A DNA stretch of 64,000 bases from a virus, in IMG/VR virus record IMGVR_UViG_3300010885_061525, positions 26,575 to 90,574 of that record; one strand, 5' to 3'. Of this stretch, positions 1-64,000 are shown in pieces. Position 1 is the first letter of the stretch. The number at the start of each line of letters is the position of its first letter. The position numbers and the translations under genes are program-made. Below the pieces are notes generated by a model. It was not told where the DNA came from and made no database searches. It was given only the letters and a program-made list of their open reading frames with translations.

Positions 1-2
1 AA

Positions 3-638
3 AAACAGTTCAAAATACCTCTATTGATGGATGGTTTTAAATATGAGTATTATGATTTGGTTAAAGGCTCTATAGACAAAGGAAACTATGAGATACGAGG
101 GACTATTGACTTAATTACAGAAGTCGATAAAGATACTATAGAAATAGTTGATTGGAAAACAGGGTCTAGAAAATGTTGGAACAGCGGTGAAGTTAAAGAA
201 TATGAGTATCTCCAATCAAAAGATATACAGTTGAGAATGTATGATTTGGCATGCTCAATGATTTTTCCACAGTACAAAAATATTATACTGACCATTCATT
301 TTATAAATGACGGAGGTCCATTTACTGTGAGCTTCGATAATAGTCAAAGAAAAGAAACCATAGATATAATTAAAAACTCGTTCAACGCCATCAAATGGAA
401 TCAGCTTCCTTCTAGAATCAAGGATACCAAAGCTTCTGATAGATGGAAGTGCAAGAGTGTTTGCCATTTTGGTAAGACCCTTACTAATGCCGGCTGTAGT
501 ATCTGTGATACGATACATTCTTACGCTGTTGGAAACGGTATAGATAAAACCGTGTCGCAAATAAACGCTTTAAGAGCAGCTAAGGCTACAGAAAAAGCCA
601 AATTGACCAGCAATCGTAGAAATACATTTGAGGAATGA
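3..638 (+). CDS. PD-(D/E)XK nuclease, RecB/Cas4-like (5' cut by window edge)
   Basis: The frame is open to the left edge, so the real start probably lies outside the window; the first in-window start codons are TTG at 24 and ATG at 27. Counting from 24, the nuclease core reads GTID (Asp29), IVDWKTG (Asp43, Lys45), and the helix QLRMYDLA near residue 70, the Q-motif of RecB-family enzymes. Four cysteines near residues 143-161 (CKSVC and CSIC) could hold a metal or iron-sulfur cluster as in Cas4/AddB. The likely role is DNA end processing during phage replication or recombination. Its end lies just upstream of the polymerase start at 640, consistent with an operon. Confidence 0.75.
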   Translation, partial: KQFKIPLLMDGFKYEYYDLVKGSIDKGNYEIRGTIDLITEVDKDTIEIVDWKTGSRKCWNSGEVKEYEYLQSKDIQLRMYDLACSMIFPQYKNIILTIHFINDGGPFTVSFDNSQRKETIDIIKNSFNAIKWNQLPSRIKDTKASDRWKCKSVCHFGKTLTNAGCSICDTIHSYAVGNGIDKTVSQINALRAAKATEKAKLTSNRRNTFEE

Positions 639-639
639 A

Positions 640-2496
640 ATGAACTATATACCGCTGCATGTACATACCGGATGGTCTCTATTAGATAGCACTCTCGATG
701 TTGTCGAGTATGTAAATTTTATTAGTGAAAATGGCGGAAAAGCCTGCTCTATTACAGATCATAATAATATAAAGGCCCTAGTACCTTTTGCAAAAGCCTG
801 CAAAAATAAAGGAATAAAGCCGATAATTGGATGTGAACTAGACGTCTGGAATAATGACAGTTTTTTAGGTAGAATTACTCTAATAGCCAAAAACAAAACA
901 GGATATAAAAATCTTGTTTCTATTGTTTCCATAGCAAGAAGTAAGAACCGAGTAGAATCTGACGGATATCCAAAGTCATTTTTAAATGAACTTCATCAGT
1001 ATTCGGCTGGTCTTATTTGCCTTATTGGAGACTTGAGAAGTGAGATTTTCACTGAGTCATTCGTCAATCCCGAAATGGCATATAATTCAGACAGCGAAGA
1101 AGAGTGTAAGAAGCTACTACGGCATGATTTTAAATCGTCTATAGACTTAGTCATCAAAAAGTATCGTAAGATTTTCAATGATGTATTTATATACTTTGAC
1201 TATTCTAAACTCCCCTGTCTTAAGATACTAGGGTTGGCAATTAGGGATAATTTTCCGGAAGCTCTTCCGTCAAATAATATTCATTATCTTTCAAAATCAG
1301 ACTACATCATTCATAAGTTAATTGTCAATGATGAAGACAGGCTGTCAAATCCAATAGATGATAAACGAATTTTTAATGAGGAATATACCTTTTCTCACAT
1401 TTTAAAATCTCTTCCTGACGGGGAAAGGACTTTTAAACTGCTCGATTTAATTGAGAATTTTTCAATTGAAGAGAGGCCCATGATTCCAGATTTCAAGATT
1501 AAAGATCATATAATTTCAGATCAAGATGAATATCTAAGGAATATCTGTAGAAAGGGATTCTCAGAAAAAATACTTCCAAGGATAGGGGAGTCTTCAGAGA
1601 TTAAAGCGGTATATCTAGAAAGAATTAAACACGAGCTTTTTGTATTTAAACAAGCGAAAATATCAGGATATTTTTTGATTGTTAAAGACATAGTGGACTT
1701 CATTAAGTCTTTTGGTTATCCTGCAGACAGCAGAGGATCTTCATCTGGATCGATTATCTCTTACTTAATTGGAGTGTCGTCTATTGATCCGATTCTTCCA
1801 GACCCTACTCTAACCTACTCTAAGGAAAGAGAGCTTTCGTTTGAAAGATTCTATAACGAAGGAAGAAACACAGCCAGTAATGTTTCATTGCCAGATATAG
1901 ATATGGATCTACCACCTTCTATAAGAACGGATGTTATTGATCACATTAGAAATAAGTATGGAAACGATTGCGTTGCCCATATTATAACCCATTCTAGATT
2001 TAAAGGAAAGGGCGCTATTAAAGAGGCCTTTAGAATACTTAAGCCTATTAGCAACTACTTTGACGTAGCTAACGAAATAACAAAATTATTTGCAGAAGAG
2101 TCTAAGATTTCTGATGAACTTAGCGAGATCCAAGAAGAAGATCCGTCATATGGAATTATCCGCTGGAACATTGATAATATTTCGGATGTAGCCAAACACT
2201 ATGAAAAGTACAAAGAGGCTTTTGACTTTGCTATTAGAATAGAAAAACTCCCTAAAAATGAAAGCGTTCATGCCGCAGGCATTATCATAAGCGATAAAAT
2301 GCTTTCTAACCATTTTCCGATGACTTATTCTCAAAAGCTAGACCAAATGATAATCGATGTAGAAGGGGCTGATATAGAAATGCTGGGAGGGGTAAAGTTT
2401 GACATTCTTGGGGTTTCAGCCCTAGAAAAAATATATCAAATAGAAAAAATGATAAATCGTAAATTAAATGAAGTTCAATTTGGAATCTTGACTTGA
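640..2496 (+). CDS. dnaE: DNA polymerase III alpha subunit, N-terminal part (PHP + palm)
   Basis: This is the front half of a bacterial C-family replicative polymerase. The PHP domain opens with LHVHTGWSLLDS (His7, His9) and keeps ITDHN and IGCELD. The palm catalytic aspartates are visible in PDIDMDL (Asp419, Asp421) and VKFDILG (Asp588). I chose ATG 640 over TTG 628 because GAGGA sits five bases before it. The protein stops about 30 residues after the third catalytic Asp, where normal DnaE runs on into the fingers. The missing part is encoded 7.3 kb away at 9806-11326. No intein sequence is seen at the end. The two pieces probably assemble into one enzyme, unless this half is a dead remnant; its intact active site argues against that. 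Confidence 0.9.
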   Translation: MNYIPLHVHTGWSLLDSTLDVVEYVNFISENGGKACSITDHNNIKALVPFAKACKNKGIKPIIGCELDVWNNDSFLGRITLIAKNKTGYKNLVSIVSIARSKNRVESDGYPKSFLNELHQYSAGLICLIGDLRSEIFTESFVNPEMAYNSDSEEECKKLLRHDFKSSIDLVIKKYRKIFNDVFIYFDYSKLPCLKILGLAIRDNFPEALPSNNIHYLSKSDYIIHKLIVNDEDRLSNPIDDKRIFNEEYTFSHILKSLPDGERTFKLLDLIENFSIEERPMIPDFKIKDHIISDQDEYLRNICRKGFSEKILPRIGESSEIKAVYLERIKHELFVFKQAKISGYFLIVKDIVDFIKSFGYPADSRGSSSGSIISYLIGVSSIDPILPDPTLTYSKERELSFERFYNEGRNTASNVSLPDIDMDLPPSIRTDVIDHIRNKYGNDCVAHIITHSRFKGKGAIKEAFRILKPISNYFDVANEITKLFAEESKISDELSEIQEEDPSYGIIRWNIDNISDVAKHYEKYKEAFDFAIRIEKLPKNESVHAAGIIISDKMLSNHFPMTYSQKLDQMIIDVEGADIEMLGGVKFDILGVSALEKIYQIEKMINRKLNEVQFGILT

Positions 2497-2553
2497 GAGA
2501 ATAAGAGGACTTAATTGACTCTAGAATAATTGAAGCCATATAAGAATAGAAAT

Positions 2554-2559
2554 GTGTAT
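2554..2559 (+). promoter_or_regulatory. GTGTAT promoter-like element
   Basis: GTGTAT ends 11 bases before the ATG at 2571, and there is no obvious Shine-Dalgarno sequence. It is one of about fifteen such elements at gene starts in the window. Confidence 0.4.
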
Positions 2560-2570
2560 GTCTATACAAG

Positions 2571-3539
2571 ATGAAAGATAAAGACCTTTTTATTTTATTA
2601 AACGATATAGCCAATACTTCTAAGGCCTTTAAGCCGTTTGAAGGAAATCCGCCCCCAAATGTTGACCTGCCGGCAGATCATGGGATAGAAGATTTAATTC
2701 CTGCAGATGCAGATATAACCCCTGGATGGTTACTACGATATGGTATAACTTTTTCTGGTGGGCCTCTATTAATTGTGCTGTTAATAAAAGGAATGAGAGC
2801 CAAAAAATGGACTAGTAAGATGATACTAGATTGGCTTAAGAGGTACTTTTCTAATGATCCAACAAACCCAGGACAGTCTGATGAGTGTATGAGAAATCTT
2901 AAAGAATTAAACGATTACTTAAAAAAACAGTCAACTGTTAATATGGGGGGAAATATACAGTTAGTTCTTGACTTTCTTAAAGCCGCACAATTACTTATTT
3001 CCCTTGTAATGAGTCAGTGCAACTTCACGGATGATATGATAGAGCTGTTACTCCTTGGGTTTCTTTTAGAAAGACTCTTAGCCGCAGGTCTCACGGAAGC
3101 CCAAGCGAGAGCTTATATCAAATTATACGTAGAGTGGATTAGAAATGGTGCCAATGGACCTATGCCTACTCCGACAGGATCTTCTTCTGATCCTGAATGC
3201 GCCCCTGACGAAGAGAAAATAAAAGAGAAACTAAAAGATCGAGGGCTTATGGACGATATAGGAGAGGTGGCATGGAAAGCAGCCGTTCTTGCCGCAATAA
3301 TAGCGTTAATCGCGTTAGTAGCTGGTATTATTAGTGGATCTGGTGGAATTGGAACTCCTGCGACTATTCCTATAATTGCTCAAATTATCGCCTTGGCCGC
3401 TTTGATTGGGATTACTCTTTCAGAAGATGACGTTCGTGCTATTTCTAGAGATGCCTCTGCTAACTGTCAACAGACAGGAGTAGATACTGGTGGCCCTGTT
3501 GAAGCTTTGGTCAAAAGACTAAAAAATAGAAATAAATGA
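2571..3539 (+). CDS. Hypothetical membrane protein with internal-protein-like leader
   Basis: A 322-residue protein that I cannot assign to a family. The N-terminus (KDLFILLNDIANTSKAF) resembles the short amphipathic leader of the phage's small Cys-rich and wall-hydrolase proteins. A hydrophobic segment lies at about residues 57-73, and a longer pair at about 237-285 (AAVLAAIIALIALVAGII and a second stretch) could form a membrane hairpin. It stands alone between the polymerase half and a terminator at 3552-3585, with its own GTGTAT element at 2554. A role in membrane penetration or as an ejected virion protein is possible but inferred only from the leader and the hydrophobic helices. Confidence 0.7.
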   Translation: MKDKDLFILLNDIANTSKAFKPFEGNPPPNVDLPADHGIEDLIPADADITPGWLLRYGITFSGGPLLIVLLIKGMRAKKWTSKMILDWLKRYFSNDPTNPGQSDECMRNLKELNDYLKKQSTVNMGGNIQLVLDFLKAAQLLISLVMSQCNFTDDMIELLLLGFLLERLLAAGLTEAQARAYIKLYVEWIRNGANGPMPTPTGSSSDPECAPDEEKIKEKLKDRGLMDDIGEVAWKAAVLAAIIALIALVAGIISGSGGIGTPATIPIIAQIIALAALIGITLSEDDVRAISRDASANCQQTGVDTGGPVEALVKRLKNRNK

Positions 3540-3551
3540 ATGACGAGATTT

Positions 3552-3585
3552 AATAAAGCGCACCCATTCTCGGGTGCGCTTTATT
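3552..3585. terminator. Rho-independent terminator hairpin
   Basis: The arms 3552-3565 and 3572-3585 pair over 14 bp (core AAAGCGCACCC with GGGTGCGCTTT) around a 6-base loop. It follows the 2571-3539 gene and lies immediately before the next promoter element at 3591. Confidence 0.85.
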
Positions 3586-3590
3586 TATAA

Positions 3591-3596
3591 GTGTAT
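3591..3596 (+). promoter_or_regulatory. GTGTAT promoter-like element
   Basis: GTGTATTTAT lies right after a terminator and ends about 10 bases before the ATG at 3608. Its placement between a terminator and a new gene supports promoter function. Confidence 0.5.
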
Positions 3597-3607
3597 TTAT
3601 TCGTAAG

Positions 3608-4672
3608 ATGCCTAATCATCAAAACGATAAAATTTTATTTGTTGTAAAAGAAAGACAAGTGTACGGAGGGACCGCTAAAGCATATGGTCTACTTAACTCT
3701 TGTAAATTTGTCGCTGAGACGCTCTCAAGAAAAGGCATTCCTTCTGAAGTAGTGTCAGTTTTAGACAACAATTTCATCGATGCCGAGGTTGCTAGATTTA
3801 AGCCTAAGTTCTGCTTTATAGAAGCTGTATGGGTGGTCCCTTCTAAATTTGAAGTTTTGGCCGAATTGCATCCAAATGTAAATTGGATAGTTAGAATACA
3901 TTCAATGATCCCATTCTTAGCTGCTGAAAGTTTCGCTTTTGAATGGCTAAATGACTACATAGAGTTACGTAAAAAAGGTATAAAAATATCTTTAAGCTGT
4001 AATAACAAAAGACTTTATAATGACATTCAGCCGATTTTTAACTATGTCTCATATACTCCAAATATATATATCGAAGACACGGAACCATCAAATCTAACAT
4101 TTGATTTTAGTGCTAAAGACACTATTAACATAGGTTGTTTTGGAGCATTAAGACCGTTGAAAAATACGGTAAAACAAGCTATTTTAGCGATTAAATTTGC
4201 AAATGAAATAAATAAGCATCTTAAATTTCACATAAACATATCTGAATACGAGCAAGCCTTAGCTGGACCCACCTTAAAAAACTTGAGAGAAGTGTTTTCA
4301 AACATATCCGCAGAGCTTGTAGAGCACCCTTGGTACGATCACAATGATTTTCTTAAACTAGTTGGGGCTATGGATATAGGCATGCAGTTATCACTAAGTG
4401 AAACATTTAATATAACTGCGGCAGACTTTGTTAGTCAAGGAATTCCTATCGTAGTTTCCAAGGAAATTGAATTTATTGATGATCGTTGTAGAGTTGACGT
4501 TCATAGTGATAAAGAAGCAATTAAGGCTCTTCGCTACGCCTACTATAAATCATTCGACGATGGAAGAGTTTATCATCAAAGAAGAAATATAGCTGAAGAT
4601 AATAGAGAAAAACTGCAATACCATAACCATGAAGCAACTCATGCCTGGATCACTTTTATGCAAAATTCTTAA
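3608..4672 (+). CDS. GT-B fold glycosyltransferase (family 4-like)
   Basis: A 354-residue protein with the two-Rossmann GT-B layout. The N-domain begins DKILFVVKERQVYGGTAKA, and the C-domain begins near INIGCFGALRPLKN (about residue 175). The donor-binding signature region SETFNITAADFVSQGIPIVV (about 262-281) matches the E-x7-E region of GT4 enzymes, which transfer a sugar from a nucleotide donor. It is the first of several glycosyltransferases scattered between replication genes on this strand. The acceptor (phage DNA, virion or host surface glycan) is unknown. Its end abuts the converging minus-strand gene that ends at 4673. Confidence 0.8.
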   Translation: MPNHQNDKILFVVKERQVYGGTAKAYGLLNSCKFVAETLSRKGIPSEVVSVLDNNFIDAEVARFKPKFCFIEAVWVVPSKFEVLAELHPNVNWIVRIHSMIPFLAAESFAFEWLNDYIELRKKGIKISLSCNNKRLYNDIQPIFNYVSYTPNIYIEDTEPSNLTFDFSAKDTINIGCFGALRPLKNTVKQAILAIKFANEINKHLKFHINISEYEQALAGPTLKNLREVFSNISAELVEHPWYDHNDFLKLVGAMDIGMQLSLSETFNITAADFVSQGIPIVVSKEIEFIDDRCRVDVHSDKEAIKALRYAYYKSFDDGRVYHQRRNIAEDNREKLQYHNHEATHAWITFMQNS

Positions 4673-5026
4673 TTATTTCAGTTTTTGAAGTAAATCTATA
4701 TCAAACTGTTTATTTCTAAATTTTCCATTAACAATGGCGTAAATAAAGCTCTCTACTCGATGATATCCCCACTCATCAGGAGCGTCTTCAGATGCAGCTC
4801 TTGAGGATGAATTAGTTTTATGAGCGGCTACTCCTCTTCTAAAAACTTTCATTAATATTTTATATGTTATTTTTTTTGAAGACTCAAGTCCAAAAGTTGA
4901 ATTATGCGCTTCGGCAATAGCCTTCAAGTTCTCAATTGCGTCAGCTGATATTTTTTCTGCCGATGCGAAAAAGACTATATCTAAAAAACTCAAGTTTAAT
5001 TCAGCTTCCGGTATCAACTTTTTCAT
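4673..5026 (-). CDS. Hypothetical phage protein
   Basis: A 117-residue soluble protein. The central part contains TYKILMKVFRRGVAAHKT, then a basic/serine stretch and EWGYHRVESFIYAIVNGKF. I have an impression, not checked, that this arrangement recurs in small conserved phage proteins of unknown role. It starts inside the 3' end of the u-spanin candidate (26-base overlap), so it is probably the last gene of the minus-strand lysis operon 5698 to 4673. Confidence 0.7.
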   Translation of the reverse strand: MKKLIPEAELNLSFLDIVFFASAEKISADAIENLKAIAEAHNSTFGLESSKKITYKILMKVFRRGVAAHKTNSSSRAASEDAPDEWGYHRVESFIYAIVNGKFRNKQFDIDLLQKLK

Positions 5027-5270
5027 TTGAGCTATCCATTTTTTTTAAACTGTCACTATTATCTTTTTTAATAAACTCGCTATACGACCACATCATCCCA
5101 ATAAAAGCTATCGGAACATACCAAAATAACCAACCCCAGCCCGCTTCTTTTATGACCAAGTTAGATGAAGCATACACACCAGGCTGTTCAATTGGTTTTT
5201 TATATATGATCTCAGGAGTTCCTGAGCATCCAAATAACATTAACATTAAACATATTCTTATTTTTTTCAT
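5001..5270 (-). CDS. Candidate unimolecular spanin (lipoprotein with C-terminal TM)
   Basis: An 89-residue protein. The N-terminus MKKIRICLMLMLFGCSG is a lipoprotein signal with the lipobox cysteine at about residue 15. A hydrophobic helix (WLFWYVPIAFIGMMWSYSEF) at about 47-66 is followed by a charged tail. An outer-membrane lipid anchor plus an inner-membrane helix is the u-spanin layout (phage T1 gp11 type), used to fuse the two membranes at the end of lysis. The periplasmic linker is short (about 30 residues). It overlaps the stop of the holin-like gene by four bases (ATGA). A similar protein lies at 39594-39923. Confidence 0.65.
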   Translation of the reverse strand: MKKIRICLMLMLFGCSGTPEIIYKKPIEQPGVYASSNLVIKEAGWGWLFWYVPIAFIGMMWSYSEFIKKDNSDSLKKMDSSNEKVDTGS

Positions 5271-5698
5271 GACTTATTGGCCGCAGCGGCGCTCCCAAAG
5301 TAAAAGCCCACAATGCTCAATAAAACCTGTCTATATTCAGCTGCGTATAGGTATCCGCTAACTTCAACAAAAAACGTCTTACTCACTGATGGTATAATAC
5401 CCATGTCAGGAGTTTGAGTTTGAACCTCTACGAACGTTGAAATTCCAAAAAATGGAAGTATAAAAGGGGCAGCTAGTGTAGAGAATAAGACTACTATTAC
5501 GATAAGCCTTCTAACGCCTTTTCCTATATCAATAGGAACTCTTTTAGCGGCACTGTCTAAAGCCTTCTCTTTTTGCTCATTTAAGGCGACGAGCCGTTCA
5601 AACATGACTTTATCGTTATCTCTTTTTTCGGCTAAGTATCTGAATATAAATCCAGTAATACTTCCGCCTAACATAGAGAGTAGTTCTAACGGTATCAT
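5267..5698 (-). CDS. Holin-like three-TM membrane protein
   Basis: A 143-residue protein with a hydrophobic N-terminus (MLGGSITGFIFRYLAEKR), a charged stretch, a second membrane segment (RLIVIVVLFSTLAAPFIL, about 65-82) and a third (LLSIVGFYFGSAAAANK, about 124-142). Small three-TM proteins of this form serve as holins in phages and gene-transfer agents. It is directly followed by a u-spanin candidate with ATGA overlap, which supports a lysis cassette. I infer the holin function from topology and context; no holin-specific motif is known to me here. Confidence 0.6.
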   Translation of the reverse strand: MIPLELLSMLGGSITGFIFRYLAEKRDNDKVMFERLVALNEQKEKALDSAAKRVPIDIGKGVRRLIVIVVLFSTLAAPFILPFFGISTFVEVQTQTPDMGIIPSVSKTFFVEVSGYLYAAEYRQVLLSIVGFYFGSAAAANKS

Positions 5699-6027
5699 GT
5701 TTGATTATTTATATATTCTATAAATTTCCTGTGAATTGTTGATGATGTGTAATCGGTTACACTCTTACCGCCCTCCCACATCTTACAAGACCAATATCTA
5801 GCCTTCCATTTTGGCCCAACGTTATCATCGCAACTATGTCTAGCTCTGAAATTCTTTCTTCTAGCGGGGTTGTCTCTTTTGATCTCCATATTAGGATCTC
5901 CAAAAGTAACGCGAACAACGTTTCCTCTATCGTTTTTAACGTATACAGCAAATTTCTTTTTGCCGTAACCCGGCTCGCCTTTACCGATTCTTCTTGGCTT
6001 ATTTAATGTTACATTCTTCTTATCCAT
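5695..6027 (-). CDS. Conserved phage protein with SFRARH-like Cys motif
   Basis: A 110-residue basic protein. I start it at ATG 6027 (MDKKNVTLN) rather than at the upstream frame start, which would read into the preceding gene. The segment FGDPNMEIKRDNPARRKNF, then RARHSCDD and ARYWSCKMW, looks to me like a small domain found in many tailed phages, sometimes fused to structural or protease proteins, with no settled function. It overlaps the holin-like gene by four bases. The paired Cys/His residues could bind a metal. Confidence 0.75.
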   Translation of the reverse strand: MDKKNVTLNKPRRIGKGEPGYGKKKFAVYVKNDRGNVVRVTFGDPNMEIKRDNPARRKNFRARHSCDDNVGPKWKARYWSCKMWEGGKSVTDYTSSTIHRKFIEYINNQT

Positions 6028-6058
6028 TTTATTTACCCTTTGCGCTCCGTTATACCAA

Positions 6059-6613
6059 CTATAAAGTACGCCGCACAACTTCCCAAGCTACTCGGGGAAA
6101 AGCTCCTAAAGGATCGAAAATATTCGCGGCAGGTGGATTTATTAAAGGAGGTTTGGGTGCTAGCGTAACACATTTACCGATACAATCCATCATTTTTTGG
6201 GTGCCGCTTTGGTATCCTAGATTAGAACAGTGAATCCAGCATTCCGCATAATTTGCAGATGCCCAAAAATTTGGACAATTGAGTGCCGCAGTTGCCACTG
6301 TATCTATCCCGCTAACATCCGAGCCTCTACTTAATCCCAAGTGGCGAAAACAGTAAGTTGTTATCCACTTGAGATGTGCATCCCACCCATCCCTACTAGT
6401 TACCAAATCAGTAGCCTGATCCAAAAGATCGTGAATACAGTTACAATATTTTCGAGTCCTTTCTTGTCGAGTTGTCCCTGAGGGAGTTATTTGGAAGTCC
6501 ATGTCATCATTTATTTCATAATTCGGGTGGGTGGGCGGTGTTTTTTGTTGGACCGAAGCTCGATCAGCTCCGCTAATTTTATTAAGTACTCTTTTTAAAT
6601 TATCATTATTCAT
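6059..6613 (-). CDS. Small Cys-rich protein with shared N-terminal leader (copy 1)
   Basis: A 184-residue protein starting at ATG 6613. The leader is MNNDNLKRVLNKISGADRA. After a Pro-rich linker and DDMDFQITP come the CxC motif (KYCNCIHDLLDQ) and, near the C-terminus, a twin Cx3C arrangement (CWIHC, 14 residues, CIGKC). It is a clear duplicate of 6645-7184: the two share nearly identical leader and DDMDFQIT-coding DNA. There is no signal peptide, so the many cysteines would be reduced inside the host and could form disulfides only after leaving the cytoplasm. The function is unknown; I infer an internal virion protein. Confidence 0.75.
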   Translation of the reverse strand: MNNDNLKRVLNKISGADRASVQQKTPPTHPNYEINDDMDFQITPSGTTRQERTRKYCNCIHDLLDQATDLVTSRDGWDAHLKWITTYCFRHLGLSRGSDVSGIDTVATAALNCPNFWASANYAECWIHCSNLGYQSGTQKMMDCIGKCVTLAPKPPLINPPAANIFDPLGAFPRVAWEVVRRTL

Positions 6614-6644
6614 TTTATTTACCATTTGTACTCTGTTTCCCTAA

Positions 6645-7184
6645 CTATAAAAAACGCCGTTGAAGATGCCAAAGTATTCGGGGATAATCGCTTAAAGGAT
6701 CGAAACCATTCGTGGGGGGTACATAGTATGGAGGTAAGGGTCCTAGCTCAACACATTTACCGACACATTTTGTAAATTTTGAGCTTGATCTTATGTATCC
6801 TAGATTTTCACAGTGAATCTCGCATTCCACATAAGTTTCCATCGACCGAAACCATGAACAAACGTGTCTCGCAGCTGCCACTGTATCTATCCCGTTGTAT
6901 ACAACATCATATCCGGGACGAAATAGGTGGGGAATACAGGAAGTTGTTATCGACTTTAGCTGTGCATCCCACCCCTCTGTCGTAGCAGTAGCATTATTCA
7001 TAAGACCGTAAAGACAGTCACAAAATTTTTCAATTCTTTGTTTTTCAGTTGGAATCTCTGTGGGAGTTATTTGGAAGTCCATGTCATCATTTTGTTCATA
7101 TCCAGGTGGTGTTTTTTGTTGGACCGAAGCTCGATCAGCTCCGCTAATTTTATTGAGAACTCTTTTTAAATTATCATTATTCAT
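6645..7184 (-). CDS. Small Cys-rich protein with shared N-terminal leader (copy 2)
   Basis: A 179-residue paralogue of the gene at 6059-6613. It has the same leader (MNNDNLKRVLNKISGADRA), the same DDMDFQITP segment, a CxC motif (KFCDCLYGLMNN), and the pair CEIHC / CVGKC separated by 14 residues. The C-terminal parts (GFDPLSDYPRILW here, IFDPLGAFPRVAW in copy 1) are also alike. Copies diverge most between these blocks, as expected after a tandem duplication followed by selection. No known domain is recognised. Confidence 0.75.
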   Translation of the reverse strand: MNNDNLKRVLNKISGADRASVQQKTPPGYEQNDDMDFQITPTEIPTEKQRIEKFCDCLYGLMNNATATTEGWDAQLKSITTSCIPHLFRPGYDVVYNGIDTVAAARHVCSWFRSMETYVECEIHCENLGYIRSSSKFTKCVGKCVELGPLPPYYVPPTNGFDPLSDYPRILWHLQRRFL

Positions 7185-7221
7185 TTAGCGTTCCTTTACG
7201 CCATCTCTGATAGTACCATTA

Positions 7222-7602
7222 TCAAGCATGGTAGGGCAATGGGTGTTCAAGACATCCTCTAACACATGTGTTGAGGTCCGGATTGGTTGTGAATCCTCTG
7301 TTAATACATCTAAGCCTGCACTGTGCCAAACGAAGCGTATAATCAAGATTTGGGCATTTTAATTTAGCAAAAGCTAAGGAGTCTACAGTTTCTGGCGCGG
7401 AATAGTTATTGGTTTTTAAACATTCACTTGTTATCTGCCTGACAACTTTTTCGTCTCTCAGAGTTTCCAAATCTTGACTTAGGAAATTTTTACGTATCTT
7501 ACTTATACCCACGTACACACAGTCGCAATAGTTTGAAATTTGAAAAGTTGACTGATCGATGCCGCTAATTTTATTGAGTATTCTTTTTAAATTATTATTC
7601 AT
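7222..7602 (-). CDS. Small Cys-rich protein with shared N-terminal leader (copy 3)
   Basis: A 126-residue, shorter and more divergent member of the same family. I chose ATG 7602 (MNNNLKRILNKISGID) because the leader then aligns with copies 1 and 2; the alternative upstream start is a TTG. The CxC motif (NYCDCVYVGISK) follows the leader directly, without the Pro-rich linker. The Cx3C pair is CRLRC and CVRGC, 13 residues apart. Its start overlaps the stop of the upstream gene (7595) by eight bases, so the two are probably translated from one message. Confidence 0.75.
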   Translation of the reverse strand: MNNNLKRILNKISGIDQSTFQISNYCDCVYVGISKIRKNFLSQDLETLRDEKVVRQITSECLKTNNYSAPETVDSLAFAKLKCPNLDYTLRLAQCRLRCINRGFTTNPDLNTCVRGCLEHPLPYHA

Positions 7603-7861
7603 TTTTAGATCCAAGTGAAAGTTGATCTTCTGTCTTGCTTAGGACGTCTCCAGGACTAAACGTAGCCCCATTGTTTGCGACCTTATAATGTATTACGTAT
7701 CCAGAGTTATTACCTAACTCCTCAATCCTCACCACCTCTCCCATACTTCCGTAATGTATACATTTTTTATTAGTGTTAACCACTATATCCCCAATCCTAA
7801 AGCCCTTATAGCTAGAGATTGTGTATCTGAGGAGTTTATTTATCGCTTCTTTTAAGGACAT
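7595..7861 (-). CDS. Small phage protein with leader and beta-barrel-like domain
   Basis: An 88-residue protein from ATG 7861 (MSLKEAINKLLRYT). The first residues fit the shared leader pattern (compare NLKRVLNKISG). The rest, FRIGDIVVNTNKKCIHYGS followed by GEVVRIEEL, YVIHYKVANNG and FSPGDVLSKTEDQL, reads like a small SH3/KOW-type barrel of the kind seen in phage proteins, with no known function. The palindromic GTGTATACAC at 7877-7886 lies upstream and is shared with the divergent gene at 7891. Confidence 0.75.
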   Translation of the reverse strand: MSLKEAINKLLRYTISSYKGFRIGDIVVNTNKKCIHYGSMGEVVRIEELGNNSGYVIHYKVANNGATFSPGDVLSKTEDQLSLGSKNE

Positions 7862-7876
7862 TTTACAAATCCACAA

Positions 7877-7886
7877 GTGTATACAC
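7877..7886. promoter_or_regulatory. Palindromic GTGTATACAC, possible divergent promoter
   Basis: A perfect palindrome between the divergent starts 7861 (minus) and 7891 (plus). Each strand carries GTGTAT at the distance seen at other gene starts in the window, so one element could serve both directions. Confidence 0.5.
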
Positions 7887-7890
7887 ATAT

Positions 7891-8502
7891 ATGTTGAGTT
7901 CAAGGAGCGCCAAACGTTTTTTGAAGCACGTAAGACAGACATGCAAAAAACATGGAGTCAGTTTTAAAATCGGTAGAGGAAAACTCATACGAATGCGTCC
8001 GTATGGTTTTATGGTGGCAGGATATTTTGATGAAGATGAAAAAGTTCTAGTCTGCTCAAAAGGAACTTCCCAAGAAAGCTTTCTTTCCATCTTGGTCCAT
8101 GAATTTGCCCACCTTCTTCAGTGGATAGAAAATGAAAAAACTTACTGCTTGTGCAGCCATGTGAAATATGGTAATGTTCAAAACGCTATATGTATGTGGA
8201 TAAGTAATGAACTTACCATAAAGGATAGCTTAGTAAGATCTTACACTAAGAAAATGATAGCCTGCGAACTGAACGCGGAAAGAAGAGCTGTCAAGCTTAT
8301 AAAGCAGTTCAACCTTCCCATAAATCTAGATGAATACTCGTCCTCAGCCTCCGCTGGCTTATTTACTCATTTAATGACGGCTAAGACTAAGCAGTGGGAT
8401 TTTAAAATAGGAATAAAGCAAAAAATGGCGAGTGGTACATCCTTGAGAAGATCATTTAAAACTTTGCCAAAGAGTGTAGAAACAACATTCTCCGAAGCCT
8501 AA
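7891..8502 (+). CDS. Putative zinc metallopeptidase-like protein (HEFAH)
   Basis: A 203-residue protein. The motif SILVHEFAHLLQW (about residues 69-81) is a HExxH zinc-site signature, and CELNAERRAVKL (about 125-136) supplies a conserved Glu downstream, as in gluzincin-like or SprT-like folds. Phages often carry such short HExxH proteins without known substrate. Peptidase activity is a family-level guess. It starts just after the divergent GTGTATACAC palindrome and ends eight bases before the exonuclease gene. Confidence 0.65.
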   Translation: MLSSRSAKRFLKHVRQTCKKHGVSFKIGRGKLIRMRPYGFMVAGYFDEDEKVLVCSKGTSQESFLSILVHEFAHLLQWIENEKTYCLCSHVKYGNVQNAICMWISNELTIKDSLVRSYTKKMIACELNAERRAVKLIKQFNLPINLDEYSSSASAGLFTHLMTAKTKQWDFKIGIKQKMASGTSLRRSFKTLPKSVETTFSEA

Positions 8503-8510
8503 AATAACCC

Positions 8511-9167
8511 GTGCCAAACAATAGAAATTTCGTTGTATTCGATATAGAAACATCGGGTTTAGATCCAAATAAAGGTGCTGAAATTGTTCAAATAGCAGCG
8601 GTGGCGTTAAGATACTCAGATTATTCTGAAATCGAAGGAAGTGAATTCAATTTACTTCTAAAGCCTCAAAAACCCGAATTGGCCAGCAAAGAAGCTTTGA
8701 CTGTAATAGGCGATAGTCTTTGGAAAGACTCTTGTGAAAAAGGACTTCATCCAAAAGTTGGAATAAGAAAATTCAAAGAGTATTTAGAGTCATTCAATCC
8801 CACAAAGAAATTTTGGACGGCCCCTATTCTTGTAGGCTTTAACATTGTTAATTTTGACACACCTTTTATTAAGCACCAAATGGCCGCTTATAAAATAAGC
8901 TCTGGCGACGACGATTTTCCTTGGTCCAATATGCAGATAGATATGCTTCCATTGATGTTTTCCATCTTTGGAAGAGATGGACTTAAGAACAATAAAATGG
9001 ATACATATGCGGGACTGTTAGGGCTGGCAAGAGCCTCAGAAAATCATGACGCTAAAGAGGATATAGATATAACAAAACAGATGTTCCAAAGATATATGAA
9101 CTTTATGAATTTTAAGATCAGACCAAAGATAAAGACGAAAGAGAAAAATGAACAAGTTGCCGTTTAA
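8511..9167 (+). CDS. DnaQ-like 3'-5' exonuclease (DEDDh family)
   Basis: A 218-residue protein starting at GTG 8511. Exo I is FVVFDIETSGLDPNKGAEIV (Asp11, Glu13), Exo II is LVGFNIVNFDTPFI (Asp near residue 114), and Exo III is NHDAKEDI (about 181-188), whose His marks the DEDDh subtype. It most likely proofreads for, or acts beside, the split DnaE polymerase encoded on both sides of it. The gene continues into a small overlapping frame at 9148. Confidence 0.88.
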   Translation: MPNNRNFVVFDIETSGLDPNKGAEIVQIAAVALRYSDYSEIEGSEFNLLLKPQKPELASKEALTVIGDSLWKDSCEKGLHPKVGIRKFKEYLESFNPTKKFWTAPILVGFNIVNFDTPFIKHQMAAYKISSGDDDFPWSNMQIDMLPLMFSIFGRDGLKNNKMDTYAGLLGLARASENHDAKEDIDITKQMFQRYMNFMNFKIRPKIKTKEKNEQVAV

Positions 9168-9249
9168 AACCAATCCCCAATGCTTGAATGATTTATTAGA
9201 CGAGTTTGGATTAACAATGAATTATGAAGCTGGAAAAATAAATGAATAA
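9148..9249 (+). CDS. Possible 33-residue peptide
   Basis: A short frame from ATG 9148 to TAA 9249, starting MNKLPFKTNPQCLNDLLDEF. It overlaps the exonuclease stop by 20 bases and the next gene's start by eight, filling the only gap between them. That dense packing suggests it is translated, but its small size leaves this open. Confidence 0.4.
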   Translation: MNKLPFKTNPQCLNDLLDEFGLTMNYEAGKINE

Positions 9250-9781
9250 TTTTAAATATGCTTACGAAAGAATAGTAAACAAAACAGAGGCTTTCGATAA
9301 CACTGATAGAGATTTAATATTTTCTAAAGTTTTATCGTTATTTAACGGAGGTTCTGTAGATATTTTTCAGGTTGGAGCGATAGAAACCTTTGATGAGAGA
9401 TGGAGATATGGATCAGGATGGTCCGATATAATCTTTGGCAATTATATAAAAAATAATGGAGGATCTCTAACCATTTGCGACATTCATTTAGATAATATAG
9501 CAAATAGTTATTTCGCGGCATCTCATATGGGTTATAAAATTAACTTTGAGTTAGCAGACGCAGGAGAAATAATCTCAGGAAAAGACTACGATATCTACTA
9601 CCTAGACGGTGGTAACGATCCTAATGAAACCGAAAAGCAATTTAATAGTATTACAGCAAAAAAATGCGCGGTAATTATTGACGATCTTTTAATCAAAGGA
9701 GTTACTCTGATGGATAACATTGATTTTAATCATAAATACAAAGTAGCCAATGGAGTAGGCTTAATTCTTAAGGGTTTTTAA
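9242..9781 (+). CDS. SAM-dependent methyltransferase-like protein
   Basis: A 179-residue protein with a Rossmann-like pattern: DIFQVGAIETFD (motif I position, about 39-50), LTICDIHLDN (motif II, about 77-86), and YDIYYLDGGNDP (motif IV, about 117-128), followed by AVIIDDLL. This fits class I methyltransferases acting on small molecules or sugars. The glycine-rich loop is degenerate (QVGAIE rather than DxGxGxG), so activity is uncertain. It sits inside the region of glycosyltransferases and polymerase genes. Confidence 0.55.
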   Translation: MNNFKYAYERIVNKTEAFDNTDRDLIFSKVLSLFNGGSVDIFQVGAIETFDERWRYGSGWSDIIFGNYIKNNGGSLTICDIHLDNIANSYFAASHMGYKINFELADAGEIISGKDYDIYYLDGGNDPNETEKQFNSITAKKCAVIIDDLLIKGVTLMDNIDFNHKYKVANGVGLILKGF

Positions 9782-9805
9782 AATATTTTTTAAGAAACAC
9801 AAAAT

Positions 9806-11326
9806 ATGAAGTTTGACGCATCAGATATATCCCTTAAAAATGATAAGACTTGGCGCTTAATCCAAAACGGCTATACTGTTGGAGTGTTCCAGCTCGAAAG
9901 CGATCTAGGTAAAAAATGGGCTGCAACAATAAAGCCTACTAATATAAATGAACTTAGCGCCGTAATATCTCTTATTAGGCCAGCCTGTCTTGAAGCAGGT
10001 ATGACTGAGATATACTCTAAAGTTAAAAACGGATTAGCTGAAAAGCCAGATTATAATGATGAGGCTGTTAATAACATATTATCTCCCACAATGGGGGTTT
10101 TGATATATCAAGAACAGTTGATGAAATTTGGTGGGGAAATAGCATGGGGAGATATGCCGTATTTAGATAGACTTGTTATTGTTGATAAGTTAAGAAAAGG
10201 CATTGGTAAAAAAGATCAGAAAATAATTATTGATCTTAAAGATAAATTCATTAATGGGTGTCTCAGAAATGGTCGATCTAAGGAAATAGCCGAACGGTTA
10301 TTTGCCCTAATTGAAGGAGCTGGAAGATACGCCTTTAATGACGCTCACGCTAAAAAATACGCTCTTTGGTCATACAAGACGGCGTATTTAAAAGCCAATT
10401 TCCCACTCGAGTTTTATTGCGTATATCTTACATATAGCAAGGGTAAGCAAAAGCCTCGTGAAGAGATACAAGATCTCATCAACGAAGGAAGAATGCTTGA
10501 AATAGATATCCTTGCCCCTTCTATCGAAAAGTCACAGTCCGACTTTAGCATACAAAATAATAAAATCGTGTTTGGTCTATCGCATATAAAGCAAGTTGGA
10601 GATTCCGATTCTGCCGTAATTATGAAGTACCGACCGAGTAAGTTCACTGATTTTATCAGACTTCATTTTAATACAGAGGGGGAAAAGCTAAGATCTCTTG
10701 CGGTAGAAAGCCTAATAGGCTGCGGGGCTTGTGATGCTTATGGATTGTCTAGAGCCGCAATGATGAGCGTTTATCTAATGCTCAAAGAATTGACCCCTAA
10801 AGAAATAGAATTTATATTTGCAAACACTCCAAGCGGAGCAGACACAAAAGAATTGATAGATGTCGTTTATAGGTGCGCTAATGAAAAGTCAATCAAAAAA
10901 CGCAAAGATATAGTATCTTCCGAAGCTTCTTCAATAAATCTTTTGATAGACGATTCAATAATAATCAAAAGCTCATCAGAAAAAGATCTTATGGGTTTCT
11001 CCTTTAGCTACGATCATAACGTAAATACTGAAGACAATTGGTCTTGCAAAGAATGTTTTAACAGAGCAAAAAACAACAGAAATTTAACCGCTGTGTTTAC
11101 AGCCAAAATAGATAAGATTAAAAAAACAATCACTAAGAAAGGAAAAAACCCAGGTCAGGAAATGTGTCAAATTTCAATATCAGATAACACTGGATCTATA
11201 AGTGTTGTTTGTTTTCCTGAACAGTATGGCAAGCATAAAAAGGAATTATACGAAGGATCTTATTGTACACTCAAGCTAAAAGGAGCCGGTTTCGGTTGGT
11301 CGATAGAAACGATCAAAATCAATTAA
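9806..11326 (+). CDS. dnaE: DNA polymerase III alpha subunit, C-terminal part (fingers, HhH, OB)
   Basis: The 506-residue protein starts at the exact region where the 640-2496 product stops. DISLKNDKTWRLIQNG and VGVFQLES match the DnaE stretch just after the third catalytic Asp. It continues with LIYQEQLM, AFNDAHAKKYALWSYKTAYL, a helix-hairpin-helix region, and an OB-fold-like segment (CQISISDNTGSISVVCF, about 446-462). It lacks the final tau-binding domain. There is no catalytic Asp in this half, so it should be inactive alone. No intein C-terminal splice motif precedes it. I infer a two-polypeptide polymerase. Confidence 0.9.
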   Translation: MKFDASDISLKNDKTWRLIQNGYTVGVFQLESDLGKKWAATIKPTNINELSAVISLIRPACLEAGMTEIYSKVKNGLAEKPDYNDEAVNNILSPTMGVLIYQEQLMKFGGEIAWGDMPYLDRLVIVDKLRKGIGKKDQKIIIDLKDKFINGCLRNGRSKEIAERLFALIEGAGRYAFNDAHAKKYALWSYKTAYLKANFPLEFYCVYLTYSKGKQKPREEIQDLINEGRMLEIDILAPSIEKSQSDFSIQNNKIVFGLSHIKQVGDSDSAVIMKYRPSKFTDFIRLHFNTEGEKLRSLAVESLIGCGACDAYGLSRAAMMSVYLMLKELTPKEIEFIFANTPSGADTKELIDVVYRCANEKSIKKRKDIVSSEASSINLLIDDSIIIKSSSEKDLMGFSFSYDHNVNTEDNWSCKECFNRAKNNRNLTAVFTAKIDKIKKTITKKGKNPGQEMCQISISDNTGSISVVCFPEQYGKHKKELYEGSYCTLKLKGAGFGWSIETIKIN

Positions 11327-11367
11327 AACCAAACGGGCGAAAGACTATAATTAATCACGAGATAAAC

Positions 11368-11787
11368 ATGGCAAATTTTAATAAAGTTATCGTTGCAGGA
11401 AATCTAGTTTCAGATCCAGAAGTTAAAACTATTGGAGACTCAAGCGTTGTGCGTTTTAGGATTGCTATCAATCGTAAATTCACAACAAAATCTGGAGAGA
11501 AGAAGGAGGAGAGTACTTATATTGACGCTGAAATGTGGGGACCACGAGCGGATGTAATATCTAAGTATGTCAAAAAGGGAGATCCTATCCTAATGGAGGG
11601 TCGTCTCAAACAAGAAAATTGGGAAACTAAAGACGGTGAAAAGCGTAGTAAAATTCTTGTAGCAATTGATGATTTTGAATTTATGAATGGAAAAAAGGAT
11701 AGTGATGAAAAAGCCTCTGCTGATTCAAAGCCTTACGTTAAAACGAAGCCTAAACAAGAAGTGTCATTACAAGATATTCCATTCTAA
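11368..11787 (+). CDS. ssb: Single-stranded DNA-binding protein
   Basis: A 139-residue SSB from ATG 11368 (MANFNKVIVAGNLVSDPEV). The OB-fold landmarks NKVIVAGNL, VVRFRIAINRKF, IDAEMWGPRADVISKYVKKG and LMEGRLKQENWE are all present, followed by a flexible tail that ends SLQDIPF, matching the acidic-hydrophobic tip (DDIPF type) that recruits replication partners. It follows the polymerase C-part by 41 bases and overlaps the next gene (TAATG), so it belongs to the replication operon. Confidence 0.93.
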   Translation: MANFNKVIVAGNLVSDPEVKTIGDSSVVRFRIAINRKFTTKSGEKKEESTYIDAEMWGPRADVISKYVKKGDPILMEGRLKQENWETKDGEKRSKILVAIDDFEFMNGKKDSDEKASADSKPYVKTKPKQEVSLQDIPF

Positions 11788-11981
11788 TGTCTAATAAATA
11801 CTTAACAGAATTTCTCTCATTCTTAGATAAGGAGGGGCTTTTAAAAAGGCCCCTCTCTTTTAATGAGATAATCGATAAATTTCAAAACAAAGCTACTGCT
11901 AGCACAAACATAAAGGCGCCAACAGGATATGCAGGATTCACAACAGGAAAATCGGAAAAAAAGAGTACTTCTGGTAACTGA
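11787..11981 (+). CDS. Small hypothetical protein containing a terminator-like hairpin in its gene
   Basis: A 64-residue protein (MSNKYLTEFLSFLDKEGLL) that is predicted helical in its first half. It is coupled to ssb by a TAATG overlap and its end overlaps the start of the next glycosyltransferase. Codons 15-23 contain GAGGGGC and GCCCCTC arms followed by TCTTTT, a hairpin that could end or attenuate transcription after ssb. The protein reading looks natural, so both uses of the DNA may be real. Confidence 0.55.
   Translation: MSNKYLTEFLSFLDKEGLLKRPLSFNEIIDKFQNKATASTNIKAPTGYAGFTTGKSEKKSTSGN
11832..11860 (+). terminator. Terminator-like hairpin inside a coding frame
   Basis: GAGGGGC at 11832-11838 pairs with GCCCCTC at about 11849-11855 across an A/T-rich loop and is followed by TCTTTT. 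It lies 45 bases after the ssb stop, the usual position for a terminator or attenuator, but within the 11787-11981 frame. Confidence 0.5.
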
Positions 11982-13611
11982 ATTTAGTCAATTAAATACC
12001 GGGTTCTCAGTAATGGCTAATGATATTCTCATCGCCATGCATAATAGCGGTAAGTACGAAGTAGCGGAATTGGCTTCCTACTTAGAGGACGGTTCCCCAA
12101 GGATCAATTCTGTTCCTTGGAAGGTCTATCCTGTAATACCGTCAGACCCAAAAGAGAATCAAGAATACCAGCAAAACTATAGAACATCTCAATTTGGAAG
12201 TCACAGATTTGATAAGGCTGTTATAGATTTCAAACCTGATGTCGTATTTTCATACCGAGATTTTTGGCATGATGAATGGATAACAAAATCGGCATCAAGA
12301 TATCTTTTTAATTACGTCTGGTCTGCTTGTATAGATTCTGAACCTCCAAAAGTTGATTGGATGGGAATATATTCAACAGTAGATAGAATGACCTCATACA
12401 CAGATTGGGGAATGTCCGTTCTAAAGAAATACTCTGGACGGCAGCTCAAAATGGCCGACACCAACACTATGCCAGGTGTAGATCAAAATGTCTTCAAGCC
12501 AATTAAAAAGAGTGATGCTAGACATTCATTAGGAATCAAAGATGACATCAATGTAGTATTAACAGTGATGAGAAATCAACCAAGAAAGCTTTTTCCTGAT
12601 CTTATGTTTGCGTTTTCTAAAACATTAGAAACGTGGAACGACCTTGGTCGAACTGATCTAGTAGATAATACATATCTGTACTTACATACCAGTTATCCAG
12701 ATGTTGGTTTTGATATTGGAAAAGACATATTAAAGTATAAGCTGTCTTCAAAGGTTTTGATGACGTATTGTTGTAATCATTGCCATGCGTATTTTGCCTC
12801 GTTTTTCAACGGGGAAATTTGCGCATGCAATAATTGCGGAAACTTCACCGCCCATCCCCCAAACACAGCCATGGGTCTTACAAGAGAGCAGTTGGCTGTA
12901 GTATATAATACCGCCGATCTTTACGCTCAACTAAGCATTGCCGGCGCTCTAGAGATTCCATTGATAGAAGCTAAGGCTTGCGGAATTCCTACAATAGCCA
13001 CCGACTACGCTGCTATGCATGAAATAAACTCTCTTGGAGGATCGTATGGAAGCATCAAAGTTTCAGCGTGGAGAGAGGAGTCAGATAAGGAGACAGGTCA
13101 AATCAGAGCAATGCCTGATCCAATTGACTGCTCTAAAAAGATCGCTGATTTCTTCATGGAGTCAAAATCCTTTAAAGAACAACTTTCAATTGATGCATTA
13201 AATACAGTCAAGCGACATCATTCTAACGAAGAGACGTATAATAAATGGGACAAAATATTCGATTCAATGCCCTTTCTACCTGATGATAGATGGTATAAAA
13301 AACCAAATGTGATCGATACGAGCAAGATAGACTTGAACATCGCTTATAATGATGAAGATTTTATCAATTATTTAGTTTTTAATTTTACCCCTCCAAAGGC
13401 TGCGCTAAGAGCTTTTGCTGCAAGAAAAGAGTTGTCTGCAGCCCTAAAGACTAAGATTAAAACGGAAAATAATGCAGCTAGAAAATTGAATAGGTCTGAT
13501 ATAGTAACAGCTGTAGTACAAACTGCTCATCAGTTTAATGCTTTTGAGCAATTCAGATACGGCGTGGTTAACAAGATTAAAAACAAAATTGATATGGTGG
13601 AGGTGGTATGA
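11929..13611 (+). CDS. GT-B glycosyltransferase with zinc-ribbon insertion
   Basis: A 560-residue GT4-like enzyme. The N-domain starts KKRVLLVTEFSQLNTGFSVM, and the donor site is LEIPLIEAKACGIPTIATDY (about 342-361). Between the domains lies CCNHCHAYF followed by CACNNCGNF (about 281-308), two CxxC knuckles that form a probable zinc ribbon, an unusual addition for a sugar transferase. A C-terminal helical extension of about 120 residues follows. It overlaps the next glycosyltransferase by four bases. The donor could be the GDP-deoxymannose made by the phage's own dehydratase (53537-54526); that link is inferred. Confidence 0.82.
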   Translation: MQDSQQENRKKRVLLVTEFSQLNTGFSVMANDILIAMHNSGKYEVAELASYLEDGSPRINSVPWKVYPVIPSDPKENQEYQQNYRTSQFGSHRFDKAVIDFKPDVVFSYRDFWHDEWITKSASRYLFNYVWSACIDSEPPKVDWMGIYSTVDRMTSYTDWGMSVLKKYSGRQLKMADTNTMPGVDQNVFKPIKKSDARHSLGIKDDINVVLTVMRNQPRKLFPDLMFAFSKTLETWNDLGRTDLVDNTYLYLHTSYPDVGFDIGKDILKYKLSSKVLMTYCCNHCHAYFASFFNGEICACNNCGNFTAHPPNTAMGLTREQLAVVYNTADLYAQLSIAGALEIPLIEAKACGIPTIATDYAAMHEINSLGGSYGSIKVSAWREESDKETGQIRAMPDPIDCSKKIADFFMESKSFKEQLSIDALNTVKRHHSNEETYNKWDKIFDSMPFLPDDRWYKKPNVIDTSKIDLNIAYNDEDFINYLVFNFTPPKAALRAFAARKELSAALKTKIKTENNAARKLNRSDIVTAVVQTAHQFNAFEQFRYGVVNKIKNKIDMVEVV

Positions 13612-14708
13612 AAAAAATAGCTTATATATCAGTATATAGAGATGGAACTGGCTACGGAAATGCTGCAATATCGATGATCAAAGCTATCGATAAGGCCGGT
13701 ATAGATATTGTCCCAATTTGGCTAAGCCTGAACATGTTCCCATTAAAAAATACAGAGAGAATTTCCGAGCTAGAGAAGGGGAGTTTGGATGGAGTGTCTA
13801 CGGTAATCCAACAATCTCTTCCTGACACGTTTGTTAGGATAGAAGGGGTAAAGAATATAGGATATTTCTTTTGGGAAACTGATAGCTTCGTAGGATCTGG
13901 TTGGAAAAGCGGGTGTGAGTTAATGGATGAGATTTGGGTTACTACTGAAGAGCAGAAGGAGGCATGCGTTGCCTCTGGAGTCGATCCATTAAAAATACGC
14001 ATTGTAGATCAACCTAAAGAGCTAACGAAATCAGAACACAAGTTTGACTTCAAAAAGTATGGATTAGAAAATACTTTCAAATTTTATACTATATCTGATT
14101 ATTCAAACAAGAAAAATATTAATGGGCTGATGCATAGTTTCCTAACCGAATTTTCGATATATGACAACGTCTCTTTAACAATTAAAGCTTATATAAGTTC
14201 AAGACCTCCAATTGAAAGTAAAAATCATATTAAATCAACTATTCAAGAACTTAAAAAACAGATAGGAAAGCCTGATCATGTATATCCAAAAATTGCTATC
14301 ATAACTGATATGCTGTCTGAAAATGATTTATCGGGATTGGAAAACTCTTGCGACTGCTTTGTTTCTTCATCTCGCGGTGAAGGGGAAGGTCTTCCTATGG
14401 TTCAATCAGCATTAAAGGGGAAGCCAGTAATAGCTTCATGCATATCTGGAATTTCCAAAAATTTTAAAAACAAGGGACTGTTAATCAAAAACCTAATTAA
14501 AAAGAAGGTTTTCGGAATGAATAGCGGAGCATACTACAACTACAACGAAAATTGGCTAGACCCATCTACTACAGATATAGCTGATAAAATGCGCTATGTC
14601 CTAGAAAATCCAAACGAAGTACAAGAGATAGTCAAAGAGAATAAAGAGTATATAGAAGAGAACTTCTCAATAGAAGCCTGCGCAAAGAAACTGGCGGAAA
14701 TACTATGA
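13608..14708 (+). CDS. GT-B glycosyltransferase
   Basis: A 366-residue protein. The start KIAYISVYRDGTGYGNAA is a GT4-type N-domain with a glycine-rich acceptor loop. The middle has YFFWETDSF, and the C-domain has FVSSSRGEGEGLPMVQSALK (about 246-265), the donor-binding E-x7-E region. It is chained to both neighbours by four-base ATGA overlaps, which indicates a translationally coupled sugar-transfer operon. Confidence 0.82.
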   Translation: MKKIAYISVYRDGTGYGNAAISMIKAIDKAGIDIVPIWLSLNMFPLKNTERISELEKGSLDGVSTVIQQSLPDTFVRIEGVKNIGYFFWETDSFVGSGWKSGCELMDEIWVTTEEQKEACVASGVDPLKIRIVDQPKELTKSEHKFDFKKYGLENTFKFYTISDYSNKKNINGLMHSFLTEFSIYDNVSLTIKAYISSRPPIESKNHIKSTIQELKKQIGKPDHVYPKIAIITDMLSENDLSGLENSCDCFVSSSRGEGEGLPMVQSALKGKPVIASCISGISKNFKNKGLLIKNLIKKKVFGMNSGAYYNYNENWLDPSTTDIADKMRYVLENPNEVQEIVKENKEYIEENFSIEACAKKLAEIL

Positions 14709-15724
14709 ATCCTATTAGTTATATAAGCAATAAAATAAACAGAGTTAAAAAAGATAAATATAAAATCTTGACTTTTTCTACGCATGAAGCGTATCAAGAG
14801 GCCATGGCTAAAACCGGGCATCATTTCTACCTTCTTCAGACTGAAGGCTGCAAACAATGGAATGAGGATTTTAGAAAACTCCCAAGTAATTGCACTATTA
14901 TTAATAATATAGAACATATACCGTATGATATAGATTTTCTACTATCACAAGAGAGATACTCACAGCTGCAGAAAATGAGCGGATTATCTAATCATATTAG
15001 ACTTCCATTGATACATTTAGACCATGTCGAACCCGTAAAAAACGAATCGTTTCCCGCGCTAAAAGCACTCAAAGCTGACTTCAACGTCTTTATAACAGAG
15101 CATAATAAGGAAAGCTGGGAAAATACTGATGGAGTTGTTATATCTCATGGTATTAATACTGATACATTTTCGGGTTGGATTCCTAATACGTCTAAAACAG
15201 TTGTCTATATAGTCAATTACCTCAAAGAGAGAGATTTTTTCTGCGGATGGAAGGAGTGGGAATACATTAAAAATAAAGTAAACGCAATAGATCCTACGAT
15301 AAAGTTTAAGTTGATAGGAGACAATCCTGGAATAAGTAAGACTATATCTGATCCAAAAGAGCTTGCTCTTGAATTAAAAAAATGCGCCTGTTATATCAAC
15401 ACGTCTAAATTCTCCCCTGTTCCAATGTCTCTTCTTGAAGCTATGTCGTGCGGTATGCCGATAGTATCTACTAAACATCAACAAGTGGCTAAGCTTTTAA
15501 ATGAGTCGAATTCAATATCATCTAATGATTTAGATCAATTAGCAGATGGGATCGTTAATGTATGCAATAACAACAAACTTTATAAGAGCATTGGTGTTAA
15601 TGCTAGAAATGAAATATTGAACAAGTTTTCAATGGAATCGTTTATGAATAACTGGAACGACATTTTCGATAAAGCCTATAATAAAAGACTTGGTGAATTA
15701 AATGAAATATTTTATAACAAATAA
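14705..15724 (+). CDS. GT-B glycosyltransferase
   Basis: A 339-residue GT4-like protein. The N-domain is unusually basic at its start (SNKINRVKKDKYKILTFSTH) and contains LSQERYSQLQKM. The C-domain has VVYIVNYLKERDFFCGWKEW and the donor site SPVPMSLLEAMSCGMPIVST (about 238-257). Start and stop overlap its neighbours. Like the adjacent enzymes it lacks membrane segments, so it probably acts in the cytoplasm on a soluble or DNA/protein acceptor. Confidence 0.8.
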   Translation: MNPISYISNKINRVKKDKYKILTFSTHEAYQEAMAKTGHHFYLLQTEGCKQWNEDFRKLPSNCTIINNIEHIPYDIDFLLSQERYSQLQKMSGLSNHIRLPLIHLDHVEPVKNESFPALKALKADFNVFITEHNKESWENTDGVVISHGINTDTFSGWIPNTSKTVVYIVNYLKERDFFCGWKEWEYIKNKVNAIDPTIKFKLIGDNPGISKTISDPKELALELKKCACYINTSKFSPVPMSLLEAMSCGMPIVSTKHQQVAKLLNESNSISSNDLDQLADGIVNVCNNNKLYKSIGVNARNEILNKFSMESFMNNWNDIFDKAYNKRLGELNEIFYNK

Positions 15725-16112
15725 AGAAGAAACGTATTTAGATTTTATAAAGATCACATCTGATGATTTTAAAAGTCTAAAGGAAAAAACTATTGAAGAA
15801 ATTTTTGTGGCTAGCGGGACTTTTGAATCTATCAAAGATCCAAGCTCACTAATTGAAGATATCAAAAAGGCAACAGATAATAAGTGTAAAATTGCATTAA
15901 ATTTTATAAATATATATCAATTGTTTGTAGATGTAGCTTTTCATAGAACTGACATTGGTATTGGTCATTTAGTTTGCAGAAGCATGGAGAATCCATTTAA
16001 TGTGAATGCTGCATCTTCCTTTGTTAAAAAGTCGGGGCTAAAAATAATTAGAACCAACCTAGAGGAAAATTCAAAATTTATCAGAATTGAGTGTGTTAAT
16101 GAGTGGGAATAA
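15702..16112 (+). CDS. Hypothetical protein, possible methyltransferase C-terminal remnant
   Basis: A 136-residue protein starting 23 bases inside the previous gene. EIFVASGTFESIKDPSSLIE, IALNFINIYQLF and SGLKIIRTNLEENSKFIRIE resemble the second half of class I methyltransferases found in sugar clusters, but the SAM-binding front is absent. It is either a truncated relative or an unrelated small domain. It is packed between glycosyltransferases with overlaps on both sides. Confidence 0.55.
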   Translation: MKYFITNKEETYLDFIKITSDDFKSLKEKTIEEIFVASGTFESIKDPSSLIEDIKKATDNKCKIALNFINIYQLFVDVAFHRTDIGIGHLVCRSMENPFNVNAASSFVKKSGLKIIRTNLEENSKFIRIECVNEWE

Positions 16113-16812
16113 AAAAAATATATCTGTTATAATTACAACGTATAATGAAGAAAAATTCATAGCTGAAGCTTTAATGAGCGTTGTTAATCAAACGCTGAAT
16201 CCATTAAATTTTGAAATAATCGTTGTAGATGATGGAGGGACTGATAATACGGATAAAGTTCTAAACAGTCTTAAGAAAGAGCATAATCTATCCTTTCGAT
16301 ACATGAAAAAGAAAAATGGAGGAACCGCATCTGCTCGTAATTTCGGCGTAGCAAACTCCACAGGGGAGTTTATAGCCTTCTTAGATGGCGACGACTCATA
16401 TCTTCCTAACAAGCTGGTTAGTTCAGCTAGATTCATGGCTAAAGGCGGAAATATAGGAATTGTATATTCTGATTATATAGAAAAACACAGTGATAAATCT
16501 AACTATAGACTTAAGCAAAATTTCGATAGAGATAAACTATTTAGCGAATGTATAATTTCCACCAACTCTATGGTCAGAAGGAGTGCTTTAGAGAAAGTTG
16601 GAGGCTTAGATGAGACATTCAAATATGTGGAAGACTATGATCTTTGGTGTAGAATTGTCATGTCTGGATATTTTGCATTGAGAGTTCCAGAGCCTCTTTT
16701 TGTCTATAATTCACACGCTGCTAGCAAAACAAACTCAACAAATTTTGATAAAATCAACCCCGAATGGGCAAGAATAAGAGAAAGAATTTCAAAAAATGAA
16801 TGGCATATCTAA
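16099..16812 (+). CDS. Family 2 (GT-A) glycosyltransferase
   Basis: A 237-residue enzyme from ATG 16099 (MSGNKKNISVIITTYNEEKF). It has the hallmark features of GT2: IIVVDDGGTDNT (about 36-47), the stretch NGGTASARNFGVAN, the metal-binding FLDGDDSYL (about 91-99), and VEDYDLWCRI (ED motif for the catalytic base, about 174-183). It would transfer a sugar from a nucleotide donor with inversion. No membrane anchor is present. It is part of the coupled sugar-transfer run from 11929 to 17314. Confidence 0.9.
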   Translation: MSGNKKNISVIITTYNEEKFIAEALMSVVNQTLNPLNFEIIVVDDGGTDNTDKVLNSLKKEHNLSFRYMKKKNGGTASARNFGVANSTGEFIAFLDGDDSYLPNKLVSSARFMAKGGNIGIVYSDYIEKHSDKSNYRLKQNFDRDKLFSECIISTNSMVRRSALEKVGGLDETFKYVEDYDLWCRIVMSGYFALRVPEPLFVYNSHAASKTNSTNFDKINPEWARIRERISKNEWHI

Positions 16813-17314
16813 CGCTAATCCTATCCAAGACACGTTTTTAATTGGATCTAGATTCCCACAGACAAAATCTATAGCTGTTCTTTTAGACTCTTGTCGATCT
16901 CAAGAGTACTATGAATTATCTCAATCTATCTTTAGTAAAGAGGCTCATCAATACGATATAGCCATATTTTCATCAGACAACAATTCTCCTATCTTGATGC
17001 CTCCTTGTGGACTTTATTACTATAACTATCTAGAGAATTACAGCGGAAGCGTTTTAGCCGTAACTGTAAGAGGGGCTGTCAATGCAATGGATTGTGGAGC
17101 TATCTTTGATAAAAAGGTTTGGCATATATCGGATATATCAGATTTTTCCCAATTGGGAGTTACTCTTGATAATCTTTTTGACTTTTTTGATAATATAGTT
17201 TTCGTAAATAACTTCGTGAAAAAATCATTTTTTAGTATATATAAAAATACGAGTGATGCAAAAACTTCAATCTCCGAAATGGATATAATCTCTCTAGAAA
17301 CATATTTCCTATGA
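16796..17314 (+). CDS. Hypothetical protein of the sugar-transfer cluster
   Basis: A 172-residue soluble protein I do not recognise. It has alternating hydrophobic strands (SIAVLLDSC, YDIAIFSSD, SVLAVTVRG, NIVFVNNF) like half of a Rossmann fold, so it may be a partial GT-B domain or a small accessory protein. It starts 17 bases inside the GT2 gene and its stop overlaps the next start (ATGA), which places it in the same operon. Confidence 0.6.
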   Translation: MNGISNANPIQDTFLIGSRFPQTKSIAVLLDSCRSQEYYELSQSIFSKEAHQYDIAIFSSDNNSPILMPPCGLYYYNYLENYSGSVLAVTVRGAVNAMDCGAIFDKKVWHISDISDFSQLGVTLDNLFDFFDNIVFVNNFVKKSFFSIYKNTSDAKTSISEMDIISLETYFL

Positions 17315-18111
17315 AAAAAGAAGAACTTATTGCCTTTATAACCCAAAATGGCGGTCATACAGAAATCGATATCTCAAAACTAAAGTTAAGTGAACTAAAG
17401 GAGATCAAGAATCAAATCGAAATAAATAAAGAGCCTCAAAGCAATCACCCAGTGTCTGAATTTGACGAAGGATGGTCTGACTTTGTAATGAGCAACTTTT
17501 CAGAAAAAGAGCTAAGAGATAGCATGCCTACCTGCGATGGTCTTAGAAGAGTGTTTAAAAAATTAATTGGGGATATAACTCAGTGTTCAATGGATGTAAT
17601 TAAAGCTCCAACCACTACAGATCAAACCGCTACAGTATCATGTCACATATCATATGTTAAACATGGCTCTTCTAAGAGTAGAAGTATCAGCGATGCTTTT
17701 GATGTTAATCAAGACAATACACCGTGGCCTTATTGTAAATCAAGTGTTGGAACAGCAGCGACAAAGGCTGAGGCTAGAGCTTTGCGAAAAGCCCTTGGTC
17801 TAGTTAAAGTTTACTCAGCTGAAGAGGTGCAAGAGGGTCTTAATTCTGATGAAATGCAGAACTCGTCTCCTGACGCTAATCGACCAATCTCAGACAGTGC
17901 CAAGATTGCTATCAACACTATGTGCAATCGTTTGTCTGTCAAGCCTTCCAAATTATTCAAATTTATGGGGGTAGAAAAAGATGACGTTTCACATTTGAGC
18001 TACGCAGAATCACATTCGGTTTTAGCTAAATTAAACGCCTTCACAAGAGGAGAGATGAATGGCGGAGAGTCAGTTCCTGATGGAATCAAATCATCGGAGA
18101 TAATATTCTAA
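17311..18111 (+). CDS. Possible ssDNA-annealing (ERF/Rad52-like) recombination protein
   Basis: A 266-residue protein. The central block has TVSCHISYVKHG and KSSVGTAATKAEARALRKAL (about 148-167). That last pattern, Thr/Ala-rich followed by xAEARALRKAL, is typical of phage single-strand annealing and related proteins (ERF/Rad52-like) to my knowledge. An N-terminal SAP-like helix pair (LKLSELKEIKNQIEI) and a C-terminal helical domain flank it. It is coupled (TAATG) to a probable ssDNA-binding protein. The assignment rests on pattern memory and context, so it is tentative. Confidence 0.5.
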   Translation: MKKEELIAFITQNGGHTEIDISKLKLSELKEIKNQIEINKEPQSNHPVSEFDEGWSDFVMSNFSEKELRDSMPTCDGLRRVFKKLIGDITQCSMDVIKAPTTTDQTATVSCHISYVKHGSSKSRSISDAFDVNQDNTPWPYCKSSVGTAATKAEARALRKALGLVKVYSAEEVQEGLNSDEMQNSSPDANRPISDSAKIAINTMCNRLSVKPSKLFKFMGVEKDDVSHLSYAESHSVLAKLNAFTRGEMNGGESVPDGIKSSEIIF

Positions 18112-18605
18112 TGCAAGACAAAAAATACAATCCTGCTTATAAGATATATAAGCCAAATCCAAAAGATACGAGCAAGGGTTCTGCTACATCTTGGGAATAC
18201 AATCCCTCCACAAAGAATTTCTTCTTAACGATTGCTAAACAGAGTGAAGCAAAAGACGATTCTGGAAATGCCACATTTAAATGGAAGGATGATTCTGAGA
18301 CTGTAAAACTTGATCTCGAAGAGTTGTCTGAGATAATGTTGGTTATTAGTAATAATAAATCACATCTTGGTTCTTCTGACGGTCAGACTCAAAAAGGAAA
18401 GGGTCTGTTTCATCAGACTAAGGACGGCAATACTATAGTTAAACTCTATCAAATAGATGGTGATAATGGTATTACATTTGGACTAGAAATAAGTTCTAAG
18501 AAATCAGATAAACTTTTTTGGTCAGGGCAAAGAATAACCCCAGCCGAAGCTGGGGTCATCTCGCAAATATGCTCTTTTTGCATCAAAGATATAATTTTTT
18601 ACTGA
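18111..18605 (+). CDS. Possible Whirly/PC4-like ssDNA-binding protein
   Basis: A 164-residue protein beginning YNPAYKIYKPNPKDTSKGSA. Beta strands TKNFFLTIAKQ, FKWKDDSETVKLDLEEL, then GLFHQTKDGNTIVKLYQI and GITFGLEIS, resemble the strand-rich ssDNA-binding fold of Whirly/PC4-type proteins that phages place beside recombination genes. It directly follows the annealing-protein candidate. Its stop meets the converging gene 18599-18994 with a seven-base overlap. Confidence 0.45.
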   Translation: MQDKKYNPAYKIYKPNPKDTSKGSATSWEYNPSTKNFFLTIAKQSEAKDDSGNATFKWKDDSETVKLDLEELSEIMLVISNNKSHLGSSDGQTQKGKGLFHQTKDGNTIVKLYQIDGDNGITFGLEISSKKSDKLFWSGQRITPAEAGVISQICSFCIKDIIFY

Positions 18606-18994
18606 TCCATATAACCGGCGTCGTTTTCCATGGTAGTATCAAGATTGGACGAGTCTAAGCTCATCGGATCAACTCCTTCGACCCCCTCAACCTCTCCGGG
18701 TTCTTCCACCTCTGAATTTTCACTCTTCATATAATCTGTAGCCGACGATATATAATCAGCGGCCAGTGTTATTTTTGACTGTATCCATTCAGGAAGATCA
18801 GCTTCCTCCATGATCATGTCATGAAGTTCTTGGGCATTTCTAATAATAGATCTGAGATCTGATTTAGCCATACCCCCTTCTCCTCCAAGTTCGTCATTGT
18901 TTGACGAAGTATCTGGAGCTAACACTGGCGCCATTAGCTCAGTAGAGTCCATCGCCGCACGTAACTTATTTAGTAATTTTATTTTATTTTTCAT
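18599..18994 (-). CDS. Conserved phage protein with shared leader
   Basis: A 131-residue acidic protein. The leader is MKNKIKLLNKLRAAMDSTE. The middle, SDLRSIIRNAQELHDMIMEE then LPEWIQSKITLAADYISSAT, resembles a helical domain I remember from large tailed phages (notably T4-like cyanophages), usually unassigned. An acidic tail follows. It is separated by one base from the Cys-rich gene upstream. I infer a virion or internal head protein from the leader only. Confidence 0.75.
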   Translation of the reverse strand: MKNKIKLLNKLRAAMDSTELMAPVLAPDTSSNNDELGGEGGMAKSDLRSIIRNAQELHDMIMEEADLPEWIQSKITLAADYISSATDYMKSENSEVEEPGEVEGVEGVDPMSLDSSNLDTTMENDAGYMDQ

Positions 18995-18995
18995 A

Positions 18996-19751
18996 TTAGA
19001 ATCCGCAGAATAAACTATTTGACATTTGTCTGATTGGTGACGTAATGGTAGGATGCGCAGTTTTACAAGCTCTTACAGAAGCGCTGTATTGAGAGCATAA
19101 ATTCTTCAATTTAGTGTCAACGTCTGAGCAATTCATACTAGGTTGTTGAGAACAGAATTGTGTTACTATTCTTTCTAAGCCTCTCAATAATTCTCTTTCT
19201 ACATTGCAATAACATGAATATGCATTTATACTTTCTGCGCTACCAGGCTCAGTAGGAGTGGTATTTGCCATAGCGCATAAACTATCGACTGCCGAGCATC
19301 TATTTCTAAGCCAATTATTTACGATTGCTTGCAATTTCTTTCTGCAACGATCTAATGGATCAGAAGCGGGCATAGGGCTTGATCCCACATTCATTGCGTT
19401 CAAACATCTTGCCCATGGAATCTTATTAATAGTGCAACCATTTGTAGGTTCTACTGAAGTGGGTCTTTGGCCCCCACATCTGCTAGTTTCGCACGGTCCC
19501 TCACCAACCTGGGCTGTACGATTCGGAAAGTGTACAGAATCCATTTTCTGATTGCACATTTGTTGTAGTTCATTTCCCGAAATAATGGAGTCCGCAGTAC
19601 TTAGATTGGTACAACTTACGTAAGAACCATCGCGCTCTCTTATGCAGCAGTGTGATACGACGCTATAAACGTAAGGCCCTTCTATCGCTGGTTGCACGAA
19701 GGCCGCAGAAGCTCTCATCAATTTATCAAGTATTACATTTAATTTATTCAT
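18996..19751 (-). CDS. Cys-rich protein with shared leader
   Basis: A 251-residue protein. The start at ATG 19751 is fixed by the four-base ATGA overlap with the upstream gene and gives the leader MNKLNVILDKLMRASAAF. The rest has about twenty cysteines, including SHCC, SCYCNVERELLRGLERIV (a CxC motif like that of the 6-7.6 kb family and 56257-57090), and a terminal LFCGF. There is no signal peptide or known domain. Such a cysteine content in a cytoplasmic protein is odd and fits export by ejection with the DNA. Confidence 0.75.
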   Translation of the reverse strand: MNKLNVILDKLMRASAAFVQPAIEGPYVYSVVSHCCIRERDGSYVSCTNLSTADSIISGNELQQMCNQKMDSVHFPNRTAQVGEGPCETSRCGGQRPTSVEPTNGCTINKIPWARCLNAMNVGSSPMPASDPLDRCRKKLQAIVNNWLRNRCSAVDSLCAMANTTPTEPGSAESINAYSCYCNVERELLRGLERIVTQFCSQQPSMNCSDVDTKLKNLCSQYSASVRACKTAHPTITSPIRQMSNSLFCGF

Positions 19752-19966
19752 TTGATACCTAAAAAGTGAGTTACAAAGGTAATACCTACCGAAGCGAGAC
19801 ACGCGACCATTGCCGATCCAAAATACATTTTAGTCTTTAATATAGCTATTTCTTGCTTTATATGACTTAAATCTTCTTCAATCCGACTAAGTCTTAGATT
19901 AGACCTTGTCAGCTCTGAAAGTATTAGTTTTTTGTATTCGCCCCAGCCATTATTATCTTCTTCCAT
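19748..19966 (-). CDS. XhlA-like small membrane protein
   Basis: A 72-residue protein. The N-terminal part (GWGEYKKLILSELTR, then LSRIEEDLSHIKQEIAILKT) is a coiled coil, and residues 50-69 (FGSAMVACLASVGITFVTHF) form one membrane helix. Coiled coil plus a C-terminal TM is the layout of XhlA/hemolysin-type lysis partners in phages. It may assist the holin encoded at 5267-5698, though the two are far apart. Confidence 0.6.
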   Translation of the reverse strand: MEEDNNGWGEYKKLILSELTRSNLRLSRIEEDLSHIKQEIAILKTKMYFGSAMVACLASVGITFVTHFLGIK

Positions 19967-19975
19967 TCAATACCT

Positions 19976-20674
19976 CTATAGATACTCTATTATACACGAA
20001 AATGGCATTAATGGAGTAGAATTTATATCTCTCGGCTTTATGGCTAAAGCTAAATACCAATCGTGTGTATTGGACGGAATTCCTGTACTGCCAACCTTGG
20101 AATAAAGTCCGCTAGGACCAGGATTTGCGGTTAGGCTTATTGAAGTATTAGCCAAATATAATAATGAAGACCAAGATGTTGATCCTGATCCAATCACTCC
20201 CGTGGAGTTAGATGGATGACTTATTTCAGCCACATATATATCGACAGAATCAGATCTGTTGTTTAAGGGTTTGGCGAGGACATCAACTCCACCTGAATAG
20301 TATAATACGTCTAATCCCGATGCTGTCACATAGGCGGATGTTACATTATAAGAGGTTGCTCCTGTAGCGTTTCCAAAATTTATATTTATGGTTGAAGATG
20401 AATTTGGAATACGAACAAGAGAAATTTGCGTCTCCTCTGATTCATCAAATGATATTGATCCTGAAGTTGAACCAAAGGGCTTGATGTTATTAGCTGAAAT
20501 GTGTCTTTTATACGAATTAGAATTCAATATATTAGTACGATCTTGGTACTCACCAACTTTTATTTTAAAATTGGCTCCAGTTCCAGCGAATCCAAATACG
20601 TCAGTTCCTAAATTCTCATGCAGTATACCGCTAGCAGCATTGAATAGAGGGATTCTGAATTTTATCGCAGGCAT
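19976..20674 (-). CDS. Virion structural protein (tail/fibre paralogue A)
   Basis: A 232-residue beta-rich protein. KVGEYQDRTNILNSNS, IGSGSTSWSSLLYL and SNTHDWYLALAIKP with the end CIIEYL match the paralogue at 20674-21318 block by block, so one is a duplicate of the other. Ser/Thr/Gly-rich beta repeats without catalytic motifs, in the tail gene series, point to a tail-tip or fibre-associated protein. It overlaps the paralogue by one base. Confidence 0.75.
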   Translation of the reverse strand: MPAIKFRIPLFNAASGILHENLGTDVFGFAGTGANFKIKVGEYQDRTNILNSNSYKRHISANNIKPFGSTSGSISFDESEETQISLVRIPNSSSTININFGNATGATSYNVTSAYVTASGLDVLYYSGGVDVLAKPLNNRSDSVDIYVAEISHPSNSTGVIGSGSTSWSSLLYLANTSISLTANPGPSGLYSKVGSTGIPSNTHDWYLALAIKPRDINSTPLMPFSCIIEYL

Positions 20675-21318
20675 TACAGGTACTCAATAGAAAAGTAAAG
20701 TCCAAACGCAGTATGTGAGCCAATCCCTGTAGGAGAGGCAGATAAACAAACGTACCAATCGTGAGTTGTTGAATAAGTATTCGATCCACTGGGTCTCAAT
20801 CCGCTTAAACCCGGACTGTCCGTTAGAGAAAGATACGGCGAGCTTCCGCTGCACGAAACCCATGAAGTAGAACCAGATCCAAGCACCGCTTGACTCGTCT
20901 CTGGATGCACTACTTCACATGCTTGACAAATTACCCCAACTGGACCGGTGTTAATATCTGATCTGTTGTATACTTGTATTTTTCCGTTTTGAGTTCTAAC
21001 AGAAGAGTCATTAGTAAATCTAACATTTAAAGTAGACTTGTAATTTGGAATGTTCTTAATACCAATAGTGGCATCCGCAGTTCCTCCTCTTGATATTAAA
21101 GCGCCTGTTGCGCTGACATATTTAACATTGTCTATTTCCGCGCTTACCGCAGTTCCGTTTGCGTTGGAAATGAAAGTTCTATCCTGATACTCGTTTATTC
21201 TAACGCTAGAATAAGCTCCGCTATTACCAAAAAATCCTAGTCCAGAGCCGCTCATATTCTGAACGCCAGAATTTATCGCCCCAACACCCTCATTCGCGAA
21301 AAAAGTTACAGTTGCCAT
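20674..21318 (-). CDS. Virion structural protein (tail/fibre paralogue B)
   Basis: A 214-residue protein paired with 19976-20674. Shared blocks are RINEYQDRTFISNANG, LGSGSTSWVSC, STTHDWYVCLSASP and the C-terminal FSIEYL. I recall the HDWY...EYL ending from structural proteins of several tailed phages. A GTGTAT element (21327-21332) lies nine bases before the ATG, so the pair may have its own promoter. Confidence 0.75.
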   Translation of the reverse strand: MATVTFFANEGVGAINSGVQNMSGSGLGFFGNSGAYSSVRINEYQDRTFISNANGTAVSAEIDNVKYVSATGALISRGGTADATIGIKNIPNYKSTLNVRFTNDSSVRTQNGKIQVYNRSDINTGPVGVICQACEVVHPETSQAVLGSGSTSWVSCSGSSPYLSLTDSPGLSGLRPSGSNTYSTTHDWYVCLSASPTGIGSHTAFGLYFSIEYL

Positions 21319-21326
21319 AGTATTAT

Positions 21327-21332
21327 ATACAC
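21327..21332 (-). promoter_or_regulatory. GTGTAT promoter-like element
   Basis: GTGTATATAAT on the minus strand, eight bases before the ATG at 21318. It partly overlaps AAGGTG, which could act as the ribosome-binding site. Confidence 0.4.
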
Positions 21333-21335
21333 CTT

Positions 21336-22646
21336 TTAATTAGTTCTCTTTACTGTAGTATTCTCTCCAGCTCCAGAATCATAAGTCAGATTTCTGAACG
21401 GCCAAATTCCAGTAGAACACGATCCGTCGTGAGCGTTTGGGCAACTGAAGTAATATACAGGACCATAATTTGTTACACTATTATTATCCATTCCTGTAAG
21501 TCTAGTACCCTCTACTATCGTGTTATGAGAAATAGCCTTAATTGAGAATCCTGACGGATAAGCACTTTTTGATCCGCCAGGAATAACGACTCCAGTCCAA
21601 TTCAAGTTTGGAGTAGAATTATTTAATGCTACATCCTTTAAAACGGTTATAACTCCTGGAGATACCATTCCTCTTTGACCTACAGGATTTCCAAATTCAA
21701 TTAAATTTATCGCTTGAGTATAGACTGCCGGTACATATGCTTTAAATCCACCCCAAGGACTGGCCCCAAATCCCTCATTATATGTTTTTTCAAAATAAAC
21801 TACTTCAGCCTTATAGAGATATCTGTTGCAAAACCCAAGTCCAGCGGCTGTCCATTGGTCATCATCTGCTGCAAGAGGGGCTGGGTATCCTTCATTACTG
21901 TTCCATTCAATTCGTAAAAATACATTTTGCGTTGTATTATGATTAAATATATATATAGGCTTAAGAGTGAAGTCTGGATCCGAAGCTTGGTTCGGCGCCA
22001 AATAAGACTTTAATTCAATTATAGTTCCGCTAGCCACTTCTTGAAAAACGGCATCTTTTTCATTTAAAGTAAGCTCTGATAAATTAATAGCCTTTCCCTG
22101 AGCAGGTGCAGTAATAGTTCTATTAATTGGATCTTTAGCGGTTCCGCCTATGACATCCTTCGTTATTTCAACTTCTTCCCAGCCATATATATTATAAACA
22201 TTTTTATTGGCTCCAGCTTTTTCCACGTATGTTATCTTGCCTAAAAATACAGGGTCCGCTTGCCAAACTCCGTGTCTTTGGTTATACCTTACGTCTAAAG
22301 CTCCTGCCACATATTTTTCTGCTGGAACTTCAGCTCCGTATGGAGCAGGAGTCCCTCTTGTATCTATCGATGAGCCAGAGTTATTAGCAAACCCATATTG
22401 CGCGCTATTATCTTTAGATCCATTGTTAAGATTTGTCAAGCTAGTAGCTTGGCTTGGCGCCGGTCTTCCAAATATATCATATCCCCATCCTGCTATAATT
22501 AAAGGACCTTTGTGCGCCATTCCTCTTGCGTTATCCGCATTATACTCACCAGGAAAGGCTCCCATGGACACTCCAGGGCTTCCAGCATTTCTATTTATTC
22601 GCGCTCTAAAAGGATTAAGAGTATTTGTTCCAGTTGGATTTATCAT
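21336..22646 (-). CDS. Virion structural protein (tail tip)
   Basis: A 436-residue protein. KGPLIIAGWGYDIFGRPAPS (about 51-70), LDVRYNQRHGVWQADP (about 117-132) and NGWEE-like segments recall phage tail-end proteins with the pattern GPLxxxGWGFD and WD..R..W. The C-terminus contains YFSCPNAHDGSCSTGIWPF. Its start overlaps the next gene's stop by four bases. The exact place in the tail is unknown; its position downstream of the hub gene suggests the distal tip. Confidence 0.75.
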   Translation of the reverse strand: MINPTGTNTLNPFRARINRNAGSPGVSMGAFPGEYNADNARGMAHKGPLIIAGWGYDIFGRPAPSQATSLTNLNNGSKDNSAQYGFANNSGSSIDTRGTPAPYGAEVPAEKYVAGALDVRYNQRHGVWQADPVFLGKITYVEKAGANKNVYNIYGWEEVEITKDVIGGTAKDPINRTITAPAQGKAINLSELTLNEKDAVFQEVASGTIIELKSYLAPNQASDPDFTLKPIYIFNHNTTQNVFLRIEWNSNEGYPAPLAADDDQWTAAGLGFCNRYLYKAEVVYFEKTYNEGFGASPWGGFKAYVPAVYTQAINLIEFGNPVGQRGMVSPGVITVLKDVALNNSTPNLNWTGVVIPGGSKSAYPSGFSIKAISHNTIVEGTRLTGMDNNSVTNYGPVYYFSCPNAHDGSCSTGIWPFRNLTYDSGAGENTTVKRTN

Positions 22647-23248
22647 GTTATAACTCCTCCCTCTATTGTAGGAACTCGATTCTTTGCGTTTGAAGCGGGA
22701 ATAGTAGTATATACAGTGAATAGTGAGCTTAACTTTGCATCTGCTGATTCTTTATAAGCGTTATTATCTAACTCGGCTCTAGTTTTCACAACGTTTGGAT
22801 TTTTAACCGTTGTTTCAGACGACTGTCCTACTGAATTAATATGTCCCGTTAAAGTAGAAACTCCTGGACTGTTTTGAGACTGAGGCATATAACCACCGTA
22901 ATTATTTTTCATGAATTGAGCTTCCATGTCTTCAAATATCTTACCGAAATTTATTACTCCACTGCGATTATTAGATGCTGAAAATGAATTATATGAAATA
23001 GCCTCTAACTCTGGTCTTTTTGTGAAGCCGATGGGGCCAAAAAACGTCTTAAATTTATAAGTTGTTTTCACTCCATCTGTTCCAAAACTAAGACTTATAT
23101 CGCTAATATTACCCATATTGTCTGTTCCAGATTTTATTTCATAACCAAGATCAAATTCAGGATAGCCTTCAACGGTTACTGTCGCATATGACGTTGTATG
23201 AGTTTCAGTGTTGGCTCTTTGGGCTATTATCTTTGCGGCGTCTGTCAT
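22643..23248 (-). CDS. Tail hub-associated structural protein
   Basis: A 201-residue protein. ISDISLSFGTDGVKTTYKFK then TFFGPIGFTKRPELEAIS resembles the C-terminal domain of large tail-hub proteins in other phages, where it is often fused to the upstream protein. Here it follows the 777-residue hub candidate with a 21-base gap, so the hub may be split in two genes. No enzymatic motif is visible. Confidence 0.65.
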   Translation of the reverse strand: MTDAAKIIAQRANTETHTTSYATVTVEGYPEFDLGYEIKSGTDNMGNISDISLSFGTDGVKTTYKFKTFFGPIGFTKRPELEAISYNSFSASNNRSGVINFGKIFEDMEAQFMKNNYGGYMPQSQNSPGVSTLTGHINSVGQSSETTVKNPNVVKTRAELDNNAYKESADAKLSSLFTVYTTIPASNAKNRVPTIEGGVIT

Positions 23249-23269
23249 TCTTTGATAAGAACCATAATT

Positions 23270-25603
23270 TCAAGGATTTAACCTAGCATCTTCTATAACG
23301 TTAACGGGTCTGTTGTTATTACTTCCGTCTACCCAAGGACCGTATTTAATAAAATTCCATTGTAATGGAATATAAAAACCGCTCAAATTACTGTTGAAGT
23401 CAGATAGTCGATATTCAGCCAAGTTTAAATATTCTTGAAGGCCAATTGCTGAGGACTGAAGATATAAAAGATGGCTTACTCCTATAACTTTTGCTGCTAA
23501 ATTCATTCGCTTTCTAATTCCAGTCGAATTCAAAAGCGTGTCGTTGTCAGAAACAACTGTAAAACCTGATATTATCCTAGAAATAAATTCAAGATAGCCC
23601 CCCGTTTTATCGAATTTAGTTATTGGAGAAGCTGCGGCCGCAAGACTCCAAGTAGTTATTACATTATTAGAATCTCTTACCACTGTTAATTTATAATAAG
23701 AGCCTATTCCACAGTTCAATGGATCGTTTAGTGTAACTACCGCAAATCTAGGGTCATACCTATAAGGCTCCACCGAAACTCCAGAATATAAAAGCGTTCC
23801 AGGTGTTAATATTCCCTCTGCCACGGTACTACTAGACCAAATGGAGTTGAAAGGACTAAATTGTTCATATCTTAAGTAATTATAATTTGGGGCTATGGTG
23901 GATATACTAAAATATGCAAAACACTTGAATAAACCATTTGGATTTCTAAATCCAGCTGAATCAGAATTTAATAACGAAATTGGGAATGTTATTGGTGTAG
24001 TATTAGTGTAATTAGCAATGTTAGGGGCCGCGTCAACTACTTCATATTCTATTGGTATTTTCTTTTGATTGTTGACATATGAAGGTCCTATCTCAGTACA
24101 TATAGCTGAATCAGGAAGTCTGCACATAAACTTTTTCCCATAATACTCTTGAGCAACTCTAAGAGTCGCTTGGTAACAAGCCTCCTTAATAGCTTCATTT
24201 AGAACGTCTGAATATTGACTGACAACAGAAACAAAAGGGTCTCCGTTTTCAATAGAAAAAGCGGGAGAAAGTATTCCTAACTGGCCAGGATTCATTGAAA
24301 AATTAGCTGTTGTCTGCTCCGTCTCTGCACCAAAACCATATCCTATATCATAATCATTATATATATTATATCGCACATTCTTTGGCGCTCCAGAACTTAT
24401 ATCTCTATATTCATACCATATTGCACTCACCCACGAATCTTTCGAATGCAAAGCTGCTCTTAAAACTGTTTCTGTAACAATATATCCCTTTCTACTTGCC
24501 GACAATTGATCTTTTACAGCAGTTGGAAAAGCTACTATACTGTTGCCGTTAACATCTACAGTGTTTGTAACAGAAGGAGCTATGGTCGTGTTTATAACCT
24601 TTAATGTTACCGTTGGAGGATTAGTCCACCCACCAATATTGGTAAAATCTAAACTTACGAATGGCATATCTATGGCTATACCATTACCTAGCTCAGAAAA
24701 AATATTAAATGTTCCACCCGGATGAGTGTTCCAAAGAGTTCTAACTCTATCTCCAACTACTATTGCGACCGAAGGCTCTTGTCTTAATTCTCTTCCGACC
24801 TCCCAAGAACTTACTCTATCAGCTCTATCACTTATAAAAGTTTCCAAATCATTCTCCGCATTAAATACGTACTGATTTTTTCTTTTTATGCCGAAAATTT
24901 GAATAGTATTATACCCCGGATTAACTGTTAAATTAATTTTTATATACCAATCCATGCCAGCGTCTTTTGCTGCTTGATTAATAGCCTCTTCTACTGATCC
25001 GACTTGCTGTTTTAATCTATATCCTCCAATTAAATTTTGAGAGAAAGAAGAATGTAACGCTATTTTAAAATTTTTGCTATAGAAACCAAAAGTTTTTTGA
25101 GACAAAGCGGTCATCAATGTAGCAAATCCAACACCCTGACTATGCCAATCTAATGTAACAGGATTATCAAAAATAGCAGGAGAACAAAATATATTCCAAG
25201 TAGTTGCGTTAAATGAAGTTGTATTTATATTTAAATTTACATCATTTATAATTGGAATTTGCGACAGTAAAAATCTAGGGTCTGACATCTCAAGGTATAT
25301 TAAATTTCCAGAAGTTGATTTTGTTCTTCTATAACCGGTAACAAAGCCTGTGAAATTTAGATTCTCGTCTGGCGTTGAAAACGTTGCTAAAGTTCCAGGA
25401 TTTCCACTTGCTAAGGGGGTGCCTCCTGATGTTGCCGCAAGTTCATTGGCTATTGAATGATCATCAGCAAGAAAATTATCTGAATTGTCAAAATCTTCTG
25501 CCAAAGTGATAGACATAGTCGATGGATTCGAGTTGAACCCCATCGTTGATGAAAAGCTGACAACACTACATCCTAAAAATTTAATAGTTGATATAGTTGT
25601 CAT
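23270..25603 (-). CDS. Tail hub / baseplate-like protein
   Basis: A 777-residue protein located two genes after the tape measure and fibre-like genes. FLGCSVVSFSSTMGFNSNPS, the N-terminal beta domain, YLEMSDPRFLLSQIPIINDV, and SVEEAINQAAKDAGMDWYIK suggest a hub with a domain similar to phage late-control-D or gp27-type rings. This is inferred from order, size and weak pattern similarity. It abuts the next gene upstream with no gap. Confidence 0.6.
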   Translation of the reverse strand: MTTISTIKFLGCSVVSFSSTMGFNSNPSTMSITLAEDFDNSDNFLADDHSIANELAATSGGTPLASGNPGTLATFSTPDENLNFTGFVTGYRRTKSTSGNLIYLEMSDPRFLLSQIPIINDVNLNINTTSFNATTWNIFCSPAIFDNPVTLDWHSQGVGFATLMTALSQKTFGFYSKNFKIALHSSFSQNLIGGYRLKQQVGSVEEAINQAAKDAGMDWYIKINLTVNPGYNTIQIFGIKRKNQYVFNAENDLETFISDRADRVSSWEVGRELRQEPSVAIVVGDRVRTLWNTHPGGTFNIFSELGNGIAIDMPFVSLDFTNIGGWTNPPTVTLKVINTTIAPSVTNTVDVNGNSIVAFPTAVKDQLSASRKGYIVTETVLRAALHSKDSWVSAIWYEYRDISSGAPKNVRYNIYNDYDIGYGFGAETEQTTANFSMNPGQLGILSPAFSIENGDPFVSVVSQYSDVLNEAIKEACYQATLRVAQEYYGKKFMCRLPDSAICTEIGPSYVNNQKKIPIEYEVVDAAPNIANYTNTTPITFPISLLNSDSAGFRNPNGLFKCFAYFSISTIAPNYNYLRYEQFSPFNSIWSSSTVAEGILTPGTLLYSGVSVEPYRYDPRFAVVTLNDPLNCGIGSYYKLTVVRDSNNVITTWSLAAAASPITKFDKTGGYLEFISRIISGFTVVSDNDTLLNSTGIRKRMNLAAKVIGVSHLLYLQSSAIGLQEYLNLAEYRLSDFNSNLSGFYIPLQWNFIKYGPWVDGSNNNRPVNVIEDARLNP

Positions 25604-27112
25604 TTATTTCTCCACGTATCCAATATTCATAGAATATTTTCCGGCAATTATATCCAAATTATGTGAGAAAGATGTTTGCCAATAATCTGAGTTTGCCGTA
25701 CCGGTAGGAGTCGCTCCTAATTTTCCTAGGAAAACGAAGCCGGAGGTCTTATAACCATTCATCAAATCAAATGTGGTTCCAGAAGATGATAAAATAAAAT
25801 TAGCGGTAACAGATCTCTTTTTAGTCTGCCTTGTTACTATATCTTGAATTATTGGACCTTCTGCTCTGCCAGGTATGGCAATCTCCGCAATAACTCTTTC
25901 ATCTATATTTTTAGACACGCTTAATTCTACGTCGTAAAAACAAGCGGGTAATTCGGCTATCTTTTTATAAAACTCATACTCATAACCTATGGTTCCAGCA
26001 AAATCATTGTGACTTACTACTGAATTCAAAGGTCCTAAAATTGACGGACTAGAAACTCCAAAAGCTGTGGCTATTCTACCCTTTAATATTGCAGTCGTTA
26101 TAGTTGTAAAATAAGAAGTGGCGGCGTCATATGCGTCGTTTTTTGTATTTGAATTGCTTCCTTTGATTGATCCGCTTAATTTATAGCTAGTCTTATTTCC
26201 AATGATCGAATCGCTTTTTGATAAAGTATATTCATCTAACGAATACCTTCCTACACTCTTAACGGGTCCGTAAGTCCATGTTACGGTAACTCCATAATCG
26301 CCATTCAATCGGTCCATCTCTTCGGCAAGAACCGCTCCTACATATTCGTAGTCACCTGGAAGATCAACAATCGGAACTCCCGATATAGCTAATGTGGGAG
26401 CAGATCTAGGATCTGCAGGAAATTGTGCCTTAACCCACTCTCTTGCAAACTGCCACCCGCTTGTTGCGTTTATACCTCCTTGGATCTCATTATCAAATGA
26501 CTTATAACCTTGAGCTTTGACCGATCTCGTTACCGATACTGTTTCATCTCTATCCGGCGATCTAGATATACTCATAGAGTCGTTAGCTGATCTTAAGTTG
26601 TAATCTTGAAAAGAGCCAGAGGCTGGATTTATACTTTTGCCATTAAGTCTCACATCATTAGCGGTGAAATTAATAGTATAATTTGAAATAGTAGTAACGG
26701 TAGAAGGTTCGAACTCTATATTTCCAGCTAAATAATTAAATTCTATTCTGGTGCTTGTTTGCTGATTAATGTCTCCTCTCGTGTTAATTATCTCTACTTT
26801 TTTATTAGAACTATAGCCCGATCCTTCTAGTAAGACCAATTCCTTTATTGCTGCCTGTTTGTTTAGAAGTGATTCAAACCACTTCCTATCTGTATCTACG
26901 CTGGGTTCGAATAAATCTAAATCCTGATCAGTACTATTAGACATTGCGCCAGCGCTCGTCGGATACCCTCTATCCGCGACCAATGATCCTGTAAGAGTGA
27001 TGTTATATGTACATGACAAAATCACTCCACCTGCAGTTCTATTTATATCGTGAGATATTGCATAAAGGGGGGCTGGTACTATTCTTTTTCCGTCGATCCA
27101 TACGTTAGCCAT
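25604..27112 (-). CDS. Distal tail structural protein
   Basis: A 502-residue beta-rich protein. It opens ANVWIDGKRIVPAPLYAISH and includes SISRSPDRDETVSVTRSVKA and LSVSKNIDERVIAEIAIPGR. The length and position directly before the hub gene suit a distal tail protein or hub adaptor. It overlaps the upstream fibre-like gene by eight bases. I do not recognise a specific family. Confidence 0.65.
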   Translation of the reverse strand: MANVWIDGKRIVPAPLYAISHDINRTAGGVILSCTYNITLTGSLVADRGYPTSAGAMSNSTDQDLDLFEPSVDTDRKWFESLLNKQAAIKELVLLEGSGYSSNKKVEIINTRGDINQQTSTRIEFNYLAGNIEFEPSTVTTISNYTINFTANDVRLNGKSINPASGSFQDYNLRSANDSMSISRSPDRDETVSVTRSVKAQGYKSFDNEIQGGINATSGWQFAREWVKAQFPADPRSAPTLAISGVPIVDLPGDYEYVGAVLAEEMDRLNGDYGVTVTWTYGPVKSVGRYSLDEYTLSKSDSIIGNKTSYKLSGSIKGSNSNTKNDAYDAATSYFTTITTAILKGRIATAFGVSSPSILGPLNSVVSHNDFAGTIGYEYEFYKKIAELPACFYDVELSVSKNIDERVIAEIAIPGRAEGPIIQDIVTRQTKKRSVTANFILSSSGTTFDLMNGYKTSGFVFLGKLGATPTGTANSDYWQTSFSHNLDIIAGKYSMNIGYVEK

Positions 27113-27899
27113 TTCTTAATACTCCTGATGCTATTCTTTGTCCAATCCAATTGATTCCATGATCGTAAGAATAAAAATCAAATATATCCATTTCTCCAGA
27201 AGTTGGAGCATATCCGCTCGGTGTAAGTTTTGGATATCTATTTAATGCTGAAGTCCATTGTCCGGAAGGAAAATGTATGTTTCCATTCGCTTGCCCTGTT
27301 GCGGGCCAAGATAAATCTCTACTTCCTGAGCCATCCTGTACTACTACTAATCGAAGCCAATAAGCTCTGTCAGTAGCAGCATAATAGTCATTTAAAATAA
27401 AAGTTGGGGTTGATATGGAAACGGTAGTTGACGAAGAAGTTATCGTAGCCTTGAATACAGGGCCTGTTTCGGGGTTTATGCTTATGCTACTAACCAGCCC
27501 GAGATTATTCATTACATATCCAAATGGGCCTGCCCCAAAGTTTGAAATGGTTCCATTGGACACCCCTCCTCCGTTTGATATAAGATCTATATCTCCTCCT
27601 AAAGTAAATAATCCCCTATTACTATCTACGGTAAGGACTTTGTTTGATTGAAAAATACCATCAGAAACAGATCTATTGAGTTTATTTAAGTCATCAACTG
27701 AGGCTATTAAACTTGTCCCGGAAAGGGATATTGCCCCAGATACATCAACTCCTGAAGTAGATATGCTGATAATTGAATCAGTACCACCTCCATCCCCCAC
27801 TCTTTTAAGCGTGGAGTTTAAACCAGTATTACTATTACTTATTTTAAGTAAATCTATATAAGATTCAGAAGGCGTTTGTCCAGTTAAAGGTGTTCCCAT
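27105..27899 (-). CDS. Fibre-like structural protein
   Basis: A 264-residue Gly/Ser/Thr-rich protein: SGVDVSGAISLSGTSLIASV looks like the shaft repeats of fibre proteins, followed by LFTLGGDIDLISNGGG and a C-terminal globular part (FDFYSYDHGINWIGQRI). The likely role is a tail fibre or tip attachment protein. No chaperone domain or autoprotease is visible. Confidence 0.6.
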   Translation of the reverse strand: MGTPLTGQTPSESYIDLLKISNSNTGLNSTLKRVGDGGGTDSIISISTSGVDVSGAISLSGTSLIASVDDLNKLNRSVSDGIFQSNKVLTVDSNRGLFTLGGDIDLISNGGGVSNGTISNFGAGPFGYVMNNLGLVSSISINPETGPVFKATITSSSTTVSISTPTFILNDYYAATDRAYWLRLVVVQDGSGSRDLSWPATGQANGNIHFPSGQWTSALNRYPKLTPSGYAPTSGEMDIFDFYSYDHGINWIGQRIASGVLRNG

Positions 27900-27905
27900 A
27901 TTTAA

Positions 27906-28535
27906 TTATATACCCGACACGAATAGTTTTATTATTCCTGTCGAATCTCCATAAGAATCGCAAAATATAGTGATATATCCACTAGAGTCCGGATACGATC
28001 CGCTCATAACCATTTCTAAATAAGAACTTATTGCATCGTGACCGACTGTATTCAATGTAATACTATCATATTTTATTAATTCATTGTTTTCAGCATAAAC
28101 AAATAAACCAATAGATTGATCTATAAATCCCTCTCCGCTGTTATTAACAAAAAGAGGCATTGCTCCCGAAGTTGAAACCCTGTAAGCGCCCTTCGAGAAA
28201 AGAGTCATCTCATTTTTAACACCAGAAGTTCCTGCTGAGAAATATGGTATATATTCCCAATCTTGGCAAAAATTGGGCGCTCCTGTTGAGCATGAAATAT
28301 TATACGCAGACCACTGATTTCCTAAACTTTCCCAAGAGTTTGTTTTTGATATAGCTGCAAGATATAAAGATAAAGATTCTGTTTTAGTTTCTTTTGCTTG
28401 AAGAAATAAAGGCATTGCCCCAGAAGACACATTGCCCGTTCCAGATATAAACAATGACGCAGTTCCAGAGGCATTATCAAATGAACCTGTGAAGTATAAA
28501 TACGCTGCATTGTTTATTTTAATTGGAACAGACAT
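27906..28535 (-). CDS. Repeat-bearing structural protein
   Basis: A 209-residue protein with repeating beta units marked by SGAMPLF (residues about 36-42 and about 124-130), each followed by a strand such as LYLAA or LFVYAEN. It has the look of a small fibre or decoration protein. It lies two bases from the tape-measure stop and so is the next gene in the tail operon. Confidence 0.6.
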   Translation of the reverse strand: MSVPIKINNAAYLYFTGSFDNASGTASLFISGTGNVSSGAMPLFLQAKETKTESLSLYLAAISKTNSWESLGNQWSAYNISCSTGAPNFCQDWEYIPYFSAGTSGVKNEMTLFSKGAYRVSTSGAMPLFVNNSGEGFIDQSIGLFVYAENNELIKYDSITLNTVGHDAISSYLEMVMSGSYPDSSGYITIFCDSYGDSTGIIKLFVSGI

Positions 28536-28537
28536 TT

Positions 28538-31500
28538 TTACAATCCTGGAAGAGGTATATTGCTAGCCTGGAATACCTCTCTGAGTTTTCCAATAACATT
28601 ATCAAAAACCTTATCTCCAACGGTTCTCATTGACTCCTCTACCTTAGTAAGATCAAACGTAACGCTTATATCTTTGACTCCGCTTATTACTACATTTATC
28701 TGTTTTGGTATAGCGCTAATAGCAGCTGTTAGACTGCTTACTTGATCATTCATTATGCTTAAGTTTGCAGAAGTGGATTTGTCCATTTGCATTCTAGCCG
28801 ATTGTATTTCCGTAGCTATTTTTTGAGCGTCTTGTATGAGCTTGTTTGCTTGATCTACAGTTGATTTTATGTCTGTTGTTTTAACATCAATTCCTAAGGC
28901 TTGGAATTCTGGTCTGCTGGCTAAGGCCGCCTGTATAGCCGCAGCCAATTGCTCTCCACTTAAACCTGATTGTGTTAGCGTGTTAGCACCGATCTGTCTT
29001 GAAAAATCCATCAACTCAGTTAGTTGCTTTGTGCTTAGACCTGCAATTTGATTTTCTACAAGTCTAGCAACATTTTGGTTTGTTAGAATTGTATTTACGC
29101 CTTGATCCTTGGCGTTTGGAATGGCTCTTGTTATTGCCGCAGCTATATCATTGGCATTTCCTGCGGCTCTTGAAAGAGTCATTTTATTCATTGAATTATC
29201 AGCAGGAGTTCCTCCATATAACTTTCCAATAAGTGATTCTAACGTCGCCTTTTGTTCTGACAGCTTCTTGGATGTTATGTCTACTTGACTTCCGACTAAT
29301 TTAAACTGAGACTCCAACACCTCTAATGAATTTATTAAACCTCTCTCAATCGAGCTTCTTAAATTCATTAAACGGCCGCTAAGCTCGAATACGTTATCGC
29401 TTATATTAAAACTAGAATCTAAAGCAGCAAGTTGGCTCATTAGATCCTTTATGTATGGAAGCTCAAGAATGTTACTAGGAGCATTATTTGGCATTGATGG
29501 ATCTGCTGTCAGCGCCCTTTGAGCTTCTATACTTGTTTGTAATTGTTTGATAATAGAAAGCTCGGAACCTGCCTTACTAGGATCCCTAGTTGATATTGCT
29601 GCTGTTAACTCTGAGAGCGGATTAGCGGTCGTTGACTCAGGCGCTCTTGGCAGCTCAACTGCTCGCGCTGCTGTCGGAGGGACTTTTGGAAGTTTCTCGT
29701 CTGCTAATAGTTTACCTTGTGCGGCGAGATTAGTATTATCACTTTCTTTAATTGCATCAGAGACATTCGGACCAAGGGAGTTATGGCCTCTACTTTTATC
29801 TTTTCTGCTCTGCTGTATCACCTTCTGCATTATTACTCTTGCTTTATCTAACCGAGACTCTCTATCTTCCGACAACCCCCGCTGTTCTGCAGTATTAGGT
29901 AGCTGAGCTTGTAAACCATAAGGCAATCTCTCTTCTACAGCTGGAAATTTATATGTTTGGTTAGACCTGAGCACGTCCCCAGGTTGCTGTGCCGCAGTAC
30001 TAGGTTCCTGAATTGATAAATCATCAGATTGACCTCTAGTTTTTGCGTCTTTCACTTCCAATATCACTCGGTCCATTTTCGCTCTTGCGTCATCTAACCG
30101 AGACTCTCTATCTTTCGACAACCCCCGCTGTTCTGCAGTATTAGGTAGCTGAAGTTCTAAATTAGGACTTAGTTTGGCGTCTAATTTTAATCTCCTATAA
30201 GTCTTAGGTGGATCATCAGATTTACCTCTATTTTTATCGTTTGATGGTGATCGTTTGTCGTTAGTAGTAGTTGCATTTGAACTATTTACTACAGCTGACC
30301 CACTTTCAGTTTCTATATTTGTTTGTAATAGTCCAGCGGCAGTGGTCTTATTACCTATTATATTAGAGTTTGGTATATTTTGACGCTGGCTTAAGGCCTG
30401 TGTCTGAATATCTAAGGAAGCTTGAGCCGCCCCTCTTTGAGTTTTTAGACCAAGGGCGCCTTGAAAACCCTCTATAGTTGAGCGGTTGTCTGCAATAGCT
30501 TTGGCTAATTCAACTTGAGATTTATATGACTCTTGTTCAGCCGCAGCCCTTGCTTCTATTGTTTTTGCCTGTAATTCATATGCGTTATTTGCTAATGTTA
30601 TTAAGGCGTTTGCTTGAGCGATTTGGGCGGAACCAGCTTCGTCAACTCCTAAAAGTTTACTAGAATTAAACCCTCCGGTATTTTTATCTTGCAATGCCTT
30701 TCCTAATGCCTCTAGACTAAATGGTAACTTTCCTTGTGATCCTGATTTTTGAATAATATCAAATAATTTTTGTCCTGCGCTACCCAATCCCTTCAGATCG
30801 CCGAGCCTATCGTCTATGACTGCTCTCACGTCTTTTGCTGACTGAAATGTAGTTCCACTCGTAACCGATCCGCTTTTTGCTGCGGCCGCATCTTCTTCTT
30901 GAGTGGCCCTAGCTTGAAGCCCTCCAATCGCTTTTAAGCTTTCCGGCTCTAAATTAAGAAGTAAATTATTTTGAACATTCTTATCCGCTTGGCTGAATTG
31001 AATAAAAACTTCGTTGAGTGTGTTTTTTAATGACTGTATTTCAGGACTGTTTACTCTTTGAGCTTTTTGTCCAGTGATTGCTTCGATAGCGTTAGAAGCT
31101 GCTGCTACATTTCTATCGGTAGGATCTGTATTTATCTGCTGAATTGATCCAACCTTGAATGGAGAAGACAATATACCTTTAGTTGTTTCTAATTGAGTTG
31201 ATAGTCTTTGAGTTTCTGAAACAAGAACGCCTATTAAGGATGTTTGGCTTTTTATTGATGATGAAAGAGCGTTACTGAATACGTTTAATGAACGCTCCGC
31301 AGCATCTGATATTTCCGCTAATGATTTAAATGTAAACTTAAATCTAGTTATAGACGCAGTAAATACATCAGCCCCTTCTTCTACTGCTGTAAACTCGTCA
31401 CGTAAAGACTTGAATATTTTTTCCTCATCAAATTTAACTCCCTCAACAGTAAGTTTTTCGGCTAAAACTTTAGCGGTTTTCTCAGCAGCAGCTGTTCTTG

Positions 31501-34500
31501 TCTCAACATTATCTTGGCTCTCAGGTATCGATCTAGCATTTCTTTGGAAATTAGAAATGATTGTGTTTCTTACGAACTCAGCCGTTGCGGCAAGCCCTTT
31601 TTCCGCTTCAGCTATTTTTTCTTCATCGCCGCCAAAGGCTTGCTTGAGTGACTCTCTTATTTCCCCTTTATTTGTTTCGCTTGCTGACTTTCCAGCCCCT
31701 CCCGATATTAAAAAGTCTTGTATGCCACCAGTAGTTGTCGCTGCTCCTGTGCCAACTTTATATTGCTGACCCTTTTTCAAAAACCCATTCTTTAACGCTT
31801 GCTTTTGTATCTCTTGCACTTTTGCTATAGCTTTAAGATAATCCTCAGTGTCTTTATTTGCTGAAGGTAGGTCAAAATCCGTCTTTAATTCGCCAGAAGC
31901 TATCACTTTTTCAGCGGCGTTAAATCTGGATCCTCGATTAGATTGATCTCTAATTTTTCCCAACTCTTTTTCTTGAGCGTTTGATTCTGTAAGAGCGCCA
32001 TATGCAGATATTCCAGCAGAAGCAATAGCTGTTCCAGCAATAATGTATGGATTTCCGGTTAATAACGAAGCGGTGAGTCCTCCTAGAGCGCCACCTTGGA
32101 CTGAAGATGATGCAATATTTTGATTAGCATCACTCATATCCGTCATAGGAAGAATAGTATTTACTATGGCTGGAGCCGCTGTAGCCGCAGCTAGTCCATA
32201 CAAAGGATTTATTCCACCCGAAAGTCTTCCAATTAAGTTTCTACCGCCACCTCTTGCTGCTCCAGCAGCAGCACCAGCAACTCCTGCAGGTATTCCTCCT
32301 CCCGCGCCTCCTGGTCTTATTGCCGCCGCCATTCCTATAGCCTGCCCTCCAGCCCCTGGAGGTCTAATTGTTTCTATAGCGGTTCTTAATCTATCGAGAG
32401 ACTGAGTATTTAATCTAACACTGTTTTGCCCCGCAACATAGGCTCTTATAGATCCTCTTAAAACTGCTACTATTCCTACTGTTATAGCGCCTTGCGCTAA
32501 AGGATTCAATACATCCGCCCCTTTTACTGGGCCAATTCTTGCCTCTGGAACTGCTGACAGTATCGAACCCAATCCTACAGGAATTCTTAGTATGGCTTTA
32601 GTTCCGGGGTTATTATAAATTCCTTCTATGAATCTAAGGTAACTAGCTCTTATCTTATCAATAGCTGGGCCTATATCATCTAAGCGTCTTCTGGCGTCGT
32701 TCACTATGGAATCGGACGCCCCCGCGCTTAATTCTAGAATTCTAGTTTCAACTTCTTTTAATCCGTCTAAAAGAGACGCAAGCCTTCCTACAGACCTTAC
32801 ATCAACGATTGACGCTAGCGATTGCGTTGCACCTTGACTCTTGCTAATTTTTTGGTATTCCGTAGCTAAAGATATAAGTCTTTCGTATGGATCAGATATA
32901 TTATCAACGTCAACTCCCAACTTTCTCATAGCCGCTTCGGCTCTAGGAGTGTTAATTCTAACAGAAAGGCTTTTCAAAAACGTTCCGATTGCAGGAGCGG
33001 CCTCTCTAGTCTTTTCTCTTAACACAGTAACTAACTTTATATAGTCTTCAAAGTTTCCTCCTACAGCAGCAAACGATCCTCCTCCTCGTTTAATAGCTTC
33101 GAATAAATCTTGTGCTTCAACAGCATATGCCTTTGAATACTCATTGACCAACCCTAATATGTACGGGGTTTCTGACAATGATCTATTAAACTGATTTACT
33201 GTAGCAATCAATCCGTCAATTACTTCCGCCGAGCTTCCGAAGCTGGGACCAAGAGTAGCAAAAGATACCGCTCTAATAGTCTCATCAAATCCCGGCTTTC
33301 CTCTACTAAATCCTGCCGCAGCAAGAGTCTTGGCTGATACAGCTAAAGATTTAGCAGTCTCCCCTGTAATCTCTGAAAGATCTAGAACTTGCTTCTTAGT
33401 TTTAGCTGCTGCTAATGACGCCTCATCAAATGATTCTGCTAATGAACCAGTGTTATTAAATCCTGAGTCAAAAATCTGCTCTATACTAGTAATTTCTTTT
33501 TCTAACAAGGCTGTTTCTACAATCGCTGCTCTTGAAGCTGATATTAATCCGTATAAACCAATCGCTCCAAAAGCGTAAGAAGCTAGTTTTTGCGTGGCCA
33601 GTCCCACTCTTGCTCCTACGCGATCAAAAGCAGACTCCCCATACTTCGCTATAATTTCAAATCCAGATTTAGATCCTTGTGAAACGGCAGCTAGGTCATC
33701 ATTGAATTGTCTCAGGCCTGCGCTCTGTTCACTCATTCTTTGCTGAGATCCGGTTCTTATTACCGACAATCTTTGACTTGGAATCTGTGTTAAATCTCTT
33801 CCCGCATCATCCCCCAATACCTGTCTTGTCGCCTGCGCTCTTAGTCTTTGTTGGTCTATTTGAATTGGTTTTAGAGGATCTCCGTTAGCATCAGAACCCC
33901 CTCTTCTAGAGAAATTGTTTACCGCCCGAGCCTGCTTTTCGAGAGCTAAAGTAGTTTGATCTATGAGTTTATTTATTGCCGCTATTTCTGCGACTTGGCG
34001 TCGTCTTTCTGTAGCTTCTTCTATTAATCTCTGACGATTTCTAGCGTTAGTAGCGGCTACACGTCTTTCGTTCTCGGCCTCAAGCGCTCCTTGCGCTTTA
34101 ATAGCCTCATTCTGAGCATTTGTCGCTACGACAATTTTGTTTCTAGTAGCTACATTCTCAGCAGCATCAGAAGAAGAAAGTGTTTGTCTGGCCGATGCTA
34201 ACGTTTTCACCTCTGGCCCAGAATCAGATTTTCTAACATTACTGCTTACAATTTTAGCTTCTATGTCTGCGTTAGAAGGAGCCGCGCCTCCTGTAAATGC
34301 AGCTTTTCTTCTTTCTAATTCTATTTGTTTTTCTATTAATCTACTTAGGCGTCCAATATTCTTTTCCGTTGCAACTTCTATATTAGCCCTAGCTGATATG
34401 ATTTGCAACTCCTGCTGTCTTTGATCCGATACAGGCTTGGTGGCGGAGGCCAATCTATCTCTTACCGCTCTTCTGTCAGGGTTCGCTAAATCCTCTTCGG

Positions 34501-37495
34501 TAATACCCAATCTTCTCAGAGCAAGCTCTCTTGGATTTCCTGCGGGAGCCACTTGAGTAACAGGACCTAAGCCTGACGGCGTAGAAGGAGCAGCTTCGCC
34601 CGTTTGCTTATTGAATACAACACCTTGTGTCGCTAACTTATCTTGTATTCTCAATCTTAGCTTAGCCTCATCTCTCATCACCTTTTCAATAGTTTGCTCA
34701 ATGAAAAGATTGTCTTTCCTGAGAGCGTTCAACGCCCTATTTTGTTCGGTGAGAGCTTTTATGTCTTCTTTTTGAAGTTTAATTGATGCATTTATTGATC
34801 TTAGCGCTTTTTCTGTCTCTGCTAATTTGGAGGTGTCAAGAACTGAAGATTCATTTACTTTAGTAGGGTCAGTTGCACTCATGCCAAAAGCGGCAGATCT
34901 AACTGCGTTCTTATTGCTTTCCAATAATGTTCGCGCGCCAGTTTCTCTCAGAGCTGATGTAGTAGCGGCAGGATCAATATTTGCTCGTAACACTCCAGCC
35001 TTAGCTGATAATCTATCCGAATCTTCTAATCTTTGCTTAACAACCCTTGCTCTTTCTAATTGATTTAATCTACCAAGAGTGCCAACTAACTCCTCGCTTC
35101 GTTGTGAAGCTATATTGGGCCTCGCCTCTTTTAGCCTTGTTAGAAGCTCCGGAGTTGGATTTTGCATTTGCTCCGGAGTCACATTCAATCTTTGAATAGC
35201 CTTTTCTCTTGCGTCTGAGAACTCGGGCTTTATTCCAACATTACTAAGAGATTTTCCAATTCTATTCTGAAGATTCTTTTCTTCTTGGACCGTTCTCTCT
35301 ACTATTGCTAAAACTTGCCTTCTTAGTTGAACGTCCGCAGATAGATTCCCCGTCATTTTTAAAGCAGCTTCAGCCTGCCGTTTCTCAAGATCAATGCCAT
35401 TAGCCTTTGCTTTGTTTATTGCGTTCTCAAGTTTTAATATTCTATCGTCGTATTCTTGAACTTTACCCGCTTGTTGATTTCTATCCGAAATGGCGGTTCT
35501 AAAATTTTTCCTACTCATCTCTACGCCGCCGCTTTCAAATGATTCTTTTTCAAGTTCCTTTCTTTTCCCAGTCGCCTCCGTCGCAATTTTCTGCGCGGAA
35601 TCTCTCTTTGCACGAATTTCAGTTAACTGCTTTTCAGCGTTCGTTATTCTGTTTATTCCTGCAACTTTATCAGCATCTGATCTCTTTTCATTTTCCGCCC
35701 TCTGTAACTCTATAGCCCGTATATTCTCTTGTGCGTTTTGTTCTTTGATAAGATTGGTTACAACTGATTTAGCCTGAGATTCTGCCTTTTTGGCTAAAGA
35801 TAACTTTTCATCAATACTTGCCATTTGAAGAAGTTTCAATCTCGCCGCAGAATTTGATTTATTCGTAGTTGCTTCTTGCACGTTTGCTGCTGCAGTAGTC
35901 CCCGCCTTCCCTCCTCCTTTACTAGCGTCCTCAAGGGCAGTTACTTTAGTCTGAGCCGCTTCCCGATTCTTATCGGCAGCTTCCCAAGCTTTATTCTTAG
36001 CTTCAGCAGCTTTTGTTGACGCCGCTATCACCGCATTATGCGCCGCCTCTGCTTTAGCAACCGCATCTACTTGAGACTTAATCTCCTTCCAAGTGTTAGC
36101 TTGAGCTTGATCAAGAGTTAATAACTTAGAGGCTTCTAGAATCGAATTCTTTCTGATCTGAAGCGTCCTTTCAGCTGAAGAGACGACAAGTTCACTTTTT
36201 GCAATGTCTGCTCGAATAGGAACAAGATCTGCTCCTTTTTTGACTTCGTCGAAAGCTCTATTGGCCGCAGATTTTTTGTCGGAGAAAGATTTAAGACTCG
36301 CGTCTCTGGCCTTAATATCTGTTTTTCCAGGGTTCGCTTTACCATAATCTGAAGCGGCTTTGTCATAAGCCTTTTGCGCAGCATCCGATGCTTTTCTTAA
36401 ACTACCTAATTGATCATTTCTAACCGTTTCGGCACTGCTCAACTTTCCTTGCAGTGTAGTCAATTCCAGTTTAGCGTATGTCAGACTCCTTGACTCGTCT
36501 TTAAGCTGCTTTTTAGCGTCTCGTGTTTTTAGCGCATCCTCTTGTTTTTTACTAAACGCTTCCTCGGCTGCACGATTTTTTTGCTTGATAGCAACGTCAA
36601 GCGCGCTTCCTGTAGCACTAGGAGTTATCCCATTTTTTAAGTTGTCTTTGACGAGTTTGGCTTCTTCCGCAGCCCGCTTTGCTCGCATAGTTTCTATCTT
36701 TTTGGAGGTTAAGTCGTCCTGAGCTATAGCTATAGCTTTATCAGTCGGCTTCGCAGCGTTCTGAGCTTTTTGCGCTTGCTCTAATAATAAACCCTTACTC
36801 TTTAAATCTTCTTCAGCGCCTTTAATGATCCCAGGTCTATCTGCAGCAGTAGTTTTTGAAACATTAGAAGCGTTTATAAAAGCCTGCTTAGCCTTGTCTC
36901 TGGCACTAGTAAGCGGATTTAGCCGTTCCGCAGCCGCGCTTCTATCGGCCTTTACTTGAGCAAGATGTTCAGCTAACTTGGCAGCACGAGTTGAAGCTCC
37001 TATTATTTTACTGTCAAATTTTCTAACAGGCTCTAATTCTGGAGCCACTTGTATTTTTACAACTTTACTGGCGGATTTCTGTACAGTCTCAACGGCATTT
37101 TTAATAAGAGCGAGTTTTCCAAGTTCCTGCTCCGCGTTTGGGACAAACGTTGAGTTGTTACGGATAGCCGCCATGACCGTCTTGATACTGGTCAGAAGTG
37201 GTGGTATTAATGCTAATTTTCCAGCGGCATTGGTAAGCTCATTAGTGTTCAACACTATTGACGGAGCTATTTTTGCTTTGCCTATAGTATTTTGAAGATC
37301 GGTTACAAGACTATTTGCCGCACTTGTTACCTGTCCTATTTTGCCTATGTCAAAATCAACCGCAACCTTTTTTCTGATTGTGCTACTGCCTACACTTTTG
37401 GATATTCCAGCCAACGCATCTGTAACGTTTGAGGATATGTTAACCCTACTAACGTCTATCTGAGCCGCAAAATTAAGAAGAAAGTTGTCAGCCAA
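28538..37495 (-). CDS. Tail tape measure protein
   Basis: A 2985-residue protein starting at TTG 37495, with GAGGAA eight bases upstream. The first 1100 or so residues are Ala/Lys/Glu-rich coiled coil. The central region EITGETAKSLAVSAKTLAAAG and LLDGLKEV matches tape-measure proteins, and hydrophobic Gly/Ala stretches lie near residues 1700-1850 (GGIPAGVAGAAAGAARGG). At about 0.15 nm per residue it predicts a tail near 450 nm. A 60-bp direct repeat codes for two LPNTAEQRGLS segments 82 residues apart. It measures tail length and is ejected at infection in known systems. Confidence 0.9.
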   Translation of the reverse strand: MADNFLLNFAAQIDVSRVNISSNVTDALAGISKSVGSSTIRKKVAVDFDIGKIGQVTSAANSLVTDLQNTIGKAKIAPSIVLNTNELTNAAGKLALIPPLLTSIKTVMAAIRNNSTFVPNAEQELGKLALIKNAVETVQKSASKVVKIQVAPELEPVRKFDSKIIGASTRAAKLAEHLAQVKADRSAAAERLNPLTSARDKAKQAFINASNVSKTTAADRPGIIKGAEEDLKSKGLLLEQAQKAQNAAKPTDKAIAIAQDDLTSKKIETMRAKRAAEEAKLVKDNLKNGITPSATGSALDVAIKQKNRAAEEAFSKKQEDALKTRDAKKQLKDESRSLTYAKLELTTLQGKLSSAETVRNDQLGSLRKASDAAQKAYDKAASDYGKANPGKTDIKARDASLKSFSDKKSAANRAFDEVKKGADLVPIRADIAKSELVVSSAERTLQIRKNSILEASKLLTLDQAQANTWKEIKSQVDAVAKAEAAHNAVIAASTKAAEAKNKAWEAADKNREAAQTKVTALEDASKGGGKAGTTAAANVQEATTNKSNSAARLKLLQMASIDEKLSLAKKAESQAKSVVTNLIKEQNAQENIRAIELQRAENEKRSDADKVAGINRITNAEKQLTEIRAKRDSAQKIATEATGKRKELEKESFESGGVEMSRKNFRTAISDRNQQAGKVQEYDDRILKLENAINKAKANGIDLEKRQAEAALKMTGNLSADVQLRRQVLAIVERTVQEEKNLQNRIGKSLSNVGIKPEFSDAREKAIQRLNVTPEQMQNPTPELLTRLKEARPNIASQRSEELVGTLGRLNQLERARVVKQRLEDSDRLSAKAGVLRANIDPAATTSALRETGARTLLESNKNAVRSAAFGMSATDPTKVNESSVLDTSKLAETEKALRSINASIKLQKEDIKALTEQNRALNALRKDNLFIEQTIEKVMRDEAKLRLRIQDKLATQGVVFNKQTGEAAPSTPSGLGPVTQVAPAGNPRELALRRLGITEEDLANPDRRAVRDRLASATKPVSDQRQQELQIISARANIEVATEKNIGRLSRLIEKQIELERRKAAFTGGAAPSNADIEAKIVSSNVRKSDSGPEVKTLASARQTLSSSDAAENVATRNKIVVATNAQNEAIKAQGALEAENERRVAATNARNRQRLIEEATERRRQVAEIAAINKLIDQTTLALEKQARAVNNFSRRGGSDANGDPLKPIQIDQQRLRAQATRQVLGDDAGRDLTQIPSQRLSVIRTGSQQRMSEQSAGLRQFNDDLAAVSQGSKSGFEIIAKYGESAFDRVGARVGLATQKLASYAFGAIGLYGLISASRAAIVETALLEKEITSIEQIFDSGFNNTGSLAESFDEASLAAAKTKKQVLDLSEITGETAKSLAVSAKTLAAAGFSRGKPGFDETIRAVSFATLGPSFGSSAEVIDGLIATVNQFNRSLSETPYILGLVNEYSKAYAVEAQDLFEAIKRGGGSFAAVGGNFEDYIKLVTVLREKTREAAPAIGTFLKSLSVRINTPRAEAAMRKLGVDVDNISDPYERLISLATEYQKISKSQGATQSLASIVDVRSVGRLASLLDGLKEVETRILELSAGASDSIVNDARRRLDDIGPAIDKIRASYLRFIEGIYNNPGTKAILRIPVGLGSILSAVPEARIGPVKGADVLNPLAQGAITVGIVAVLRGSIRAYVAGQNSVRLNTQSLDRLRTAIETIRPPGAGGQAIGMAAAIRPGGAGGGIPAGVAGAAAGAARGGGRNLIGRLSGGINPLYGLAAATAAPAIVNTILPMTDMSDANQNIASSSVQGGALGGLTASLLTGNPYIIAGTAIASAGISAYGALTESNAQEKELGKIRDQSNRGSRFNAAEKVIASGELKTDFDLPSANKDTEDYLKAIAKVQEIQKQALKNGFLKKGQQYKVGTGAATTTGGIQDFLISGGAGKSASETNKGEIRESLKQAFGGDEEKIAEAEKGLAATAEFVRNTIISNFQRNARSIPESQDNVETRTAAAEKTAKVLAEKLTVEGVKFDEEKIFKSLRDEFTAVEEGADVFTASITRFKFTFKSLAEISDAAERSLNVFSNALSSSIKSQTSLIGVLVSETQRLSTQLETTKGILSSPFKVGSIQQINTDPTDRNVAAASNAIEAITGQKAQRVNSPEIQSLKNTLNEVFIQFSQADKNVQNNLLLNLEPESLKAIGGLQARATQEEDAAAAKSGSVTSGTTFQSAKDVRAVIDDRLGDLKGLGSAGQKLFDIIQKSGSQGKLPFSLEALGKALQDKNTGGFNSSKLLGVDEAGSAQIAQANALITLANNAYELQAKTIEARAAAEQESYKSQVELAKAIADNRSTIEGFQGALGLKTQRGAAQASLDIQTQALSQRQNIPNSNIIGNKTTAAGLLQTNIETESGSAVVNSSNATTTNDKRSPSNDKNRGKSDDPPKTYRRLKLDAKLSPNLELQLPNTAEQRGLSKDRESRLDDARAKMDRVILEVKDAKTRGQSDDLSIQEPSTAAQQPGDVLRSNQTYKFPAVEERLPYGLQAQLPNTAEQRGLSEDRESRLDKARVIMQKVIQQSRKDKSRGHNSLGPNVSDAIKESDNTNLAAQGKLLADEKLPKVPPTAARAVELPRAPESTTANPLSELTAAISTRDPSKAGSELSIIKQLQTSIEAQRALTADPSMPNNAPSNILELPYIKDLMSQLAALDSSFNISDNVFELSGRLMNLRSSIERGLINSLEVLESQFKLVGSQVDITSKKLSEQKATLESLIGKLYGGTPADNSMNKMTLSRAAGNANDIAAAITRAIPNAKDQGVNTILTNQNVARLVENQIAGLSTKQLTELMDFSRQIGANTLTQSGLSGEQLAAAIQAALASRPEFQALGIDVKTTDIKSTVDQANKLIQDAQKIATEIQSARMQMDKSTSANLSIMNDQVSSLTAAISAIPKQINVVISGVKDISVTFDLTKVEESMRTVGDKVFDNVIGKLREVFQASNIPLPGL
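29847..30152. repeat. Direct repeat inside the tape measure gene
   Basis: The 60-base segments 29847-29906 and 30093-30152 differ at one base and are 246 bases (82 codons) apart. They encode LPNTAEQRGLS(K/E)DRESRL twice, in frame. Confidence 0.85.
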
Positions 37496-37516
37496 TGTAT
37501 TCCTCGCTTATAAGAA

Positions 37517-37522
37517 ATACAC
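37517..37522 (-). promoter_or_regulatory. GTGTAT promoter-like element
   Basis: GTGTATTTC on the minus strand, 21 bases before the TTG of the tape measure gene, overlapping the stop of the gene before it. Confidence 0.4.
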
Positions 37523-38205
37523 TATAATTCAGTCGTATCCAAAGCTTCCTTCTTTGCCTTTTTGGACTTATGCTCCTTGGCGGGCTTTGATTCTGTGTCC
37601 TCTATTTCTAGATTCTTTAGCTCTTGGTCCTTATACCAAACGTTCTCTGGGCGAATTTTTTCCAGCTCCGCCATAAGCTCGCGAGTTCCGTCATATATTA
37701 TATGAATCATTTCCGTGGCGAACTTATTTGACAATTCCGAAAGATCGTCTTTGTAGTCTTCGACCTTGTCCCACACTCGTTCGTTATCTACTGTAAATGA
37801 GCAATGAGTGACAAAATAAGAGAATCTTTCGTTTTCGGCTTGAATGGAGGCTGACTGGGTTGACAGCTCTCTTTTAGCTCTGTCTAAGTCGTCAAGACCC
37901 TTTCTTAGTTCAAGAATTCTATCGTATGCAGTCATTCCTTCTTCAAAAGAAGCAAAGGAGCTACTGTTGAATTTGATCTCGAAGTCCTTTATTTCCTTGT
38001 CTATCTCTTTTCTCTCTTTTTCGTTGTACGCTCTTATTCCTCTATCTTTAATTATATTGTCCACTTCGGCTTCTAGGAAGAAGCCTTCGGCTATTGCTTT
38101 TCTATACGATTTAGCGTAGACTGCATCGCTTTCTTTTCTGATCTTATTGTTAGGCTTTACTATCTTGTAATCTGATTCTTCGTGTGTAAATTTTACTTCA
38201 TCCAT
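37522..38205 (-). CDS. Probable tail assembly chaperone (T part)
   Basis: A 227-residue acidic, helical protein in the position of the chaperone that precedes the tape measure in most long-tailed phages. Its N-terminus MDEVKFTHEESDYKIVKPNN overlaps the end of the 110-residue gene at a run of seven A's. It is in the +1 (equivalently -2) frame, so it may be made as a fusion by frameshifting, or independently from the ATG, which has AAGGA nine bases upstream. The tail is Lys/Glu-rich (KEHKSKKAKKEALD). Confidence 0.6.
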   Translation of the reverse strand: MDEVKFTHEESDYKIVKPNNKIRKESDAVYAKSYRKAIAEGFFLEAEVDNIIKDRGIRAYNEKERKEIDKEIKDFEIKFNSSSFASFEEGMTAYDRILELRKGLDDLDRAKRELSTQSASIQAENERFSYFVTHCSFTVDNERVWDKVEDYKDDLSELSNKFATEMIHIIYDGTRELMAELEKIRPENVWYKDQELKNLEIEDTESKPAKEHKSKKAKKEALDTTEL

Positions 38206-38530
38206 TTTTTTCGGTCCTTAGTGATATATAGAAAGATTTTAGCTTTGAAATGGCTATTTTCTTTTCTCTGTTTCCTTGGTTGAATATTTTATCCCTTAAA
38301 TTTAGGAATTTTTCGTACCAAATTTTTTGTTCTTCTGTGAGTTTAGATTCGTCGAAATCTTCAGATTCCCCCCATAGGTAGCCAAGCTCGTCCTCTATGT
38401 GGCATACTGCTCCTACAAAAACAGTCCTAAAGTGCGTCTCAAGCATTTTTTTAAGAATTTTTTCCGATGTCTCTTCGAGAGAGTCGAAGTGCATGTTTAC
38501 TATAATCGGCTCTAATCTTTCTTCTTTCAT
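38198..38530 (-). CDS. Probable tail assembly chaperone (G part)
   Basis: A 110-residue protein that begins MKEERLEPIIVNMHFDSLEE and ends FYISLRTEKNG. Short size, position between tail tube and tape measure, and an out-of-frame overlap with a longer gene at a slippery A7 run match the G/GT chaperone arrangement of lambda-like and Mu-like tails. I see no diagnostic domain, so the role is contextual. Confidence 0.55.
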   Translation of the reverse strand: MKEERLEPIIVNMHFDSLEETSEKILKKMLETHFRTVFVGAVCHIEDELGYLWGESEDFDESKLTEEQKIWYEKFLNLRDKIFNQGNREKKIAISKLKSFYISLRTEKNG

Positions 38531-39597
38531 TGTTTTTTAAGTCCCATTCTATTTATTTCCATTCTTATTCCTTCGCTAACATCCGGTAATTGATCTTCTG
38601 ACAATTCTCCGTGCTTATCAATTGCTATTGATCTTTTGGATATAATGCTCTTTGCCGCAGAGCTATTTAATTCTTCATACACTTTTTGAGCATCTTCAGG
38701 AGTATCTACAGCAATGAAAACTTCAGAAGCATTATTTATTTTTGAGCTTGAGCTTATTTGATTTGATTTTTTCTTTGTGGAGGAGCCGTTTTTATCGCTT
38801 TGTTGTATAAACCAATCATCCAATTTATCATCGTCGTCTATAACGTCTTGACCTGGATAGTCTGCACTCTCATAGACGGAATCATATACATTTGACCAAT
38901 AGCATAATTCATACTGAGCTTTAGTCATATTAGAAGCAGAGTGTTCAAATAATGGAGTTCCTGTCTTAGATGAAGTCTTCCATATGGTTCTCCAAGGCTC
39001 GGTTCTAGCTATATCTCGAATAGTCTTTGAATTAACTCTAGTTGCTTCAGAGCTTGTTATTCTTAAAAGCTGTTCAGTTTCAGATACGCCTATAGACTCT
39101 TCCATCCCCTCCATTGTCTTCCAAATCAATTCAGCATTGCTGCTTCTTACACATTGACTTAGAAGCATCACGCTGGTTCTATAGTATTTTTGATACTCAA
39201 TAGTATGAACATACATAGAGCTTCGTATTTGAGATAGCTCTTTTATCATTTCATCTAAGGCTTTTATTGTCATTTCAACAGCTTTAAGCTTATTGGCCTG
39301 ATATTGTAATTTGCCTTTTTCTTTGCGAAGAGTCTCAATATCATTTTTACAGGTGTCAAGCTCTTTTTCTTTTTCTTCAGACCAAAGGCCACTTTTAATC
39401 AAAAATTGCTTTTCTTCATCCCCTGTCAAAAATCCATCTTTTTTCAATTCTTCATCTAAAGTTTTAGTGTAAAATGAAACTTCAGAAAATAGTGCGTTCG
39501 TAGGCTCAAAATACTTATATATAATATTTTTGAATTTAAAATGAAAAAAGCCAGATACTATCTGGCGTAATTTCTCCTCGCGCTCATAATGATTCAT
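38527..39597 (-). CDS. Tail assembly or structural protein
   Basis: A 356-residue protein, mainly helical. The block AQYELCYWSNVYDSVYESAD (about 231-250) and IDDDDKLDDWFIQQ seem to recur in tail-region proteins of other large phages. A coiled coil lies at about 60-120 (KELDTCKNDIETLRKEKGKL). It overlaps the chaperone gene by four bases. It is probably involved in tail assembly; the exact role is unknown. Confidence 0.6.
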   Translation of the reverse strand: MNHYEREEKLRQIVSGFFHFKFKNIIYKYFEPTNALFSEVSFYTKTLDEELKKDGFLTGDEEKQFLIKSGLWSEEKEKELDTCKNDIETLRKEKGKLQYQANKLKAVEMTIKALDEMIKELSQIRSSMYVHTIEYQKYYRTSVMLLSQCVRSSNAELIWKTMEGMEESIGVSETEQLLRITSSEATRVNSKTIRDIARTEPWRTIWKTSSKTGTPLFEHSASNMTKAQYELCYWSNVYDSVYESADYPGQDVIDDDDKLDDWFIQQSDKNGSSTKKKSNQISSSSKINNASEVFIAVDTPEDAQKVYEELNSSAAKSIISKRSIAIDKHGELSEDQLPDVSEGIRMEINRMGLKKQ

Positions 39598-39923
39598 TTA
39601 TTGATGAATGGAAGCTTACTCTTGACCCAACTCCACGCTGGAGCAAACAGAACTCCGCCTGCAATAAAAATTAACACTGAGTATGACACCATTCCAATAG
39701 TTGAGTTTAAAAAATCTTGCATTTTATGTTCCTTATTATATTCTAGCTTTTCAACTTCTAATTTTTTGTCGTTTTCTACAACAACAATTGGTTTTTCTAC
39801 TTTTAAAATTTCAATTTCTTTGCTTTGAAGCGCCGATGATTGTTTATTTAATTGTTGTTTGCTGATTTCGTTACATCCCGCGCCAGCAATCAAAAATAAT
39901 GTTATAATTAAAATCTTTTTCAT
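39594..39923 (-). CDS. Second candidate unimolecular spanin (lipoprotein with C-terminal TM)
   Basis: A 109-residue protein. MKKILIITLFLIAGAGCNE is a lipoprotein signal with the lipobox Cys at residue 17. A charged, Lys/Glu-rich periplasmic stretch follows (KVEKPIVVVENDKKLEVEKL), and one TM helix (VSYSVLIFIAGGVLFAPAWSW) lies near the C-terminus at about 80-100. This is the u-spanin topology, as for 5001-5270, but the linker is longer here. Its position in the tail operon is unusual for a lysis gene. Confidence 0.6.
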   Translation of the reverse strand: MKKILIITLFLIAGAGCNEISKQQLNKQSSALQSKEIEILKVEKPIVVVENDKKLEVEKLEYNKEHKMQDFLNSTIGMVSYSVLIFIAGGVLFAPAWSWVKSKLPFINK

Positions 39924-39929
39924 AATGCT

Positions 39930-39951
39930 AAAGGGGGCTTTCGCCCCCTTT
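39930..39951 (-). terminator. Terminator hairpin after the tail tube gene
   Basis: AAAGGGGGC (39930-39938) and GCCCCCTTT (39943-39951) pair over nine bp around TTTC. It lies nine bases beyond the stop of the tail tube gene and before the second u-spanin gene. Partial read-through would lower expression of the tail assembly genes relative to the tube. Confidence 0.8.
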
Positions 39952-39960
39952 CACCATTCG

Positions 39961-41151
39961 TTAAGCGTAACCTGGAGTAGTTGGGGTTGTGTCAGTTGCT
40001 TGTGCAGGATCCATAGCGGTTGAAGCCTGAGCGCCATCAGGAGTCGCCCCAATGTATCTAGTTACTGTTAATTCGTTGTAGTTAACATAATTAAAGGTCA
40101 GAGTTCTATTTCCACCGCCTGTATCGCCAGCTGAAGACGAAACGGAAGTTAGTCTGTTCTTTGCTCCTAGATCTATAACGGTTCCATCGTTTATTACTAT
40201 ATAAATCTTTTGATCAGTTACGTTATCAGTTTCTGTCTGAGCAATCATACTATCTCCTTGAGTATCGACAACCTCGACAGCGCAAGTCACTTCAATTGGA
40301 AAGTCAAGATATCTATGGTAAGGACCTCTTTTGCCAAGTTCAAACAGTTCGGTTCTTCCTAAATCTGCTGAAATTTGAATGCTTTGAATGTGAGCCGCAT
40401 TGCCTTGCCAATCTGCAATGTCTCCCTTTGCTAGAGTTCCATAAGAAAGCCTATTGTATCCGGTCGAATCTATACCAGGAATTTCCTTAGGTAAAAGTGT
40501 AACCGTGCCTCCTGTTGGAGTAACATAACCAAATACGACATTCTGTCTTCTTGCAACGAAACCTGTTGGAGGAGAAAGCTGTCCAGCGGCACCAAACGCT
40601 GGATAGAACATCGTGCTTCCTCCAAATCCTGTGGCGGTAGGAGATCCTGTAACAGAAGCCCAGTTCTTTGAATTTCCCACCAAGCTAACAGTCTCAGTGA
40701 AATTTCCATCAACGCCAAGATTAAAACCAATGGAGCTTACATACATTCCGCTCATGTAGCACGATTGAGCTTGCTTATTAGCAGGGTCTGTTGGCACCCC
40801 CGAAGCATTAGACATGGTATCTTTGTAGAAGTTGACGGCAACGTCGCATCTTTGATTTCCATATCGTCCGATAAGCTCAGGCCCTACCCCTGCCTGAGGC
40901 GTAGCCAAGTGTTGAGCCAAGGCTGTTCCGTCCATAACTCTTTCTATAGTTACTTCGACGTTGGGAATATTCTCAACGTTTTGGTAAATCGAAAGCTGTC
41001 CTAATTGATAAACCTGCTCAAGATTAAAAGTGGTATCGATACCAACACTTTGAACGCCAGAAACGACTTTAAATGCTCCTCCGGTTGCCGCCATACCTAC
41101 AGCTGTCACTCCGTAGAAAAGTCTATTATTATTATTAATTCTTGTTGCCAT
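39961..41151 (-). CDS. Major tail tube protein
   Basis: A 396-residue beta-rich protein, upstream of the chaperone and tape measure genes. GAFKVVSGVQSVGIDTTFN, EQVYQLGQLSIYQNVEN and VEVTIERVMDG (about residues 24-75) match tail-tube proteins of long-tailed phages, and a second half repeats a similar strand order (IQISADLGRTELFELGKRGP). No sheath gene lies next to it, which supports a non-contractile tail. A promoter-like element is upstream and a strong terminator follows, as expected for a very highly expressed gene. Confidence 0.75.
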   Translation of the reverse strand: MATRINNNNRLFYGVTAVGMAATGGAFKVVSGVQSVGIDTTFNLEQVYQLGQLSIYQNVENIPNVEVTIERVMDGTALAQHLATPQAGVGPELIGRYGNQRCDVAVNFYKDTMSNASGVPTDPANKQAQSCYMSGMYVSSIGFNLGVDGNFTETVSLVGNSKNWASVTGSPTATGFGGSTMFYPAFGAAGQLSPPTGFVARRQNVVFGYVTPTGGTVTLLPKEIPGIDSTGYNRLSYGTLAKGDIADWQGNAAHIQSIQISADLGRTELFELGKRGPYHRYLDFPIEVTCAVEVVDTQGDSMIAQTETDNVTDQKIYIVINDGTVIDLGAKNRLTSVSSSAGDTGGGNRTLTFNYVNYNELTVTRYIGATPDGAQASTAMDPAQATDTTPTTPGYA

Positions 41152-41171
41152 ATTTTTTGTCTCTGAAAATC

Positions 41172-41177
41172 ATACAC
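41172..41177 (-). promoter_or_regulatory. GTGTAT promoter-like element
   Basis: AGTGTATGATTT on the minus strand, 20 bases before the ATG at 41151 of the tail tube gene, with an AT-rich stretch on its upstream side. Confidence 0.45.
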
Positions 41178-41179
41178 TA

Positions 41180-42112
41180 TTATATAAAAATTTCTAAATC
41201 TACGGCTATCTCACCTCTTATAACGGGCAAAGCCATAAATGAGTCTGTTTCAAAAGAGTCCTCTGTAAATCTTAAATTTTTCCAAAAGTGATTAATAGAT
41301 CTTTGTTGCACCGAAAGCCTGTTTGAATTCAAAGAACCGTCGTAATTAAGTCCGTAAAATCCTCCTGCGTATACTTGGTTTGCGTCATAACCAACTATAG
41401 TATTGGACTGAATAGATGTGCAACAATCCATTAAGAAATCATAATGTATCATGTCTTCAGTAATTATATCAAAAGACACTGTATATTTATCCATACGAAC
41501 TGCAGAGCCTAACTCGTAAGGAACTCCTTCTTTTCTTTTGATATCTACGAAAATCCCAGGTAAAAAAGTCTTTATTTCTTGTGGTATTTCATCGTATCCA
41601 GATCCTGGAGGACTTCCTCTCCAATTTCTAAGATGGGCATTAAATAGCTTTCTATACTCAGGGCTAGTTGAAGGGTATACGAATCCCGCTCTTTCCGAGT
41701 GTTGACAAGAAACATTTAAACCAGAAGGCTTAGGATTTGTAAATAAGATCCCTCCTTTTGCGTAGTCTATGTAGTGGTCGTAAGCCCCTCCATCTCTTTC
41801 GGAATAAAACTGTCCAGAAACCCATATTCCACTTACCTGTATAGGACTAGCCCCTCCAGTGTATGTAGGGCTTTGACTTTCCCATACCCAGTTTGAACTA
41901 TTTCCCGCCCAAAATCTAAAATCTGACACCTCAGGTCTATACGAAGGTCTTAATTGAGAAAAGTTAAATCCACCATAGCCCAAAGTTCCTGTTGAAAAAT
42001 TATAATATCCCCCCGCATCTATCATTGCTTGAGATAGAGAAGATATTATATTCTCTCTTATTAAAGATCTTGTGGTTAATTGACCGAATCGTTCTATGCC
42101 TCTAAATAACAT
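41180..42112 (-). CDS. Head-tail or tail completion structural protein
   Basis: A 310-residue protein between the connector genes and the tail tube. RGIERFGQLTTRSLIRENII, aromatic-rich blocks (SDFRFWAGNSSNWVWES), and FDIITEDMIHYDFLMDCCTS give a beta-rich picture. Position suggests a tail terminator or adaptor. No named family is recognised. Confidence 0.6.
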   Translation of the reverse strand: MLFRGIERFGQLTTRSLIRENIISSLSQAMIDAGGYYNFSTGTLGYGGFNFSQLRPSYRPEVSDFRFWAGNSSNWVWESQSPTYTGGASPIQVSGIWVSGQFYSERDGGAYDHYIDYAKGGILFTNPKPSGLNVSCQHSERAGFVYPSTSPEYRKLFNAHLRNWRGSPPGSGYDEIPQEIKTFLPGIFVDIKRKEGVPYELGSAVRMDKYTVSFDIITEDMIHYDFLMDCCTSIQSNTIVGYDANQVYAGGFYGLNYDGSLNSNRLSVQQRSINHFWKNLRFTEDSFETDSFMALPVIRGEIAVDLEIFI

Positions 42113-42114
42113 TT

Positions 42115-43347
42115 TTATCCTTTAGTGCTAAATTTAGTGCTTATTTTTAAAAGACTTTCAAGTACATTAATTTTACTGTAACCATAAAAAGGTGAGGTGG
42201 AAAGTTTCACCACAGCCTGGGTAATTTCGGCTAAAGGTTTATTTGTAAATTCGGCAGCACGAACTAGCGCTGCATCTAAATCAATCCCAGCGGTTGCTAA
42301 TATCTCATTGATGTCTGAAGTATTACTACCTTGGTCAAAATTATTATCAGAAGCCTTGACTACTTTAGAATTATCGGTGCTGCTAGCATTTTCCACGATG
42401 TTTGAATTGCTTATATTTCTTTTCTTTGCCTTGGGAGCTTCGGCGGGAGCTGCTGCGGGAGCTGCAGCTTTCACATTTGCTACTACCTCCTCCTTTACTT
42501 TAGCCTTTAACCTTCTTAAACATTTCGGTATTGTTTTTCTCACTCTATCTACAATATTAGGAATCATCTCAAGAAATTTTTTCCGTATAATATGAGTCTC
42601 TCCAGGATTAGGCCTCCATTCATTTGGGTCATATGAATTAGTACTCTCAATCATTATATGAGTTCCGGATCTACTATAATGCGTTTCAGCAGATTTATCT
42701 TCTTCGCGCAACTCATAAACGTCATACCCACTGACGTCCGTCTCTCCAAGATCCGCCTCTCTTAACCAGTCCCTCCTGCCAATATTCCTTTGGCCTCCAG
42801 TTCTAAAGGAGGTTTCTCTATAAGCCTTTTCTGCAAATTTGTCTAAATTATTCGTTAAATAGGCGTCTCCAGTTCCTTCAAAAGCCTTTCCTGATTTAAT
42901 TAGCAGCTTGACATCTTTTCTAGATTTTGCGTCACTTCTTGCTTGTCCTTTAAAAGCTTTAAAAAGATCAACATTTTTTCCACATGCCGTAACTTCTAAT
43001 ACAAGAACTCTCAATAAGTATTTTTCTACTTTTTTGTAATTATACCTTTGGGGAACACCAAGCGCCCCCCTTAAATTTTTATTTTTTCTGAAGTCTAAGT
43101 TTGGATGTCTTACTATTTTCGGTATCACATTTCTTTTGATGTAGATGTTGGCCGCTTTTGTCATAGACGCCCCGCAATATTTGCATATATTGTTTAGCAC
43201 TGCGGCAGCCACCGCTCCTTGAAAGATAGTCGCAAATCTACCCAACTCTCCGTTCAACTGCTCTGTGTCCATATTTAAATATGTAGAGATATTTATTAAT
43301 ACGTCTCTAGGTTTTTTTGGTTTTTTGGGTTTGTCTTCGCCTGCCAT
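42115..43347 (-). CDS. Hypothetical virion-region protein
   Basis: A 410-residue protein with a basic start (MAGEDKPKKPKKPRD), a possible zinc pair CKYCGAS (about 56-62), many Lys/Arg residues in the centre, an Ala/Pro linker (AAAPAAAPAEAPKAKKRN, about 291-308), and an acidic/helical C-terminus. The linker suggests two domains. It could be a head-tail or minor capsid protein; I do not recognise it. Confidence 0.6.
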   Translation of the reverse strand: MAGEDKPKKPKKPRDVLINISTYLNMDTEQLNGELGRFATIFQGAVAAAVLNNICKYCGASMTKAANIYIKRNVIPKIVRHPNLDFRKNKNLRGALGVPQRYNYKKVEKYLLRVLVLEVTACGKNVDLFKAFKGQARSDAKSRKDVKLLIKSGKAFEGTGDAYLTNNLDKFAEKAYRETSFRTGGQRNIGRRDWLREADLGETDVSGYDVYELREEDKSAETHYSRSGTHIMIESTNSYDPNEWRPNPGETHIIRKKFLEMIPNIVDRVRKTIPKCLRRLKAKVKEEVVANVKAAAPAAAPAEAPKAKKRNISNSNIVENASSTDNSKVVKASDNNFDQGSNTSDINEILATAGIDLDAALVRAAEFTNKPLAEITQAVVKLSTSPFYGYSKINVLESLLKISTKFSTKG

Positions 43348-43348
43348 T

Positions 43349-43876
43349 TTAAACCTTTATTGAAGTCCAATATGATATGCAATTAACGTCTTGACCCAAA
43401 CCATACGACTGAGGAGGTCTTGATAGTTTAGATTTAAATTCTTTTGTTGATCCATAATAAAACGTGGCGTGACTAGCTCTTAAGAGATCAGGTATGTATT
43501 TTTTATCACACACAAACTTCCAAATATTGTCTGAGCTTTGTACCGTGCCATCGGTTAAGAAGCTTCTAACGTATTCAGAATGTCCGCCGTAGATTCTTCC
43601 CTCTATAGTTTTTGTCATTTCAGCTTGATAAAAACCACTAGCACTTGTGAAAGACGCTTCTTGATATCCAACTACTGAGTTAGGGTTAGTCATACCTCCC
43701 ATTGGGGGCATGAATCTCGGTTTAGAACTTACTGCATCAGCCATTATTGTACTTGACGGTCTTACGTCAACATTGAATGTCAATAGACAAGAAGTTCCAG
43801 CCCCTCCGCTTGCCGCAGTCAGTGCTTGAGAAGCTTCTTTCCATGCGGTTTTTATCTCGTCTGGTATATAAGCCAT
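43349..43876 (-). CDS. Head-tail connector structural protein
   Basis: A 175-residue protein. It has SSKPRFMPPMGGMTNPNSVV and SASGFYQAEMTKTIEGRIYG, features consistent with a head-closure or neck protein. It is two bases from the adaptor gene upstream and one base from the gene that follows. Assignment comes from the portal-capsid-adaptor-neck gene order. Confidence 0.55.
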   Translation of the reverse strand: MAYIPDEIKTAWKEASQALTAASGGAGTSCLLTFNVDVRPSSTIMADAVSSKPRFMPPMGGMTNPNSVVGYQEASFTSASGFYQAEMTKTIEGRIYGGHSEYVRSFLTDGTVQSSDNIWKFVCDKKYIPDLLRASHATFYYGSTKEFKSKLSRPPQSYGLGQDVNCISYWTSIKV

Positions 43877-43878
43877 TA

Positions 43879-44400
43879 TTATCTCCTAGCAGGTCCATAT
43901 TCAGGATAATAAGCACTGCTTCTTGCAGAGTAATTTAGATCTGCGCTTTCGTATGGTCCAAGAATAGCTCTTCCTGCAAACTTATTACCCATCTCCCATT
44001 CCCACTTTGACTTCTCATAGTTATCTAAATACATATTCACAATATCCTGCTTACCCTTGAGGGCAGCTGTTCCATCGTATGAGGTAAGATCGTCCTTGAT
44101 TCTTACTCCGTATTTAGATACGTCTCTTTTTACTTCTGACATGGTTAATATGACTGCTGACTTCAAAACAAATAAATTGGCAAGCCCTCTATTTGATTCA
44201 CTGCTTGTGGGATCTGGTGTTATTGTCCAACTAGCAATGTCTATAGAATAGTTTAAAGGCATTATTGTTACTTCTGAAGTAACAGCAATAGCCGATAGAA
44301 CTATAAATTGATTCAACACTTCATCGGTATAAGAATATGGAGAAGCTATGTCTCCAATATAATATCTTAAAGTTGTGACAAGTGTTGAGTATGTTGGCAT
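43879..44400 (-). CDS. Head-tail adaptor
   Basis: A 173-residue mostly helical protein: STLVTTLRYYIGDIASPYSY, then TDEVLNQFIVLSAIAV, and KSAVILTMSEVKRD. The pattern of a helical bundle with YTDEEL-like segments matches head-tail adaptors that dock on the portal. It overlaps the previous stop by one base. Confidence 0.7.
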   Translation of the reverse strand: MPTYSTLVTTLRYYIGDIASPYSYTDEVLNQFIVLSAIAVTSEVTIMPLNYSIDIASWTITPDPTSSESNRGLANLFVLKSAVILTMSEVKRDVSKYGVRIKDDLTSYDGTAALKGKQDIVNMYLDNYEKSKWEWEMGNKFAGRAILGPYESADLNYSARSSAYYPEYGPARR

Positions 44401-44879
44401 TATAGATTCTCAAAATTTGAAAACTGCTGATAAACATTGGCTATCTGAGTTTGTCCTGGGGCTGTTATTGCCCAAATATTTCTAATCGGAGCGGTTGCGA
44501 ATCCACCGAACTCAAAACTCGCACCACCGCTTAGAGGAGTGCCTAAGCCTGTATTCAAAGCAGCCGCATTTCCTGTTGCGTTAATTCCCACCCAAATAAC
44601 ATGGTTAGCTGTAGGGGCGTAATTAACTACGCGAGCCTTAAATAACGGGGATAATAATCCACTGTGATTAGAATACAACCAAGTTCCTGTCGGGACTACT
44701 ACCGTTCCCGATGAGAACGGAATCCTGTTAGCAAATAAATTCGCATTATATCCGCTTGGAGACTCAGCCACAGATCCGTATTGTCCACGATCCATTGAGT
44801 ATTGAACAAGCGGACCATGTCCAATAAATGCTTTTGTAGACGTTGGTACTGCACTAGATGATGTATACGCTATAGCCAT
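44400..44879 (-). CDS. Capsid-region minor structural protein
   Basis: A 159-residue beta-rich protein starting at ATG 44879 (MAIAYTSSSAVPTSTKAF); the in-frame upstream ATG at 44927 lies across the terminator and is rejected. The sequence is Gly/Ser/Ala-rich with VVVPTGTWLYSNHSG and HVIWVGINATGNAAA. It could decorate or plug the head. GTGTATTAAATTTT stands just before the start. Confidence 0.65.
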   Translation of the reverse strand: MAIAYTSSSAVPTSTKAFIGHGPLVQYSMDRGQYGSVAESPSGYNANLFANRIPFSSGTVVVPTGTWLYSNHSGLLSPLFKARVVNYAPTANHVIWVGINATGNAAALNTGLGTPLSGGASFEFGGFATAPIRNIWAITAPGQTQIANVYQQFSNFENL

Positions 44880-44887
44880 AAAATTTA

Positions 44888-44893
44888 ATACAC
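44888..44893 (-). promoter_or_regulatory. GTGTAT promoter-like element
   Basis: GTGTATTAAATT on the minus strand between the capsid terminator (44901-44923) and the start at 44879, exactly where a new promoter would be needed. Confidence 0.5.
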
Positions 44894-44900
44894 AAAATAA

Positions 44901-44923
44901 AAGCCCCCGAAAAACGGGGGCTT
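44901..44923 (-). terminator. Terminator hairpin after the major capsid gene
   Basis: AAGCCCCCG (44901-44909) pairs with CGGGGGCTT (44915-44923) around five A's. On the minus strand it is followed by TTATTTTG. It lies 21 bases after the capsid gene stop. Confidence 0.85.
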
Positions 44924-44944
44924 CCATTGTTTAAAGTTTGTTCT

Positions 44945-46006
44945 TTAGAACGATCCAGCGAGGACGTGTCTTACATCAAGGACGGCCCATCCGCCTTCCA
45001 TGGATCCATAGAATCCAACAAGGCCGTGTCTATGAAGATTCTCGTCTTCAGTAATATCTATTTCTTGACTTACCGGATGAATGAAGCACTTATCTGGCTG
45101 AGTAAGATCTAGACCGATTACTAGTTCTTCATCACTTGTAGGTCCTAGAGATCCACTAAGGGTTGAAGTGTAATACGTCTGATACTCTTGGCCTACGCCC
45201 AGCTCGTCGAGGTCATGGAAATTAACACCATACATACCTCTGACAGCACCCTCTTCGCTTCTTTGAATTTGGGTTCTAATATCATCAGAAACCATACCTA
45301 ATCCCCAAGCAGACATGTCTTCGAAAGCCTCTGGAGACATGTAAATATCGGTCATTTTTCTGCGACCTACTGAAGTGGAGTTACCTCCACCGTTTCGTCT
45401 TACAACAGTCTTCATTAAGCTAATCAGCTTTGGAGTAAATGAACCTGGATCAGCATCGGAGTCGTAAGCTATGATTCCACGACCTTTGGCTGAAGAGATA
45501 ATAGTCTGCCAGCCGTCATCGTTATTTTTCTTAACGAATGACATGTTGAGGACTTCTATCATTCTTCGAAGAACATCGTAACGAGCATGCTTTAAGAATC
45601 TTCTGGTGCAGTCAATCGAACTTCCGATGGAATAAGTGTTCAATTGAATGTAATCAGCTTCTACTCTTCGCATTGGAATCTTGCCGTGATCAGGAATCAC
45701 GTAAGCAACGTGCTCTTTCTCATTTCCTGGGGCGAGCAAATCTAATGGAATTCTTAGATCTGTGGTTTCAGTAAAGTCTTCTGTGACGAAAATATCTGAA
45801 ACGATATCCCCATCAAGAACGCCTTCACGGATTGGGCCATCAACAGCCTGAGTGTATTCATTTAACGCTGCAGCAATGCCTTTTGCGATTTGAGCTTGCG
45901 CTCGCATGGCTACTGGCTTATCATTGCTACCAGCTGAAATTAAGAGGTCTTTTGCCTCTGGTGTTAGGTCGTTTGAATCGACGCTTGCTTTAATTGAATT
46001 TTTCAT
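44945..46006 (-). CDS. Major capsid protein (HK97 fold)
   Basis: A 353-residue protein downstream of the protease-scaffold and decoration genes. KNSIKASVDSNDLTPEAKDL, DLRIPLDLLAPGNEKEHVAY, RRFLKHARYDVLRRMIEV, ADPGSFTPKLISLMKTVVRR and KMTDIYMSPEAFEDM fit HK97-type capsid proteins, with an N-terminal helix, a P-domain and the spine helix. A strong ribosome site (GAGGAA) precedes the ATG. A terminator follows. The N-terminus may be removed by the prohead protease. Confidence 0.85.
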   Translation of the reverse strand: MKNSIKASVDSNDLTPEAKDLLISAGSNDKPVAMRAQAQIAKGIAAALNEYTQAVDGPIREGVLDGDIVSDIFVTEDFTETTDLRIPLDLLAPGNEKEHVAYVIPDHGKIPMRRVEADYIQLNTYSIGSSIDCTRRFLKHARYDVLRRMIEVLNMSFVKKNNDDGWQTIISSAKGRGIIAYDSDADPGSFTPKLISLMKTVVRRNGGGNSTSVGRRKMTDIYMSPEAFEDMSAWGLGMVSDDIRTQIQRSEEGAVRGMYGVNFHDLDELGVGQEYQTYYTSTLSGSLGPTSDEELVIGLDLTQPDKCFIHPVSQEIDITEDENLHRHGLVGFYGSMEGGWAVLDVRHVLAGSF

Positions 46007-46031
46007 GTGTGTGTGTTTTCCTCTTTTTAAA

Positions 46032-46550
46032 TTATAAGTCTACGTATACTTTAGCGTAACCATCTTCGTCTGGTAACGAGAGGAATGTTCCAATTTGAGT
46101 AAGAGCGGTAACGTTAGAGGCACCCCAAACTCCAGCGTTTCCGCTGTTCGGAGTTATGTTTCCAGAAGAACCTAAATAAGCTCTTCCTCCAACAGTTATA
46201 GTTCCAGTAGGATAAATCATGTTGGTTACAACATATCCTTTTCTAACTATAGTAACCTTATCTCCAATTTGAGCTTCGCTCTTATATGGATTCAAGATTT
46301 GTCTAGTGAGATCTATGTTAACGACATCCTGCATTAGAATGCCGAGAGGCCTGGCTCCCGATGCGAAAACTGGAACAGATGCATACCAAACTTGGTTTTG
46401 CGATTGATCCATAGCAGCTCCCGAAGGGGCTGTTACTGAGTTTCCTGTAGCCACAACAACTCCGCCACGAGCTGAACCGTAAGGCCAGCTGGTTGCTGAG
46501 AAGAACGAAATATCTTCATCGATTATGTTTCTGTCTGGTTTTAGTGCCAT
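46032..46550 (-). CDS. Head decoration-like protein
   Basis: A 172-residue beta-rich protein between protease and capsid genes. VVVATGNSVTAPSGAAM, VFASGARPLGILMQDV, and GDKVTIVRKGYVVTNMIYP have a small beta-barrel look. The position and length suit a capsid-stabilising protein. A GTGTAT element (46570-46575) and AAGG precede the ATG. Confidence 0.65.
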   Translation of the reverse strand: MALKPDRNIIDEDISFFSATSWPYGSARGGVVVATGNSVTAPSGAAMDQSQNQVWYASVPVFASGARPLGILMQDVVNIDLTRQILNPYKSEAQIGDKVTIVRKGYVVTNMIYPTGTITVGGRAYLGSSGNITPNSGNAGVWGASNVTALTQIGTFLSLPDEDGYAKVYVDL

Positions 46551-46569
46551 GATTATACCTTTTTATTTT

Positions 46570-46575
46570 ATACAC
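46570..46575 (-). promoter_or_regulatory. GTGTAT promoter-like element
   Basis: GTGTATAAAATAAAA on the minus strand, 19 bases before the ATG at 46550, at the head of the decoration and capsid genes. Confidence 0.5.
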
Positions 46576-46596
46576 AGTTTTTATTAAAAACTTAAA

Positions 46597-48609
46597 TTAT
46601 CGTTTCTTTCCCATAGTAAATCCGATTAAAGACTCGGCAGGATTTAGTTTATCAGCTCTTGTCTCTGGAACAATGAATGCTGCAGAGATAGGTCTTTTAG
46701 CCATAGAAACAGCTTTTGCTGCTGTGTTGGCGTTAACTATTTCTTCAGCAGCTTTGTCTATAGATGAGACTACTTTGCTTATTGATTTCTTTAATGATGC
46801 AAAAGTCTTTTCATCCATAGAGGCAAGATCTTCTGCAGTTATCTCAGAATCATTTCCAAGAAGCGTCTTGATTTGTGAAAATCTATCAGCTCCAATCTTG
46901 TTGGAGTATGCCTTTTCAGCAATTTGCTCAACAGAATTGGCGAAATTTTCAAATTCAGCTATTTTTATATTTAGCTGCTCGATATGCTCTGTTGCTAAAA
47001 TTACGGCTTCTTCGTATTCTTTATTTTCCGATTTTACCGTTTTTATAACTTCAGCGGCTTGAGTAATGACTTTTTCTAGTTCTTCTTCATTAATATCTGT
47101 CATATTATTTTCTCTTGGAGTGTTATACACAGCATTATCAATATTGGTTAAATTAATGTTCGGTGAGATTCTTTTGTTTGTTTTAGTTGCAGCTAAATCC
47201 GCGCTAGTATTACCTACAGGTGTTTGCGAATTAGGATCGGCGGATGGCGCTTGCGTATTATCGACGACCGGCTCTTGAGAAGTAGGAGCTGTAGTTGAAC
47301 CCCCTCCTCCAGAACCTGGTTGCTGGGATGACTGTTGAGTATCAGATAATCTTCCGCTTCTTCTTAATACCAACCCCTTCTTTGCCATGTTCTGTAGAAC
47401 GAATCTTAATTCTTGCTCGTCTGCGCACGGTCTGTATTGGGCTACTTTTAATTGGTCTTCTAGGTCAGAAGGGTCTCCCAAAAGTTTGGCGTATAGTAGC
47501 GGAGCGTCTCCATGTCTATCTTGTAGATAAATATGGTATCCAGTACATCCCAATTCTATCTCAGATACCTTAGAGGCCTCTTTTTGACTGTAAAATAAAA
47601 GACCATCTAATGGTATCTCGAATGTCTTAGGGAGATTTTCTTTGCTGGTTGGGTCTTTACTAGTAACAGGCTCTCCAGGCGCTCCCGTTTGAAGCTCCTG
47701 GGGGTTTAACATGGCTCCAGGCTCTTGTACAGGTCCGGTTGGAGGGTTAGTAGCGTTTGGATCAAATTCTTGACTTATATCAGCTTTCGCGTTGTTGTTT
47801 ATAATAACACTCAATATTTTTCCTTTTCTTTTATTAGCAGGCTCGGCAACTATGCCTTGTCCTGAAAAAATGATATTTTTTAGCCATCGACCTATTTGAT
47901 ATTTCGATCCCTTGTATTTTGTATATCCAGAGCCTTTATACTGTACTAAATCCTTAGTCATAGATGACGATGATTCAGTTCTGTTTATAAAAATAGGCTT
48001 CTCATCATTCTCGTTTTTTCTTAAGCAATATCCAAAGTCCTCAAAGAAACACTCCATAGATACATACAAATTACCCTTATCTATTCCGGCTTTTATTTTT
48101 GAGGCATAAGTTGGAAAATATTGAGACCATATGATACCATCTTGCTTTATGTGAACTTTTCCTGATAGAGTTTTATTTTCTGAAGACAAAAGCTCTTGTC
48201 TATATTCATTGTCAATAAAATCCATATTTGGTAAATCGCCACTTATCAACTGCGCCTTTACCATAACTCCTATATTTTCATTTTCACTATCTTCTGATCC
48301 TCTATGCATCCAATTAATTGGTTTAAAATGCGGAGTTTCTTCAGCTTTAACTATTTCCTCAGCCGTAAAAACGTCATTATTAGCATTCCAAATATCAGTA
48401 ACTAAAATAGATGATATAGGCATTATGTCGTCAGTAATCTTAAAGTTTTCTTCTTTGATAGCTGAAAAAGCGCAGGCATTTCCAATGCATGCTTTAGCCA
48501 GTTCTAGACGGTTGTCCTCATTAGATCTTAGTATGTAATCAACGTCGCACGTAGCTTTGTTATTTTGAACTAAGCTCTCTATAGATTTTTCTAATTTAAA
48601 TATTTTCAT
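46597..48609 (-). CDS. Prohead protease fused to scaffold (T4 gp21-like)
   Basis: A 670-residue protein. The protease part carries PINWMHRGSEDSENENIG (catalytic His, about residues 98-115), SGKVHIKQDG, and GNLYVSMECFFEDFG (catalytic Ser in SMEC, about 179-193), the layout of T4 gp21/S80-type prohead proteases. A Pro/Gln/Gly-rich linker (about 265-460) leads to a helical scaffold (EEELEKVITQAAEVIKTVKS and onward) and a basic tail ending FTMGKKR, which may bind the capsid. It would shape the prohead, then cleave scaffold, capsid and internal proteins. An internal ATG at 47103 could produce the scaffold alone. Confidence 0.85.
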   Translation of the reverse strand: MKIFKLEKSIESLVQNNKATCDVDYILRSNEDNRLELAKACIGNACAFSAIKEENFKITDDIMPISSILVTDIWNANNDVFTAEEIVKAEETPHFKPINWMHRGSEDSENENIGVMVKAQLISGDLPNMDFIDNEYRQELLSSENKTLSGKVHIKQDGIIWSQYFPTYASKIKAGIDKGNLYVSMECFFEDFGYCLRKNENDEKPIFINRTESSSSMTKDLVQYKGSGYTKYKGSKYQIGRWLKNIIFSGQGIVAEPANKRKGKILSVIINNNAKADISQEFDPNATNPPTGPVQEPGAMLNPQELQTGAPGEPVTSKDPTSKENLPKTFEIPLDGLLFYSQKEASKVSEIELGCTGYHIYLQDRHGDAPLLYAKLLGDPSDLEDQLKVAQYRPCADEQELRFVLQNMAKKGLVLRRSGRLSDTQQSSQQPGSGGGGSTTAPTSQEPVVDNTQAPSADPNSQTPVGNTSADLAATKTNKRISPNINLTNIDNAVYNTPRENNMTDINEEELEKVITQAAEVIKTVKSENKEYEEAVILATEHIEQLNIKIAEFENFANSVEQIAEKAYSNKIGADRFSQIKTLLGNDSEITAEDLASMDEKTFASLKKSISKVVSSIDKAAEEIVNANTAAKAVSMAKRPISAAFIVPETRADKLNPAESLIGFTMGKKR

Positions 48610-48624
48610 ATTTCACCTTTTATG

Positions 48625-48630
48625 ATACAC
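48625..48630 (-). promoter_or_regulatory. GTGTAT promoter-like element
   Basis: TGTGTATCATAAAAGG on the minus strand, 15 bases before the ATG at 48609, followed by the ribosome site AGGTG. Confidence 0.45.
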
Positions 48631-48674
48631 ATCTTGCCTTATTGCTAGTGCTACTCTTATATTTGGCTATGTTT

Positions 48675-50645
48675 TTAACGACTTTGCTTCTCTGATAGAA
48701 TGCTATTCTTAATCATTCTTATGTTCGAAATGGTTGGATTTTTCATTTCAGACAACTCCTCATTTAACTTATTTTCAAACTCTGAAGAGTCTATTTTTGA
48801 CTGAGATATCTTAACAGCCTCTTCCGTAGTTATACTTTCACCACAATAACATGATAATACTTTATTCTTAGCTTTTTCTAGTTCTATTTTTTGCTTGCCC
48901 GTTAGTTGTCTTTTATTTGACACCTCAAATTTGCTAAGATAAAATGACTCTACCGCTGAATCTATAGATGTTTGAAAATCTTCAGCCAAAGCTAATTCGC
49001 TCGCTTTTATTCTTTTCGACACTTTTCTTTTTACTGTGTCTTTTGATCCGCCAGGTCTTCCGGCTTTCATTCCTGGGTTTTCGGTATTACCAAAGGGCTT
49101 AACTCCTGCAGGTCCCTTCATCTTTAAAAGTTCTTTTGTCTTTTTATGATTACTATTAGGAACTTCGGTTTGTATGAATGGGCTGTATTTAGTCGAAACA
49201 GACCCTTCATCTCTTTCTTTACTCTCATTAATAATTCTTGCTTTTTCGATATCCCACATTTCTCCTATTTTCTCAACCACCGTTTGATTGGAAATAACAT
49301 TTCTATCGTTAAGCTCAGTTAATAGTTTAAAATAACTTGGTTGATCGAATAGATTATCAACACTAAATTTGATTTTTGGCTTGTTGCTGAAAGACAACTC
49401 TTCGCATATAATATCTATTTCAGTCTGAATCCAGTCAGTTATAGCTCTTCTTATAGCGTCTATTCTCTTCATGAGATTTCTTAAACCCATGAAAGAATCA
49501 TTAGACCCACTAGATCCACTTGTACCACCAATTAAACTTTTATGCACTCCTAGGCCTAAAAGCATGGACTCGTAGTTTTCCGTAAAATTTTCAAGTTTTT
49601 CAATCGGAGGAAAGTACTGATCATACTGAAGCATTGAGTCCCATATTATGTCTAGCGTTCCGCCGCTATGATTTTCTAAAACGTTGGAGAGTCTTACTAT
49701 AGATCCGATATCTGGTAAGATTTCCTCTTTGTGATCTCCGAGTCTCCAAAGACGAACTGAGTTATACCAGCTGTCTAAAGCACTGATTTTCGCGAGTCTT
49801 AATTTTTCATTGTATATCACGTCATGAAGAATGCTGTATATAAAACTCTTCGCCCATATAGCGCTATCTTTTTTCTTATAATGAGCTACGTATACCGAGT
49901 CCTCATCTAAAGGAATTGATATATTAGACCCATTCTTTGCTGTCAATATAGCTTTTTTGACTTCATCAGTGAGACCGCTTAAAACAGCATCTCCTTCTTT
50001 CTTAACCAAGGCTTTAAATTGACTTATGTGTGTTGGGCTTATGTTTATAGCCCATCTTTTAATTCCCGAAAATATGGCAGCTTCTCCGCCCATTAAGGTT
50101 ACGGTTTGCGGATCATAAAGAACGTAATCTAATGGTATTTTAGATTTTACGGCAGCGGTAACTGAATCTCTTCGCATTCTTCTTACTGTCGGAACGTCAA
50201 TACTCTCATATCTGCGTCCAACAACAACGTTTCCTTCAACTACAAAGTAATTGGCAAATCTTTCAGCTCGCTCTTTTAAATTAACCTTTGTGGACCACTG
50301 CTTAAAGAAATTTTCTATTCCTTTGTTATCGCTCACTATCTCCAATCCTTCAACAGCGATTTCGGTCATTAAATCTATTACAGAACGGATAAGGCCGACG
50401 CTCTCATATGCATTTCTGCATGCGGTCATTATCTCTTCGTCTTTACTTGGTATTCTTTCGTTCGGCCTGAATCTTTCCCAAGTTTTTCTATTGAACGGCG
50501 GCCTTACAGATATTCCATCTTCGACATTAGAGTAAAAACCTCCAAAAGCCATTTGCTCTGGGGTTATTTCGGCCATAGCCTTGTTATGTTCTTCAAGACC
50601 GGCTTTTTTCTCAGCATTTGTAGAAGTGTAAAATTTATTATCCAT
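48675..50645 (-). CDS. Portal protein
   Basis: A 656-residue protein from ATG 50645 (MDNKFYTSTNAEKKAGLEEH). NAYESVGLIRSVIDLMTEIA, VVEGNVVVGRRYES, and YDQYFPPIEKLENFTENYES match portal proteins, which form the dodecameric DNA gate at one head vertex and dock the terminase and the adaptor. The C-terminal 150 residues are basic and probably flexible. It sits between the terminase and prohead protease genes, the canonical place. GTGTATTTAATT precedes the start. Confidence 0.88.
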   Translation of the reverse strand: MDNKFYTSTNAEKKAGLEEHNKAMAEITPEQMAFGGFYSNVEDGISVRPPFNRKTWERFRPNERIPSKDEEIMTACRNAYESVGLIRSVIDLMTEIAVEGLEIVSDNKGIENFFKQWSTKVNLKERAERFANYFVVEGNVVVGRRYESIDVPTVRRMRRDSVTAAVKSKIPLDYVLYDPQTVTLMGGEAAIFSGIKRWAINISPTHISQFKALVKKEGDAVLSGLTDEVKKAILTAKNGSNISIPLDEDSVYVAHYKKKDSAIWAKSFIYSILHDVIYNEKLRLAKISALDSWYNSVRLWRLGDHKEEILPDIGSIVRLSNVLENHSGGTLDIIWDSMLQYDQYFPPIEKLENFTENYESMLLGLGVHKSLIGGTSGSSGSNDSFMGLRNLMKRIDAIRRAITDWIQTEIDIICEELSFSNKPKIKFSVDNLFDQPSYFKLLTELNDRNVISNQTVVEKIGEMWDIEKARIINESKERDEGSVSTKYSPFIQTEVPNSNHKKTKELLKMKGPAGVKPFGNTENPGMKAGRPGGSKDTVKRKVSKRIKASELALAEDFQTSIDSAVESFYLSKFEVSNKRQLTGKQKIELEKAKNKVLSCYCGESITTEEAVKISQSKIDSSEFENKLNEELSEMKNPTISNIRMIKNSILSEKQSR

Positions 50646-50670
50646 TTTAATCCAATCGCAATCCAATTAA

Positions 50671-50676
50671 ATACAC
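50671..50676 (-). promoter_or_regulatory. GTGTAT promoter-like element
   Basis: AGTGTATTTAATT on the minus strand between the terminase stop and the portal start, 25 bases before the ATG at 50645. Confidence 0.5.
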
Positions 50677-50682
50677 TAAGAG

Positions 50683-52707
50683 TCAATACGCTATTGATCC
50701 GTTTGGCCCATCTGTTCTTCTAACTATAGAAGATCTGTTGTTCATAGATTGAGCGTTTTTCATTTTCTTAAGCCCTTTTCCTTGGTACATCTGGCCATTA
50801 GGGCTTCTTTGATTAGCCGCTTCCTTAGAGGAGTATCCTCCAAAGACGTGTTTTTGGGGAACCTCGACAACATTGATTGTAGCCCTGGCCGCGTCATTCG
50901 CTAATAGCAAGCTTGTAAAATGATCTTTTCTTAGTCTTAGCTTTATACCTTCTGTAACCACACCTTTTATTCTTGGGAGATCCCAAGTTTTATTACCTTT
51001 AGCTGTGGTTTGTTCTTGTATCAAGGTTGTTTGATATTTGCATTCTTCTATCTCGTATTGGATGTTTTCCAAAGACAGATCAACCATATCATCTTCATTA
51101 GAAAACATTCTTGACTGTTCTACGCCAATGGCATCATAAGCAGGAAATAATTGAGCCATAGTGGTTATATCCTTAAGAAGATTAAAATGTGCAGTCTCGT
51201 ACCAATCTCTTGATGAGAACTCTATTACCTTGATTAAATGCGCCCCTTTTCTATCAGAAACCTCCTCATCGTTGATATCAAATATGCAATATTCGTCATT
51301 TTTTAATTTTGATGAGTCTTTTAATCCTTCTACCACGGAGCGCCCTCCTCCTCCGGAGTCAAGATGTATTCTTACTATGTTAAATCTTGCACAGATTTCA
51401 TGTATTTTTCTAATAATAAACGTGTTATAGTCTTCCACCCCCTCGAATGACTGAGGCTTCTTTTTCTTTTGCGCTTCAAATTTTCTTCTATTAGTACTCC
51501 AACAAAAAACTAATGCTCTATACTCATCTGTTATTTTAACGATTGAAATAGCAAAATTGTCTCTTTCAGACGCCGGGTCTATACCCATTACATATCTATA
51601 GTTTTTTTCACCGTACTCTTCAGCGTAAAACTTCAACTCTCCACTCTGAGTTTTGATCGGACAAGTAGCCTTATGTATCGAAGAGGCGGGAAAAAAGCCA
51701 TCCGAATCCTTAGCAAAGACGCATCCGTATTCCATTTTAAAAATTGCGGAATCCATTGTTGCTCGACCTTGCTCAAGAATCGTCTTATCCATCAATCCAT
51801 TCGGCAGATACTCCCAAGGCAGTCTTATAATAGCATACTCGCAACTAGTCTTGTTTTTTGATTGTTCGTATACCAAATTGCAATAATCCTGATAGTATTT
51901 ATAAAAATGATTAAATTGATATGTAGCAGTTCCAGCTAATATAATTTGATTTCCCTCTGCCTTGCTGTCCCCTATAAATCCTTCTATAGAGTCATTATTC
52001 ATTCCTATGGCCTTTAGCGCTTCTATTTGATATTGCTGTTTTACTTTTTCAAAGGTGTTGTTGCTTTGAACGGAGGCGAATCCTCGAATAACCGTTTCAA
52101 ATATATCAGGATTGACAGATCCGAATTCGTCAACGATAATTGTGTTAGCCCTAAGACCTCTAATCTTTTCGCCTGTTCCGATTGGAATACCCATGATCCT
52201 GCTGTCGCCAATATCCCAGTGGAATCCAAGAATTCCTCTTTTTGGTCCGTTATTCGCTCCGCAGATATCCTGAAGAATTGGAGCGTTTTTCCATATATTT
52301 TCCATTGACTCAAACACTAATCCAGACTGACGCAATCCGGCTCCTGCTATGACTATTTTACTTCCTTGGTCAAGTAAAGCCTTAGTTATTGCATAACATC
52401 CCAACATGGTGGTTTTAGAACCACCTCTCGTAGCTATAAGCATTGGAAGTCTTTTAAGCCAAAGAATTTTTAATATAGCCATCTGATAAGGGAACAAATT
52501 CATGCCTAATAAAGTCTTAACGGTAAATGGCATGTAATCAATGTTTTTAAACACTTTGACTAAATCTTCAGCCACATTGTCTTTTTTAATATCTAAATCA
52601 AATGGATTATTTGTTTTTACATCAAAAGTATCGCCTATCTCTAGATAGGCGTTGTCTAAATACGATTTTATTCTGTCTTCCGACCAGGAAGTGTTTACTT
52701 GTGTCAT
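50683..52707 (-). CDS. terL: Terminase large subunit
   Basis: A 674-residue ATPase-nuclease that packages DNA into the prohead. Walker A is LIATRGGSKTTMLG (about residues 90-103) and Walker B is TIIVDEFGSV (about 185-194), with a coupling motif near ILAGTATYQ. The RNase H-like nuclease has VMGIDPASERDNFA (first Asp, about 374-387) and IHLDSGGGGRSVVEGL (second Asp, about 450-465). It overlaps the ERCC4 nuclease gene by four bases. Confidence 0.93.
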   Translation of the reverse strand: MTQVNTSWSEDRIKSYLDNAYLEIGDTFDVKTNNPFDLDIKKDNVAEDLVKVFKNIDYMPFTVKTLLGMNLFPYQMAILKILWLKRLPMLIATRGGSKTTMLGCYAITKALLDQGSKIVIAGAGLRQSGLVFESMENIWKNAPILQDICGANNGPKRGILGFHWDIGDSRIMGIPIGTGEKIRGLRANTIIVDEFGSVNPDIFETVIRGFASVQSNNTFEKVKQQYQIEALKAIGMNNDSIEGFIGDSKAEGNQIILAGTATYQFNHFYKYYQDYCNLVYEQSKNKTSCEYAIIRLPWEYLPNGLMDKTILEQGRATMDSAIFKMEYGCVFAKDSDGFFPASSIHKATCPIKTQSGELKFYAEEYGEKNYRYVMGIDPASERDNFAISIVKITDEYRALVFCWSTNRRKFEAQKKKKPQSFEGVEDYNTFIIRKIHEICARFNIVRIHLDSGGGGRSVVEGLKDSSKLKNDEYCIFDINDEEVSDRKGAHLIKVIEFSSRDWYETAHFNLLKDITTMAQLFPAYDAIGVEQSRMFSNEDDMVDLSLENIQYEIEECKYQTTLIQEQTTAKGNKTWDLPRIKGVVTEGIKLRLRKDHFTSLLLANDAARATINVVEVPQKHVFGGYSSKEAANQRSPNGQMYQGKGLKKMKNAQSMNNRSSIVRRTDGPNGSIAY

Positions 52708-53249
52708 TTAGTTTGAGTTTCTTCTATCAGTTGTTTAAATAGGTTGCACATATACTTTTTCGCAAAATATTTATTTGATAGAAATAGAGTCTTTATATTC
52801 CACTTATGATCTATCTCGCAAACTCTTTTAAGAATAAAGTCTGGGGAAAGAGTGAAATACTTTCCTTTTTTGGGATCTCTTATTTCATACTTCGCAAATG
52901 AATCCCTTAAGTCATCCTCTACCAATATGTAGGGTCTTTTATATTCAGCGAGCTTGTCCAGTTCTTTTTGGAATCTATCCCAGTTTTTTCCAAAGTTTCC
53001 TATGACTTCCTCTATACTATTCTTTCTTTCTATTATGATTCCGTCTTTTCCGTCATGTCCCTCAAGAGAGTAGTCTCCGCATGGAAGAGCTATGTTTTTT
53101 ATTTCCCTAACCGCAAAAAAACTTGGAAGACCATCCGAAAAATTCCACGGCTTTTTCTCTCTAGTATCAACGATTACGTTGGCGTATATTGTTTCTTTTA
53201 ATGTTTTTTGAGCCTGTCTTCTTGCGTCTGTGTATCCTTTTCGGGGCAT
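52704..53249 (-). CDS. ERCC4-type (Mus81/XPF-like) nuclease
   Basis: A 181-residue protein. The core reads NVIVDTREKKPW (about 25-36), LPCGDYSLEG (Asp, about 54-63), and GIIIERKNSIEEVIG (ERK triad, about 68-82). This is the ERCC4 nuclease signature (GDxn-ERKx3D-like), which cuts branched DNA. A small stand-alone form next to terL suggests resolution of branches during packaging. Its first 28 codons overlap the end of the HNH gene in another frame. Confidence 0.82.
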   Translation of the reverse strand: MPRKGYTDARRQAQKTLKETIYANVIVDTREKKPWNFSDGLPSFFAVREIKNIALPCGDYSLEGHDGKDGIIIERKNSIEEVIGNFGKNWDRFQKELDKLAEYKRPYILVEDDLRDSFAKYEIRDPKKGKYFTLSPDFILKRVCEIDHKWNIKTLFLSNKYFAKKYMCNLFKQLIEETQTK

Positions 53250-53550
53250 TCAATTTCTCACATTCTGGTTGGTTTGCATTTGCTATAACCGTTCTAAAAA
53301 ACAAAGACTCATACTGCTCTTCTTTTCCTGTTACCAAGCAGTGGTGTTTTTTACATAATGTGACGCCATTGAACACTTCAGTCCTTAGTCTATGATGGTT
53401 CGCATACTTTTTAATATGATGAACCTCTAGACTACTTCTGACTTTACAGTTTGGATATTGACACGTATAACTATCTCTTTTTAAAACAAATCTTCTGAAC
53501 GCTTTATACATCTCATTATCACGAGGATTTCTATGTTTACTTTGTCTCAC
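53167..53550 (-). CDS. HNH endonuclease
   Basis: A 127-residue protein starting at GTG 53550. FVLKRDSYTCQYPNC, then SLEVHHIKKYANH (the HH of HNH), VTLCKKHHCLV, give a complete HNH site with two Cys pairs for zinc. An Arg/Lys-rich tail (KRIHRRKKTGSKNIKRNN) is encoded in the 83-base overlap with the next gene. Phages often keep HNH nucleases beside terminase genes where they support packaging cleavage; it could also be a free-standing homing enzyme. Confidence 0.82.
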   Translation of the reverse strand: MRQSKHRNPRDNEMYKAFRRFVLKRDSYTCQYPNCKVRSSLEVHHIKKYANHHRLRTEVFNGVTLCKKHHCLVTGKEEQYESLFFRTVIANANQPECEKLNAPKRIHRRKKTGSKNIKRNNIRQRNR

Positions 53551-54526
53551 TCATACTAAATACACTACTTTTATCAGCTGATTCTAGGTCGTTAAAGAAC
53601 ATCTCTGCCAAAAGCTCTTTCCATGTTATCTTGGCCTTCCATCCAAGCTTTTCCTCTGCCTTTCTTGGATCTGATATCAGCCTGTTCACTTCTGCCGGTC
53701 TAATCAGTTTTGGATCTTGATAATAAGGCTTGTCTTTTATTCCAGCTATCTCACATACATAATTAATAGCATCTTCAATTGATGCGGTGGTTCCAGTTCC
53801 TATTACATAATCGTCAGCAGAATCCTGTTGTAGCATTTTATGCATTACCTGAACATATTCCTTTGCATGACCCCAATCTCTTTGGGCATTAATATTTCCT
53901 ATACTGAATCTTTCTCCAGTTATCATGTAATTTACAACACCCCTTGTTATTTTTCTTGTTACAAAGTCTGATCCTCGTCTCGGGCTTTCATGATTAAATA
54001 AAATCCCACAGCTCGAATGTAACCCATAAGCCTCCCTGTAAAGTCCCACAATTTTATGAGCATAAAGCTTAGCGGCGGCATAAGGACTTTTGATAGAGAA
54101 TTCAGTATTTTCATTTTGTGGACCAGGGGAATTTCCAAACAACTCTGACGTAGAAGCTTGATAGAATCTTGTTAACGGGCTGTATTTTAAAATAGCGTCT
54201 AAAGCGATGATAACCGCCTCGCCATCTACCTTCAGTGTGCTTATAGGCTCCTTGAAGCTTTGACCCACATGAGACATTGCTGCTAAATTATAATATTCAT
54301 TAGGTTTTATCTCAGATATTATTTCTGCGACACCTGATGGATCAGTTATGTCTAAATTAATAAGAGTGAAGTTGGTATTGGATAAAGCCCTATCTAGATA
54401 ATCATTAGATCTCGAAGATGCTCTTCTTGAAACCCCATAAACTTTATATCCTATCTCTAAGAGATATTCTGCTAGATATGAACCATCCTGACCGTGACAC
54501 CCGGTAATTATCGCACTTTTATTCAT
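53537..54526 (-). CDS. gmd: GDP-mannose 4,6-dehydratase
   Basis: A 329-residue short-chain dehydrogenase-like enzyme. It has the NAD(P)-binding TGCHGQDGSYLAEYLL, SRRASSRS, NLAAMSHVGQSF, catalytic ASTSELFGN and SPYAAAKLYAHK (Tyr-x3-Lys), and LFNHESPRRG, all typical of Gmd. It converts GDP-mannose to GDP-4-keto-6-deoxymannose, the precursor of GDP-fucose and GDP-rhamnose. It lies between terminase-region genes, far from the sugar-transfer cluster, but supplies a plausible donor precursor. No downstream reductase or synthase gene is visible in the window. Confidence 0.92.
   Translation of the reverse strand: MNKSAIITGCHGQDGSYLAEYLLEIGYKVYGVSRRASSRSNDYLDRALSNTNFTLINLDITDPSGVAEIISEIKPNEYYNLAAMSHVGQSFKEPISTLKVDGEAVIIALDAILKYSPLTRFYQASTSELFGNSPGPQNENTEFSIKSPYAAAKLYAHKIVGLYREAYGLHSSCGILFNHESPRRGSDFVTRKITRGVVNYMITGERFSIGNINAQRDWGHAKEYVQVMHKMLQQDSADDYVIGTGTTASIEDAINYVCEIAGIKDKPYYQDPKLIRPAEVNRLISDPRKAEEKLGWKAKITWKELLAEMFFNDLESADKSSVFSMSETK
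53560..53565 (-). promoter_or_regulatory. GTGTAT element inside the end of gmd
   Basis: AGTGTATTTAGT, on the minus strand, ends ten bases before the GTG start of the HNH gene, but lies in codons of gmd (SVFS), so coding chance cannot be excluded. Confidence 0.3.
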
Positions 54527-55346
54527 TTGTTTGTTCCATCATCCTAATAGTATCCGAATCGAGCAGCTGCGGAGCGATTTCTCCATCCATAAAAGAAACG
54601 CCGTTTCTAAGATCATCCGTCTTTTTATTCATAGATATTCTCATAAGCTCCGCCATTCTTCCTTCTTGACCTTTTGTTTTCTTAGAGTCGAATTTTTTAC
54701 ATAGGGCGAAGAATGTATCAGCTCCTATTTTACCCTTTTCTTCTCTTTGTTTTCTGGTTATGTTAAGGCTTTCACTTATTTTAGTGCTTTTTTCAAGCAG
54801 GTCTTTGTACTCTTTATTTAGATCCGTCAACCTAAGACTCGCGGCAAAAATCTTTTCGTATATAGAAGCTTCTTTTGGATTTGTAAGGTCCAAGTCTTTT
54901 ATATCTCTAATGTTGTTTTCCTTCATTAGAACGTCTCTAAGATTCACGCACTTGGAGTAGTCTGATTGATTTTTATCTATTCTAAGCTTGAGCATTATTA
55001 TTTGCTCGATGTTATTAGCTTCAGTATGATTAAGATCCTCAAGCTGGACATGATATCCAGACCAATCCTCACAAAAAGACTCCCACTCATCTTTGGTAAG
55101 AATGCCTTTTATTCTACGCCCTCGTGCGGAATTGAGTAGATCTTTTGACCAAAACGCATAATCTCTTTCCTCTTTTGATTCTACCCTACCCCCTTCTTCT
55201 ATAATACCACCGCTAAGTAATTTCTTTTTATACCTTTCAATGGTTTTTGACGAACAGTCAAGTCTTCTACCCATTTCTGCCTGTGACAAATTATCTAAAT
55301 TATCTTTTATAAATTTTATATCAGTGACTGAAAGCTTCTTATTCAC
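54519..55346 (-). CDS. HTH protein, candidate terminase small subunit
   Basis: A 275-residue protein. The N-terminal HTH is SQAEMGRRLDCSSKTIERYK (about 21-40). The rest is charged and helical with coiled-coil tendency (ASLRLTDLNKEYKDLLEKST). An N-terminal DNA-binding domain with a helical oligomerisation region, encoded upstream of terL on the same strand, is the pattern of small terminases. It overlaps neighbours by eight bases on each side. The role is inferred from architecture and position. Confidence 0.55.
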   Translation of the reverse strand: MNKKLSVTDIKFIKDNLDNLSQAEMGRRLDCSSKTIERYKKKLLSGGIIEEGGRVESKEERDYAFWSKDLLNSARGRRIKGILTKDEWESFCEDWSGYHVQLEDLNHTEANNIEQIIMLKLRIDKNQSDYSKCVNLRDVLMKENNIRDIKDLDLTNPKEASIYEKIFAASLRLTDLNKEYKDLLEKSTKISESLNITRKQREEKGKIGADTFFALCKKFDSKKTKGQEGRMAELMRISMNKKTDDLRNGVSFMDGEIAPQLLDSDTIRMMEQTNE

Positions 55347-55926
55347 GATTCCACTCCTTCATTATTTCGCTTATTTTGGTCAAAAGTTTATTTTTATAAT
55401 ACGGAGTCACAGCCTCATCATTTATGCAGGCATTATAAATTTCCACATATGACTCATCAAGATTTTTAATGATGAAAATTTTCAATTCTTCGTACTCAAC
55501 ATCTTCGTAAACGGTTGATTTTTGAACCGAGTTAGAGTCAAAAGATTGGTTTTTATCAGGCAAAGAAGAAGCGGATCTGCTAAGACTTTGTCTTGCTGAA
55601 GAATGTTTTTCATTTACGGATAGACAATGATCTCTGTAAAAATTCTTCAGTCGATTCTTGACAATTTTGTTAAGCCATCTTTCCAACGATTTATGATGGG
55701 TAATATCCGCCTCTTTGCTCAAATCGAAAAATTTTAATTGCTGAATGCATATAAGTCTAACCTGAGACTCTATATCCTCTTCGGTCATAAATCCAAATTT
55801 TTTAGCCCTGTGAGTACGAGCTATCATCTCAATGATGTTAATTACCTCATCATAAGATATTTTTTCCTTGCCTTTTTTATTTATTTTTTTTAAAAAAGTT
55901 TTAATTGGATCTATAATTTTTCCCAC
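55339..55926 (-). CDS. Sigma factor-like protein (region 2 only)
   Basis: A 195-residue protein starting at GTG 55926. FGFMTEEDIESQVRLICIQQ, then LKFFDLSKEAD, SLERWLNKIVKNRLKNFYRD looks like sigma-70 region 2 (the 1.2-2.4 helices: core-binding and -10 recognition), as in T4 gp55-like phage sigma factors. A Ser-rich loop and a short C-terminal helix follow, and there is no region 4. A phage late sigma that recognises only a -10 type element would fit the single GTGTAT motif found upstream of many genes. That connection is inferred. Confidence 0.6.
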   Translation of the reverse strand: MGKIIDPIKTFLKKINKKGKEKISYDEVINIIEMIARTHRAKKFGFMTEEDIESQVRLICIQQLKFFDLSKEADITHHKSLERWLNKIVKNRLKNFYRDHCLSVNEKHSSARQSLSRSASSLPDKNQSFDSNSVQKSTVYEDVEYEELKIFIIKNLDESYVEIYNACINDEAVTPYYKNKLLTKISEIMKEWNRE

Positions 55927-55944
55927 GATTCATTATAGATAGAT

Positions 55945-55950
55945 GTGTAT
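55945..55950 (+). promoter_or_regulatory. GTGTAT promoter-like element
   Basis: ATGTGTATATTTTTG on the plus strand, 18 bases before the ATG at 55969, which has its own ribosome site CGGAG. Confidence 0.45.
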
Positions 55951-55968
55951 ATTTTTGCGGAGTTATAT

Positions 55969-56175
55969 ATGAGCACACCAAAAAAGCGCTGGAGCGAAAT
56001 CGAAAAACACTTCTTAATTACTAACGCTGCGTCTATGAAAGACTTAGACATATCCGTTCATCTTAAAAAGAGCTTAAAATCTGTCAGAGAGATGCGAAGA
56101 AGACTTGGACTGATAAAGCTTTCTGGGCGAGGACGAGTGCAGCTCAAAGGCAGAATAGCTGTTGTTGCCGACTAA
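55969..56175 (+). CDS. Small HTH/SANT-like DNA-binding protein
   Basis: A 68-residue basic protein from ATG 55969 (MSTPKKRWSEIEKHFLITNA). The pattern W-x-E-x6-N then DLDISVHLKKSLKSVREMRR and RLGLIKLSGRGR resembles small Myb/SANT-type helix-turn-helix proteins that phages encode as putative regulators. It is the only plus-strand gene between two long minus-strand runs and stands at their divergence point, so it may regulate them. A bidirectional terminator follows. Confidence 0.7.
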   Translation: MSTPKKRWSEIEKHFLITNAASMKDLDISVHLKKSLKSVREMRRRLGLIKLSGRGRVQLKGRIAVVAD

Positions 56176-56197
56176 ATAAACCCCGTTATTATAAAAC

Positions 56198-56231
56198 AAA
56201 ATTCCCGGCGCTATTTCAGACCGGGAATTTT
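56198..56231. terminator. Bidirectional terminator
   Basis: AAAATTCCCGG (56198-56208) pairs with CCGGGAATTTT (56221-56231) around a 12-base loop, with T-rich flanks on both strands. It separates the plus-strand gene 55969-56175 from the converging gene that ends at 56257. Confidence 0.85.
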
Positions 56232-56256
56232 TCTTGTCTCGTTTGGTTTACTATTA

Positions 56257-57090
56257 TTAGGGTACTACAGCCCCAGTTTCGCCACATTTAGTGCATATGT
56301 ATTCACACGCTTTGCCATAAGTGTGTTTTCCGGTAGCTCCCTTATGACATTTATTTGATGACGGATAATCTTTTGTTAATTCTGCGCAAGCGCTTTTAAA
56401 CCTCTTCTTTCTTGCCTCTTCTGCTTTATTAGCCTCTATTGAGTTATTAGATGATGCTATTTGAAAAGGTTTGCATCCTGCAGCATAAAGCTCGGCCAAT
56501 CTTGACTGTTCTAATAAGAAAGCCAATCTTCTTTCGTTAAATTCACAATTGCATCTTACTTTATTAATAATACAATTTCTTTGTAATGTTTGATCTATCC
56601 TGGCTGGCTGTAGTTGCTCGGGAGGACCAACTCCTTCCGATTTATGTAGGATCGATCCTCCCGCAGATCCCTGACTAATATAATTATCTAAGCGTGCGTT
56701 TAAACAATTTTCAAAATTGTATCCTGGATCGTCGGAAGATAAACACTGACCTTTACAGGCGCTCAAGTGACCCTTCAGTGCTGTATAGTATCTATTTATG
56801 GATGAACATTTGGCTGCTGAATCATATCCCGCGTCTCCTGTAGGAGAAAATATACTAATCTTAGGCCAAACAGAACGATTAATCGGTTGTCCGTCGCACC
56901 CCATTACACTTGCAGGCGGGGGTGGCGGAGGTGGAGCGGGCTGACCTGCCGGCTGGGTTGGAGCAGTTGGTCTTCGTGACGGTTTTGGGATGGATCCAGG
57001 CCTTGTGTCAGGACTCGGTGGAGGATCCTCCGCAGCGTAAGCCTTCATTGCAAGACCCAGTTTTTCAAGTATGTTTTTAAATTTATTCAT
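56257..57090 (-). CDS. Pro-rich, Cys-rich protein with shared leader
   Basis: A 277-residue protein. The leader is MNKFKNILEKLGLAMKAYAA. A Pro-rich linker (about 24-62; PAPPPPPPPASVMG) follows. The C-terminal part includes CKGQCL, the CxC motif VRCNCEFNERRLAFLLEQ (as in the 6-7.6 kb family and 18996-19751), and two closing CxxC-type pairs (CEYICTKCGETG). The linker suggests that the leader and linker are spacer or processed segments and the Cys domain is the working part. The function is unknown. Confidence 0.75.
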   Translation of the reverse strand: MNKFKNILEKLGLAMKAYAAEDPPPSPDTRPGSIPKPSRRPTAPTQPAGQPAPPPPPPPASVMGCDGQPINRSVWPKISIFSPTGDAGYDSAAKCSSINRYYTALKGHLSACKGQCLSSDDPGYNFENCLNARLDNYISQGSAGGSILHKSEGVGPPEQLQPARIDQTLQRNCIINKVRCNCEFNERRLAFLLEQSRLAELYAAGCKPFQIASSNNSIEANKAEEARKKRFKSACAELTKDYPSSNKCHKGATGKHTYGKACEYICTKCGETGAVVP

Positions 57091-57103
57091 GTTTATATAT
57101 TCT

Positions 57104-57553
57104 TTACATTATAGACTGAAGATCATCCCAATTCTTACTGCTGTATCGGCCCGTATAATCTGAAATCTTCGCAACTAAATAACGAGCCTCCAAACCCCAC
57201 CCTTTTTCGCTCATCTTATTCAAAATAAAACCCAACCTACCATTATCCATTATATGCCGCAGCATTCTTACGTTGATGTAGGTAAACGTTTTGTCCCGAA
57301 CATCTATCTCTACTGTCGGCATTTCTATGAAATCATTAAATAGATTTCGCACATCTTCTTTCGCACCCTCAAATATATCTACTATGTTCACTGAGAAATC
57401 ATCTGAATTATCTCTAGGGGGCATTACAGCATTGTCAAGTCTTATTCCTATCGCTTGATCTTTCAGTAGGCCGATCAGCTTGCTTTTTATGCAACACCGC
57501 TTATAAAAACGTGACATTTGGTAACTGCTATGTAGTGAGTCTTTGTTCCGCAT
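57104..57553 (-). CDS. Hypothetical protein, start uncertain
   Basis: The frame is open from ATG 57553, which overlaps the upstream hydrolase gene by 67 bases, with no ribosome site. The leader-like segment KSKLIGLLKDQAIGI begins exactly at codon 57490 (ATA), whose bases overlap the hydrolase stop as ATAA, the geometry of a coupled ATGA junction. That hints at AUA initiation and a protein of about 128 residues. The body (DDFSVNIVDIFEGAKEDVRN, then EIDVRDKTFTYINVRMLRHI) is not recognised. Confidence 0.6.
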   Translation of the reverse strand: MRNKDSLHSSYQMSRFYKRCCIKSKLIGLLKDQAIGIRLDNAVMPPRDNSDDFSVNIVDIFEGAKEDVRNLFNDFIEMPTVEIDVRDKTFTYINVRMLRHIMDNGRLGFILNKMSEKGWGLEARYLVAKISDYTGRYSSKNWDDLQSIM

Positions 57554-58215
57554 TTGACTGAAAAAATGCCTGTGAAATTTGGATTAGATTCTAATGTTTT
57601 AATAAACACATCTTTAGCATTTTGACAGATGTATTTCCACTTCTTAAAGGCGTCCGGCGTCATATAATGTTTGACTTTGCGTCTCTCGCTTTGAGGAAAA
57701 CCCAAAGCCTTAAGAGTTTCGTCTCGAGATATACCTGTGAAACTACCTGCTGCTATTGGTCTATTTCCACAAAGACCATTTAAGCGATTTAGCCGAGCAG
57801 TAAGGGCTGCGCAACTTGAAAAGGGGTCTACACCATTTTCAGCATTCCAACAACTAAACTGCATCTTACGAATAGCCTGTGCTGCGGGTCCGCTAATACT
57901 ACATACCCCTCTGTCGATTGTAGATGGTGAGGATCCGGCAGGAGTTTCTTCGGTTCTGTTCAATATTACAGCCCAAACCGCCTGTCTATCAAGATCGGAA
58001 CAGCCTGCGGCTTCTCCGCAAACGGTTGCTCTAATTATATCCCCCTCTGAAAATCCACAGCAGATAGCAGTGGTGTCTCGATCAATACTCCAAGGAACGT
58101 CACTGGGAACAACTTCGGTGTCAACCCCCGGTGTTTGTTGAATACTATTATCGTTTGGAGGGGCCATGCCCATAGCGAGTTGTAGTTTACTTAGTACTTT
58201 ATTTAGATTTTTCAT
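57487..58215 (-). CDS. SleB-like peptidoglycan hydrolase with shared leader
   Basis: A 242-residue protein. The leader is MKNLNKVLSKLQLAMG, followed by a linker. RATVCGEAAGCSDLDRQAVW (about 63-82) contains the catalytic Glu of the SleB/CwlJ (Hydrolase_2) family, with AVILNRTEETP, MQFSCWNAENG (about 119-129), and GTKTHYIAVTK near the C-terminus. These are lytic-transglycosylase-type wall hydrolases. No signal peptide is seen; the leader suggests it is packed in the virion to open the wall during DNA entry, though a role in host lysis is possible. Confidence 0.72.
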   Translation of the reverse strand: MKNLNKVLSKLQLAMGMAPPNDNSIQQTPGVDTEVVPSDVPWSIDRDTTAICCGFSEGDIIRATVCGEAAGCSDLDRQAVWAVILNRTEETPAGSSPSTIDRGVCSISGPAAQAIRKMQFSCWNAENGVDPFSSCAALTARLNRLNGLCGNRPIAAGSFTGISRDETLKALGFPQSERRKVKHYMTPDAFKKWKYICQNAKDVFIKTLESNPNFTGIFSVKCGTKTHYIAVTKCHVFISGVA

Positions 58216-58220
58216 GATTA

Positions 58221-58781
58221 TTATTTTAGTGTTAAAAGATATCTGGTATGCTGAACAAGACCAAGCATTTCGTCTCTTATGTTAAGAAGAGCTGTTTCTT
58301 GATCTCCTAGATCGCCTTGAATTTGATTTTTGAATATGTCCTCAAGTTTATCGAGAACTGTTGTAGGATCACCGTCTGCGGAGACGGAAAGGTTCGACAC
58401 AGTCTTAAGAAGATCTCTGCTTTTTGCCCCAATATAAGTCTCTACAAAGTTATCTATAAGACCATCAAGCTGGCCATAAGCTTCTCCAAGAGCCTCATGT
58501 TGAGAAAATGAAGTAGCATTCCAATGAAGAAGATGCAAACTAACATGAGATTCAAGTAAACCCGTTAGAAATTCGCCCTCGGATCCCCCTCCTCCTACCA
58601 GAGGATCAGTTTCTGGAGCAGAGTCAGAAGGAATATTCGTGGCGTCGTTTTCGATAGCATTAGGATCAAACTCCATCTGCTGTTGGTTTGGATCGGCTAT
58701 ATCTTCGAAGGCAGATATGGCTCTTTTAAAGAGTCCCCGTCCCGCTATTTGTTTGTTTAAATTTGATATACTTCGTTTCAT
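58221..58781 (-). CDS. Dps/ferritin-like protein with shared leader
   Basis: A 186-residue protein. The N-terminus MKRSISNLNKQIAGRGLFKR fits the leader pattern, followed by an acidic linker of about 60 residues. The C-terminal 110 residues are a four-helix bundle: HVSLHLLHWNATSFSQHEAL (about 79-98) and YGQLDGLIDNFVETYIGAKS match phage Dps-like proteins, with the His and Trp of the first helix as in Dps. It may bind DNA or iron. Packaging a Dps-like protein with the genome would be notable. AGTGTATGG lies upstream. Confidence 0.75.
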   Translation of the reverse strand: MKRSISNLNKQIAGRGLFKRAISAFEDIADPNQQQMEFDPNAIENDATNIPSDSAPETDPLVGGGGSEGEFLTGLLESHVSLHLLHWNATSFSQHEALGEAYGQLDGLIDNFVETYIGAKSRDLLKTVSNLSVSADGDPTTVLDKLEDIFKNQIQGDLGDQETALLNIRDEMLGLVQHTRYLLTLK

Positions 58782-58792
58782 GATATTTGTCC

Positions 58793-58798
58793 ATACAC
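58793..58798 (-). promoter_or_regulatory. GTGTAT promoter-like element
   Basis: AAATTTTAAGTGTATGG on the minus strand, 11 bases before the ATG at 58781. The same upstream AAATTTTAAGTGT recurs before 59600. Confidence 0.5.
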
Positions 58799-58805
58799 TT
58801 AAAAT

Positions 58806-59600
58806 TTACGCCTGCGCTCCGCCAGCTTCAACGGCGTTCATAACACAAGCAATTATATCTCGCCATAAATCACGCCAAAACTTATCATAGGCACCTTCGT
58901 CAAAGATTGTGCCGGCAAGATCTGGTTTCGCTATTAAGAAAAAGAATTTGAACTCTCTAAGAACATGATTTAGCATATAAAGGCTGTTTTTAAGACAAAT
59001 TTGGCAGCTACTATCATCTTCTTCGTGGGTCTTATCGAAGAGTCCGTCAAAAACACGCATTTCGTTAACTCCAAACCATGGATTATCAGATCCTTCGAAG
59101 TGCCTGATTTTATCCTTATATTCTGTCATTAATAGAGGGTTTGGAGACAGGCAACCACTCGTTATCCCGCTTTTAACGTACTCGCAAACACGTTTAAAAA
59201 CCCCTCTAACAAAAGCTCCTTCGTTTTTGAAAAATTTCGCAGCATTTTCCGATAAGGAATCAACGCATGTGATTGTAATCTCCATTTGATCATCTCCTGG
59301 AAGATTAGGAAACATACGTTTCTCCGAAAAGCACACGCAAGGCCAATCGTTAAGATTTCCCAAAAACCCTCTATCATTACAAAGAGGGTCATCAGAACGA
59401 CTAGGAGGACTAAGCTTATTTAAATACTCAGAAAAAGGTCGGCAAGTCAGATCATAAGTGACGTCATCTTGTATCTCGGTGTTCTGAACCACTGCAGGCT
59501 TAACAGCAGGCTTAACAACAACGTCATCAATCTGAGTTTTCGATACACCCAAGGCAAATGACAATCGGTCCAATATTGTTTTTTTATTCGTATAAGCCAT
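58806..59600 (-). CDS. Leader-bearing Cys-rich protein (paralogue 1)
   Basis: A 264-residue protein, MAYTNKKTILDRLSFALGVS at the start. It shares with its neighbour 59629-60414: the leader, TCRPFSEYLNKLSPP versus TCQPFSEYLRVMRPP, an LCND/DCNS block, GVFKRVCEYVKSGITSGCLS, LMTEYKDKIRHFE, and IIACVMNAVEAGG. About ten conserved cysteines are present without a signal peptide. No known domain. It belongs to the set of probable internal virion proteins. Confidence 0.75.
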   Translation of the reverse strand: MAYTNKKTILDRLSFALGVSKTQIDDVVVKPAVKPAVVQNTEIQDDVTYDLTCRPFSEYLNKLSPPSRSDDPLCNDRGFLGNLNDWPCVCFSEKRMFPNLPGDDQMEITITCVDSLSENAAKFFKNEGAFVRGVFKRVCEYVKSGITSGCLSPNPLLMTEYKDKIRHFEGSDNPWFGVNEMRVFDGLFDKTHEEDDSSCQICLKNSLYMLNHVLREFKFFFLIAKPDLAGTIFDEGAYDKFWRDLWRDIIACVMNAVEAGGAQA

Positions 59601-59612
59601 AGTTAATTACCC

Positions 59613-59618
59613 AGACAC
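59613..59618 (-). promoter_or_regulatory. GTGTCT variant of the promoter-like element
   Basis: AAATTTTAAGTGTCTGG on the minus strand, 12 bases before the ATG at 59600. It differs by one base from the element before the Dps-like gene, indicating a duplicated upstream region. Confidence 0.4.
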
Positions 59619-59628
59619 TTAAAATTTA

Positions 59629-60414
59629 TCACACAGATCCGGCAGGCTCAATAGCATCCATAGTGCAAGCAATGATTTCTTCCCATATTTTACGAAAAAG
59701 CTTTTCGTTGGGAGGGCCGTCTAGTTTTTCAAATATCGTGCCTTTCAGATCATCTTGATAACCCATACCTCTAGAAAGTTTTCCAAGATTATCAAGAATA
59801 TTCCCAAGCCCATGAATATTATCCCACAGACACCCCCGGCATTTCCCTACTTCCGGGGTGTTGTCAAATTGATCAAAGAGTCCCCACAAAACAGGAAATG
59901 GCTTGGATCGGTCTGGCGCTTTAAAAGATGGATTCATCGGGTCTGTTCTTGTATCGAAGTTCTTGATGCTATCTCTATACTGATTCATTAATTTAGGATT
60001 TGGAGTCAAACATCCACTCTTTATTCCGTTTGTAACGTACGAGCAAATGCCTTCTAAAACCCCTTGAACAAAAGGTCCGTCGTGTCTGAAATATTCAAGT
60101 GTCATTTCCTCTTTCCCAAGGAATTCAACGATAGGACCCAATTCTCGGGATTCAACCAGAGTAATGCTAATGCAAGGAAAACCCTTGATGTCTTTTAAAA
60201 AATCTGTAGAATTACAATCAGCATCGTGTTCAAATGGAGGTCTCATCACTCTTAAATATTCAGAAAAAGGCTGGCAAGTCGTATCATCAGTAACGACAAC
60301 GTCGTTCACATCAGTTATATCAACCCCTGCAGGCTTAACCGGAAGTTTATCGATCTGGTTTAACGTTACACCCAAGGCAAACGCCAGTCGATCCAATATT
60401 GTTTTTTTATTCAT
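59629..60414 (-). CDS. Leader-bearing Cys-rich protein (paralogue 2)
   Basis: A 261-residue protein from ATG 60414 (MNKKTILDRLAFALGVTLNQ); the longer upstream frame is rejected because it would run through the promoter region. It parallels 58806-59600 along its whole length: TCQPFSEYLRVMRPP, VQGVLEGICSYVTNGIKSGC, LTPNPKLMNQYRDSIKNF, CRGCLWDNIHGLGN, and IIACTMDAIEPAG. The pair arose by tandem duplication and has diverged a good deal, which implies long-term retention of both. Confidence 0.75.
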   Translation of the reverse strand: MNKKTILDRLAFALGVTLNQIDKLPVKPAGVDITDVNDVVVTDDTTCQPFSEYLRVMRPPFEHDADCNSTDFLKDIKGFPCISITLVESRELGPIVEFLGKEEMTLEYFRHDGPFVQGVLEGICSYVTNGIKSGCLTPNPKLMNQYRDSIKNFDTRTDPMNPSFKAPDRSKPFPVLWGLFDQFDNTPEVGKCRGCLWDNIHGLGNILDNLGKLSRGMGYQDDLKGTIFEKLDGPPNEKLFRKIWEEIIACTMDAIEPAGSV

Positions 60415-60434
60415 AAAACCCTTATTATAAATAA

Positions 60435-60440
60435 ATACAC
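60435..60440 (-). promoter_or_regulatory. GTGTAT promoter-like element
   Basis: CGTGTATTTATTTATAATAAGG on the minus strand lies 20 bases before the ATG at 60414 and heads the 60.4-56.3 kb operon. It is divergent from the plus element at 60459. Confidence 0.5.
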
Positions 60441-60458
60441 GAATATGGATTTTATAGG

Positions 60459-60464
60459 GTGTAT
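60459..60464 (+). promoter_or_regulatory. GTGTAT promoter-like element
   Basis: GGGTGTATAAATTAG on the plus strand, eight bases before the ATG of the HNH gene at 60473. Confidence 0.45.
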
Positions 60465-60472
60465 AAATTAGA

Positions 60473-60841
60473 ATGATCACATGGCTAGAATTACCATCGA
60501 ACCCTTCCTATGAAGTAAGCAATACAGGGCTTGTAAAGCAAAAGAACAGGATGATTTTTAATAGGGGGCGACTATACAATAAGGCGGGTGGAATGGTAAA
60601 GATACATCAAGATGAGGATGGGTACTGCTTTGTCGTTCTTGCTCATAGGGGGAAAAATGGGAAAAAGTTCGTTCATAGATTGGTGGCCGAAGTGTTTATA
60701 GGGCCGTGTCCAACGAATATGACTGTCGATCATATTAATAGAGTGAGGGATGATAATAAAATAGAGAATTTGAGATATGCCACCTCCTCGGAACAAAATA
60801 AGAATAGGGTGTTTAAAAAAAATGCAGCTAAAAATAATTGA
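60473..60841 (+). CDS. NUMOD4-HNH homing-type endonuclease
   Basis: A 122-residue protein. WLELPSNPSYEVSNTGLVK is the NUMOD4 DNA-binding module; the HNH core reads VHRLVAEVFIG, TVDHINRVRDDNKIENLRYA, with His-Asn-His and the closing TSSEQNKNR. This is the typical small free-standing homing endonuclease of phages. It overlaps the methyltransferase start by 20 bases and may have arrived together with it or alone. Confidence 0.88.
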   Translation: MITWLELPSNPSYEVSNTGLVKQKNRMIFNRGRLYNKAGGMVKIHQDEDGYCFVVLAHRGKNGKKFVHRLVAEVFIGPCPTNMTVDHINRVRDDNKIENLRYATSSEQNKNRVFKKNAAKNN

Positions 60842-62216
60842 GGAGTTTAGAAATTTAATAAGTCCCCTTCCAAAGGAACAAAAGGAAGCTCTTAAACAAA
60901 ACATAAAAACCTATGGACTCAGGGATCCACTAATAGTTTGGCTGGAAGAAGATGTGCTTATCGATGGGCATAACCGATATGATATATGTGAAGAATTACA
61001 GATAGAGCCTAAGTACGTTTATTATAGTTTTAAAGATAAATATGACGTTCTGTCTTTTATAATTGAAAATCAGATAATAAGAAGAAATCTCCAGCCCTAC
61101 GAGAAAATAGAAATTTATGTAAAACTGAAAGCGGAGCTAAACAAGGAGGGGTCTTCTAAGAAGACTACGAAAAAAGATAAAAAACACAACACTTTACTTC
61201 TATTAGCAGAAAAAACAGGATATTCCCATGACACTTTACATAAAGCTTTTTATATAGATAAAAATGGAAGTCATGATTTAAAGCAGCAGTTAAGAAATGG
61301 AATTATAAGCATAAGTCAAGCTTATAATAAGCTAAAAAGTCTATCTGCAGGCGGGCTTAAAGACAAGTTTATTTTTCCGCCGTTTAGCATCTTGGACTCC
61401 TCTTCGATGGATTGGTTAATTAGAAAAAGAGAATGGTTTAATACTATAGGAGGAGCGACTGAGACTAGAGATGGCGCTTTTGGAAGGACTAGTGTAGGAG
61501 AAAATGAAGTGAAAATTTTATCTCAAATAAATGCCGGAACAAGTGTTTTCGATCCTGTTTTATGTGAAGTTCTTTTAAAATGGTTTTCTGTTAAAGACAG
61601 TATTATATTAGATCCTTTTGCGGGTAGTCATGTGCGAGGTGCTGTATGCGGGCTTTTAGGAAGGAATTACGTTGGGGTCGACATAAGGGAAGATCAAGTG
61701 AGTGTTAATAAAGCCATTATTGAGAAATTGGGCTTGTCTGAAAGGGTTGTTTATAATATTGGGGATTCTATTGAGATTGGTAGTGTGTTAAAGGGGGAGT
61801 CTTTTGATATGTGTTTGACATGTCCACCTTACTATAACTTGGAAGTCTATTCGAAAGAGGATTTGAGTTCCTTTGCGAGTTACGAAGAATTCATTTTAAA
61901 TTATTCTAAAATAATAAAAGAGTCTATTAGTTTATTAAAGAACGAGGCGTTTTTTATTGTGATAGTTGGTGATGTTAGAAATAAATATGGTGCTTATCAT
62001 GGATTTATATATGATAATATTAGGATATTTTTTGAGGCTGGATTGAAATTATATAATGAAATTATACTTAAGAATTCTATTGGAACAGCAGCGTTGCGCG
62101 CTAGCAATAGTATGAAAAATAAAAAAGTTACCAAAATACATCAAAATGTATTAGTGTTTTACAAAGGGGATGTTAAGAAAATAGGGGAAATTATTGATGA
62201 TTTATCAGATATATGA
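60822..62216 (+). CDS. ParB-like domain fused to DNA methyltransferase
   Basis: A 464-residue protein starting at ATG 60822. The N-terminal ParB/Srx-like domain has LPKEQKEALKQNIKTYGLRD (about 15-34) and VLIDGHNRYDICEELQ, with the GHNR signature of the ParB nuclease fold. A helical middle includes SHDTLHKAFYID. The methyltransferase has SAM-binding ILDPFAGSHVRGAVCGLLGR (about 263-282) and catalytic LTCPPYYNLEVYS (about 327-339). The TCPPYY motif is a variant of (D/N/S)PPY, so its target base (N6-A or N4-C) is unclear. It is followed by a terminator. It may protect phage DNA from host restriction. Confidence 0.85.
   Translation: MQLKIIEEFRNLISPLPKEQKEALKQNIKTYGLRDPLIVWLEEDVLIDGHNRYDICEELQIEPKYVYYSFKDKYDVLSFIIENQIIRRNLQPYEKIEIYVKLKAELNKEGSSKKTTKKDKKHNTLLLLAEKTGYSHDTLHKAFYIDKNGSHDLKQQLRNGIISISQAYNKLKSLSAGGLKDKFIFPPFSILDSSSMDWLIRKREWFNTIGGATETRDGAFGRTSVGENEVKILSQINAGTSVFDPVLCEVLLKWFSVKDSIILDPFAGSHVRGAVCGLLGRNYVGVDIREDQVSVNKAIIEKLGLSERVVYNIGDSIEIGSVLKGESFDMCLTCPPYYNLEVYSKEDLSSFASYEEFILNYSKIIKESISLLKNEAFFIVIVGDVRNKYGAYHGFIYDNIRIFFEAGLKLYNEIILKNSIGTAALRASNSMKNKKVTKIHQNVLVFYKGDVKKIGEIIDDLSDI

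Positions 62217-64000: not shown

What the first reader, a model, noticed from the sequence alone, without database searches (positions are those of the whole stretch)
640..11326. Replicative polymerase DnaE split into two genes 7.3 kb apart
Seen in sequence: 640-2496 ends just after the third catalytic Asp (VKFDILG); 9806-11326 resumes at DISLKNDKTWRLI, the very next conserved block, with little or no sequence lost. No split-intein motifs flank the break, and the position differs from the cyanobacterial DnaE split-intein site (near the FN(K/D)xHxxxYA motif). The intervening 7.3 kb holds genes on both strands, including a lysis cassette and the DnaQ-like exonuclease. Inference: the halves assemble without covalent ligation, or the messages are trans-spliced. 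An eight-base match (ATGAAGTT) occurs at both break ends (2468-2475, 9806-9813), but direct joining there would shift the frame by one.
Basis: partly seen in the sequence, partly recalled or inferred. Interest (0 to 1): 0.7.

Follow-up and report, generated by a model that had tools for sequence, protein, structure and literature searches.

The report
Phage DNA polymerase made in halves
A large, mostly uncultured group of phages, including this one, makes its only recognisable DNA-copying enzyme (a bacterial-type DnaE) as two separate proteins with the proofreading-nuclease gene lying between them, a lasting arrangement that points to an enzyme assembled from parts.

Summary
DnaE is cut between palm and fingers: 640-2496 carries PHP and palm with all three catalytic Asp; 9806-11326 carries fingers, HhH and OB. 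Nothing is missing (E. coli alpha 3-575 and 585-900).

It is neither decay nor assembly error. At least 109 distinct metagenomic viral loci (34-78% identical) have the same break, and all keep the DnaQ-like exonuclease gene between the halves; 41 sampled ones form a single clade. In the compact form the order is nuclease, DnaE-N, (59-aa ORF), exonuclease, DnaE-C, SSB. The C-half start abuts or overlaps the exonuclease stop in 108 of 113 loci, so no room is left for introns or inteins. The 7.3 kb gap here is a later insertion between DnaE-N and the exonuclease.

In 23 large contigs (90-244 kb) each half occurs exactly once, with no family A or B polymerase. Best explanation: two chains, made from one replication operon, assemble without a peptide bond; the assembly itself is inferred. 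Trans-splicing is not supported.

A cultured phage, Rossellomorea phiT1, has a break at the same loop and makes this testable. New variant of a known kind (split phage polymerases); I found no description of this clade in the open literature searched.

The parts
24..638 (+). PD-(D/E)XK (RecB/Cas4-type) nuclease just upstream of DnaE-N; first gene of the conserved operon
   Evidence: PF12705; matched in 161 of the loci held
640..2496 (+). DnaE N-half: PHP and palm/thumb with D421, D423 and D588; own stop and a 9-residue tail
   Evidence: PF02811, PF07733; E. coli alpha 3-575; one copy in the genome
2571..8502 (.). Block of genes on both strands inserted between DnaE-N and the exonuclease in the window's subclade; absent from L007, L012 and L020
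   Evidence: gene-by-gene tblastn against relatives
8511..9167 (+). DnaQ-like DEDDh 3'-5' exonuclease, always located between the two DnaE halves
   Evidence: PF00929, phrog_192; between the halves in 109 of 109 distinct loci
9242..9781 (+). Conserved hypothetical gene between exonuclease and C-half, found only in some close relatives
   Evidence: no Pfam or PHROG match; relatives in L003, L004 and L012
9806..11326 (+). DnaE C-half: fingers, HhH and OB; own ATG start
   Evidence: PF17657, PF14579, PF01336; E. coli alpha 585-900; one copy
11368..11787 (+). Single-stranded DNA-binding protein directly after DnaE-C; last replication gene of the conserved block
   Evidence: PF00436, phrog_44; matched in 151 loci

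Best explanation
This is a naturally two-chain replicative DNA polymerase of the C family. Shown: one conserved operon encodes DnaE-N (PHP, palm, thumb), a DnaQ-like exonuclease and DnaE-C (fingers, HhH, OB) as three separate reading frames with their own starts and stops; both halves keep their catalytic motifs and strong constraint; no other DNA polymerase is recognisable in these genomes; the break is ancestral to a large phage clade; and the window's wide gap is a later insertion between DnaE-N and the exonuclease. Inferred: the two chains fold separately and join at the palm/fingers boundary without a peptide bond, probably together with the exonuclease, to form the phage replicase. The break may have arisen by insertion of the exonuclease gene, or by duplication of a dnaE-exo pair followed by loss of complementary parts; which one is not known.
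For: Clean break with nothing lost. Same break at 34-78% identity, gap 0.67-9.3 kb. One clade, support 100/100, in trees with unsplit phage and E. coli DnaE. Exonuclease between the halves, and palm DxDxD and KxD motifs intact, in 109/109. C-half start within -26 to +24 nt of the exonuclease stop in 108/113; N-half stop to exonuclease start mostly 150-200 nt, filled by a 59-aa ORF, and 0 nt in some. One palm and one finger domain, no PolA or PolB, in 23 contigs of 90-244 kb. pN 0.15-0.33 against pS 0.70-0.82, saturated, for both halves and the exonuclease. Precedent: gp43A and gp43B, the split family B polymerase of Aeromonas phage 25, co-purify and are active (PMC2988022). A cultured phage, phiT1, has two DnaE genes broken at the same loop.
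Against: No direct evidence of physical association or activity. SD-like triplets precede the C-half start in only 52 of 113 loci. The records are metagenomic and may be incomplete, so a polymerase of an unrecognised kind is not excluded.
Confidence: 0.85

Rival explanations
1. The messages of the two halves are joined by a split (trans-splicing) intron, so a single full-length DnaE is made.
For: Nothing is missing at the break; trans-splicing introns exist in other systems.
Against: Each half has its own start and stop; in compact relatives the next gene starts right at the N-half stop and the C-half start overlaps the exonuclease stop; no Rfam intron in the window's first 14 kb or in six loci.
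Confidence: 0.02
2. The halves are ligated after translation by a split intein, as in cyanobacterial DnaE.
For: A clade member, L073, does carry a split intein with a free-standing endonuclease, but at another site (GRG|S in the palm).
Against: No intein sequence at the palm/fingers break in any locus read: N-half tails are 0-20 residues and C-half leaders up to about 40 residues without intein end motifs. The L073 case shows that reading the ends does reveal an intein when present.
Confidence: 0.01
3. The split is a recent disruption and the gene is dying, or the contig is misassembled.
For: The gap in the window is large and holds genes on both strands.
Against: Same break in more than 100 distinct contigs; low pN/pS; catalytic motifs intact; the window's gap order is shared with L002, L003, L005 and L017.
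Confidence: 0.01
4. The two proteins have separate roles (for example DnaE-N as a PHP nuclease or terminal transferase, DnaE-C as a DNA-binding accessory) and replication uses a host polymerase.
For: No interaction has been shown.
Against: Both halves keep the residues of the shared polymerase active site and the pair stays together in one operon with SSB and proofreading exonuclease.
Confidence: 0.06

Closest known systems
Split family B DNA polymerase gp43A/gp43B of T4-related Aeromonas phages 25 and 44RR (PMC2988022)
   Same: Phage replicative polymerase encoded as two adjacent polypeptides; reported to co-purify and be active without ligation.
   Different: Another polymerase family and break site, with a homing endonuclease or an untranslated spacer at the break, not a proofreading exonuclease gene.
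Split minimal Pol III alpha of group 2.2 jumbo phages (PMC7824862)
   Same: Phage C-family polymerase in two proteins thought to reconstitute one enzyme.
   Different: Minimal (no PHP or other Pol III domains), distant genes, accompanied by a family B polymerase. Here PHP and OB are kept, the genes form an operon around the exonuclease, and no PolB is found.
Cyanobacterial DnaE with split intein
   Same: DnaE from two genes.
   Different: Joined by an intein at another position, inside the fingers (own knowledge); no intein here.
Rossellomorea phage phiT1 gp20/gp19/gp18 (GenBank PV767480)
   Same: DnaE broken at the same palm/fingers loop with a small ORF in between; a cultured phage.
   Different: No exonuclease between the halves; about 29-36% identity; relation to the clade unresolved (AU p 0.345; 72/89).
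Gordonia phage Terapin gp65/gp67 and Microbacterium phage OverHedge gp55/gp56
   Same: Phage DnaE in two genes.
   Different: Break lies between PHP and palm, not palm and fingers.

Membership tests
C-family DNA polymerase (DnaE) | PHP, palm with three catalytic Asp, fingers, HhH and OB in this order | tested here: met
   spread over two chains
C-family DNA polymerase (DnaE) | single polypeptide | tested here: not met
   two ORFs 7.3 kb apart; split in every clade member found
C-family DNA polymerase (DnaE) | polymerase activity | not testable with these tools
   needs purified proteins
C-family DNA polymerase (DnaE) | clamp-binding motif | not tested
   -
Split-intein DnaE | N- and C-intein segments at the break | tested here: not met
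   break ends read in about 110 loci
Fractured gene with homing endonuclease | free-standing homing endonuclease at the break | tested here: not met
   none in the window; an HNH ORF occurs at the break only in L020
Trans-spliced split intron gene | intron halves flanking the break | tested here: not met
   no Rfam intron and no non-coding room in compact loci
Group 2.2 jumbo-phage split minimal Pol III | lacks PHP and other Pol III domains and accompanies a family B polymerase | tested here: not met
   PHP and OB present; no PolB in 23 contigs
Split replicase assembling without ligation (as gp43A/gp43B) | the two chains co-purify as an active enzyme | not testable with these tools

The most novel reading that the evidence does not exclude
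The proofreading exonuclease, whose gene sits at the break in every clade member, is the protein that holds the two DnaE halves together. The replicase would then be an obligate N-exo-C complex built as the operon is translated, and polymerase activity would depend on the exonuclease.
Probability: 0.2. Interest if true: 0.8.

Novelty: new variant of a known kind. Interest (0 to 1): 0.6.

Why it matters
Replicative polymerases are thought to be held closely to one-chain cores. Here a widespread phage clade, with contigs up to 244 kb, has kept its only recognisable polymerase in two pieces across deep divergence, with the proofreader encoded between them. It shows that the palm/fingers joint of C-family polymerases tolerates a chain break, gives a natural split DnaE for engineering, and warns that annotation pipelines will call such enzymes partial or missing. 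A cultured phage with a break at the same loop makes assembly testable.

Tried and rejected
Intron (Rfam): none. Intein at the break: none. Meaning of the 8-base repeat: chance, not conserved. Lysis cassette: no family match. Host from bacterial genomes: no relative in genome contigs. Whether phiT1's split shares the clade's origin: not resolved. First motif count for the palm was out of frame and was redone. Pseudomonas phage Y1 (L176) clusters with E. coli DnaE in the tree and may be bacterial sequence in an unverified record, so it carries no weight.

Full report
WHAT IS THERE. The window lies in a 90,574-base IMG/VR viral record. DnaE is in two reading frames. 640-2496 holds PHP and the palm/thumb with D421, D423 and D588, the counterparts of E. 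coli D401, D403 and D555 (counterparts by motif and alignment; exact E. coli numbering and catalytic roles from general knowledge of E. coli alpha). 9806-11326 holds fingers, HhH and OB. The two halves match consecutive parts of phrog_405, 42-617 and 625-1054, and of E. coli alpha, 3-575 and 585-900. The break lies in the loop after the palm, before the fingers; no conserved sequence is lost.

IT IS A CLADE TRAIT. Searches of viral contigs with both halves gave relatives at 34-78% identity. Apart from L034, every locus that carries both halves has them as separate genes at the same site, 0.67 to 9.3 kb apart. After removing duplicates, 109 loci hold both halves with the exonuclease between them, and all 109 keep the palm motifs; finger and exonuclease motifs are kept in 101-109 of 109. 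In trees with unsplit DnaE of phages and E. coli the metagenomic split loci are one clade (99 with 41 rows; 100/100).

THE OPERON. The conserved order is PD-(D/E)XK nuclease, DnaE-N, (59-aa ORF in most), DnaQ-like exonuclease, DnaE-C, SSB, glycosyltransferase. In L007 the exonuclease ATG follows the DnaE-N stop directly and DnaE-C starts 13 nt after the exonuclease stop. In 108 of 113 loci the C-half start lies within -26 to +24 nt of the exonuclease stop, most often overlapping it by 4 or 8 nt. This suggests translational coupling (inference). In the distant group the C-half begins with a conserved leader of about 25-40 residues that contains CGCxF; its role is unknown.

WHY 7.3 kb HERE. Genes between 2571 and 8502, on both strands, lie between DnaE-N and the exonuclease. 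Parts of this block are shared with L002, L003, L005, L017 and, in part, L010-L016 and L102-L105, but not with L007, L012 or L020. By the tree the block entered before the split of the L102 and window lines and was lost again in L007 (inference). L007 closed the gap but did not fuse the halves.

FUNCTION. In 23 contigs of 90-244 kb each half is found exactly once and neither PolA nor PolB is found. Non-synonymous change is low while synonymous change is saturated. So the halves are most likely the phage's replicase. That they assemble without a bond is inferred from the lack of any splicing element, from the absence of room for one, and from the precedent of gp43A/gp43B (PMC2988022).

CULTURED CASE. 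Rossellomorea phage phiT1 has DnaE as gp20 (573 aa) and gp18 (469 aa) with a 49-aa gp19 between them, broken at the same loop. It is annotated as two alpha subunits; no paper on it was found. It may be a second, independent split. Other cultured DnaE phages examined are unsplit at this site; Terapin and OverHedge are split between PHP and palm.

NOVELTY. Split replicative polymerases are known in phages: family B (PMC2988022, PMC6892783), family A (PMC10580990) and a minimal Pol III (PMC7824862). I found no report of a full DnaE split at palm/fingers around the exonuclease gene, but only open-licence papers could be searched. Hence: new variant of a known kind.

Noticed in passing
L073:5969-9042: DnaE-N itself is fractured by a split intein at the palm GRG|S site, with a free-standing endonuclease ORF (7437-8225) between the intein halves, giving a DnaE in three pieces.
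   Followed up: partly
L020:8568-8933: HNH endonuclease ORF lies directly after DnaE-N at the break, in one locus only.
   Followed up: partly
L021:9932-10000 and many other loci: C-half leader with a conserved CGCxF motif, absent from the window's subclade; function unknown.
   Followed up: partly
L021:9065-9244: Conserved 59-aa ORF (MKFHELAVGEKF...CCK) between DnaE-N and exonuclease in most of the clade; no Pfam or PHROG match.
   Followed up: partly
L034:6322-12754: A viral DnaE whose PHP-like part lies 2.6 kb upstream of the polymerase part, a different break.
   Followed up: no
window 6059-7614 (- strand): Three neighbouring ORFs (6059-6625, 6645-7184, 7222-7614) with similar N-termini (MNN(D)NLKRxLNKISG...; nearly identical in the first two), apparently a tandem duplication; no relatives in the loci held.
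   Followed up: no
window 28538-37495 (- strand): A single ORF of 2985 codons, not examined.
   Followed up: no
L188:2822-6422: Cellulophaga phage phiST DnaE region is unannotated and lies in two overlapping frames broken inside the palm; a split or a sequencing frameshift.
   Followed up: no
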